The position numbers were made by a program, and so were the translations under genes. From Eubacteriales bacterium (GTDB lineage: Bacteria > Bacillota > Clostridia > Lachnospirales > Lachnospiraceae): a DNA stretch of 38,049 nucleotides. The DNA lies in NCBI GenBank assembly GCA_030536755.1, contig JAUNPJ010000035.1:1-38049 (forward strand), given 5' to 3'. Below the pieces are notes generated by a model that was not told where the DNA came from, did not search any database, and worked only from the letters and a program-made list of their open reading frames with translations. Positions 1-38,049 of the stretch are shown in pieces; the stretch's first letter is position 1, and each line of letters opens with the position of its first letter.

Positions 1-247
1 AACTGACTGGTTCCTAACCTCGTCTCAATCGTAAAACATTTTTTCAGCACAAAAGTACACCACCTTTACAGACCAAATGATTCTTCATCTGGCATAGTTA
101 ACAGTTTTTATATATAACTCTGCTATTTTATTAATCAATTATACAATTTAAAAACAATTATAAACAAAATAATATTTTGCATTATTCTATATTAAGAGTA
201 TAACAAAAACAAGAATTTTTGTAAATATGAATTATAATATGATTTAG

Positions 248-416
248 GTGTCAAAACCTTGATTACGGATTGTTTCGTGCTACGCACTTCCACAATCCTG
301 CCCCCGCATTCGCAATCTATGGGGCCCCCGCCCCACTTCTTGCTCATGTGTGGGCGTGTCAATAAGGTATATCTCCACTTACATGCAAGCATGACGTGGA
401 GAATACCTTTTGACAC
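248..416. repeat. Small element bounded by inverted repeats
   Basis: The nine bases GTGTCAAAA at 248-256 are matched in inverted orientation at 408-416. GTGTCAA also recurs at 356-362. The right part (357-415) folds into a long imperfect hairpin, with arms built on AAGGTAT-TCTCCAC. The interior is GC-rich in an AT-rich surrounding, and I found no convincing gene in it. It could be a MITE-like element or a decayed intergenic repeat. The flanks (1-247 and 417-449) are AT-rich and I see nothing else in them. Confidence 0.35.
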
Positions 417-449
417 TGTAATCATAATATATTTTTTATATAATTATTT

Positions 450-515
450 CTATTTGTCGAAACAGTTGATTAACCCTATGCCCTGATTTGCGCCTACAAT
501 AACGATATTCGCCAT
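450..515 (-). pseudogene. N-terminal fragment of an SDR oxidoreductase
   Basis: A strong ribosome binding site (GGGAGGTGAT) just after the lipoprotein stop precedes an ATG at 515. The reading frame gives MANIVIVGANQGIG, the opening beta strand and glycine-rich NAD(P)-binding loop of short-chain dehydrogenases. It then runs into LINCFDK and a stop after 21 residues, where a family member would be about 250 residues. The remaining Rossmann fold and the YxxxK active site are absent from the next 450 bases. It was probably the last gene of the lipoprotein/hydrolase operon before truncation. Confidence 0.55.
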
Positions 516-530
516 ATAAATCACCTCCCG

Positions 531-1487
531 TCATTTTGCAGCCGCATTCCACTCCACCCCGTCCTCGTCGGTCCAGGTATCCGTACCGTTATAGGTAAAA
601 CAGCGTTCAATGCGATCCATATAGGTGCCGTCTGCTAATTTATATACCGTTGTCGTGTCGCCGCGGAGATTCACAAGCTCTACCACATCCGCTCCCGGAT
701 AACCCAACTCAGCCTCATCGTCTCCACCCTTTCCTGTTTCGCCTTCGCCCTGCGACCAGCAAAGCAAGAGGCCCTTATATTCTGTGTACAGGAAAGTCCC
801 GTCATCCGTTTTCTCAGCCGTAAACTCCATTTTCATGGAGCTTTCATCAAAATCATTGGTCATGTCGGCGGAGAGAATATCGCCGCTCAGCGAATATGTA
901 CCGGTTCCGCCGTCCGCTCCGATATACCATGAGATATGACCGTCGCTTGTGATCTCCATGCTGCTGCCGAACTCCATAGCACCGGGAATCGCCTCAATAG
1001 CGGTGGAATTGTCTTTTTCATCTTCCGCCAAATGCCATGGGCCGACCAGATCATCCACTGTCAGTGTCACAGCCACCAACTCCTGTGTTCCCTCCAGTTC
1101 CACAGCTTCGGGGACTCTCTCCACATCAATGTGGATGCTGCCCTTTGCCTTCTGCCCCACGACGACGATGGGATAGGCGCCGTCCATAGGAGCCTCCACG
1201 GTAAATTCCTTTACTGTTCCGTCTCCCTGATAAAGTTCAGTTCCGTCCGGCGCCGTAATCTTCATGGACAGATTGCCATTTTCTGTCTCAAATTGAATTT
1301 TGAGCGTGTCGCCCTGCTCCAACTCCAGAGTGTGGGTGTCTGTGCAGTTCATGGTTTTGATGTCCAACTGATAGGAATCCTCATTCTTTACTCTGCTGCC
1401 GTCAAAGGTGGACGTAGATGCGCACCCGGCAAGGGTCACAAGAACGCAGAAGATAAGGATAATACCGAAAAATTTTTGTTGTTTCAT
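531..1487 (-). CDS. Predicted lipoprotein of unknown function
   Basis: A 318-residue protein. The N-terminus has a lysine, a hydrophobic stretch and a lipobox ending LAGC, so Cys22 is the likely lipidated residue and the protein would sit on the outer face of the membrane. An in-frame TTG at 1505 gives a longer frame, but the ATG at 1487 follows a GAGGAA site and begins the signal peptide directly. The mature part shows a beta-rich segment around residues 45-120 (GDTLKIQF, then a MDGAYPIVVVG stretch) like small carbohydrate- or peptidase-associated beta domains. A second beta-rich half follows, with repeated aspartate/glycine turns. No catalytic motif was recognised. It lies 29 bases downstream of the membrane-anchored hydrolase and is probably co-transcribed with it. 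Lipoprotein status is well supported; the role is unknown. Confidence 0.8.
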   Translation of the reverse strand: MKQQKFFGIILIFCVLVTLAGCASTSTFDGSRVKNEDSYQLDIKTMNCTDTHTLELEQGDTLKIQFETENGNLSMKITAPDGTELYQGDGTVKEFTVEAPMDGAYPIVVVGQKAKGSIHIDVERVPEAVELEGTQELVAVTLTVDDLVGPWHLAEDEKDNSTAIEAIPGAMEFGSSMEITSDGHISWYIGADGGTGTYSLSGDILSADMTNDFDESSMKMEFTAEKTDDGTFLYTEYKGLLLCWSQGEGETGKGGDDEAELGYPGADVVELVNLRGDTTTVYKLADGTYMDRIERCFTYNGTDTWTDEDGVEWNAAAK

Positions 1488-1516
1488 GTTAATTTCCTCG
1501 AACAAGTTAATTGTGT

Positions 1517-2461
1517 TTAATCGTGCTTCATTACAAAATCACAAACAGCTTTTTTGATTTCTTCTCCATGCCCCGCCATCAAATGTCCCCCGCTTTCAAA
1601 GGGAACGAATGTGCAGTCTGGGAATCTTGACACCGCCCTCTCCGTATCGTTGTAACTCGCCAGCTTATCGTCCTTCGCATGGAAAATCAGCGTAGGAATC
1701 TGTAAATCCTCAACCGGGTAGTCCTCAAAGTTCCTTGCCATATCAGGATTGGTAATTGAGGCATCCAATACCACACCATCTTTTCTGTCATTTACGGGCA
1801 TCATACTGTAAATGGTAGACGGCTCCATTCCCATGATTGGCTCAAACATAGGACTTAGCAGGAACATGGCGTAATTATTGCACAGGAACGCAGGAGGTCC
1901 CGCATATCCGGCAAATTTTTTCGGTTTCTCCACAAGTGGCATGGCGGAGCAGTATAAAATCAAGCCTCTCGTGCGCTCCGGATAATCAAGTGCAAAACGG
2001 ATTGCAATGCTGCCTCCGGCAGACGTCGCCAACAGATACACCTTGTCAATGCCAAGCTTGTCCAGAAGCTCCACATACGCCTCTGCCTGTTTGGCAGGCG
2101 TTCCGTCGCCGGAAACATCGCTTCCCAAATATCCAAACCGTGAGGGAGCGATAATTCGATAATCGGAGCAAAAATCCTTACAGGTATCATAGGCCTGGTC
2201 ATAGCCGCCGAAAATTCCGTGAACGGATAAAATCACCTCTCCCTCGCCCGAATCAACATAAGTCATATCGCCATAACTTAATGCTACCGTCTGGGCATTG
2301 TAGGTGGCAAGGCGGCTTTTGTTCTCCTTTACCGCCATGCTGCATCGTATTCCCTGAACAAGGAAGTAAATTGCCAGGGCAAGGAATACTCCCCCCACTA
2401 TGTAAATCCACATTCGCTTACACCTTCTCTTTGTACTCACTGATTTCATAAAAACAACCAT
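1517..2461 (-). CDS. Membrane-anchored alpha/beta hydrolase
   Basis: A 314-residue protein with one N-terminal membrane segment (about residues 18-38) followed by an alpha/beta hydrolase domain that should face outward. The oxyanion region HGIFGG is at 81-86. The nucleophile elbow is TSAGG with Ser147. The acid is in HAKDD (Asp264 or 265) and the catalytic histidine is in GGHLMAGHG (His293). The substrate cannot be read from sequence; esterases, lipases and haloperoxidase-like enzymes share this layout. The start is uncertain: an ATG at 2413 (MWIYIVGG) has an AAGGTG site upstream and would remove a short basic leader. It precedes the lipoprotein gene in the same direction. Confidence 0.85.
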   Translation of the reverse strand: MVVFMKSVSTKRRCKRMWIYIVGGVFLALAIYFLVQGIRCSMAVKENKSRLATYNAQTVALSYGDMTYVDSGEGEVILSVHGIFGGYDQAYDTCKDFCSDYRIIAPSRFGYLGSDVSGDGTPAKQAEAYVELLDKLGIDKVYLLATSAGGSIAIRFALDYPERTRGLILYCSAMPLVEKPKKFAGYAGPPAFLCNNYAMFLLSPMFEPIMGMEPSTIYSMMPVNDRKDGVVLDASITNPDMARNFEDYPVEDLQIPTLIFHAKDDKLASYNDTERAVSRFPDCTFVPFESGGHLMAGHGEEIKKAVCDFVMKHD

Positions 2462-2511
2462 GCCTTTCTCACAATCTACAAACTTTGAGTCGCAGGCACA
2501 ATATCTGCAAA

Positions 2512-2548
2512 ACGAACAAGTTCGTCTGTGAAAAATTTATTTTTCACA
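2512..2548 (-). terminator. Tandem hairpins after the 275-aa hydrolase gene
   Basis: Immediately downstream of the stop at 2549 there is a perfect 10-bp inverted repeat (TGTGAAAAAT at 2527-2536 against 2539-2548). A second 6-bp hairpin follows (ACGAAC at 2512-2517 with GTTCGT at 2520-2525), and on the minus strand it is followed by TTTTG. The pair could terminate transcription. The stems are AT-rich or short, so termination may be partial. Confidence 0.4.
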
Positions 2549-3376
2549 CTAAGCCTCCCGACACTCCGTCCGCTGAGCCAGCTTTTCGATCAGCTGATTT
2601 ACGGTCTCCGGCTGGTCGGTGTTGGAGTTGTGCCCGGCGTCTTTGATCCATTCCAGGGGAATTCCGGTATCCTCATGCCACGCCTTGTTGTATCTAATGC
2701 AAGACCCCGCCCTGTCCTGTTCGCCGCAGATGAGCAGGGCGGAGCATTTGATCTCATAGGGCAAATCCTTTTCTACCGCCTCGGCCAGGATTCGGAAGCC
2801 GTGGCCGGAAAGCTTTGCGTAGCGCTCCTGGTCGCCGTCATACACCAGCATCATGTCCCGCATCAGGTTCCTTCCGTATTCCGACAGGGCGACGCCCTTT
2901 GTCCCGGACTTTAAAAGGGAGTTCCAGGGATAGTGGCGGTAAACCGGCTCCATTCGTTTCAGCAGCCAAAGCTCCGGCTTTGTCATATACTTTCGTTGCA
3001 GCGGCGCGGAGTCGATGGATACAAAGCCTTTCAGCTTTTCGGGGTAAGCTTGCGCATACGCCTGCCCCACATAGCCGCCCATGGACTGCCCCACGATGAC
3101 GGGTCTTGTGATCCCCTCCTGCTCCAGAATTCCGTCCAGCCATCTTGCCTTGTCCATCAAATCGAAGTCAAAGGCATAGGGCCAGGAGGCGGCATGGCCG
3201 GGGGCGTCCCACACAAGGACATTGTATTTTCCCTCAAAATACGCGATCTGTTTGTCAAACAACCGGTGATCCGCCGTCAGACCGGGCAGGAACACCAACG
3301 TTATTGCATCCGGCGAAATCAGATGCACCCAATAATGGATTTTGCCCAATGGTGTCGTATATGTTCTCTCGTTCAT
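2549..3376 (-). CDS. Cytosolic alpha/beta hydrolase
   Basis: A 275-residue alpha/beta-fold hydrolase without signal peptide or membrane segment. The start at 3376 (MNERTYTTPLG) is preceded by AAGGAG at proper spacing; the longer frame to 3421 overlaps the upstream gene and lacks a site. Visible motifs are the oxyanion-side FLPGLTADH, the nucleophile elbow GQSMGG, the acid in GEQDRAG and the terminal histidine in DAGHNSNTDQP. An MG-type elbow and this histidine context are typical of small-molecule esterases and carboxylesterase/peroxidase-like members. The gene is visibly more GC-rich at third positions than the ABC operon further right. It follows the Ntn hydrolase gene closely, so the two hydrolases may be co-expressed. 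Confidence 0.85.
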   Translation of the reverse strand: MNERTYTTPLGKIHYWVHLISPDAITLVFLPGLTADHRLFDKQIAYFEGKYNVLVWDAPGHAASWPYAFDFDLMDKARWLDGILEQEGITRPVIVGQSMGGYVGQAYAQAYPEKLKGFVSIDSAPLQRKYMTKPELWLLKRMEPVYRHYPWNSLLKSGTKGVALSEYGRNLMRDMMLVYDGDQERYAKLSGHGFRILAEAVEKDLPYEIKCSALLICGEQDRAGSCIRYNKAWHEDTGIPLEWIKDAGHNSNTDQPETVNQLIEKLAQRTECREA

Positions 3377-3399
3377 GGCTCTTCTCCTTGTCAATTTTC

Positions 3400-4560
3400 T
3401 TACTTTTCCTTTTTGTACCAATCTTTTTGTCCCAGGGAGAGGACGTAAGGATGCGCCCAGTCCTCAATGTCGTAAAAGGTGGCGGTCAATTCCCGCTGGT
3501 CGTAGACTAAGCTCCAGCAGGTCTTCTCCCCGCCGTTCTCGCCGGGGAAATTGCTCTGGGCCACAGCCGCCAGCGCGGCGCGAACGTCCTCGGCTGTCAT
3601 CACGCCATTGGCCGTCTTGCGCAGTTCGGTAAGGGTGTCGAAACGCACATAGGACTGGTCGCTGCCGGAGGCGCCGTCATCTCCGTGAAGGTAGAAATTC
3701 GTGACCACCGGGGTGTCGGTCACCACCATCTCGCCGTTTTTCCACTCCACCGCCACGCTCCGCCCGGCAGCGTCGGAGAGGGAGAAGTGCTGGGCACGGC
3801 CCAGGGAGAAGTGCATATCGTACTGAGAAAGCAATTCTATCGCCTCATCCACATTCGCCGCCTTATCCAGCAGCAGCCGCAGGCCAGAGACAATGGTAAT
3901 GTCGGGCTTGTCGGTATTCTGGTCTATGCCCTCCTCGTGGCTCACCATCAGGTCGGCCACGCACAGCCCCTTCTCGTTCATGCCGTCCAGGATAGCGTAG
4001 ACGGACGCCAGAGCCATGAACTTATCGCCCATGCTCCCATCGGGCTTCCAGTCCTCCCCAAAGCCCAGAAAGTCCAAATTGCAGGTGGCGATAGACGCAT
4101 AGCCGTTTTTGGGGACGGTATGTACCAGCATTTTGTCACATTCTTCCCAGTCGAAGTTGCGGCCAAAGAGGGGAGCGCCGTCAGGACTTGTCATTGCGAT
4201 GGTGGAGCAGCCATAGTTGCCCCCGGCGGTGGAGGTGTCCGGCTTCCAGAAGCCGTGGGAGAGATAGGAGGCGATGTAGTCTCCCATCTCGGCATCGCTT
4301 TTTGCACCGCCTTGCTCCAGAAAGCCATCGAAGCCATAGTCTCCCTTGTATTCCATACTCCACAGATGATCATCCAGCTTCTCAATGGTCATGGACGCCG
4401 TGAGTTGGGTGCCGAACATGGCCCACGCCCCCGCAAGGGCTGCAATCAGCACAGCCGCAATAACAAGAAGCGCGATTATCGCCTTTCTATGTCTCACCGA
4501 GGAAGACGAATCCGCTTCGTTCGATTTACAAAGCTCTTTTTCCGAAACGATCATTTTCAT
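3400..4560 (-). CDS. Ntn-type linear amide C-N hydrolase (choloylglycine/C45-like)
   Basis: A protein of about 385 residues with an N-terminal cytoplasmic segment, one membrane helix (IIALLVIAAVLIAALAGAW) and an outward catalytic domain. The key segment is GGNYGCSTIAM followed by GRNFDWEE. The Cys-Ser-Thr after a glycine and the downstream N-F-D are the hallmark arrangement of acid-amidase/penicillin-acylase-like Ntn enzymes, in which Cys is the nucleophile. C45 acyltransferases and bile-salt hydrolases are relatives. Bile salt hydrolases normally start at the catalytic cysteine (Met-Cys), so this anchored form with a long N-terminus is more likely a C45-type amidase or peptidase than a true BSH. 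The start lies at 4560 or 4554, just after AAGGAAGGAG. High GC at third positions suggests an origin different from the main chromosome. Confidence 0.75.
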   Translation of the reverse strand: MKMIVSEKELCKSNEADSSSSVRHRKAIIALLVIAAVLIAALAGAWAMFGTQLTASMTIEKLDDHLWSMEYKGDYGFDGFLEQGGAKSDAEMGDYIASYLSHGFWKPDTSTAGGNYGCSTIAMTSPDGAPLFGRNFDWEECDKMLVHTVPKNGYASIATCNLDFLGFGEDWKPDGSMGDKFMALASVYAILDGMNEKGLCVADLMVSHEEGIDQNTDKPDITIVSGLRLLLDKAANVDEAIELLSQYDMHFSLGRAQHFSLSDAAGRSVAVEWKNGEMVVTDTPVVTNFYLHGDDGASGSDQSYVRFDTLTELRKTANGVMTAEDVRAALAAVAQSNFPGENGGEKTCWSLVYDQRELTATFYDIEDWAHPYVLSLGQKDWYKKEK

Positions 4561-4646
4561 ATACTCCTTCCTTGCCCATCGGGGCGCGTTTATCATTTTA
4601 TTCTGTACCTGCTTATATCGTAAGTCATTGTCGTGTAAACGAGAAT

Positions 4647-5020
4647 TTATCTTACCCTTGCCATATAGTATTCATCCAAGTACTTTCCATCTACACAAAC
4701 CGATTTTCGTTTAATGCCCTCTATCTCGAAGCCGCTTAATCCGTTAAGATACCAACAATGATATATGCAGAATGAGCGATACGATTCATTCTGCCTTTTT
4801 GTGCTGATATGTATCCTATAAGCTTATTATCTGTTTCGGCAACGAGAAGAAAGTCATGTCCTTCCACGGAATCTCGTATGATAGACTCGATTTCAGAAAG
4901 ATTCTTTGTCCTTTCGCCCGGTTCGTATAGCATATACTTTGTTTCATAATCCAATTGGTTCATCAAACTCCAGAATTGTTCTGCTTCATCCACGGATAGT
5001 GTTCTATACTCCATTTTCAT
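4647..5020 (-). pseudogene. GNAT acetyltransferase with internal deletion
   Basis: The frame from 5020 (GAGG site, MKMEYRTLSVDEAEQ) encodes the first half of a GNAT protein, through the beta4 strand AYIIVGILTD, and stops at 4736. Immediately downstream, in another frame (4647-4734), lies the typical C-terminal end of the same family: LSGFEIEGIKRKS, a DGKYLDEYYMARV tail, then stop. The missing piece is the acetyl-CoA pyrophosphate loop (R/QxxGxG/A) and its helix, about 50-60 residues. The gene therefore looks inactivated by an internal, frame-breaking deletion while both ends survive. It overlaps the end of the preceding small ORF by a few bases. Confidence 0.75.
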
Positions 5021-5157
5021 ATCCTCGCAAATTTTGATTTTCCGGTGAGCCACTCATCTCTTGAAATTGCAAACACCCCGGCTTTTTCATTGCCCTCATC
5101 CGAAAACGCATCTACCATCCCAATTTCTCTATCCATAAAGCCGCTTTCCGCCCTCAT
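5017..5157 (-). CDS. Small ORF between ferredoxin and GNAT remnant
   Basis: A 46-residue frame beginning MRAESGFMDREIG and ending SKFARI. The ATG lies six bases after the ferredoxin stop and is preceded by GGGGAG. Its TGA overlaps the GNAT start region, so it would be translationally coupled on both sides. It is acidic and soluble, with no cysteines and no motif that I recognise. Given the neighbours, it may be a true small gene or the fused ends of a deleted one. Confidence 0.35.
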   Translation of the reverse strand: MRAESGFMDREIGMVDAFSDEGNEKAGVFAISRDEWLTGKSKFARI

Positions 5158-5163
5158 GCACTT

Positions 5164-5931
5164 TCACTCCCCAGAGCCGTATTTTTCAAACCGGCACTGC
5201 TCTATTACCTCGTCCCCGAGCAGCGTGATGGCCTTTTGGGGACAGCGGCTGATACAGCGGTAACACATGGTACACCGGTCTTCCGCGGTGGCTTTCCCGT
5301 CTCGCAGGGAGAGATTTTTCGTGGGGCATAAAGAGACGCACAGCCCGCAGCCCACGCATTTTTCGCTGATTTTCAGCTTGTCCGTGTATCCCGCCGTCTT
5401 GCCGTAAAACCACAGCCGCTGTCCAAAAAGCCCCTTCAGGTGGGAAAAGAAGGACAGCCCGTCCTGGGGGTAGTTTCCTTGCTTGATCTGCCGTGCGGCA
5501 GCTTCTATCTTTTGGTCGGCCTGACGGACGATCTCCCGGTTCTCCTCCGGCGTTTTCTTCAGCAGTTTGCTATCGCAGACGGAATCCGGCATTTTGATCT
5601 GCAAACCGCCGAGTATTGTCGCCCTGCGTTTCCTTAAAATTCGAGCTATACATCCTGTTCCGTCACCGCTGAAAAGCCCCATTGTATTGACGCAAAAGAC
5701 CTTTTTCCCATTCCATAGAGAAGAATGATTTTTAATAAAATTACGCACGATGACAGGGGCGTTGGAAAACTGCGTCGGGTAGCCCAGCACAATGATGTCA
5801 TGCTTTTCCAATATTTGAATCATCTGTGTATGTTCCAACGGAAAACTCTGCGCAGACGCGTCCAAAAGCTTGACCAACTTTTCGACACAATGCTTTGTAT
5901 TTCCGGTTCCGCTAAAATAGATTCCAATCAT
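5164..5931 (-). CDS. EFR1-type flavodoxin-ferredoxin fusion protein
   Basis: A 255-residue protein. Residues 1-150 form a flavodoxin-like domain; the FMN phosphate loop is visible as YFSGTGNTKHC near the N-terminus, followed by GYPTQFSNAP. The C-terminal quarter carries two 4Fe-4S binding motifs, CVGCGLCVSLCP and CTMCYRCISRCP, in the CxxCxxCxxxCP pattern. Proteins of this architecture are annotated in Clostridia as EFR1-family ferrodoxins. They are presumed to shuttle electrons in the cytoplasm, though the partner is rarely known. No neighbouring oxidoreductase in the window is an obvious partner. The start at 5931 lies directly before the glycine loop, as expected for the fold. Confidence 0.9.
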   Translation of the reverse strand: MIGIYFSGTGNTKHCVEKLVKLLDASAQSFPLEHTQMIQILEKHDIIVLGYPTQFSNAPVIVRNFIKNHSSLWNGKKVFCVNTMGLFSGDGTGCIARILRKRRATILGGLQIKMPDSVCDSKLLKKTPEENREIVRQADQKIEAAARQIKQGNYPQDGLSFFSHLKGLFGQRLWFYGKTAGYTDKLKISEKCVGCGLCVSLCPTKNLSLRDGKATAEDRCTMCYRCISRCPQKAITLLGDEVIEQCRFEKYGSGE

Positions 5932-5952
5932 GGACGCATCTCCTTCTTCTTA

Positions 5953-6066
5953 TTAAACTATTTCGGTTAATGCTGTATATTCTCTCAAATACATGCCTCT
6001 GCAAGCCGTTCTTGTTTTATCCCATTTGCTAAAATAGTTTTCACCAACAATATCTATCACTTTCAT
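5953..6066 (-). pseudogene. NUDIX hydrolase remnant, middle deleted
   Basis: A 37-codon frame with a good ribosome site (GAGGAAAGG) starts MKVIDIVGENYFSKWDKTR and continues TACRG, matching the start of a NUDIX subfamily common in gut Clostridia. It then passes straight into MYLREYTALTEIV and stop, which as I remember resembles the C-terminal end of the same subfamily (RGMYLREYTAL). The roughly 120 residues between, including the whole Nudix box, are missing. The join falls at an Arg-Gly shared by both ends, suggesting deletion at a short repeat. The family assignment rests on remembered family sequence, not on a search. Confidence 0.5.
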
Positions 6067-6150
6067 TATGATAATCCTTTCCTCTAAAAATCCCGGTTTA
6101 TCTATTATTCAATTCTTTGACTGTTCATTGCAATATTTCTTGTTTTCTGT

Positions 6151-6466
6151 CTAACGGCACAATAAAAATCCGATCATTGGGCCTAAAAAGATTGCGAGAT
6201 AAATCAGCGTGATCCACGGTTGGTAGTCGATATAGAATTCCCGGAAATTCAGGCTCCACGGATGCTTGATCAGCACCCAGCTGAAAACATCAAACACGAT
6301 ACAAATCCCAGCCCACAGAAGGCCGGTCAGCAACGCCTCGCCCATTCCCTTGCTGTCCATCGGCTTCATATGCAGCACATAAATATTGAATACCGTGTGC
6401 AATATTCCGATTCCCGTGACGCACACATAGGCGAGCAGAACCACAGCATAGACATACCAAAGTTTT
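6151..6466 (-). pseudogene. Membrane protein C-terminal fragment
   Basis: About 105 residues with three or four membrane segments (YVYAVVLLAYVCVTGIGIL, ALLTGLLWAGICIVFDVFSWVLI, WITLIYLAIFLGPMIGFLL). It has no start codon or ribosome site of its own at the hydrophobic boundary. Upstream the frame continues through sequence that is really another gene read out of frame (the serine hydrolase fragment). The nominal 155-residue ORF from 6618 is therefore a chimera and not a natural protein. Function unknown. Confidence 0.5.
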
Positions 6467-6593
6467 GCATCCGCGCATAGGCCAGCATATCCGTTACATT
6501 TGATGTGACCGCCCCCGCCGACAGATAGACATCGTCCGGTTTCCAATCCCAATCGTTTCCAAGGTTGGCGCTCCCGTCGGAAATACAGCCGTC
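6465..6593 (-). pseudogene. Serine hydrolase (class C beta-lactamase-like) fragment
   Basis: In the frame one base off the neighbouring ORF, this stretch reads DGCISDGSANLGNDWDWKPD followed by DVYLSAGAVTSNVTDMLAYARMQ. The D-x-Y-x-S-A-G-x-x-T/S-N segment and the following helix are characteristic of the middle of extracellular beta-lactamase-family serine hydrolases. The SxxK nucleophile region and the C-terminal part are absent. A run of seven A bases (minus strand) directly upstream breaks the frame and could be a slippage site. Downstream it is joined abruptly to an unrelated membrane protein end. Confidence 0.5.
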
Positions 6594-6659
6594 GTTTTTT
6601 TGGTATTACCCAGTCCACGGTTCCCGATTCACAATCATTTTTCCTTTGATTTTGACAAT

Positions 6660-6782
6660 CTATTTCTTCTGTTTTCCATCATTTTCTGACTGTTTTCGAT
6701 TTTCGTTTTTCTTTTTTTCTTTTAGCTTTTCCTTTGCCTTAAAAATGACTTCAATTAACATCCGATTTGCTATCTGTCCCAT
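6660..6782 (-). CDS. Small basic peptide
   Basis: A 40-residue frame starting MGQIANRMLIEVIFKAKEKL and followed by a lysine/glutamate-rich helix. The ATG at 6782 is preceded by a near-perfect GGGAGGTGA site at good spacing, the main reason to believe it is translated. It is strongly basic and predicted helical throughout, with no signal peptide. It lies 75 bases downstream of the 164-residue membrane protein gene. I do not recognise the family. It could also be the N-terminus of a longer deleted gene. Confidence 0.45.
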   Translation of the reverse strand: MGQIANRMLIEVIFKAKEKLKEKKKNENRKQSENDGKQKK

Positions 6783-6857
6783 ATTGTCACCTCCCGCACA
6801 AAACATCAAAGCTATTTCTCCAATCTCATCCGACAAACAGAAAGCCCTGTTCGTTCT

Positions 6858-7352
6858 CTATCCCAGCACCGCCACAATCAGGGCGCACAGCAAGCAGGGA
6901 ACAAGACCAAGCGCCATGCCGATCACCGAGCGCGCCACATGATACTTCTTCTGGTGATACGCCTTGTCCATGTTCTCCGTTCCCGGCAAACGGATGCGCT
7001 TGACGTTGGCAAACAGCACCCAGTCCAGGAAAAAGCAGTCGTACCAATCCACCAGCAGCCATAGACCGTATGAGTACAGGAAGCCGGTCTTGAAATCCGT
7101 CGCTCCTGCCGCAAGCGCCAATGCCGTCAGAATGGATAAAACCAGCAACACTGCAAAGCCCTTTTTCAAGAACACCGGGGCACTGAGTACCTCGGTGGGA
7201 ATGCGCTCATGGGTTTCAAAATATTTTTCCTGAATGTCCTTAGGGTAATCGTGGATCCACCAAACTGGTTTTTTGCACAGCGGGATCATGATCAGGCAGG
7301 TGAACAGGATCAGCGCCCCAACACATTCCGTTCCATAAATCGTCCAATTCAC
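6858..7352 (-). CDS. Conserved small membrane protein
   Basis: 164 residues with four predicted membrane segments: residues about 8-27, a segment near 68-86, one around 95-113 (SYGLWLLVDWYDCFFLDWVLF) and the C-terminal SVIGMALGLVPCLLCALIVAVL. A cytoplasmic-looking loop of about 40 residues (PVWWIHDYPKDIQEKYFETHERIP) sits between the first two. The start is a GTG at 7352, supported by a TAGGAG site ten bases upstream. Nothing catalytic is visible. The upstream neighbour is a broken CPBP protease and the next gene downstream is the small basic peptide. Function unknown. Confidence 0.65.
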   Translation of the reverse strand: MNWTIYGTECVGALILFTCLIMIPLCKKPVWWIHDYPKDIQEKYFETHERIPTEVLSAPVFLKKGFAVLLVLSILTALALAAGATDFKTGFLYSYGLWLLVDWYDCFFLDWVLFANVKRIRLPGTENMDKAYHQKKYHVARSVIGMALGLVPCLLCALIVAVLG

Positions 7353-7394
7353 TGTTTTGTATCTCCTATAGCGCGTTCCAATATAACACGAAGA

Positions 7395-7670
7395 TCAGCA
7401 CACAACCTCGATAAATATGAGTGTGAATACCATCCCATAGACAATAGCAAAGCAAATCTGAAGAATCGTTACCAAAAGATCTGCCCCACCTGCCACGTTC
7501 AGGATATGGCTCATTCCAAAAAGAACAGATGACAACAGCATGGCTTTGACTACTCCGTACTTTAGCCACAGATTGCAAATGATTCCCCTGAAAAAGATTT
7601 CTTCCGCCATACCAATGCCAAGTGTCAAGAACAAATTGGCGAAAAGAAAGGCTGTTCTTTCAAATTGAAA
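7395..7670 (-). pseudogene. CPBP-family intramembrane protease, truncated at both ends
   Basis: The frame carries the diagnostic CPBP (CAAX protease/bacteriocin-processing) motif EEIFFRG, and then FGMSHI with the second metal- or catalysis-linked histidine. It opens only after an in-frame TAA inside the end of the preceding gene, and the first plausible start is a TTG at 7634 with no ribosome site. Only about 80 residues remain of a family usually 200-300 long. The N-terminal helices and the C-terminal HxxxD/N helix are missing, and the frame stops at IFIEVVC. It is likely non-functional. Confidence 0.6.
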
Positions 7671-7675
7671 TTGGT

Positions 7676-8101
7676 TTAATTGCCTCCCTTTTTACTTTCC
7701 CGCATTGCCACGGTAATGCGAATAAACGGAGCAAGAAGAAGAAACATCACAATAACAGAGCCACCAAGCTGCCCATAAGACATCCACACATTTGATTCCG
7801 GTGGGCATGGACAAACGATTGCCATAACCACGCGAAATATCCAAAGCAAGAGTATAAAGCCGTAAATAACTACTGCTTCTTTATTCTTTGCAAATACTTT
7901 TTTTCCCCATAAAAGCAAAATTAGGCTTAACCCGGACAATAAAAACGAAAAGCACAGATTCACATAATTGATGGAAACTACCAGTGTAGCATATGGAATA
8001 TACGAAGCCCAGCCAAACAACCACGGCATCGTAAAGTGCCACAGCCCCACCAACATGCTAATCGATGCACCTGTATAATACATAATCTGATAGTTTCTCA
8101 T
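7676..8101 (-). CDS. Four-helix membrane protein
   Basis: A 141-residue protein preceded by GGAGG nine bases before the ATG. Hydrophobic segments occur near residues 12-30, 42-66 (VNLCFSFLLSGLSLILLLW), 76-96 and 110-130, with short polar loops. This is a compact four-helix layout with few charged residues. The sequence begins MRNYQIMYYTGASISMLVGLW; I have a weak memory of similar unnamed Clostridial proteins but no function. It is 18 bases downstream of the GNAT-membrane fusion gene and probably co-transcribed with it. Confidence 0.7.
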   Translation of the reverse strand: MRNYQIMYYTGASISMLVGLWHFTMPWLFGWASYIPYATLVVSINYVNLCFSFLLSGLSLILLLWGKKVFAKNKEAVVIYGFILLLWIFRVVMAIVCPCPPESNVWMSYGQLGGSVIVMFLLLAPFIRITVAMRESKKGGN

Positions 8102-8119
8102 AATCCTTCGCCTCCAATG

Positions 8120-8788
8120 TTATTTCTGCTTGCGGTCTCCTCGTTGCTCCAAAAGTTTTTTGCGATCTTTTTTAGCAGAGGAATCAAGTGCAGCTCCAAT
8201 ACTTATTCCAAAACAAAGTCCCAAAGATAAGCCAATTCCGATACTGTTAAAAGATGTGCCGAGAGCAGTACCAATGCTGATTCCAAAGAGCATATAAATT
8301 GCCGTCCAGTTTGTAAGTGGTTTCTCCAAAACAAAACGTGGACCTTCCTGACCTTCTCCATCCGGCACAAATCCACATTTCTCGAGAATGCGCTGGGAAG
8401 CTCTGTTCTCCGGTTCAGTCTCCGCTTCGATAAATACAACATTCGCATTGCCAAAAGCCCACTGTGTCATAGCTTGAACTGCTTCTGTAGTATAGCCTTT
8501 CCCCTCTTGATCTGACAGAATACCATACCCTATTTCAACAACATTGTCTTTGACAGGTCCCTTAAAGCTGAGAGTACCAATATATGTATCATCCTTTTTC
8601 AACGTTATCTTCCAAGGTGCGTACCATATTCTATTTTCAGGATCACGCTCGCACCCTAACAGCATTTCACTGTAAGCAGAGCACAGCTCATCTGAGTCTG
8701 ATGCTTCAATCATTATTTCAATTTCTTCATCAGACATTGGCTGAATCATCATTCTTTTCGTTTTCACACATAGTTCCTTTTTCTTCAT
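8120..8788 (-). CDS. GNAT acetyltransferase with glycine-rich membrane tail
   Basis: A 222-residue protein. Residues 1-155 are a RimJ/RimL-like GNAT domain: YIGTLSFKG strand, VEIGYGILSDQEGKGYTTEA (the acetyl-CoA loop, Q/D-x-x-G-K-G-Y) and the NRASQRILEKCGF helix typical of that subfamily. After the catalytic domain come two hydrophobic stretches rich in Gly-x-x-x-Gly and Gly-x-Gly spacing (about residues 160-205) and a basic tail. Such a tail suggests membrane association or helix packing and is not part of the ordinary enzyme. The start at 8788 has AAGGAG upstream. The likely reaction is N-acetylation of an amine; the substrate is unknown. Confidence 0.8.
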   Translation of the reverse strand: MKKKELCVKTKRMMIQPMSDEEIEIMIEASDSDELCSAYSEMLLGCERDPENRIWYAPWKITLKKDDTYIGTLSFKGPVKDNVVEIGYGILSDQEGKGYTTEAVQAMTQWAFGNANVVFIEAETEPENRASQRILEKCGFVPDGEGQEGPRFVLEKPLTNWTAIYMLFGISIGTALGTSFNSIGIGLSLGLCFGISIGAALDSSAKKDRKKLLEQRGDRKQK

Positions 8789-8917
8789 TACACTATAAAC
8801 TCCTTTTTGTTCTTTCCATAGTCATCCTTTATCAGTAAAATCGCATATAATTCATCCAATCAAACAATTCCTGCCACTTTAATCTATCTTCTGTCTTTGC
8901 AAATGCTGTTCTGCAGC

Positions 8918-9514
8918 TCACTTCATCCCATAGATTTCAACAAAATGTGACAGATGCACACCTATCTGCGTCCACATTTCGTCCATCCTGTCAGGCTCCC
9001 GGTCTGCAATCTCTATCATCACTGTTACCGGTGCTACAATTTCTAAAGCAAGCAGATTGGCATCAAATCTACGAATCAGATTCTTTTCCATCATTTTTTC
9101 TAACATCAGAGCAAACATTTCCTGATTTCCGGTCAACTGATGCTTTGATGTAAGTGACGCAATCTTTTCATTTCTATACTGCTCCATCGCGCAAAATCTT
9201 CTGACCTTTTGTATCTGTGGATCCTTCATCGTGAATCCAACTCGTCTCAGACAAGCTTCCTTGAATTCATCCAGCGATTCCGGTGTCTTATCCAAATTAG
9301 TTCTATTTCCGAAATTCTCATCATATTTTTGTTCCATCATAGCAATCAGAGAATCGAGAATGTCTTCCTTACCCTTATAATGCGCGTATATGGATGGACC
9401 TTTTATTCCCACAGCTTCTGCAATTAAATCAATGGATGTCTGGTCATATCCCTTTTGTGAAAATAAATCAAGTGCTGCTAAAAGTATTCTGTCCTTTGTT
9501 TTTATACTTTCCAT
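8918..9514 (-). CDS. TetR-family transcriptional regulator
   Basis: 198 residues from the ATG at 9514 (MESIKTKDRILLAALDLF), chosen because GGAGAA lies eight bases upstream. The longer frame to 9559 would start inside the operator and -10 box and is not believable. The N-terminal helix-turn-helix is classical: TSIDLIAEAVGIKGPSIYAHY, then KGKEDILDSL. The C-terminal ligand-binding part (residues 60-198) is helical and gives no hint of the ligand. Two copies of a perfect-armed palindrome overlap its own promoter, so it very probably represses itself. Its other targets are not evident: the palindrome was not noticed elsewhere in the window. Confidence 0.92.
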   Translation of the reverse strand: MESIKTKDRILLAALDLFSQKGYDQTSIDLIAEAVGIKGPSIYAHYKGKEDILDSLIAMMEQKYDENFGNRTNLDKTPESLDEFKEACLRRVGFTMKDPQIQKVRRFCAMEQYRNEKIASLTSKHQLTGNQEMFALMLEKMMEKNLIRRFDANLLALEIVAPVTVMIEIADREPDRMDEMWTQIGVHLSHFVEIYGMK

Positions 9515-9538
9515 TTCGTTTTCTCCAATCTTCATGTA

Positions 9539-9586
9539 CCTAATATCCGTTAGGAACATTATACCTAATATCCGTTAGGAAATCAA
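9539..9586 (-). promoter_or_regulatory. tetR promoter with two identical operators
   Basis: Minus-strand -35 TTGATT (9581-9586), 17-bp spacer, and -10 TATAAT (9558-9563). The 16-mer CCTAATATCCGTTAGG, an inverted repeat with CCTAA/TTAGG arms, occurs twice. One copy (9564-9579) lies exactly in the spacer, the other (9539-9554) over the predicted transcription start. The copies are spaced 25 bp start to start, so two repressor dimers would sit on offset faces of the helix and occlude RNA polymerase. Confidence 0.8.
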
Positions 9587-9634
9587 TATGCCATAAAAAA
9601 ATAATCACCAATACAATAGGATTTCCTGTTTCTG

Positions 9635-9663
9635 TTGACATTTTCAAATACATGCCAAATAAT
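9635..9663 (+). promoter_or_regulatory. Promoter of the TIM-barrel gene
   Basis: Perfect -35 TTGACA at 9635-9640, 17-bp spacer, and -10 AATAAT at 9658-9663. The GGGGAGG ribosome site lies at about 9684-9690. The tetR operators end more than 50 bp upstream and do not overlap this promoter. Confidence 0.6.
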
Positions 9664-9696
9664 AAGAGAAACATTGTATCGTTGGGGAGGATTTTT

Positions 9697-10440
9697 ATGA
9701 TTTACTTATCGCACTTAATACCAGATCAGGAATTGGCAGAGCTGTTTCGTGCTTATCCGGCAGGTCTTGAGACGATTGAATTTTCCATCGCCACCTGCCT
9801 GGATGACTTCACACATACTCTGCGGCAATACAGCAGACGAATTGAACAGATGAATCCTGCTGCCATTTCCGTCCACGGTCCTTTTCTGGATCTGAATCCG
9901 GCAAGCTACGATTCCTGCATTCAGGCGGTAACAAAGAAACGTTTTGAACAGGCATATGATGCCGCCAGAGCCTTGAATGCCACCAGAATCATTTACCACT
10001 CCTGTTTCGTTCCACAAATCAATTATTATGAGGGATGGGTAGAGCAGGCTGTTCCCTTCTGGAAATCTTTTCTGGATAATAAATCAACCAACATCACCAT
10101 CTGTATGGAAAATGTTTTTGATGGTTTTCCAGACTACATAAGAGAAGTCATCCGCCAGGTGGATCATCCATCTTTCGGCGTCTGTCTTGATGTCGGTCAT
10201 GCCCACGCATTTTCCTCCATTCCTATCACACAGTGGATTGACGAACTCGGTCCATATATCCGCCATATCCATATTCACGACAATGACGGCACAAGAGATA
10301 GCCATCTTGCCATCGGTGGGGGAACGATTCCGTGGACTGCTGTGACAGCTGATCTGCAAAAAAAATGCCCGGCTGCTGATTTCACAATTGAAAACAACAG
10401 CCGGGGTGATTTTATAAAATCTCTTAACTTTTTTCAGTAA
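9697..10440 (+). CDS. Sugar phosphate isomerase/epimerase-like TIM barrel
   Basis: 247 residues from the ATG at 9697, seven bases after GGGGAGG; the longer frame to 9652 would start within the promoter. The fold is the xylose isomerase-like/AP endonuclease family 2 barrel. Candidate metal ligands occur in the expected order: His in SVHGPF, His in IIYHSC, Glu in CMENVF, Asp/His in CLDVGHAHAF, His-x-His-Asp in HIHIHDND, and a terminal Glu in FTIENNS. The likely reaction is isomerisation or epimerisation of a sugar or related polyol, but this family also includes endonucleases and dehydratases. Its 3' end overlaps the convergent ABC ATPase gene by 17 bp and contains that operon's terminator hairpin. 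Confidence 0.8.
   Translation: MIYLSHLIPDQELAELFRAYPAGLETIEFSIATCLDDFTHTLRQYSRRIEQMNPAAISVHGPFLDLNPASYDSCIQAVTKKRFEQAYDAARALNATRIIYHSCFVPQINYYEGWVEQAVPFWKSFLDNKSTNITICMENVFDGFPDYIREVIRQVDHPSFGVCLDVGHAHAFSSIPITQWIDELGPYIRHIHIHDNDGTRDSHLAIGGGTIPWTAVTADLQKKCPAADFTIENNSRGDFIKSLNFFQ
10358..10405 (-). terminator. Terminator of the ABC importer operon
   Basis: An 11-bp stem (CCCGGCTGTTG read on the minus strand at 10395-10405, pairing with 10368-10378, one G-U) is followed on the minus strand by eight T residues (10358-10365). It lies 18-66 bases past the ATPase stop at 10424, inside the 3' coding part of the opposing TIM-barrel gene. Confidence 0.75.
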
Positions 10441-11392
10441 ACAGATGACACGCAACACTGTGTCCTGGTTTCAGCTCCATGAGACTGGGGCGTTCCTGAC
10501 GACAAACTTCCATACAGTGCTCGCACCGATTTTGAAAAGGACAGCCGTCAGGTACATCCAGAGGACTTGGAGCCTCACTTTCAATACTCTCGATGGGTTT
10601 TGAGAAATCCATATGAATATCAAAAATAGCGCCCATCAATGCCCTGGTGTAGGGATGAACAGATTTTTCAGCAATGTCTTTGCCAGGTATCACTTCTACC
10701 AGATTGCCCAGATACATCACCGCCACCTGATGTGCAACACTCTGCACCAGAGCAATATCGTGACAGATAAAACCAATCGTAATCTGCTGTTCTTTTTGCA
10801 GTTTACTTACCAGTTCAATGATGGTTTTCTGGACAGAAACATCCAATGCTGCCGTGGCCTCATCCATGATCAGAATCTCCGGTTCCAATGCCAACGCCCG
10901 GGCAATAGCAACTCTCTGGCGCTGACCGCCGCTCATATTATGAGGATAGCGGTCTGCAAATTCCTCCGGAAGTTCCACCATATGCAGCAGTTTTTTCACA
11001 GCAGCATCCTTCTCCGAGGCTTTGATTCTTTTAAAATTCATTAATGGTTCACAGAGAATATCACGAATCTTCATTTTGGGGTTGAACGATGCCGATGGAT
11101 CCTGAAATACCATCTGAATATTCTGACGATTCTGACGCAGTTCTTCCCCTTTCATTTTTGTAATGTCTTTTCCTCGATATAGAATTTGCCCATCGGAAGG
11201 AGTATCCAAAGAAACAAGAAAGCGCATGAACGTACTTTTACCACATCCGGATTCACCGACCAACCCAAGCGTTTTTCCCTTATACATTTTTAAATTGATA
11301 TCATTGTTCGCAATCAATGTCCGTCCGCCGGAGGCTGCAAATCGACGAGTCACATGTTTTGCTTCGAGGATTACTTCATCATTTTCAAACAA
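10424..11392 (-). CDS. ABC importer ATPase, OppF/DppF/NikE-like
   Basis: 322 residues from a TTG at 11392, set by GGGAGG seven bases upstream; it overlaps the preceding ATPase gene by eight bases. Visible parts are Walker A GESGCGKST, Q-loop FQDPSASFNP, signature MSGGQRQR, Walker B ILIMDEATAALD and H-loop ICHDI. The C-terminus carries the oligopeptide/nickel-type extension with a cysteine cluster (CPFQNRCEHCMEVC). It would pair with the other ATPase to drive uptake through the two permeases. DEAT in place of the usual DEPT in Walker B is a mild variation. The operon lies under a cobalamin riboswitch, so cobalt, nickel or a corrinoid-related ligand is plausible. Confidence 0.92.
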   Translation of the reverse strand: MFENDEVILEAKHVTRRFAASGGRTLIANNDINLKMYKGKTLGLVGESGCGKSTFMRFLVSLDTPSDGQILYRGKDITKMKGEELRQNRQNIQMVFQDPSASFNPKMKIRDILCEPLMNFKRIKASEKDAAVKKLLHMVELPEEFADRYPHNMSGGQRQRVAIARALALEPEILIMDEATAALDVSVQKTIIELVSKLQKEQQITIGFICHDIALVQSVAHQVAVMYLGNLVEVIPGKDIAEKSVHPYTRALMGAIFDIHMDFSKPIESIESEAPSPLDVPDGCPFQNRCEHCMEVCRQERPSLMELKPGHSVACHLFTEKS

Positions 11393-12167
11393 ACCGTTCA
11401 CCTCCCAAAGATGGTACTGCATCCAGCAGAGTCTTTGTATACGCATTTTCAGATTCATGAAGAATATAATTGCGGTCACCCTGATCTTCCATCCGACCAT
11501 TTTTCATGACAACGATATAATCCGACATATACGCAGCCACTCCAAGATTATGAGTGACTACAATAATTCCTGTGCCATAGGTATCCCGAAGCTGCAGCAT
11601 CTGCCGGACAATCTGAGCCTGCGTCGTCACATCCAGCGCAGAAGTCGGCTCATCTGCCAGCAAAAGCTTCGGCTGATAAGTCATCGCCATAGCAATGCCC
11701 ACCCGCTGGCGCATACCGCCGGAAAGCTGAAATGGATACGAACGCATAATGTTATCACCACTTGGAAGACGCATGCGCTCCAGCATTTGAACTCCTTTGT
11801 CCCAGGCATCCTTTTTTGAAATTTTTTCGTGCGTTCGTATGTATTCTATAAACACATCTCCGATTTTGCGGGTAGGATTCATCATCGCACCACTGTCCTG
11901 AAAAATCATCGAAATATCTGCGCCTCGAATTTTACGCCACTGTTCAGAAGAATAAGAAAGCACGGAAGTACCCTCAAATGTAATATCCCCCGAGGTCACT
12001 TTTCCTCCACCTGGCAGCAGTCCAAGCACCGCACGAATTACCGTGGTTTTACCACTTCCCGATTCGCCCACCAGACTGATAATCTGCCCCGGTTTCATAC
12101 TGAGGTTGAAATCCTGCACAGTCGGAACATTTTTATAGGAGATGGTTGCATTTTTTATTTCTAACAT
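11385..12167 (-). CDS. ABC importer ATPase, OppD/DppD/NikD-like (short form)
   Basis: 260 residues. Motifs are Walker A GESGSGKTT, Q-loop FQDSGAMMNP, signature LSGGMRQR, Walker B LLLADEPTSALD and H-loop THNL. Unlike typical OppD/DppD (about 330 residues) it ends soon after the nucleotide-binding domain, without the C-terminal peptide-transporter extension. This short form is seen in nickel-type NikD proteins. An AGGAGG site precedes the ATG at 12167. It lies 12 bases after the second permease gene and overlaps the next ATPase gene, indicating a coupled operon. Confidence 0.92.
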   Translation of the reverse strand: MLEIKNATISYKNVPTVQDFNLSMKPGQIISLVGESGSGKTTVIRAVLGLLPGGGKVTSGDITFEGTSVLSYSSEQWRKIRGADISMIFQDSGAMMNPTRKIGDVFIEYIRTHEKISKKDAWDKGVQMLERMRLPSGDNIMRSYPFQLSGGMRQRVGIAMAMTYQPKLLLADEPTSALDVTTQAQIVRQMLQLRDTYGTGIIVVTHNLGVAAYMSDYIVVMKNGRMEDQGDRNYILHESENAYTKTLLDAVPSLGGERFV

Positions 12168-12179
12168 CGCGCTTCCTCC

Positions 12180-13007
12180 TTATTCCGTTTTCGGATCCAG
12201 GATATCTCTCAGAGAATCTCCCAGCATATTAAAAACGACAACGACAACAAAAATTGCAATACCCGGAAAAATCATCAGCCATGGTGCCGTCTGCATACAG
12301 GCTCTTCCCTCATTGAGCATATAGCCCCACTCCGGTGTCGGCGGTTTTGCACCAAATCCCAGAAAGGAAAGCGCCGCCAGCTCCAGCATCATGGCTCCGA
12401 TATCCGTCGCAGCCGTGATCACCAGAGTCGGCAATGCATTTGGCAGCATATAGCGCACCAGCATATAAGGTGTTTTTGATCCGGTCACAATGGCAGCAGA
12501 GACATAATCCCTGTTTCGTATTTTCAAAACCAGCGACCGCGCCAGTCTTGCATATTTCGTCCAGCTTACCAGCACAATCGCAATGATTGCATTTTTGATG
12601 CTGGCTCCCATAATACCAGCCACAGCCAGAGCAAGCACCAGACCGGGAAATGCCAGCATCATATCTGCAATACGCATGATTACAGCATCTATCCAGCCTC
12701 CAAAATAACCGGCAATAATTCCCAGAGTAGAACCAACTAGAAAAATCAGAGCAACTACACCAAAGGTAGAGGTCAGGGAGGCTCTTGCACCGTAAATGAC
12801 CCGGGCATAAATATCTCTTCCCATCTTGTCCGTTCCAAAAATATGTTCTTTGCATGGAGGCAGCATCGCATCAGCCAGACTCCCCTTCAGCGGGTCCACG
12901 CCGCCGGAAACGATAGGAGCAAAAACTGCCGCCAGAATGATCAGCAGCGCCAGTACAAGGAAAACACTGAACTGCTTATATTTTTTGAAAAAATTAATCG
13001 CTTTCAT
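12180..13007 (-). CDS. ABC importer permease, DppC/NikC-like
   Basis: 275 residues starting at the ATG at 13007 (MKAINFFKK), which has AAGGAG eight bases upstream; a GTG at 13016 overlapping the previous stop is the alternative. Six membrane segments are predicted. An N-terminal helix and an extracellular loop (DPLKGSLADAMLPP, then HIFGTDKMGRDIYARV) are typical of the C-type permeases of this family. The cytoplasmic EAA-like loop is visible as the stretch IVTGSKTPYMLVRYMLPNAL. It forms the channel with the B-type permease. Confidence 0.92.
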   Translation of the reverse strand: MKAINFFKKYKQFSVFLVLALLIILAAVFAPIVSGGVDPLKGSLADAMLPPCKEHIFGTDKMGRDIYARVIYGARASLTSTFGVVALIFLVGSTLGIIAGYFGGWIDAVIMRIADMMLAFPGLVLALAVAGIMGASIKNAIIAIVLVSWTKYARLARSLVLKIRNRDYVSAAIVTGSKTPYMLVRYMLPNALPTLVITAATDIGAMMLELAALSFLGFGAKPPTPEWGYMLNEGRACMQTAPWLMIFPGIAIFVVVVVFNMLGDSLRDILDPKTE

Positions 13008-13012
13008 TTTTG

Positions 13013-13960
13013 TCACTCCTTCAGGCGCATTCGAGGATCAATGTAAATATAGGATGCATCCACGATGAGATTAACCACCATGTAAATCAGACTCATCCAC
13101 AGTACATATCCCTGAATCAAATTATAATCACAGGAAGTAATGGCAGACACTGCCAGATTGCCAAGTCCCGGATACGAAAAAATCACTTCTACCACCGAAG
13201 TTCCCCCCAGCAGGCTGCCAATCGACAGTCCAAACATGGTAATCAGCGGAAGCAGGGCGTTTGGAAAAACATTTCCCCAGATAATCTGCGACTTTTTTAC
13301 GCCTCTTGCCTGTGCACCAATTACATAATCCTGACTCAACTCTTCCAATACGGCGGTGCGAACCTGCCTGGTGTATTTCGCAGCCATGGCAATCGCCAGC
13401 GTCAAGGCGGGGAGAAACAGACTCTTAAAATCTCCCGCCGAACTGATAACCGGAAATACCGGAACATACACACACAGCAGAAGCATCAACAGCAATCCTA
13501 CCCAGAAATTTGGCATGGCACAGCCCAAAAACGTAATGCCGCGAATCAGAAGGTCAATCCAGCTGTCTTTGTACAAAGCGGATAATACACCAAACGGTAC
13601 TGCCAGAATGAGCATCATCACCATGGACATCAACGCAAGCTTTAACGTCGGCACAATTCTTCCTGCCAACAACTCTATCACAGGCTTGTTCAGTGAATAA
13701 GACTTTCCAAAATCTCCCTGCAGGCAATTGCCCAGCCAACGGAAATATTGTACCAGAAACGGGTCATTCAGTCCCATCTCCTGGCGAGTCTGTTCTATAA
13801 GCTCCTCCGTCGGCATCACACCAGTGGCCGTGAACATATTCCGCACCGGATCTCCGGGAGACATATAGGTAAGTAAAAAGGTTATAAAGCTGATGCCAAT
13901 CAACACGATAACAATATGTAAAATTCTCGTAAGAATTTGTTTTTTACTCAAAATAAACAA
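13013..13960 (-). CDS. ABC importer permease, DppB/NikB-like
   Basis: About 312-315 residues. The N-terminus shows the family pattern: a first helix ILHIVIVLIGISFITFLLTY, then MSPGDPVRNMF. Further helices and the cytoplasmic EAA-like loop (ARGVKKSQIIWGNVFPNALLP) follow. Only TTG starts are available. TTG at 13951 has an AAGAGAG site eight bases upstream and is the better choice; TTG at 13960 is closer to the site. It lies 16-25 bases after the binding-protein gene. Confidence 0.92.
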   Translation of the reverse strand: MFILSKKQILTRILHIVIVLIGISFITFLLTYMSPGDPVRNMFTATGVMPTEELIEQTRQEMGLNDPFLVQYFRWLGNCLQGDFGKSYSLNKPVIELLAGRIVPTLKLALMSMVMMLILAVPFGVLSALYKDSWIDLLIRGITFLGCAMPNFWVGLLLMLLLCVYVPVFPVISSAGDFKSLFLPALTLAIAMAAKYTRQVRTAVLEELSQDYVIGAQARGVKKSQIIWGNVFPNALLPLITMFGLSIGSLLGGTSVVEVIFSYPGLGNLAVSAITSCDYNLIQGYVLWMSLIYMVVNLIVDASYIYIDPRMRLKE

Positions 13961-13976
13961 CTCTCTTTCTTCTTGT

Positions 13977-15569
13977 TTAAGTGGCTGGTGTAATTTCTGT
14001 GCTCAGCCAGTAATAATCTGCTGTATGGATATGGGCGTTTGCTACATTTTTTGAGTAGATCATCGATGAATTGTAGTAACCATCAATCAGGACTGCTGCA
14101 TCATCAACCAGGATCTGCTGCATCTGGAAAACAAGATCTGCACGTTTGTCGGGATCCATTTCTCCCTTTAATTCATTGTACAAGGCATCGTATTCCGGAT
14201 TCGAGTAAGAACAGTAAGTGCTTTCTGTCGCCCAGTTCGCCATAAACGCAAGCGGATCTCCTGTACCAACCGTCGTCCAGTTATTGTTATTGAAATCATA
14301 CTCACCAGCTGCCAGCTTGCTCCACTGATCGTCCGAAGAGCCATAATCCGCTGTACAGCCAATTCCAATTTCTGTCAGATACTGGATATGTGCGTCCGAG
14401 AAATCATTGAGCAGACGGTTTTCATAGGACACGTAGCGAAGATTGATATTCTCACCATCCAGTTCGCGGATGCCATCACCATCCGTATCCACGATTCCTG
14501 CATCATCCAGAATTTTCTTTGCTTTTTCCGGATCATAAGAATAAGGATTCTCAAGCTTTTCATAACCATAACTCAGATTGCTTGGCAAAACAGCAAAGCC
14601 AGGTGTGTACAGACCTCCGATGGTATTCGAATTGCAGATTGCATCATAATCAATGCCCATGAGAATTGCCTGGCGCAACGTCTTATTGGCAAGAACTCCA
14701 TCAAAATTCATCCAGGAGAAGCCTGTGCGGACACCCGTTGCAATGTCTACCGTAAAGTTTGGATCCTCTTGGAATTTCTGAATATCTGCAACATTCGTGA
14801 TATTTTCTACCAGATCCACCTGACCACTCTGCAAAGCCATCGTCTTGGCAGAAGCATCACCCATAAAGAGAATTTTTACCTCATCATAAGGAACTTCCTC
14901 TCGATAGTTCGGATTCTTGACCATATCGTAACCCACACCGACGCCATTGAACTGCTCAATCATATAAGGGCCTGTACCGATTGCACCATTGTCAAAATCC
15001 TTCATATCTTCTATATCCAGAATCGCCATCGTCGGATGCGCCAGCTGACCAGGCAGATTTGCATAAGGCTTGGAAGTAACAATCGTGATTGTATTCGCAT
15101 CATCATCGGCTGTGACTGTCGCTTCGAATTCCAGATATTTTTCCGGTTTCGCGGAACCGGAAGGTCCCATTTCTTTCAGATAGTCAAAAGTCGCCTTCAC
15201 TTTAGAAGGTGTCAGAAGACAGCCGTCAGAAAATGTAATGTCTTTTTTCAGTGTAATGACCCATTCCGTGTGTTCATCGTTGACAGTATAACTTTCTGCC
15301 AGCCATGGTTCCACTTCCATAGAGTCATTGAATTTAAAAAGACATTCACTGATGCCGTAACGCATACAGTTCCAACCGGAACTTTCTCCGGAAACGGTAT
15401 TGACAGAACCATCATCGTACATCTGGCACCCAAAATTCAGGACTTTTTCACCTTCTGCTGTCTGTTCGCTTTTCGCACTGCTGTCACTGTTGCTACCGCT
15501 GCCGCCACAACCTGTCATGGAAGTCATAAGCATCACTGCGGCTAAAAATACTGATAGATTTTTTTTCAT
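13977..15569 (-). CDS. Extracellular solute-binding lipoprotein, family 5
   Basis: 530 residues from the ATG at 15569, chosen for AAGGGAG eight bases upstream. A lysine-rich signal peptide ends in a lipobox, MTSMTGC, so the protein is a membrane-tethered receptor. The mature protein has the bacterial SBP family 5 layout: an ESLFKFN-like start (SECLFKFNDSMEVEPWLAESY), the TGPYMIEQFN segment, NPNYREEVPYDEVKI, and a C-terminal hinge with PEYDALYNEL. Family members bind peptides, nickel, or metal chelates. A His-x-His (NAHIHTADYYW) near the C-terminus could help bind metal, but this is speculative. First gene of a five-gene importer operon, directly downstream of a cobalamin riboswitch and terminator. 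Confidence 0.93.
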   Translation of the reverse strand: MKKNLSVFLAAVMLMTSMTGCGGSGSNSDSSAKSEQTAEGEKVLNFGCQMYDDGSVNTVSGESSGWNCMRYGISECLFKFNDSMEVEPWLAESYTVNDEHTEWVITLKKDITFSDGCLLTPSKVKATFDYLKEMGPSGSAKPEKYLEFEATVTADDDANTITIVTSKPYANLPGQLAHPTMAILDIEDMKDFDNGAIGTGPYMIEQFNGVGVGYDMVKNPNYREEVPYDEVKILFMGDASAKTMALQSGQVDLVENITNVADIQKFQEDPNFTVDIATGVRTGFSWMNFDGVLANKTLRQAILMGIDYDAICNSNTIGGLYTPGFAVLPSNLSYGYEKLENPYSYDPEKAKKILDDAGIVDTDGDGIRELDGENINLRYVSYENRLLNDFSDAHIQYLTEIGIGCTADYGSSDDQWSKLAAGEYDFNNNNWTTVGTGDPLAFMANWATESTYCSYSNPEYDALYNELKGEMDPDKRADLVFQMQQILVDDAAVLIDGYYNSSMIYSKNVANAHIHTADYYWLSTEITPAT

Positions 15570-15619
15570 AGATATTCTCCCTTTCTTTTTCATTCACAAG
15601 ATCACACGTTTCGTCGCAG

Positions 15620-15653
15620 AAAAAAAATGACCGGATGTTATTACATCCGATCA
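15620..15653 (-). terminator. Riboswitch-linked intrinsic terminator (ABC operon)
   Basis: An 11-bp stem (TGATCGGATGT pairing with ACATCCGGTCA, one G-U, four-base loop) followed by eight T residues on the minus strand at 15620-15627. It lies between the cobalamin aptamer and the binding-protein start, where a transcription-termination expression platform is expected. Confidence 0.85.
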
Positions 15654-15794
15654 GAAAATTTTTATGAAAATAACTCCCGCAATCCCTATTTGTTTACACT
15701 ACTGCTAAAAAGCATGAAAATGCGTACGAAAAAAGGATAGAACTCTCTAACTTTCAATAAAAGGATTTCTCATCGTCCGTAAGAACCTTTAAAG

Positions 15795-15975
15795 AAAATA
15801 AGCAGGTCTCCTGACTTAAGCATCAACACCCAAAACGCCTTCCCAGAGCCTTCACTCCAGTGACATATATGTTTTGGATTAGCTATCACAGTGACGGGAT
15901 CGTCCCGGATTCTCACCGGATTCCCTTTTAATCGGACATTATATCCGAACTTACCTCCTGCGGCTTTATTGCCAA
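15795..15975 (-). ncRNA. Cobalamin riboswitch controlling the ABC importer
   Basis: Read on the minus strand, the region contains GGGAATCCGGTGAGAATCCG followed by the conserved CCCGTCACTGTGAT core, then CACTGGAGTGAAGGC/GGGAAGGC-type sequence. It ends with the B12 box AAGTCAGGAGACCTGC (15802-15817), essentially at consensus. A stable hairpin (TCGGA-TCCGA, 15932-15948) lies on the 5' side. Cobalamin riboswitches usually switch genes off when the vitamin is abundant. The terminator at 15620-15653 is the likely output. Boundaries are approximate. Confidence 0.92.
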
Positions 15976-16000
15976 CTTATGAATTTTATATTACAGACAA

Positions 16001-16029
16001 ATTATGACATAAAGAGAAATAAATGTCAA
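16001..16029 (-). promoter_or_regulatory. Promoter of the ABC importer operon
   Basis: Minus-strand -35 TTGACA (16024-16029), 17-bp spacer, and -10 CATAAT (16001-16006). Transcription would begin just upstream of the cobalamin aptamer. Confidence 0.75.
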
Positions 16030-16057
16030 TGCACACTCTTCTATTATTTTTTCATAC

Positions 16058-16087
16058 TTGACAAAAATTTCCAGATTATGCTATGCT
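16058..16087 (+). promoter_or_regulatory. Promoter of the MATE gene
   Basis: Plus-strand -35 TTGACA (16058-16063), 18-bp spacer, and -10 TATGCT (16082-16087). The -35 boxes of this and the opposing promoter are only 28 bp apart. Confidence 0.7.
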
Positions 16088-16108
16088 CAATATCAAAAGT
16101 ACGCAAAA

Positions 16109-16293
16109 TTCCTGTGTCTTTCCGATACGCCAGACGGTCGGAAAGCTGAAAAGAGAATGGGGTGCAAATCCCCGCACGAAACGGTGCTGTAAGTATTTAG
16201 ATTCTGCTGCGTCGGCGAAAGCCGGTCATTGGGGCAACCTGAGAAGGCAGCGGCAGAAATCGCCTGAGATACAAGTCAGAAGAACTGCAGGAA
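16109..16293 (+). ncRNA. Cobalamin riboswitch controlling the MATE gene
   Basis: The ends TTCCTG (16109-16114) and CAGGAA (16288-16293) can pair as the closing helix. Inside are the core GGGGTGCAAATCCCCGC with GGTGCTGTAAG, the segment TCATTGGGGCAACCTGAGAAGGC in two conserved parts, and a B12-box variant AAGTCAGAAGAACTGC at 16273-16288. The order and spacing match cobalamin aptamers, although the box deviates from consensus (GAAGAAC for GGAGACC). A 7-bp hairpin (CACAACA/TGTTGTG) follows and may take part in switching before the terminator. Confidence 0.85.
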
Positions 16294-16347
16294 ACGATCA
16301 TGAACACAACATATCCTGTGTTGTGATATTATGCTACGAAAAAACGG

Positions 16348-16398
16348 TCGCAGCAATTGGAAAATCCGAAAAGGAGCATCCAGTTGCTGCGATTTTTT
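16348..16398 (+). terminator. Riboswitch-linked intrinsic terminator (MATE gene)
   Basis: A 13-bp stem (TCGCAGCAATTGG at 16348-16360 with CCAGTTGCTGCGA at 16380-16392, one G-U), a 19-base loop and TTTTTT at 16393-16398. It stands between the aptamer and the ribosome site at about 16429-16436, so it can abort transcription before the MATE gene. Confidence 0.88.
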
Positions 16399-16448
16399 AT
16401 GAATTGAAAATACAATCAAATGAATCATAAGGAGGTTTTCAAATTGCA

Positions 16449-17810
16449 ATGAAAAAACATCTGGATTTGACGGAAGGAAATATCTGCAAAGCCCTCACCA
16501 CTTTTGTCCTGCCCTTAATCCTTGGCAGTCTCATTCAACAGCTGTATACCACTGCCGATGCAATCATTGTGGGCCAGTTTGCGGGGAAAACGGGTCTTGC
16601 CGCCATTGACTCCGTCCACACCCTTTTCAAGTTTCCCCTCAACTTTATGAGTGGTCTTTCCGCAGGAGCCACGATCCTGATCTCAAGATTTTATGGCGCC
16701 AGAGATCCGAAAAGTCTTCACTGCTGTGTTCGAACTGCCCATACACTTGCATTGATACTGGGTATGATATGCGCAGCTGCCGGTGTCATGCTGACACCAG
16801 CTCTTTTGCACATTATGGACGTCCCGGAGGATATTTCCCCCCAGACACTTGCCTATTGCCGTATCTATTTCGGCGGCATCTGGGCTGTAATTCTATACAA
16901 CATGAATACCGGAATTCTCCGCGCCTTTGGAGATTCCAAGCGCCCCCTGTACGTTCTGATACTGAGTTCTTTTCTGAATATTGCAGGAGATTTCCTTCTG
17001 GTAGGCACACTTCATCTCGGCGTCCAGGGTGCAGCCATCGCAACGGTATTTTCCCAGGCAGTCAGTGTCATTTTCACCTACGAGATGCTGGCAAAAACAG
17101 AACACTCACAGGATCAAAATCCTGTCTGGCATCCGCATTTTTGTGCTGAGCATATGACCTATATGGTCAAAATCGGTTTTCCTCTGGCTTTACAGGCCAT
17201 GCTGTTTCCTGTTGCCAATTCCATTGTGCAGGCCAGCGTCAATGGCATGGGGACAAACAGCATCGCAGCATGGGGAATCTGTGACAAAATGAATATGCTG
17301 ATCTGGCTTATTTCCGATGCCATGAATCCGGCATTGTCGACCTACACGGCACAAAATATCGGCGCAGGAAAATACAGACGAGTAAAAAAGGGAACGCTTC
17401 TTGGCACTGCCATGTCCTTTGGAGCAGTTTTGCTCATAAGCCTGATTCTGTATTTTGGCGCTGATTTCATTGGCCGATGGTTCTTATCCGATGCGGATGC
17501 GAAGGCAATCATCCCTCTGGTCGTACACTATACCCGCATGATGGCTCCGTTCTTTGTTTTTTATGCCATTGCGGAAGCCTTTTCCGGCGCCTGCTGCGGC
17601 ATGGGTGACACTCTGAAGCCCATGGTGACTACTCTGATTACTGTTTGTCTGCTTCGGGTAGCCTGCATTTTACTTATTCTCCCCCATTATACTACTATGG
17701 AGTGCATCGTAGACATCTATATCGCTTCCTGGATTGCTGCCGGACTTTCTTTTTCTGCCATGTATATACGGAAGCTGAAAACGATGATGAGACAACAAAA
17801 GAGCCTTTAA
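16449..17810 (+). CDS. MATE-family transporter under cobalamin riboswitch
   Basis: 453 residues with about twelve membrane segments and the MATE fold signature near the start: LPLILGSLIQQLYTTADAIIVGQF, then an inverted second half beginning near residue 235 (IGFPLALQAMLFPVANSIVQ). MATE carriers are mostly Na+ or H+ driven exporters of cationic compounds. Here the leader holds a cobalamin aptamer plus terminator, so expression should rise when cobalamin is scarce. This suggests a role in handling a corrinoid, a precursor or a metal complex; ordinary drug efflux looks less likely. Direction of transport is unknown. AAGGAGG lies 13 bases before the ATG, somewhat far. The final codons overlap the shared terminator. 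Confidence 0.9.
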   Translation: MKKHLDLTEGNICKALTTFVLPLILGSLIQQLYTTADAIIVGQFAGKTGLAAIDSVHTLFKFPLNFMSGLSAGATILISRFYGARDPKSLHCCVRTAHTLALILGMICAAAGVMLTPALLHIMDVPEDISPQTLAYCRIYFGGIWAVILYNMNTGILRAFGDSKRPLYVLILSSFLNIAGDFLLVGTLHLGVQGAAIATVFSQAVSVIFTYEMLAKTEHSQDQNPVWHPHFCAEHMTYMVKIGFPLALQAMLFPVANSIVQASVNGMGTNSIAAWGICDKMNMLIWLISDAMNPALSTYTAQNIGAGKYRRVKKGTLLGTAMSFGAVLLISLILYFGADFIGRWFLSDADAKAIIPLVVHYTRMMAPFFVFYAIAEAFSGACCGMGDTLKPMVTTLITVCLLRVACILLILPHYTTMECIVDIYIASWIAAGLSFSAMYIRKLKTMMRQQKSL

Positions 17811-17839
17811 CCCTTGATTTACAGGGGAAAGGCTCTTTT
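17797..17839. terminator. Bidirectional terminator, MATE/leuS
   Basis: AAAAGAGCCTTT (17797-17808) pairs perfectly with AAAGGCTCTTTT (17828-17839). The A/T ends provide a T-tract on each strand. It serves the convergent MATE and leuS genes and includes the MATE stop codon. Confidence 0.85.
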
Positions 17840-17844
17840 GTTAT

Positions 17845-20259
17845 TTATTTTTGAACAATATTAATAATCTTCTTTGGAACGTAGATTTCCTTGATGATAT
17901 TGCCTGTCAGCTTATCAGCGATAGCAGCCTTACCAGCCTCAATCGCCTCTTCTTTGGATGCCTCGGCAGAGATGCTGATCACGGCTTTTGTCTTGCCATT
18001 GATCTGTACAGGAACTTCGATGGTATCATCTTTCATCGCTTCCTCGTCAGCTTCCGGCCATGTATTGTCAAATACGGATGTGTCATGACCATACTGTTCC
18101 CACAATTCCTCTGCAATGTGCGGAGCAAACGGAGCAAGAAGGATAATAAATGTCTCGATCGTCTCTTTATCGATACCGCCTGTTTTCTTCGCAAGCTCAA
18201 TCAACTTGTTGTTGTATTCCATAAATCCGGAAACAACCGTATTCAGGCTGAAGCTTTCCAATCTCTGTGTAATATCGTATACCAGTTTGTGACGAATCTT
18301 CACCATATCCGGTGTCTCAGTCACATTCGCCTCCTTGCTGTCCAAAGCCAGCTTCCAGAAACGTCTCAGGAAACGGTTCACGCCGTCGATACCACGGTCA
18401 TCCCACTCTGCATCGAGTTCCGGCGGACCTACGAACAGCTCATACATACGAAGGGAGTCACATCCGTAATCGCGTACCAAATCATCCGGAGATACCACAT
18501 TTCCTTTGGATTTACTCATCTTGATACCATTCTTACCAGTGATCATACCCTGGTTAAACAGCTTCTGGAATGGTTCATCAAAATCAACCACACCGATATC
18601 ATATAAGAATTTCGTGTAGAATCTGGAGTACAGAAGATGCAGTACCGCATGCTCTACACCACCGATATACATATCTACTGGAAGATATTTATCTGCCTTC
18701 TCTTTGGAAACCAGTTCTTTGTCATTGTGATTGTCCACATAACGAAGGAAATACCAGGAAGAACCTGCCCACTGCGGCATCGTGTTTGTCTCACGTTTTG
18801 CATCAGCACCACAGACCGGACACTTGCAGTTCACCCATTCATCAATAGCAGCCAATGGAGACTCACCTGTTCCGGTCGGCTCATAAGAATCAACCTCCGG
18901 CAGTCTCAGTGGAAGCTCTTCTTCCGGAACCGGGACATTTCCGCAGTGCGGGCAGTGAATGATCGGAATCGGCTCACCCCAGTAGCGCTGACGCGAGAAT
19001 ACCCAGTCACGTAATTTATAGTTAACCGTCGCTTTACCAATACCGCGTTCCTCGATGATATGAGGTGCTTCCTTCTTCAGCACAGCCGACTCCATACCGT
19101 TCCACTCACCGGAATTAATCATAGTTCCGGATGCCTCTGTATAAGCCTCTGTCATATCTTCAATTTCCTTACCATCCTTTGCGATAACCTGGATGATCGG
19201 GATATCAAATTTCTTTGCGAACTCAAAGTCACGATCGTCGTGAGCAGGAACACACATGATGGCACCAGTACCATAATCTGCAAGAACGTAGTCAGACAGC
19301 CAGATTGGTGTTTTTGCGCCATTTAACGGATTGATGGCATAGCTTCCTGTAAATACACCTGTCTTTTCCTTATCCTGAAGACGGTCTACATTCGACTTCA
19401 TGGATGCGTCAAAAATATATTTCTCAACGGCTTCCTTTGTCTCCGGTGTTGCAAGGCTTGCAGCCAGCTTATGCTCCGGAGCCAGTACCATAAAGGTAGC
19501 ACCGTAAAGAGTGTCCGGTCTTGTTGTATAGACAGTAATCTTCTCGTCTCTTCCGTCTACCGGGAAATCTACCTCTGCACCATAGGATTTGCCAATCCAG
19601 TCTGTCTGCATCTTCTTAACCTTCTCCGGCCAGTCCAGTTTGTCCAGATCATTTAAGAGACGGTCTGCATATTTTGTGATGCGCAGCATCCACTGGCGAA
19701 GGTTTTTCTTGGTTACCGGAGAGCCGCAGCGCTCACAGCATCCATTGACAACCTCTTCATTCGCAAGACCTGTCTTACAGGAAGGACACCAGTTGATCGG
19801 GAATTCCTTCTCATATGCCAGACCTTCTTTGAACATTTTTACAAAAATCCACTGTGTCCATTTGTAGAAATCCGGGTCTGTTGTATTCACTTCTCTGTCC
19901 CAGTCATAAATAGCTGCGATATCATTGATCTGTCTCTTGATATTTTTTACATTCTCTGCTGTGGAAATCGCCGGATGTACGCCCATCTTGATCGCATAGT
20001 TCTCAGCAGGGAGTCCGAATGCGTCCCATCCCATCGGATGAATCAGATAATATCCCTGGAGCATTTTGTATCTGCTCCATACATCAGAAATTACATATCC
20101 TCTCCAGTGTCCGACATGCAGTCCGTTTCCTGATGGATATGGGAACATGTCAAGACAGTAGTATTTCGGTTTTTTGCCATCGTCTACGTTTACCGGATTT
20201 TTCTCCCAGTTTGCACGCCATTTGGCTTCGATTGCCTTATGATTATAAGGTACACTCAT
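17845..20259 (-). CDS. leuS: Leucyl-tRNA synthetase
   Basis: 804 residues, the normal bacterial length. It charges tRNA-Leu with leucine in the cytoplasm. The class I signatures are complete: a HIGH-type motif in YPSGNGLHVGHWRGY near residue 40, and KMSKSKGNVVSPDD near 570. Between them lie the zinc-like cysteine pairs (CPSCK...CERCG), the editing domain with a TRPDTLYGATFMVLAPEH stretch and a second cysteine pair region (CPHCG...CPVCG). The C-terminal anticodon-binding and tRNA-recognition domains are present to the end (KEIYVPKKIINIVQK). AGGAGG precedes the ATG. It is a single-gene unit between its own promoter and the bidirectional terminator. The leader is unusually short for a Firmicute leuS (no T-box seen). 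Confidence 0.98.
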   Translation of the reverse strand: MSVPYNHKAIEAKWRANWEKNPVNVDDGKKPKYYCLDMFPYPSGNGLHVGHWRGYVISDVWSRYKMLQGYYLIHPMGWDAFGLPAENYAIKMGVHPAISTAENVKNIKRQINDIAAIYDWDREVNTTDPDFYKWTQWIFVKMFKEGLAYEKEFPINWCPSCKTGLANEEVVNGCCERCGSPVTKKNLRQWMLRITKYADRLLNDLDKLDWPEKVKKMQTDWIGKSYGAEVDFPVDGRDEKITVYTTRPDTLYGATFMVLAPEHKLAASLATPETKEAVEKYIFDASMKSNVDRLQDKEKTGVFTGSYAINPLNGAKTPIWLSDYVLADYGTGAIMCVPAHDDRDFEFAKKFDIPIIQVIAKDGKEIEDMTEAYTEASGTMINSGEWNGMESAVLKKEAPHIIEERGIGKATVNYKLRDWVFSRQRYWGEPIPIIHCPHCGNVPVPEEELPLRLPEVDSYEPTGTGESPLAAIDEWVNCKCPVCGADAKRETNTMPQWAGSSWYFLRYVDNHNDKELVSKEKADKYLPVDMYIGGVEHAVLHLLYSRFYTKFLYDIGVVDFDEPFQKLFNQGMITGKNGIKMSKSKGNVVSPDDLVRDYGCDSLRMYELFVGPPELDAEWDDRGIDGVNRFLRRFWKLALDSKEANVTETPDMVKIRHKLVYDITQRLESFSLNTVVSGFMEYNNKLIELAKKTGGIDKETIETFIILLAPFAPHIAEELWEQYGHDTSVFDNTWPEADEEAMKDDTIEVPVQINGKTKAVISISAEASKEEAIEAGKAAIADKLTGNIIKEIYVPKKIINIVQK

Positions 20260-20280
20260 GATTGTTTCCTCCTCTGTCTA

Positions 20281-20317
20281 CCCGTCTGTCACGGGAAAAG
20301 CCCCTTACAACAGGGGC
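20281..20317 (-). promoter_or_regulatory. leuS leader hairpins (possible attenuator)
   Basis: On the minus strand, GCCCC (20313-20317) pairs with GGGGC (20300-20304) and is followed by TTTT. A second hairpin then follows, CCCGT-CTGTC-loop-ACGGG (20281-20295, shared with the ribosome-site side). The first resembles a small intrinsic terminator inside the leader, about 40 bases before the start codon. No T-box sequence or specifier loop fits in the roughly 70-base leader. Confidence 0.4.
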
Positions 20318-20334
20318 ATTTTTGTCTTCTGATA

Positions 20335-20363
20335 ATTTTACTGTTAATAGAACCTTTTGTCAA
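20335..20363 (-). promoter_or_regulatory. leuS promoter
   Basis: Minus-strand -35 TTGACA (20358-20363), 17-bp spacer, and -10 TAAAAT (20335-20340). It places the transcription start near 20328, leaving a leader of about 70 bases. Confidence 0.7.
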
Positions 20364-20468
20364 GTATGTCGGTCCCAATGAATCTATTTCTTTATAAGGC
20401 CCAATAAATCTATTTTTTATTCACATTCACAAAGATTCCTGTTTCTTTTGTACGCCGGCAAAAAACAT

Positions 20469-20497
20469 TTGTAGTTTACTCACAACTGTTGTATAAT
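20469..20497 (+). promoter_or_regulatory. sstT promoter
   Basis: -35 TTGTAG (20469-20474), 17-bp spacer, and a perfect -10 TATAAT (20492-20497). The ribosome site GAAAGGAAG and the ATG at 20555 follow. The rest of the 295-bp leuS-sstT gap shows nothing else. Confidence 0.7.
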
Positions 20498-20554
20498 AAT
20501 TTAGTATATATTTCAAACAATCCAAATTCAAAACTACATAGAAAGGAAGACGCT

Positions 20555-21778
20555 ATGAAAGAATTATTTAACAAGTGGACCAGCATCAGCCTTGTAAAGA
20601 GAATTCTCTGCGGACTGGTGATTGGTGTCATTCTTGGACTCGTGTGTCCGAAAGCAACTGGTATTGCCATTTTGGGAGATGTTTTCGTTGGTGCTCTGAA
20701 AGCCATTGCACCGATTCTCGTCTTTTTCCTGGTCATCAGTTCCCTTTGCAACGGCGGAAAAAGTCACAGCGGTGTTATTAAGACAGTCATCATCCTGTAC
20801 ATGCTCAGCACCTTTATGGCCGCTTTGATTGCAGTCATTTCCAGCACACTGTTTCCTGTTACTCTGACTCTCGCAGAAGCAGCAACAGACACAGCAGCAC
20901 CACAGGGTATTGTGGAAGTTCTGCAATCACTTTTAATGAACATTGTATCCAACCCGGTAAATTCCCTTGCAAATGCAAATTACATCGGAATTCTGTCATG
21001 GGCAGTACTCCTTGGTATTGCTTTCCGTGCAGCCGGCGATGCAACGAAAAAAATGCTTCAGGATATTTCTTCCGGAATTTCCAAGGTTGTAACCTGGATC
21101 ATCAACTTTGCACCGTTTGGTATCCTTGGTCTTGTGTTCAATACTGTTTCCACCAACGGACTGGATATTTTCACAGAATACGGAAAACTCCTTGCCGTTT
21201 TAGTTGGTTCCATGCTGTTTATCTACTTTGTGACAAACCCAATCCTCGTATACTGGTGCATCCGTCAGAATCCATATCCGCTGATCTTCAAATGTCTGAA
21301 GAGAAGTGCGATCACAGCATTCTTCACAAGAAGTTCCGCTGCCAACATTCCGATTAATATGGAAGTATGTCAGGAAATGGGATTGGACAAAGACACTTAC
21401 TCCGTTACCATTCCGCTTGGTGCGACCATCAACATGGACGGCGCAGCCATCACCATCACAGTTATGACTCTCGCTACCGCACATACACTCGGCATCAGCG
21501 TAGATATCCCGACAGCCATCATCCTCAGCATTCTGGCAACCTTATCTGCCTGTGGTGCTTCCGGTGTTGCCGGCGGTTCTTTACTTCTGATTCCGATGGC
21601 ATGTTCTCTGTTTGGTATTCCAAACGATGTCGCAATGCAGGTAGTCGGTGTTGGATTCATCATCGGTGTTGTACAGGATTCTGTAGAAACAGCACTGAAC
21701 TCTTCTTCCGACCTTCTTCTGTCAGCATCCGCTGAATTCAGAGAATGGCGTAAGCAAGGCAAAAAAATTGTATTTTAA
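20555..21778 (+). CDS. sstT: Sodium:serine/threonine symporter SstT
   Basis: 407 residues from the ATG at 20555, after AAAGGAAG; the longer frame to 20489 begins inside the promoter. It belongs to the dicarboxylate/amino acid:cation symporter family. The hallmark second-half motifs are present: [17 protein letters not shown] (the helical hairpin 1 serine-rich loop), [17 protein letters not shown] (the transport-core helix 7) and [21 protein letters not shown] (hairpin 2), then [16 protein letters not shown]. The NMDGAA form and overall length match SstT better than glutamate carriers. It imports serine and threonine with sodium. It stands alone between its own promoter and a terminator. Confidence 0.93.
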
Positions 21779-21785
21779 AAATTTT

Positions 21786-21818
21786 CAGGAGCGGTCAAAA
21801 CAGCCGCTCCTGTTTTTA
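21786..21818 (+). terminator. sstT terminator
   Basis: CAGGAGCGG pairs with CCGCTCCTG around an eight-to-nine base loop and is followed by TTTTT. It starts eight bases after the sstT stop. Confidence 0.85.
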
Positions 21819-21839
21819 TGCCTGCTTTTGGAGCAAACC

Positions 21840-21868
21840 TTGAATTATTCGGAAGAAACTGGTAAAAT
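21840..21868 (+). promoter_or_regulatory. Promoter of the 541-residue membrane protein
   Basis: -35 TTGAAT (21840-21845), 17-bp spacer, and -10 TAAAAT (21863-21868). AAAGGAGAAAA precedes the ATG at 21901. Confidence 0.6.
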
Positions 21869-21900
21869 GTCTTAATAAATTCAAGAAAAAGGAGAAAAAA

Positions 21901-23526
21901 ATGAAAAAAAAGAAAGGAAAAGTGCTTCTCATTCTGGCAATTTTGCTGGTGTTAGGTATTTATTATTACGTAACGATTCCCGCAATCAATATTCATGCAA
22001 GCGGCTTCTGGGTATCGTTGATTGTGATTCTTCTTCTGCTGCTGATTCTCTGTATGGGCAGAAATCTTCGTGTCCGCAGCTTTGACGATCTGCACAACAT
22101 CCGGGAAGAGATTAAAGAAAGCAAACTTACCCGCCTGCTTGCAGGTCTGATCATTGTTGTAGCTGTTGTCTATCTCGGAGGTTCCATTCTGTCCTCTCCG
22201 ATTGTCAACGCAAAAAAATATCAGAAGCTTCTGGAACCCGAAACAGGCAATTTCACGGAAGATATTGATCAGGTCAATTATAATCAGATTCCACTGTTGG
22301 ACAAGGATTCCGCAGAGCTTCTCGGAAATCGCAAGATGGGAAGTATGGTAGATATGGTATCTCAGTTTGAGGTCAGTTCTCTGTATTCCCAGATCAACTA
22401 TCAGGGTCGACCGGTGCGTGTCACACCACTGGTCTACGCAAGTCCGGTCAAATGGTTTACCAACCAGAAAAACGGAATTCCGGCATATATTTCCATTGAT
22501 ATGGCAACGCAGAATACAGAGCTGGTGAAGGTTTCTCAGGGCATCAAATATTCCGAGTCAGAATACCTGAACCGCAATATTTACCGCCATCTGCGATTCC
22601 GTTACCCAACCTACATTTTTGATCAGCTGAGTTTTGAGATTGACGAAGAAGGTACCCCTTACTGGATCTGTCCGGTCAAGGATTACACAATCGGACTGTT
22701 CGGCGGCCAGACCATCGGACGCGTCGTTCTCTGCAATGCCGTGACAGGCGAGTGCCAGTCTATGAAAGTAGAAGACTGTCCTTCCTGGGTCGACCGTGTA
22801 TATCCCGCAGACCTTTTGATTCAGCTTTATGATTATCATGGTACACTGAAAAACGGTTTTATCAACAGTGTACTGGGACAGAAAGGCTGTCTGCAGACTA
22901 CAGACGGCTACAATTACCTTGCAAAAGATGACGATGTCTGGGTGTATACCGGTGTTACTTCTGTCAGCGGTGACCGCTCCAACGTTGGTTTTGTCCTGAT
23001 GAATCAAAGAACAAAAGAAACGAAATATTATGAAGTAGCTGGTGCGGAAGAATATTCTGCGATGGAATCTGCAGAAGGTCAGGTACAGAACCTTGGGTAT
23101 CGTGCAACCTTCCCTCTGCTTTTGAACATCTCCAACGAGCCGACTTACTTTATCGCCCTGAAAGACAATGCAGGACTGGTGAAAAAATATGCCATGGTTA
23201 ACATTCAGAAATACCAGAATGTAGCCATCGGCGATACGGTATCTGCCTGTGAAAAAACGTATGTGAAGATGCTTCGTTCCGGCGGAGGTTCTGTCGCTTC
23301 CGAAGCTGCAGAGGAAACCATCACCGGCACCATTAAGAAAATGGCTCAGGGTGTTGTTGACGGAAACACACATTTCTATGTTGTTCTGGAAGAAAGCGAT
23401 CTGATTTTCGATATACCAATCGTAGACTATATGGAAATTGTAAAATACGATACAGGCGACAAAATTACCATCACTTATGTCGAAGGAGACCCTGTCTGCA
23501 CCGTATCCGGCCTGAAAAGTAAATAG
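21901..23526 (+). CDS. Membrane-anchored conserved protein of unknown function
   Basis: 541 residues. It has three membrane segments within the first 105 residues (about 7-25, 35-52 and 80-99), with a basic loop of about 27 residues between the second and third. After these comes a large soluble domain with no further membrane segments, so most of it should be extracytoplasmic. The domain contains repeated Tyr/Asp-rich beta segments (TTDGYNYLAKDDDVWVYTGV; NRKMGSMVDMVSQFEVSSLY) and a C-terminal beta-barrel-like part (ITGTIKKMAQGVVDGNTHFY, GDKITITYVEGDPVCTVSG), which resembles a small OB-like fold. I do not recognise a named family and see no catalytic residues. It is transcribed alone from its own promoter and closed by a strong terminator. 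Confidence 0.85.
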   Translation: MKKKKGKVLLILAILLVLGIYYYVTIPAINIHASGFWVSLIVILLLLLILCMGRNLRVRSFDDLHNIREEIKESKLTRLLAGLIIVVAVVYLGGSILSSPIVNAKKYQKLLEPETGNFTEDIDQVNYNQIPLLDKDSAELLGNRKMGSMVDMVSQFEVSSLYSQINYQGRPVRVTPLVYASPVKWFTNQKNGIPAYISIDMATQNTELVKVSQGIKYSESEYLNRNIYRHLRFRYPTYIFDQLSFEIDEEGTPYWICPVKDYTIGLFGGQTIGRVVLCNAVTGECQSMKVEDCPSWVDRVYPADLLIQLYDYHGTLKNGFINSVLGQKGCLQTTDGYNYLAKDDDVWVYTGVTSVSGDRSNVGFVLMNQRTKETKYYEVAGAEEYSAMESAEGQVQNLGYRATFPLLLNISNEPTYFIALKDNAGLVKKYAMVNIQKYQNVAIGDTVSACEKTYVKMLRSGGGSVASEAAEETITGTIKKMAQGVVDGNTHFYVVLEESDLIFDIPIVDYMEIVKYDTGDKITITYVEGDPVCTVSGLKSK

Positions 23527-23543
23527 CCCAAAAATGTAACATA

Positions 23544-23583
23544 AATACAGCGGATTCCTCCCCCAATAGGAATCCGCTGTATT
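23544..23583. terminator. Bidirectional terminator with 16-bp perfect stem
   Basis: AATACAGCGGATTCCT (23544-23559) pairs without mismatch with AGGAATCCGCTGTATT (23568-23583) around an eight-base C-rich loop. It lies between the convergent membrane-protein and EF-G-like genes. T-tracts are weak on both sides. Confidence 0.8.
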
Positions 23584-23611
23584 CATATATAATCTGATAT
23601 TTACAAATGAA

Positions 23612-25705
23612 CTAGTTTTCTTCTCCCTCTGCATCCAATGCAGCTTTCGCAGCAATCTCTCTCTCCTGAATATCATTCGGAGCCTGCTCATAACGTGCAA
23701 ATTCATACTCAAAGGAACCGCTTCCGCCAGTCATGGAGCGAAGATCTGTAGAGTATCCATAAATCTCCAGCTGCGGCACATCTGCTTCAATAATCTGGTT
23801 GCCATTGTGGTCTGGATTCATACCAAGCACACGTCCACGGCGTTTGTTCAGATCACCCATAACATCACCGGTAAATTTATCTGGTACCGTTACTTTCATA
23901 GAAACGATCGGCTCAAGCAGAACAGGACTTGCATCCATAAAGCCTTTCTTAAATGCAAGAACAGTAGCCATCTTAAATGCCATCTCAGAAGAGTCAACGG
24001 TGTGGTAAGAACCATCGTATAACGTAGCTTTTACGCCAACAACCGGATATCCTGCCAGAGGTCCTTTCAGAACGCATTCCTGCAGACCTTTTTCCACAGC
24101 AGGGAAGTAGTTCTTCGGAACAGCACCGCCTACGACAATCTGTTCAAACTCAAATGGAGTTTCCAGATCACCAAGCGGCTCAAATTTCATCTTAACATGA
24201 CCATACTGTCCATGTCCGCCGGACTGTTTCTTATGCTTGCCTTCTACGTCAGAAGACTTGCGGATTGTCTCACGGAATGCAACTCTCGGTTTGTCAAGAT
24301 CTACATCTACTTTGTATCTCTCAGCCAGCTTGCTGCAGATAATCTCCAGGTGCTGGTCACCCATACCATATAACAATGTCTGACGGTTTGCTGCATCGTT
24401 GACGTTGCGGATCGTCAGATCCTCATCCATCATCTTAGCCAGAGCCTGGGAAATCTTATCTACGTCAGCTTTATTCTTTGTCTTATATCTCTTATAAGTA
24501 TAAGGTGTGGAAATCACTGCACGCGGATAAATCACAGGCATTGCTTTTGTAGAAAGAGTATCACCTGTCTTTACGCGAACCAGCTTACCGATCGCAGCAA
24601 TATCTCCTGCATGCACTTCAGGAACCTCCAGAGGTTTATTTCCTTCCAGAACATACAGCTTGCTCAGTTTCTCTTCGCAGTCACGCTCTGCATCATATAA
24701 AACGTCTGTATTTTTGATAACGCCGGAGCAAACCTTGATCATCGAATATTTACCGATGAACGGATCCACAATTGTCTTGAATACATATGCAGATTTTGCT
24801 TTCGTGAAATCATAATTTGCTTCAAAGATTTCATTTGTCTTCTGATTCAGTCCGTTGCATGGACGTTTGTCAGCACTTGGGAAATATCCAATAATATCAT
24901 CCAGAAGATTGGAAACGCCTCTCAACTCAGTCGGTGCACCCATACATACCGGTACAATACTTCCATCCTGTACATTCGTAGCCAAAGCAGCAGAAATCTC
25001 TGTGATAGAGAATTCATCTCCCTCAAAGTAACGATCCATGAACTCTTCACTCGTCTCTGCCACAGATTCCAGAAGGACTTCACGGTATTTATCCAGATAT
25101 TCCTGAGAGTATTCCGGTACCGGGCATTCCTGTTTGCCGCCCTTATCGATAAACTTACGTCCGGCTTTCTTGACAACATTTACATATCCTACAAATTTAC
25201 CATCCTCACGAATTGGGAAATGAAGAGGCGCAATTCTCTTGCCATAAAGTTCTGTCAGATCTTCTACAACCTTACGGTAGCTGACATCATCCTGATCCAT
25301 ACCAGTTACGAAAATCATTCTTGGAAGTTTATATTTCTCACAGATATCCCATGCCTTCTGTGTTCCAACCTGAACACCGGCTTTGCCGGAGACAACAATC
25401 ACTGCAGCGTCGGCTGCGCTCACGCCCTCTTCCATCTCACCGACAAAGTCAAAATAACCAGGAGTATCTAAAATATTAATTTTAAATTTATCCCAAACAA
25501 CCGGAACCAGAGATGTAGAAATGGAAAATCCTCTTTTAATCTCTTCCTTATCAAAATCACTCACTGTGTTTCCATCTGTTACTTTACCGAGACGGCTGGT
25601 CATACCGGACAAATATGCCATTGCCTCAGCCACAGTTGTTTTGCCTGCACCGCCGTGGCCTAACAGGACTACATTTCTAATTCGGTCAGTTCTAAAAACG
25701 TCCAT
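23612..25705 (-). CDS. EF-G-like translational GTPase (EF-G2 type)
   Basis: 697 residues from the ATG at 25705 (MDVFRTDRIR), with GGGAGG upstream; the frame to 25759 runs through the promoter. G1 is GHGGAGKTT, the form found in EF-G2 paralogues (canonical EF-G has AHxDAGKTT). G2 is KRGFSISTSLV and G3 is DTPGYFDF. G4 reads FVTGMDQDD where most translational GTPases have NKxD. Domains II-V follow, with SGGHGQYGHVKMKFEP in domain IV and a C-terminal EF-G fold to EYEFARYEQAP. Such paralogues are often separate from the str operon, as here, and may act in recycling or stress or under unknown conditions. It should not be called fusA without checking for a canonical copy elsewhere. Confidence 0.9.
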   Translation of the reverse strand: MDVFRTDRIRNVVLLGHGGAGKTTVAEAMAYLSGMTSRLGKVTDGNTVSDFDKEEIKRGFSISTSLVPVVWDKFKINILDTPGYFDFVGEMEEGVSAADAAVIVVSGKAGVQVGTQKAWDICEKYKLPRMIFVTGMDQDDVSYRKVVEDLTELYGKRIAPLHFPIREDGKFVGYVNVVKKAGRKFIDKGGKQECPVPEYSQEYLDKYREVLLESVAETSEEFMDRYFEGDEFSITEISAALATNVQDGSIVPVCMGAPTELRGVSNLLDDIIGYFPSADKRPCNGLNQKTNEIFEANYDFTKAKSAYVFKTIVDPFIGKYSMIKVCSGVIKNTDVLYDAERDCEEKLSKLYVLEGNKPLEVPEVHAGDIAAIGKLVRVKTGDTLSTKAMPVIYPRAVISTPYTYKRYKTKNKADVDKISQALAKMMDEDLTIRNVNDAANRQTLLYGMGDQHLEIICSKLAERYKVDVDLDKPRVAFRETIRKSSDVEGKHKKQSGGHGQYGHVKMKFEPLGDLETPFEFEQIVVGGAVPKNYFPAVEKGLQECVLKGPLAGYPVVGVKATLYDGSYHTVDSSEMAFKMATVLAFKKGFMDASPVLLEPIVSMKVTVPDKFTGDVMGDLNKRRGRVLGMNPDHNGNQIIEADVPQLEIYGYSTDLRSMTGGSGSFEYEFARYEQAPNDIQEREIAAKAALDAEGEEN

Positions 25706-25737
25706 ATGTAATACCTCCCTAAACTTAATATGTCCAT

Positions 25738-25766
25738 ATTGTACTAAATTTTTGAACACTATTCAA
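25738..25766 (-). promoter_or_regulatory. Promoter of the EF-G-like gene
   Basis: Minus-strand -35 TTGAAT (25761-25766), 17-bp spacer, and -10 TACAAT (25738-25743), just upstream of the GGGAGG site. I saw no clear terminator for the ECF operon between 25767 and 25885. Confidence 0.6.
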
Positions 25767-25885
25767 GCATTTTCGGTAAAATATACAAGTTTTTTTGAAC
25801 CTTTTATGGCAAAATGCAAAAATCCTTCCAATACAGGCTTTTCATGGGCCATAATCATGTGCAATTTCGTTGTTTTCCTATCACT

Positions 25886-27760
25886 TTATTTAATTTTTAC
25901 TGCCTTCACAGAAGAATATGCTCCATACACCTTCTTTCCGCCCACAGTTCTGTAGGCACGTACCTTATAATAATACGTCTTTCCTGTTGTCAGCTTCTTA
26001 TTCGTGCAGGATACAGTGCTTCCTTTCTTGATGGTTGTCACAAGGCTATATTTTCCATTTTTGCTGGATGCACGATAAACCTGATAGCCGGAGGCTAAGC
26101 TTACCTTTTTCCAGGTTAAGACAGCCTGTTTTCTACCTGCTTTGGCTGTAAGAGATGGTTTTGCCGGTTTTTTGATTGCTGCCTTTGCAGTCGTAACAGA
26201 AAAATTCTTTTCATACTGGCTCTGGATTGAGGTTCCCCATGTAGAGGAAACTGCCTGCACTCCATAATAGTACACACTTGCGGCAGTTACAGCAGAATCT
26301 TTATAAGTACATGCTGTTGTCTCCGCAATCTGCTTATAAGTGCGCTCTCCCTCTTTTCGACGGAGGATACGATACTTCTCGGCATACGGATATGCCTCCC
26401 AGGTAATAGATGCCGTACTGGCTGTCACCTGACTGCTTTTCAGCACTGGTTTTCCCGCTTCAAAATTACTCTTAAGATCTGCCCCTACGACTACATGGCA
26501 CACTGCTGAAAATTTACCATCAACCGTCAGACGAATATTCGTCTCACCCAGTGTGACCGGTGTCACCTTTCCGGATGCATCCACAGAAGCTACTTTGTCA
26601 TTGTCACTTTTCCATACCAGAGATTCTGCCTTCGCACCCTGCGGACTTAAAACATACTCCAGCTGGCGGGCACTTTCCCCCGTCTGAAAGCTGAAGGAAT
26701 CCGGTGTGAGCGTAACACCTTCCGCCGCAATCGGTTTCTCCAAAACTGTCACGGTACAGCTTGCAGACACACCATTAGAAGCTGTAACTCTCACAGATGC
26801 CGTTCCCACGCCAACAGGAGTGACCAGCCCTGCATTTACCGTTGCAACACTGTTATTGCTGGAACTCCAGGTCACATCCGCAGCTGCATCTGACGGTGAG
26901 ATCGTATAATTTAACTGCACCGGAGCATCTCCCGGATAAAAGCTCAGAGAACCGCTGCTCAGGCTGATGCTCTCCACCGGTTTCGGCAAACGTGCATTTG
27001 CATCCTGAAGAAGCGAAGTCGCCTCATAGACTTCATTTGATGTAGCGTCAATCGTAGTTAATACCGACAGCGCATACGCATATGCACTGTCCATTCCTGC
27101 CACTGAAGGCCATGATGTACGGCCCGCATTTGCTACTCCCATCGCCCGAATCAGAGCATCTTTATTGGCAGCAGTAAAATATGTTTTCTGTGTCGATGGA
27201 TCATATCCTGTGATATCAGACCCTCCGGTGACTGTAAACATGACACGCACCACAGAACCGTCCGAAGGCTTACTTCCCGAATTTCCCATTCCCACGTTCA
27301 TATAGGTATCATCCAGCTTATAGGTCCAGCCCGATGAGGAAATGTAAGAAAACTCTGTCAGATCAGGGGCATATTTATTGCTCGATTCCAATACATAGGG
27401 CTTCCCCTCCCAGTCTGTTGCATTTGCCAAAATATCCTGTATGCAGGAAGGAAGGCTGACATATCCACTGTCCACATTTTTAATTCCTTCCAGATACCAG
27501 CCAAAAGAAGAACTCTCTGTATACTGCAGGCTGACTCCATGTTCAGCTGCCGCACGAATCAGAACATCTGCTGTCGTCTCTCCGGAAGTAAATTCCACCT
27601 GCACAGGGTCCAGAATCATTCCCTGCCCAAGCGTACTCTTCTCAATACAAAGCGTCAGTGTATCTGCATACGCACTCACCTGAAAAACACCCATCACGCC
27701 GACTGCTGCACACGCAAACACGGCTGCCTGCTTCATCTTTTTCCAAAACTTTTCTTTCAT
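25886..27760 (-). CDS. Secreted DUF4430 protein with Big2 and FN3 domains
   Basis: 624 residues. Signal peptide (MKEKFWKKMKQAAVFACAAV, cleavage likely after SAYA). Residues about 33-185 are a DUF4430 domain, the family of the transcobalamin/intrinsic-factor C-terminal beta domain: VQVEFTSGETTADVLIRAA, FGWYLEGIKNVDSG and SSGWTYKLDD. After a linker (190-265) come two bacterial Ig-like (Big2) domains (about 267-345 and 350-430, each with a V-W-S-S/D-N/D core), then two fibronectin type III domains to the C-terminus (YYYKVRAYRTVGGKKVYG). The domain order suggests a ligand-capping module displayed on a surface stalk. Last gene of the ECF operon, 31 bases after the S component. The same FN3 tail occurs in the large protein at the right edge. 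Confidence 0.88.
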   Translation of the reverse strand: MKEKFWKKMKQAAVFACAAVGVMGVFQVSAYADTLTLCIEKSTLGQGMILDPVQVEFTSGETTADVLIRAAAEHGVSLQYTESSSFGWYLEGIKNVDSGYVSLPSCIQDILANATDWEGKPYVLESSNKYAPDLTEFSYISSSGWTYKLDDTYMNVGMGNSGSKPSDGSVVRVMFTVTGGSDITGYDPSTQKTYFTAANKDALIRAMGVANAGRTSWPSVAGMDSAYAYALSVLTTIDATSNEVYEATSLLQDANARLPKPVESISLSSGSLSFYPGDAPVQLNYTISPSDAAADVTWSSSNNSVATVNAGLVTPVGVGTASVRVTASNGVSASCTVTVLEKPIAAEGVTLTPDSFSFQTGESARQLEYVLSPQGAKAESLVWKSDNDKVASVDASGKVTPVTLGETNIRLTVDGKFSAVCHVVVGADLKSNFEAGKPVLKSSQVTASTASITWEAYPYAEKYRILRRKEGERTYKQIAETTACTYKDSAVTAASVYYYGVQAVSSTWGTSIQSQYEKNFSVTTAKAAIKKPAKPSLTAKAGRKQAVLTWKKVSLASGYQVYRASSKNGKYSLVTTIKKGSTVSCTNKKLTTGKTYYYKVRAYRTVGGKKVYGAYSSVKAVKIK

Positions 27761-27791
27761 ACTCTCACTCCTATTCGTTTTATCATTATTT

Positions 27792-28667
27792 TTATCTCTG
27801 AATCAGCCCATACTTTCTCTTGATTCGTTCCAGCTTCTCCAGAAGCGGTCGGCTCATAAACCACAGAAAAATGACGGTGGAGGTCGCCTGCACCAGATCC
27901 ACCGGAGCACCGGAGATGTAAAACGCAATCAGGCTCTTCTTCGTGATATATCCATACGACATCAGAATCGCCGCCGGATTCATGATTCCTCCGAAGATAA
28001 AAAATACACTCAGAAATCCATAGATGCACAAGTGAAGTTTCTTCGCTTTCAAAATACCTTTCTGGAACAAAATGCCCGCCAGAAAACCGATCATCCCATA
28101 GGAAAACATCTGCCATGGTGTCCACGGTCCCTGTCCAAAAAACATATTGGAGACCATCATGATCATGCAGCCCACCAAAAATCCCGCCTCACCCCCAAAG
28201 GATATCCCTGTGAGAATGACAACCGCCGCAATCGGCTTAAAGCTCGGCACCATAAAAAACGCTGCACGCCCTGCCACTCCGATTGCCGCAAGCACTGCGA
28301 TCACCATGATTTCCCTGGCCTGAGGTTTTCTTCCCTCAAAGACCAGGAAAAACGGCACCATGGAAAACAGAATGACCAAAAGACTGAATAACAAATATTT
28401 TCTTCCATGATAGACCCTCACTGAAAGATACAAGATCAAAGGAACCGTCAGTGCAAACAAAATCAGTGCAATCCAGGTGCGCTTTTCTACCCGGCCCTTG
28501 TGAATCGGCTGAATGATCAGACCATCTTCACGAAACTCATACTCTTCATATTCCGTTTCAGAAACAGAACAGTTCCCTGTCCCGTCCCTCCCATACCTGC
28601 CATTGTTACTGTCTGCTCTGTTCCAGAAACGGTCTATAAACTGATCTAACTCAGTTTCTGTAAACAT
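27792..28667 (-). CDS. ECF transporter substrate-binding (S) component
   Basis: 291 residues. The core (about 118-285) has six membrane segments and the family pattern AVLAAIGVAGRAAFFMVPSF, FKPIAAVVILTGISFGGEAGF, SNMFFGQGPWTPWQMFSYG and GFLAGILF, as in S components of the CbrT-like cobalamin group. That substrate group is inferred from remembered sequence style and from the DUF4430 neighbours. The N-terminus has an unusual extra part: a hydrophilic acidic stretch (1-62) and two membrane segments (65-86 and 91-110) before the core. It overlaps the ATPase gene by 22 bp. S components give specificity and bind EcfT-EcfA to import the vitamin. It sits in the cytoplasmic membrane. Confidence 0.88.
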   Translation of the reverse strand: MFTETELDQFIDRFWNRADSNNGRYGRDGTGNCSVSETEYEEYEFREDGLIIQPIHKGRVEKRTWIALILFALTVPLILYLSVRVYHGRKYLLFSLLVILFSMVPFFLVFEGRKPQAREIMVIAVLAAIGVAGRAAFFMVPSFKPIAAVVILTGISFGGEAGFLVGCMIMMVSNMFFGQGPWTPWQMFSYGMIGFLAGILFQKGILKAKKLHLCIYGFLSVFFIFGGIMNPAAILMSYGYITKKSLIAFYISGAPVDLVQATSTVIFLWFMSRPLLEKLERIKRKYGLIQR

Positions 28668-30343
28668 GCTGCCACCTCCTTTGCTGTGACAGCATGCGGA
28701 AAATACTTTCTTGCCATACGGTTGGCTGCTGTCGTATAGAAATTGTTTCCGGCAAAAAATTCTCTGGCCGGCTTACTGGTCACAATGCTTCCCTGAAAGA
28801 ACAGACCAACCCGGTCTGCATACTCAGCCACAAATTCCACATCATGCGAAATCAGAAGAATCGTAATGCCATGTGCCTGCAGACGCTTGAGGATTCCTCC
28901 CAATTCCTGCTTGTACTCTGCATCCAGTCCCTTCGTGGCCTCATCAAGCAGAAGAATCCTGGGCCTTAGCAGCAGCACTTTCGCAAGTGCCAGCCTCTGC
29001 TGTTCCCCACCGCTCAGATCATACGGATGACGATCCAGCAGTCCTTCCAGCTTTGTCAGACTCACAATTCCCTCGATTGCTTCCGCCTTCTTCATTTCTA
29101 TCGGATATTCCTCCGATTGCTTCTCCTTTTTACCTCCTATGATCGAATAGAGATCCTCACGAACTGTCTTCTTGATAAACATACTCTGTGGGTTCTGCGG
29201 CAAAATGCCCAGATACCCCCGATACAGTTCCCGATCGGAATAAGAACGGATATCTCTGCCTCCAATCAGAATCTTTCCGCGATACGGCTTTCTCACCCTG
29301 CTGATGAGAGACAGCACCGTACTTTTTCCGGTGCCATTCCCGCCTACCAGCGCATAAAACTCCCCCGCCCTGACTTCCATGGAAAAATCCTGCACCACAT
29401 CCCTTCCGTTTTTCTCATAACGAAACCAGAGTTCTCTTGCTTCGATGATATTCGGTCTGTCATTCTCCTTCTTCGTTAGTAAATCTGCAGAAACACCCGC
29501 ATCAATCCGTTTTTTCTGGCAGATTCTATCCAGCCATCTTCGTCCCTCACTGACAGTCAGCGGACAGGGCTCTTCACTGTCTGCCTCCGCATAGATCCGC
29601 ATGGGAGCAGGCATAGAGAGAAACATCCCCTGATCTTTTTTCTTCAGTTCCTCCCCCACCTGCCTCGGCTTTCCCTCACAGATGATTTCACCTTTATCCA
29701 TCACAAACACCCGGTCTGCCCAGGGAATGACATCCTCAAGCCGATGCTCCGTCAGGATCACCGTTGTCCCAATGTCACGGTTAATCTTCTTCACCGTCTC
29801 CAGAAAATCCGAAGCCGCAATCGGATCCAGCTGTGACGTCGGTTCATCCAAAATCAAAAGTCTCGGATGCATAGCCATGACCGCCGCCAGATTTAGAAGC
29901 TGCTTCTGGCCTCCTGACAGTTCTGTCACATTTTTGTAAAACCACTGGTGGATTCCGAAATAGCTCGCCATCTCCGCCACGCGAAGACGTATCGTGGCAT
30001 TGTCATAACCAAGACTTTCCAGTCCAAAGGCAAGCTCATGCCATACCTTATCCGTCACAATCTGGTTCTCCGGATTTTGCAGCACATATCCAATCTCCTG
30101 GCTCTGCACCCGCTGCTCAATGGTATCCATCGGTCTCTGACAATATATAATTTCTCCTTCCTTCGTTCCGTGAGGGGACAGAACCGTCTTAAAATGACGA
30201 AGCAGCGTACTCTTTCCACATCCGCTCCTGCCGCACAAAACGTTCAGACTTCCCTCCTGTATGTCCATATTTATATGATGTAGCGACTCCCGGTCTGTAT
30301 CTGGATAGGAAAAGCTGAAATTCTTTACTTCTATCAGATTCAC
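28646..30343 (-). CDS. ECF transporter ATPase, two fused domains
   Basis: 565 residues with two complete nucleotide-binding domains in one chain, replacing the usual separate EcfA1 and EcfA2. The first has Walker A GRSGCGKST, signature LSGGQKQLL, Walker B LLILDEPTSQLD and H-loop TEHRLED. The second starts near residue 300 and has Walker A GGNGTGKST, signature LSGGEQQRL, Walker B LLLDEATKGLD and H-loop SHDVEF. It hydrolyses ATP to drive the ECF transporter. Its start overlaps the EcfT stop (ATGA) and its end overlaps the S component by 22 bp, which implies coupled translation and fixed stoichiometry. A dedicated fused ATPase means this is a stand-alone (group I-type) ECF system. Confidence 0.95.
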   Translation of the reverse strand: MNLIEVKNFSFSYPDTDRESLHHINMDIQEGSLNVLCGRSGCGKSTLLRHFKTVLSPHGTKEGEIIYCQRPMDTIEQRVQSQEIGYVLQNPENQIVTDKVWHELAFGLESLGYDNATIRLRVAEMASYFGIHQWFYKNVTELSGGQKQLLNLAAVMAMHPRLLILDEPTSQLDPIAASDFLETVKKINRDIGTTVILTEHRLEDVIPWADRVFVMDKGEIICEGKPRQVGEELKKKDQGMFLSMPAPMRIYAEADSEEPCPLTVSEGRRWLDRICQKKRIDAGVSADLLTKKENDRPNIIEARELWFRYEKNGRDVVQDFSMEVRAGEFYALVGGNGTGKSTVLSLISRVRKPYRGKILIGGRDIRSYSDRELYRGYLGILPQNPQSMFIKKTVREDLYSIIGGKKEKQSEEYPIEMKKAEAIEGIVSLTKLEGLLDRHPYDLSGGEQQRLALAKVLLLRPRILLLDEATKGLDAEYKQELGGILKRLQAHGITILLISHDVEFVAEYADRVGLFFQGSIVTSKPAREFFAGNNFYTTAANRMARKYFPHAVTAKEVAACLQKLS

Positions 30344-31362
30344 GGCTCTGTTCCTCCTTCTTTTGCAATCTCTTCATACATCTGCCGATAAGTAAGCGTC
30401 ATCTCATTTCCAATATAACTGCGGCTCCTTTTCATAGCCAGTGCTTCCGCCACATCCAGAAGCAGGGGCATCAGACAGAAAAATCCAAAGCACACATAGA
30501 CCGCCAGCGCCAATGCCAGGTCGCAGGATACCTGCGCCGTTTTTCCCTGTACCACAATACCGGCAAGCAAGATCCTTGGATTATACTGGGCAAAAGCCGC
30601 CCCCTGGCTGCATCCGATGATCATGACTGCTGACAATGCCAGCATGGTGCCCAGAAGAACTCTGTCCCTTTTCGTAAAACGATAAATAGAAAATGCGGTT
30701 CTTCCCGGCAGGCCATATCCTCTGCTCTTCATGGAATCCGCCGTCTCAATGGCATTTTCCAGCGCCCATGTAACAAGAATGGAGACCATATTCAACGCAT
30801 ACCGGATTTTCTTCATCCGCTTTCCGTTGCTTACATCCATCCCCACACATTTCTGCCCGTTTCGAATCACCTTCATCTGTGCGGTAAAACGCGGCACAAA
30901 CCGAAGTGCCATGGACAACATCAGAGAAAGAGCCGGTATCACCCTGCCAAACAGATAAATAAACTTGTCACTTGTCATCACTTTGTTGTAGCACGAAAAC
31001 CATAAAATCACGATAAAAAGCACACAGCCCAGCACAATACCATAGACCAGTGCCTCCAAAGTCACCCAGTTACCGCTGCTCTCGATATAGAGAAGAGGCG
31101 TAACGCCATAATGGTTGAACATGGGATTGAGCAAAGCCACAATCACCAGTGACGGAAGCGTCACCAGAAAATTCATTTTTAAGATCTGTCTGATTCCACA
31201 CAGCCACATCGCATAGGCAATCGCTGACAAAAAAGAGATTACAAGAAAAACAGGATGCTGCACAAACATCGTAAAGCCCAGAACCACAGCAAAATAGAAA
31301 AAATTCAACACAGGATGGCATCTTGAAAACGCATCGCCCCTGTCTCTTGCCTCATCATTCAT
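30340..31362 (-). CDS. ECF transporter transmembrane component EcfT
   Basis: 340 residues with five to eight membrane segments. The N-terminal HPVLNFFYFAVVLGFTMFVQHP is typical of EcfT/CbiQ proteins. The coupling-helix signature is present as SMKSRGYGLPGRTAF (the x-R-G motif that contacts the ATPase), preceded by the other helix with an ARG-like element (QMKVIRNGQKCVGMDVSNG region). The C-terminus is extended and basic, and ends with a soluble stretch (LTYRQMYEEIAKEGG). Its start overlaps the lipoprotein stop by eight bases. It joins the S component to the fused ATPase in the membrane. Confidence 0.93.
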   Translation of the reverse strand: MNDEARDRGDAFSRCHPVLNFFYFAVVLGFTMFVQHPVFLVISFLSAIAYAMWLCGIRQILKMNFLVTLPSLVIVALLNPMFNHYGVTPLLYIESSGNWVTLEALVYGIVLGCVLFIVILWFSCYNKVMTSDKFIYLFGRVIPALSLMLSMALRFVPRFTAQMKVIRNGQKCVGMDVSNGKRMKKIRYALNMVSILVTWALENAIETADSMKSRGYGLPGRTAFSIYRFTKRDRVLLGTMLALSAVMIIGCSQGAAFAQYNPRILLAGIVVQGKTAQVSCDLALALAVYVCFGFFCLMPLLLDVAEALAMKRSRSYIGNEMTLTYRQMYEEIAKEGGTEP

Positions 31363-32557
31363 AATACTGGTCCCCTACATCCGAACCAAGCGTACAGGTA
31401 TATCTCCACTGAATGACATCGCCGTCTTCGAGTGTATAGCTGGAGCATCCATAGTTTGGATACCAGCCGTTTACGTTGTACATCCATCCGGAATTCTGGC
31501 CGCAGTCAAACTCATACAGGTTGTTGATGCCCTCCACATAATAACTGTTGTACATCGGTGTCCAGCTGGACTCCATCTGAATCCCTGTCTCATTGCAGAC
31601 ACGCTTGAGCACATCAAAAACCGTCTCTCCCTGCGTAAATTCTACCTGTGATTCATAAAGAATCCAGCCATCCGAAGGAACAAACTCCGCCTTCGAAGAT
31701 TTCAGATCATCCCAGTTATCCAGAATCGTCTGACAGTCAATCGAAATCGTACAGGTCAGAGCATTACTCTGCGTATCGTCCATATCCTCCGAAGAATCCT
31801 CTCCTACAGAGTCTGTCTGTTCATCAGATGAGGTATCATTGTCCTGTGAACCTTCCTGTGTGGTCTCTTTTTTCTTCTTTTCCGAATTGTCATCCGCCTT
31901 CTCATCATCCGAAGAACCTGTTGTAGAGCCACCGACCAGATAAAATCCCTCTCCTACCTGTGTTACCGAAAACGTAATGGAAGATACTTCTCCATCCTTT
32001 CCATTCACCGTCTCAATCACGGCGTCATCCAGCTTATAGAGAGCAGAATCCTTATAGACGCAAAACAGCACTTTATCGGCATCCCACTGCTCGTTCAGTG
32101 TGACTGTCAGTCTCGCCGGTGCCGCCATATTCATCTCCTGCGTGGTAATGGCAAGTGCATAAGGAGCATTGTTGGCAGCTTTCTTCACTTGTTCGGTACC
32201 TTCCTCACTTATCTTGACAAGCAGACGCTGCTTTTGTGGGTTCTGCACCTTCTTTCCCTCATACGCCCATTGATATTGGATTCCATCCTCTGTCTTACCA
32301 TTAAAATAGAAGATCCCCTGCTTTCCTGCGATGGTTGCCATCTGCGCTTCTGTAATCACTCCATCCTTCGGAATCTCATTTTTCTCCTTCAAAGGTTCCA
32401 CATCTTCTGTGCTCTCTTCGTCTTCCTCCATGGCATCCGCCACTTCTTTGGTAATCTGCGGGACATCACTTGTGCCCTGACTCTGACAGCCGGTCAGAAA
32501 CACCAGGCACAGCAGCAGGCTGCATATCCTGAGCACGATACTTCTTCGTCTGTTCAT
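31355..32557 (-). CDS. DUF4430 lipoprotein (transcobalamin beta domain-like)
   Basis: 400 residues. The N-terminus is a lipoprotein signal with lipobox VFLTGC, so the protein is tethered outside the membrane. Residues 55-215 form a beta-rich domain (KQGIFYFNGKTEDGIQYQW; LTVTLNEQWDADKVLFCVYK). A highly acidic Ser/Asp/Glu linker follows (about 216-265). The C-terminal 130 residues are a clear DUF4430 domain: VEFTQGETVFDVLKRVC, YYVEGINNLYEFDCGQNSGW and WYPNYGCSSYTLEDGDVIQW. In intrinsic factor and transcobalamin the equivalent domain caps the vitamin. Located between the toroid protein (16 bases upstream) and EcfT, so likely the membrane-proximal receptor. Ligand not proven. Confidence 0.9.
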   Translation of the reverse strand: MNRRRSIVLRICSLLLCLVFLTGCQSQGTSDVPQITKEVADAMEEDEESTEDVEPLKEKNEIPKDGVITEAQMATIAGKQGIFYFNGKTEDGIQYQWAYEGKKVQNPQKQRLLVKISEEGTEQVKKAANNAPYALAITTQEMNMAAPARLTVTLNEQWDADKVLFCVYKDSALYKLDDAVIETVNGKDGEVSSITFSVTQVGEGFYLVGGSTTGSSDDEKADDNSEKKKKETTQEGSQDNDTSSDEQTDSVGEDSSEDMDDTQSNALTCTISIDCQTILDNWDDLKSSKAEFVPSDGWILYESQVEFTQGETVFDVLKRVCNETGIQMESSWTPMYNSYYVEGINNLYEFDCGQNSGWMYNVNGWYPNYGCSSYTLEDGDVIQWRYTCTLGSDVGDQYYE

Positions 32558-32573
32558 AAACTTCTCCCTCTTT

Positions 32574-34976
32574 TTATTTCATTCCAGTCGGTTTTCCATT
32601 TTTTCTCTTTCTGTATAAAAAGCGAACGCACTCCAGGATTCCCCAGGCTCCGGCACCTCCTGCCATTCCCATGGCAAATGGAAGGCTCTGCCTTCCTGTC
32701 TCCCTCCCCCTTTGCGGTTCAGCCACATCGTCACCTCTCTCCGATTCCACCTCTGAAAAAGGCAGCGCATCAAACTCCAATTCTTCCTCATCCGGTGTCC
32801 ACTCTTCTGCGTCAAAATTCCAGCCGTCTTCTTTGGTTTTACTTTTTGATTTTGAGGAAGCAGTCTTTCCTGCTCCGGAAGACGAGGTTGTTTTCGCAGT
32901 AGAAGCAGCAGAACTCGTTGTTTTTCCTTTTGTTTTTGTACTGCCGCTACTCTTCCTCACAGAAGTACCACTCCCACCGGGTGTTGCTGATGGCTTTGGA
33001 GTCGGCGTTGCAAGTCCCGTACCGTTTCCGTCTCCTTTTCCGCCCTTTTTGATTGTCACATCCGACATGTCATAAAGACCGGTCTTTCCGTTTTTCAGTC
33101 GCTGATAGGCAGTCATCGCATAGTATCCCTGCTCTGTCGCCATACCATTGACTGTGCCCGCTGCACCACCGCCATTGTTCTGTGCACCGGCTTTCACGTG
33201 CATGAAACCACTTCCATCAATATGATAAGAAAGAAGATTTTCCATCGTCCAGTTGCCGCCCTTAATAAAACGTTCATCCGTCTGTGGGTCGATTCCAAGA
33301 CTGCATAACGCCACGATTACCTGTGCACAGGACTCCTCCGTCTCCACACCGACCGTCGCATAACCACCGTTATCGAGCTGAATGCTGCTGAGTGCCTCCA
33401 GCCCCCGGTCAATGGCAGCTGTCACTTCTTCATAGCCCGCTTTGTTGTAATAAGGAGCCAGCGCCTGCAGAGCCATGGCTGTCACATCGGAGTCCGGCAC
33501 ATTTCCCATCATGGCCCATCCTCCGCCGTTTATTTCACTGCCGACCAGATACTCGAGCAATATCTCTTCTGTCGTCTGTATCTGAACCGATGCATTCTTC
33601 GGAAATGAATATTCCGGATTTGAATTCAGCGCCAGAAGCGCCCAGATCGGACCGTTGAGTCCCTGTCCTTTGACTTTGTCAAAATCCGATAAATACTGAA
33701 ACAGGTTATAGCCGCCGACATTTCTGGCATCCTTTCCCATCGCAGTCAGAGAGAGCACCCGCTTCGAATACTCTGTATATTTGGAAGTATTCGTCAGGAT
33801 TCCGTGCTGTTCTTCTATGTAGTTCGCCGTATGATTATAATAAGTAGAAAAATACGAATCCTGAAGACTCATCCCGCTTCTCGCCAGGCCCAGCACAAAC
33901 CACTCACTTCCCACCGTCGGACTTTTGTCAATCGACAGCATATACTGCTTCGTCTCCTTCATCACTTGGGAAACACTTTTCTTCAGCTCATTCGCACCCT
34001 GCATGACCGTGACTTCACATACGGCACGCATATCCGGATGTTCGTTTACCTTCGCTGTGATCACAGCCTTCCCCTTCTTCTCAGCCGTCACAACACCTTT
34101 TTCACTTACCTTAGCCACCGACGGATTGCTGCTCGACCATGAGACGGTGTATTCCTCTGTCACAGATGCCGGAACCGGCAATACCTCCAGCGTCCTTTTC
34201 TGACCTTTGTTAATTTTCAGCGTCTCATGATTCAGGCTGATTCCCTCCAGTCCTGCCGGAAGATCCACCACCAGAACACTGTTCAGTGTCCTTGCACTGC
34301 TGATATAAAAATCACCGTTTTCCTGTACGACCGGAGACAGATCCAGAAACGAATCCCCCAGATCACGCAGCACCATCGATCTTGTCAAGGCTTGATACCC
34401 CTCCACTGCAGGCAAGGTCATCGACAACGGTGTCATCGGCTTATATGCCTCGCCTGTCCGGATATCTGTATAGCGAATCTGCTTGTACAGCACAATCTGC
34501 GGCGATGTCTTCTCATATTGGCGGACAAGCTTTTCGAGCATCTCCTGTGTATCGGTGCCATCTGTAATCTCCAGTTTCACATACCAGGGATTACCCGTGA
34601 CGGTAAATCCACAATCCGTAGACAGGACCGCCGCAATCCGTTCCCGCACAGTCCCAAGCTTCTCCACAATATCCGGAGAAATCTGCTCTTTTTGTGATTC
34701 CTCAAGCGCATCATACGCATCCGAGGCCGCCAGAAACTCCTGCATCACCGAAGACTCCAGATCCGGCGTCGTCTGCTCCACAGCCGCCAGGACCGCAGCA
34801 GCAATCTCTGATACAGAATACTGCCCGTCCTTCCCCGCCTGCATACTTGCTTCCTCATTTTCATTTTCTTGTTGTGCCGTCTGTTCCGAAGGAAGCGTAT
34901 CCCCCGATACCGGCAGTACACTCCCCGTCACAAGACACGCATGCAAAAGCAATATAAAAATTGTTTTCTTTTTCAT
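32574..34976 (-). CDS. Exported alpha/alpha-toroid protein (transcobalamin alpha-like)
   Basis: 800 residues from the ATG at 34976 (MKKKTIFILLLHACL), which begins the signal peptide; the TTG at 35018 lies in a hairpin and is unlikely. Approximate order: acidic N-terminal stretch and helical segment (50-120), a mixed domain with a DUF4430-like start (GNPWYVKLEITDGT, 125-235), a Big2 domain (242-327), and an alpha/alpha toroid (345-636). The toroid shows terpenoid-cyclase/transcobalamin-type repeats such as GGGWAMMGNVPDSDVTAMAL, then ALAPYY, and GGYATVGVETEESCAQVIVA, with MATEQGYYAMTAYQ at the end. A low-complexity Ser/Thr/Lys/Gly linker follows, then one membrane helix (about 762-785) and a basic tail, so the toroid is anchored on the surface. 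It may bind the ligand opposite the DUF4430 lipoprotein. Confidence 0.88.
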   Translation of the reverse strand: MKKKTIFILLLHACLVTGSVLPVSGDTLPSEQTAQQENENEEASMQAGKDGQYSVSEIAAAVLAAVEQTTPDLESSVMQEFLAASDAYDALEESQKEQISPDIVEKLGTVRERIAAVLSTDCGFTVTGNPWYVKLEITDGTDTQEMLEKLVRQYEKTSPQIVLYKQIRYTDIRTGEAYKPMTPLSMTLPAVEGYQALTRSMVLRDLGDSFLDLSPVVQENGDFYISSARTLNSVLVVDLPAGLEGISLNHETLKINKGQKRTLEVLPVPASVTEEYTVSWSSSNPSVAKVSEKGVVTAEKKGKAVITAKVNEHPDMRAVCEVTVMQGANELKKSVSQVMKETKQYMLSIDKSPTVGSEWFVLGLARSGMSLQDSYFSTYYNHTANYIEEQHGILTNTSKYTEYSKRVLSLTAMGKDARNVGGYNLFQYLSDFDKVKGQGLNGPIWALLALNSNPEYSFPKNASVQIQTTEEILLEYLVGSEINGGGWAMMGNVPDSDVTAMALQALAPYYNKAGYEEVTAAIDRGLEALSSIQLDNGGYATVGVETEESCAQVIVALCSLGIDPQTDERFIKGGNWTMENLLSYHIDGSGFMHVKAGAQNNGGGAAGTVNGMATEQGYYAMTAYQRLKNGKTGLYDMSDVTIKKGGKGDGNGTGLATPTPKPSATPGGSGTSVRKSSGSTKTKGKTTSSAASTAKTTSSSGAGKTASSKSKSKTKEDGWNFDAEEWTPDEEELEFDALPFSEVESERGDDVAEPQRGRETGRQSLPFAMGMAGGAGAWGILECVRFLYRKRKNGKPTGMK

Positions 34977-35005
34977 AGATGTCGTCCATTCCCTAATATG
35001 GCATA

Positions 35006-35032
35006 AGCCCTCCGGCAAATTGCCGGAAGGCT
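35006..35032. repeat. Intercistronic hairpin
   Basis: AGCCTTCCGGCAA (minus strand) pairs with TTGCCGGAGGGCT with one mismatch over 13 positions. It lies in the 64-base gap between the right-edge gene and the toroid gene. No T-tract follows on either strand, so it is more likely an RNA-processing or stabilising hairpin than a terminator. It could set unequal expression of the two genes. Confidence 0.6.
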
Positions 35033-35040
35033 CGTTCTGC

Positions 35041-38000
35041 CTATTTCGTTTTGACTTTCTTTACTGCCGAATAGCTTCCATATACGTTCTTTCCATTTAC
35101 TGTTCTGTATGCACGGACTTTGTAATAATAATTCTTTTTCGATTTCAGCCTGCTATCAGTATAAGAGACTGTGCTTCCTTTTTTGATCGTTCCTACTCTT
35201 GTATATTTGCCATTCTGGCTTGTCGCACGGTATACGGCATAACCGGATGCGCCGGATACTTTAGACCATTTCACGGTAACCGATGTACCTTTTGCTTTCG
35301 CACTGGAAAGTTTCACAGCAGCCGGTACAATCTTTGCAGTCTTCACAGAAGAGAAACCGCTGTAAACCTTCTCACCGGATATGGTCGCATACGCACGTAC
35401 TTTATAATAGTAAGTCTTGCCGGTTGTCAGTTTCTTGTGCGTATAGCAAATTGTCTCACTCTCTGTAATTGCAGCAATCTTCTTGTAAGTGCCGCTCTTG
35501 GAGCTCTTTGCATATACCTGATAACCATCTGCCTCAGAAAATTCGGACCATGTCACCTTCGCAGAATTGTAGCTGAGAGAAACGGCCTTGATTCCTGCTA
35601 CCTTTCCTGCTTTGAATGCGGCTTTTTTCTGCTCCGCCTTCTCCTGCTCTGCCTTTCGGTAATTTGTTACCAGTTGTTCTACAAGCTCCAGCTGTTTTTT
35701 GTTATACAGATAAGAAATTCCCTCTGTGCCCAGCTTCTCCATCGCTTCTTTCACAGCTTTGACTTCCTTCTCCACACTGTCAATATTAGCAGGAGTCAGC
35801 TCTGTCGGAAGATTCATGATCCACTCATCGATTTCTCTGGCATCTGCCACATTCTTTGTGGTCTTATCCACCTGTTTCTGAATCTCCGCAATCACATCCG
35901 CAAACGAAATGGTCTTATTACCTACTGTTACCGTCACCGAGGCCAGTGCTTCTTTGTCGCTGCCATAGCAATTGTTGTAAGTATCAAGCAGCGCCTGCAC
36001 ACTTGCAAGCGTGTCGCGTGTTACCGGTACTGCCATAATCTGTGCATAGACCTTCGATGCATTGTCTGCGAATTTCTGCAGCTTCTGTGTCTTATAAACA
36101 GGGTAAGTCTCCGCCAGTTTCAACAATGCATTCATGTTGGCCACAAGACTGGTATTCTGTGCGTCAAACGCTTTCTGATCTGCTGCTGACAATGCTTCAA
36201 ACGCCATCTCAGCGTCGACAAGCTTTGTGATCTCCGCATCTGCAAGCTGACGTCCGGATGCACCCACATGTTCCTGCATCTCTTCTTCCGGAAGTGCTTC
36301 CAGATCTGCTGTTTCCACAGAAACCGCCTTTTCCGTCTCCGGTACTTCCTGGATTTCTTCTGCCATCTCTTCTGCGCTCTGTGCGATTTCTTCCGTATCC
36401 ACGCTCTCCACAACAGAAGTCTCTTCTTCAGATACTTCTGCTGGCTCTGCACCTACCCGCTCACTTGCTGTATATGGTGCGATCACAGATGCATTCGGAA
36501 GTGCATTCATCATGTCTTTGAGTTCCTGGAAATTCAGCTGTCGGATATATCCCTCTGCCTTTACAAGGGAACTCAGGTTACTGATCAGGCTCTGACGGGA
36601 AGGATCGATTCCATCCACCATGCCTCTGACGTTGACTACATAATCTTTCCAGGAATCCCAGACTGCTTTCGTCGGAACGCCGTTGTTCTTCTCTGTCTCC
36701 TTCAAAGGTCCATCAATGCGGTTACCTGCCGGATTGGTGGTCGCTCTCAGCTCATCAATCTTACCGATAATGTCTGCGATATCCGCATCCACCTTATTCT
36801 CTTTGATAAACATCTCTGCATCTTCGAGCAGACTGTAGTTCGTCACGAGTGCTTTCTGCTCCGCAGTCAGCGCATTGTAAAGTGTTCTTGCCTCGATGAC
36901 AAGTACTTCCCTGTCAGCAAAATTCTGTGCAGTCAGTGTTCCAATCGAAGAAATCTTGTTGATGACTGCCTGTGCCTCCAGAAGGTTCGTCAGCTTTTTC
37001 TGTACCTCAATCAGCTTATAGGCGTTCGTTACCTGCGCCTTCAAAGAAGCATCCAGTGCATCATAAGCACTCTTCGCCTGATTGATCTTTGTCTCATCTG
37101 CAACGGTCACACGGCTTGCATCCGGCAGAGCATTGATCAGGGAGATGACATTTGTAACTGCAGCCTGATCTGACCTGATCTTGGCAATCTGTTTGCGCAG
37201 AGAAGCGATCTTGGAATAATTGTAAACGCCTTTCTGCTCCTGTTCAGACAACTTTTTGTACTGTGCATCTGCCTCATCGATGGCAGCTTCATCTGCCAAA
37301 GTTGCGGTGTCAGGAAGTGTATCGATGGCATTGATGACAACTATAACACCTTGTACGCTTTTCAAAGCTTTTTCTAAATCTTCCGCATTTCTTACATAAT
37401 ATTGAAGTCTTTCTGTGGAAACTTCATCAGTTCCCAATTGATTAAAAGCATTTTGGACTTCTACTATCTTTTTGACATCTGTCAGATAGTTTGTTCCAAT
37501 TTCAGAAATCAAATTCTCTACTTTTTCAACTTCGCTGCGCTCAGCTTTGTTTCCCATAAACATATATGTTTTACTTCCCTGAACGTTCTCAAGAACCTTT
37601 TTTAATTCATAATATTTATCACCATTTGGACTAATATTCAAATTACCAGGCGTCGCATTTTTAGCTTGAGTATATACTTCCATTAATTTCTTATAATCGT
37701 TTGAATTATTTTCTAAATCATTTAAACAATTTTCTGCAGCACCAACAAGTTGATTATATTTACTTGTTGTAACTGCACATTCAGATCGAATATCACCCTT
37801 TCCCCAATAAATATCACCCAATGCGATCATAAGATCTTTATTGTAACCGTGTTGTTTGGATTGAACTGCATAATAGTCCAAAGGATTTGACCAAAAATCT
37901 CCGGTTTCAGTTTGATATTTGCTTATTGAAGAAATTGGTGTCACACTACTTCCATCTTGCAACATAATTTTCCATTCGTCTGTTCCCAAGTCTACCCCAT

Positions 38001-38049
38001 ATGCAGCCAAACCAGATAACGCGCAACCAAAAGTATATAGATTTGCATT
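35041..38049 (-). CDS. Large surface protein, 5' end outside window
   Basis: The frame is open to the right edge (1002 residues visible); the listed TTG at 38010 is not a start. The first 80 or so visible residues (ALSGLAAYGVDLGTDEWKIM to DLMIALGDIY) resemble the last repeat of an alpha/alpha toroid and align by eye with the end of the toroid in the next gene. Next come several three-helix repeats of about 75-85 residues with a common core (A-Y-D/N-A-L-x(3-5)-Q-K-x-x-V-T-N-Y), an acidic Glu/Val/Ser-rich insertion encoded at about 36260-36470, more helical repeats, and two FN3 domains at the C-terminus. The likely role is a long stalk displaying a ligand-binding toroid. The far 5' part is visibly more AT-rich than the rest. 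Confidence 0.85.
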   Translation of the reverse strand, partial: NANLYTFGCALSGLAAYGVDLGTDEWKIMLQDGSSVTPISSISKYQTETGDFWSNPLDYYAVQSKQHGYNKDLMIALGDIYWGKGDIRSECAVTTSKYNQLVGAAENCLNDLENNSNDYKKLMEVYTQAKNATPGNLNISPNGDKYYELKKVLENVQGSKTYMFMGNKAERSEVEKVENLISEIGTNYLTDVKKIVEVQNAFNQLGTDEVSTERLQYYVRNAEDLEKALKSVQGVIVVINAIDTLPDTATLADEAAIDEADAQYKKLSEQEQKGVYNYSKIASLRKQIAKIRSDQAAVTNVISLINALPDASRVTVADETKINQAKSAYDALDASLKAQVTNAYKLIEVQKKLTNLLEAQAVINKISSIGTLTAQNFADREVLVIEARTLYNALTAEQKALVTNYSLLEDAEMFIKENKVDADIADIIGKIDELRATTNPAGNRIDGPLKETEKNNGVPTKAVWDSWKDYVVNVRGMVDGIDPSRQSLISNLSSLVKAEGYIRQLNFQELKDMMNALPNASVIAPYTASERVGAEPAEVSEEETSVVESVDTEEIAQSAEEMAEEIQEVPETEKAVSVETADLEALPEEEMQEHVGASGRQLADAEITKLVDAEMAFEALSAADQKAFDAQNTSLVANMNALLKLAETYPVYKTQKLQKFADNASKVYAQIMAVPVTRDTLASVQALLDTYNNCYGSDKEALASVTVTVGNKTISFADVIAEIQKQVDKTTKNVADAREIDEWIMNLPTELTPANIDSVEKEVKAVKEAMEKLGTEGISYLYNKKQLELVEQLVTNYRKAEQEKAEQKKAAFKAGKVAGIKAVSLSYNSAKVTWSEFSEADGYQVYAKSSKSGTYKKIAAITESETICYTHKKLTTGKTYYYKVRAYATISGEKVYSGFSSVKTAKIVPAAVKLSSAKAKGTSVTVKWSKVSGASGYAVYRATSQNGKYTRVGTIKKGSTVSYTDSRLKSKKNYYYKVRAYRTVNGKNVYGSYSAVKKVKTK

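Follow-up and report, generated by a model that had tools for sequence, protein, structure and literature searches.

In the Isd relay of Staphylococcus, wall-anchored binding domains hand heme, a tetrapyrrole, to a membrane importer, and BtuG is a surface B12-binding protein of Bacteroidetes. The Isd relay differs from the locus described here in its NEAT domains and its heme ligand, and BtuG and BtuH differ from it in serving outer-membrane transport; to our knowledge, no domain is common to the Isd relay and the present system, or to BtuH/BtuG and its surface proteins. BtuH nevertheless offers a likeness as a surface protein in a corrinoid transport locus (Bacteroidetes; excerpts of PMC8941943). 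Closer in domain composition are the animal B12 carriers transcobalamin, intrinsic factor and haptocorrin, which likewise combine an alpha/alpha toroid with a DUF4430-type beta domain; a link between TCN proteins and DUF4430 has already been published (available text of PMC4350170). On the import side, the closest described system is ECF-CbrT of Lactobacillus delbrueckii, whose crystal structure is PDB 6FNP and which takes up cobalamin and cobinamide. Its group II ECF module is common to other S components, and its locus reads nrdJ-cbrS-cbrT-pduO (these two statements and the uptake of cobalamin and cobinamide after excerpts of PMC5997447).

The window, that is, the whole stretch of DNA that was analyzed, is an entire contig (C107 of genome G000) of 38049 bp. 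It encodes an importer of the same ECF architecture together with toroid and DUF4430 surface proteins in one operon, all genes of which are read on the minus strand from 38049 to 25886 (Table 1). We conclude that this operon probably specifies a dedicated importer for corrinoids (the vitamin B12 family) with its own toroid/DUF4430 capture proteins, which would clasp the ligand and hand it off. Unlike in ECF-CbrT, the T, AA' and S components are encoded in one operon, the S component is extended at its N-terminus, and the operon also encodes toroid/DUF4430 surface proteins. Unlike the animal carriers, the system is bacterial, surface-anchored and, in the window, split over chains and repeated; its toroid similarity is low and its cobalamin binding putative. 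The genes for the S component and the ATPase overlap by 22 bp (28646-28667), those for the ATPase and EcfT by 4 bp (30340-30343) and those for EcfT and the DUF4430 lipoprotein by 8 bp (31355-31362), precisely as an earlier, sequence-only reading had it. Related loci show the same order of genes, which speaks against a chance arrangement. Of the domains listed in that reading, the two ATPase domains, both DUF4430 domains and the toroid of the anchored protein were also recovered, EcfT scores just under its Pfam cut-off, and the toroid end assigned to the edge gene is not established (see below). As the window is a whole contig that ends inside the first known gene, the upstream end of the operon is lost. 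The likely start of the anchored toroid protein is the ATG at 34976, while the open reading frame listing begins at a TTG at 35018; its signal peptide and membrane anchor were judged by eye, and the lipobox of the DUF4430 lipoprotein (LTGC) was read in the same way.

Table 1. Features of the ECF importer and surface-protein operon, in order of transcription.
Feature	Position	Strand	Characteristics
Edge gene	35041..38049	-	Surface protein with helical repeats, two fn3 domains and possibly the C-terminal end of a toroid; 5' end cut off
Anchored toroid protein, 800 aa	32574..34976	-	Carries a signal peptide, Big_2, an alpha/alpha toroid, a low-complexity stalk and, at the C-terminus, a membrane anchor
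Alpha/alpha-toroid domain	33060..33953	-	Candidate equivalent of the alpha domain of transcobalamin/intrinsic factor
DUF4430 lipoprotein	31355..32557	-	Candidate equivalent of the beta domain of transcobalamin; DUF4430 about 31370-31753
EcfT membrane coupling component	30340..31362	-	Pfam CbiQ just under cut-off; position and recurrence in related loci
Fused EcfA-EcfA' ATPase	28646..30343	-	Two ABC_tran stretches; NCBIfam ECF_ATPase_1
S component, CbrT (cobalamin) type	27792..28667	-	Profile match to PDB 6FNP_A
Second DUF4430 surface protein	25886..27760	-	Divergent DUF4430 (about 27212-27667); also a signal peptide, two Big_2 and fn3

The substrate of the importer is indicated by its S component. 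When profiles of 3 and 20 sequences (A1 and A9) were searched against 177,635 distinct PDB sequences, the sole significant match was 6FNP_A, with E-values of 1.7e-15 and 4.3e-16, respectively; the only other chain listed with A9 was 4hzu_S (E 0.14), which we take to be HmpT. Judging from its length and from the match, chain A of 6FNP should be the CbrT subunit. The homology covers the CbrT core, and about 117 N-terminal residues of the S component fall outside it. The protein thus groups with a corrinoid S component and not with a non-corrinoid family, as the sequence-only reading had anticipated, and on these profile matches a corrinoid is the well-supported predicted substrate. The ATPase was rightly described as fused: Pfam finds two ABC_tran stretches, and the protein scores 354.5 bits on NCBIfam ECF_ATPase_1 (cut-off 315). 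EcfT reaches 24.3 bits on PF02361 (CbiQ; cut-off 25) and has no NCBIfam match at E 0.1. Relatives of the S component are encoded in at least 533 stretches.

The promoter of the operon lies past the contig end, and regulation by B12 is supported by proxy, through cobalamin riboswitches that head the operons of relatives. In the orthologous operon of Blautia wexlerae (L119), RF00174 lies directly upstream (53.6 bits, cut-off 31.5); it also heads the operon of a genus relative (G001; L036:5372-5554), which is related to a second operon copy in the window genome. This second copy is located on contig C67, and an RF00174 match is found on C24, which was placed before C67 by synteny, across a contig gap. 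No shared sequence was found between the right end of the window and either contig. RF00174 is present upstream in L119, L120, L036, L121 and L123 and absent in L122 (G290), where the 17.6 kb upstream of the S gene contain no riboswitch. Of 80 related loci, at least 38 have an upstream riboswitch, 29 by our own model (E<0.01, same strand) and 9 by Rfam, and the upstream matches of our own model fall on the operon strand 30 times and once on the other (binomial p 3e-8). Next to the Blautia operon, past an LRR gene and behind a riboswitch of its own, lies the gene for CbiZ, an enzyme of corrinoid salvage. It appears plausible that the copy in the window is controlled by a leader of the same type.

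It is highly improbable that the importer instead serves a different large cofactor (heme, for example, or some tetrapyrrole other than a corrinoid), with the riboswitches as a sign of indirect coupling. Heme is indeed the substrate of one known ECF transporter, LhaSTA (available text of PMC7299338), and some Lactobacillales possess the cassette without a cobalamin riboswitch or PF02310, the B12-binding domain. Both are missing in Lacticaseibacillus pantheris (G039), one of 3 genomes among 50 with an S relative in which RF00174 was not matched under strict filters (the others being G027 and G029), and Enterococcus pseudoavium (G022) also lacks PF02310. Against this stand the match of the S component to CbrT and to no other solved chain at significance, the many loci with upstream cobalamin riboswitches on the correct strand, and the CbiZ neighbor. 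PF02310 itself, found in 24 of 26 genomes, is uninformative as a test of B12 use, since 12 of 14 controls match as well; PF00590 and PF01497, present in 14 and 13 of the 14 controls, each tell little alone.

If a corrinoid is the substrate, the surface proteins are candidates for its capture. Both DUF4430 proteins proposed from the sequence were recovered. The lipoprotein matches PF14478 with an E-value of 2e-19 over the whole protein and 3.2e-20 for the domain, and the second protein remains under the Pfam cut-off (16.4 bits, cut-off 23.8) but is recognized by an HMM built from relatives only, free of window sequences (E 3.6e-11); in B. wexlerae (L039), a DUF4430 protein is likewise placed after the S gene. 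The beta-domain fragment of transcobalamin scores 28.3 bits on the Pfam DUF4430 model (cut-off 23.8) and by this score is a member of the family. In the reverse direction, the best PDB match of our DUF4430 profile (A7) was transcobalamin-2, at an E-value short of significance (0.064).

For the toroid half, the earlier HMM scores of the window domains came from models containing window sequences, and the searches were repeated with relatives-only HMMs. The toroid of the anchored protein was then recovered over its whole length (E 6.5e-108, 358 bits), as the sequence-only reading had it. Its kinship to intrinsic factor, however, appears weak at the sequence level. The window toroid has no match to PF01122 (Cobalamin_bind) up to E 1, and a weak one, under the cut-off, to Pfam SQHop_cyclase_C (9e-5). 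Only 1 of 54 scanned toroid domains matches PF01122: that of locus L109, which when excised scores 25.6 bits (cut-off 25), falls under the cut-off as part of the whole protein (22.5), and has no other Pfam match at E 0.01. In PDB searches, squalene-hopene cyclase (E 1.6e-19) is closer to the toroid in sequence than intrinsic factor is; the latter was not found up to E 10 with profiles A8 and A6 (A6 being an alignment of 114 rows built for the L093 fusion) and came at E about 1, short of significance, with profile A5. Of the proposed kinship to animal B12 carriers, the beta half thus holds by the DUF4430 cut-off and the toroid half is weak.

A second toroid-like end had been assigned to the edge gene (about 37891-38040). 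A family-seeded HMM, which included window sequences and was run on eight sequences, gave E 6e-4 for the first 170 residues and 8e-3 for the whole protein, but the relatives-only HMM gave E about 1, and the assignment is not established. It is nonetheless likely, because the B. wexlerae counterpart (L119:14204), to which the edge gene aligns with 37% identity over 721 aa (E 6e-130), has its toroid at residues 551-825, shortly ahead of the alignment, which starts at 866 and excludes the toroid remnant itself. The two fn3 domains of the edge gene were identified by Pfam.

In the window, the toroid and DUF4430 domains reside on separate chains, as was stated in the sequence-only reading, but not throughout the family: in related loci, 28 ORFs join both domains in one chain, in either order, so that the split is one arrangement among several. 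L093, L066, L074 and others have the domain order of the animal carriers, and one fusion is a lipoprotein of 441 aa, compared to 409 for transcobalamin. A split carrier would be workable, since the alpha and beta domains of transcobalamin, when made separately, assemble only once cobalamin is added (excerpts of PMC5599065). The ECF genes vary as well, with ATPase and S component forming a single ORF in 57 of the 80 loci. The reading of the operon as a bacterial counterpart of the B12 carriers is partly supported: it agrees with the CbrT-type S component, the family membership of the beta half and, by proxy, the riboswitches, while the link of the toroid is weak and the split is no general trait of the family.

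These arrangements also bear on whether the importer moves corrinoids while the toroid/DUF4430 proteins are wall-spanning scaffolds, adhesins, or glycan or peptide binders that merely travel with the operon. The toroids are closer to squalene-hopene cyclases and the TED domain than to intrinsic factor, and several of the proteins bear Big_2, fn3, SLH or LRR modules, as is common in proteins of the cell surface. Moreover, 7 of the 80 loci read T-AS only, with no surface protein found upstream, although some may be cut short; since ECF genes occur without them, the surface proteins are not always needed. We nevertheless regard such a passenger role as unlikely, given that 56 of the 80 loci keep toroid, DUF4430 and EcfT side by side, that both domains are fused in the ORFs mentioned above, that cobalamin riboswitches precede many of these loci, and that the transcobalamin beta domain is itself a DUF4430 protein by profile score.

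Somewhat further from expectation, and in our view improbable, is that the surface proteins bind corrinoid for storage or shielding, in competition or for protection, and do not feed the importer. Large extra toroid/DUF4430 proteins are encoded upstream of the pair adjoining EcfT, and the window genome has four TP methylases clustered on C24, as expected for cobalamin synthesis, as well as CbiM, so that import may not be essential. The nearest toroid-DUF4430 pair, however, abuts EcfT in one operon, with overlapping genes in the window, and this favors a direct role in import.

We therefore favor capture coupled to import. DUF4430 domains and alpha/alpha toroids, lipid- or membrane-anchored, would both bind the corrinoid and close around it outside the membrane. 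The S component of CbrT type would then receive it from the DUF4430 lipoprotein and the toroid close to the membrane, and its release into the cell would be driven by the EcfT/EcfAA' motor. A cobalamin riboswitch at the operon head, as seen in relatives, would be expected to turn expression down under ample corrinoid supply. A more tentative, though possible, extension is that Bacillota pass corrinoids across the cell wall through a relay of several stations, built of repeated transcobalamin-type modules (DUF4430 plus toroid, split or fused) that share ancestry with the animal B12 carriers and may even be their source.

In the literature available to us, our search found no report of a toroid-DUF4430 pairing with an ECF importer, and the available portions of PMC11477304, PMC3766115, PMC7478625 and PMC3716772 contain nothing on toroid or DUF4430 partners. 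The locus names a specific candidate B12 import system together with its capture proteins in bacteria such as Blautia. It points to a prokaryotic equivalent of intrinsic factor and transcobalamin, bears on the competition between gut bacteria and their host for B12, and offers a candidate clasp that could be put to a direct test with two small soluble domains.

The window itself contains two riboswitches (15784-15969 and 16095-16306), which were rejected as candidate regulators of the operon, as they lie about 10 kb past its downstream end; they precede genes for an ABC transporter of the nickel/oligopeptide type and for a MATE pump. A scan of both strands of the operon returned 12 promoter-like sites (15.6 by shuffling) and 18 terminator-like sites (8.8 by shuffling).

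The operon runs from the edge of the window, which is the entire contig C107 of a draft genome of 3.84 Mb in 145 contigs. The gene overlaps of 22, 4 and 8 bp described in the sequence-only reading are exact in the ORFs. With HMMs built from relatives only, the toroid (E 6.5e-108) and both DUF4430 domains that it named were recovered, but the toroid-like end of the edge gene scored E about 1, which is not significant.

Features of the window with position, strand and remarks
Feature	Position	Strand	Remarks
Edge gene	From 38049, cut by contig end	-	Helical repeats, two fn3, possible toroid end
Toroid protein, 800 aa	Next after edge gene	-	Signal peptide, Big_2, C-terminal membrane anchor
DUF4430 lipoprotein	After toroid protein	-	Relatives-only HMM, E 1.9e-55
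EcfT	After DUF4430 lipoprotein	-	
Fused EcfAA'	After EcfT	-	
S component	After EcfAA'	-	CbrT-type by profile
N-terminal S extension, ~117 residues	28317-28667		Two hydrophobic stretches by eye
Second DUF4430 protein	After S component	-	With Big_2 and fn3; relatives-only HMM, E 3.6e-11
Elongation factor G-like gene	23612-25759	-	Directly 3' of operon
Cobalamin riboswitch	15784-15969	-	Divergent pair with next
Cobalamin riboswitch	16095-16306	+	
Binding protein, nickel/oligopeptide-type ABC transporter	13977-15593		Headed by one riboswitch of the pair
Permease, same transporter	13013-13960		
MATE pump	16449-17810		Headed by the other riboswitch
Clostridiales-1 RNA	260-424	-	RF01699, 126.7 bits

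The substrate is indicated by the S component. When its profiles A1 (3 sequences) and A9 (20 sequences) were searched against 177,635 distinct PDB sequences, the sole significant match was 6FNP_A (E 1.7e-15 and 4.3e-16, respectively), the remaining listed chains being just 2bgk_A (E 1.4) and 4hzu_S (E 0.14). 6FNP is ECF-CbrT, for which import of cobalamin and cobinamide was demonstrated (PMC5997447); chain A is probably CbrT itself, judging by its 182 residues and by the profile match. The expected placement of the S component in a corrinoid family was thus borne out. The match spans A1 positions 118-290 and leaves the N-terminal extension of the window protein outside. S homologs (E<=0.001, weak ones counted) occur in 119 of 397 family genomes. 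ECF-CbrT is already known, and CbrUVT has been counted in gut genomes (PMC6593275). No link between DUF4430 or transcobalamin-like proteins and an ECF importer was found in the openly readable literature that was searched, mostly at the level of records.

Scanning genome contigs with A1 yielded at least 595 pattern matches and at least 533 S relatives, of which the best 80 loci were surveyed and all counted. By record title these are mostly Bacillota or unplaced bacterial bins; L088 (labelled Nitrososphaerota archaeon) and L115 (Alistipes) are metagenome bins, perhaps misplaced. According to our own HMMs, built from window-family seeds, 66 of these best 80 have DUF4430 no more than 4.5 kb upstream of S, 61 have a toroid upstream of S, and 56 show an unbroken run of toroid, DUF4430 and EcfT. 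ATPase and S form a single ORF in 57 of the same 80. A natural A-A'-S fusion is seen, for example, in L044, L054, L065, L068, L086, L106, L111, L113 and L114, the complete examples among those listed having 868-992 aa. Seven of the 80 loci possess ECF genes with no surface protein found upstream, in some cases with a riboswitch adjoining EcfT (L044, L054, L086, L111); such ECF-only loci suggest that import itself is the work of T, AA' and S, with the surface proteins serving as capture devices.

Because the leader of the window operon is lost beyond the contig end, three other views were used as stand-ins. In Blautia wexlerae the gene order of the window recurs on one contig of 360,604 bp (L039 and L119), where the protein corresponding to the edge gene (37% over 721 aa) has an N-terminal toroid and is preceded by a 282-aa DUF4430-like protein (own HMM 2e-9, without Pfam DUF4430 match); this run is headed by a cobalamin riboswitch (RF00174, L119:13021-13191, 53.6 bits). 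A divergent second riboswitch adjoining the operon heads a BspA-type LRR gene and CbiZ (L119:8866-11266), and an LRR gene after a riboswitch is also seen in L036 and L037. The window's genome carries a second copy of the system on contig C67, whose operon likely starts on C24 behind a riboswitch, a link drawn from synteny with the genus relative G001, not from shared sequence; in G001 the second-copy operon and riboswitch are all on one contig. Among three further family genomes, each read across 20 kb, a same-strand upstream riboswitch is present in L121 and L123 and was not found in L122.

Across the survey, our riboswitch model R1 (12 sequences, just 12 base pairs; eight training sequences, found first with Rfam, come from seven of the 80 loci) gave same-strand matches upstream (E<0.01) for 29 of 80 loci, weak ones in L040, L054, L066, L070 and L084 (E 0.002-0.007). 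Its upstream matches number 30 on the operon strand and 1 on the opposite strand. Rfam added nine loci (L044, L039, L041, L042, L057, L077, L082, L096, L106), the last six through contigs paired by identical length, which gives at least 38 of 80, riboswitches more than 20 kb upstream (L058, L067) being left out. This is a lower bound, since one Rfam search, strictly filtered and reporting best matches only, took in 50 of the 80 genomes, and the contig ends about 8.5 kb or less upstream of S in 20 of the 42 matchless loci.

The proposal that the surface proteins resemble both halves of transcobalamin held for the beta half and weakly for the toroid half. PF14478 (DUF4430) matches all 23 domains of alignment A7 (E up to 1), and the transcobalamin-2 beta-domain fragment exceeds its cut-off; both therefore fall in one Pfam family. 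In the reverse search of PDB, transcobalamin-2 came top, though short of significance (E 0.064). DUF4430 at the end of TCN proteins is already published (PMC4350170). Matches to squalene-hopene cyclase clearly establish the predicted alpha/alpha-toroid fold class. Sequence comparison does not show a clear relationship with intrinsic factor, which reached E about 1 with toroid profile A5 and was absent up to E 10 with A8 and A6. For one of 54 toroids (L109), the sole Pfam match at a threshold of E 0.01 is PF01122, 'Eukaryotic cobalamin-binding protein', with 25.6 bits excised and 22.5 in the whole protein at a cut-off of 25; it sits just behind an R1 match (L109:3860-4087).

Toroid and DUF4430 are joined, in both orders, in 28 ORFs of the surveyed loci. 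The 441-aa lipoprotein of L093 (toroid 43-300, DUF4430 311-437), directly followed by EcfT, compares with 409 residues for transcobalamin-2 in PDB. Transcobalamin alpha and beta domains made apart associate only with cobalamin (PMC5599065), the beta domain being said to bind first (PMC11107200); a split, surface-held carrier is therefore chemically reasonable.

The sequences support an ECF motor, a CbrT-type S component, riboswitch control in relatives and a coupling between EcfT and the toroid and DUF4430 genes; corrinoid binding, clasp closure, hand-off and relay we infer. In the most probable mechanism, a corrinoid would be captured by the large proteins farther out and by the toroid/DUF4430 pair close to the membrane, and then handed on to the S component; EcfT and EcfAA' would power its release into the cell, and the riboswitch would turn expression down when corrinoid is plentiful.

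Elsewhere in the same genome, outside the window, riboswitches precede CbiM (L003) and another MATE gene, on C74 (L002). Six TP-methylase matches occur, four clustered on C24 as cobalamin synthesis would predict, in a family that also matches in 14 of 14 controls. There is one match to PF01497, which we take to be the family that includes BtuF. Together with the CbiM and MATE riboswitches, these genes suggest that the host may make corrinoids and also salvage them via its two copies of the system.

The cassette or parts of it are also carried by Lactobacillaceae plasmids (L126, L127), with an LPXTG toroid, DUF4430, T, A and S in L. curvatus and T, A, S, a lectin and DUF4430 in L. plantarum.
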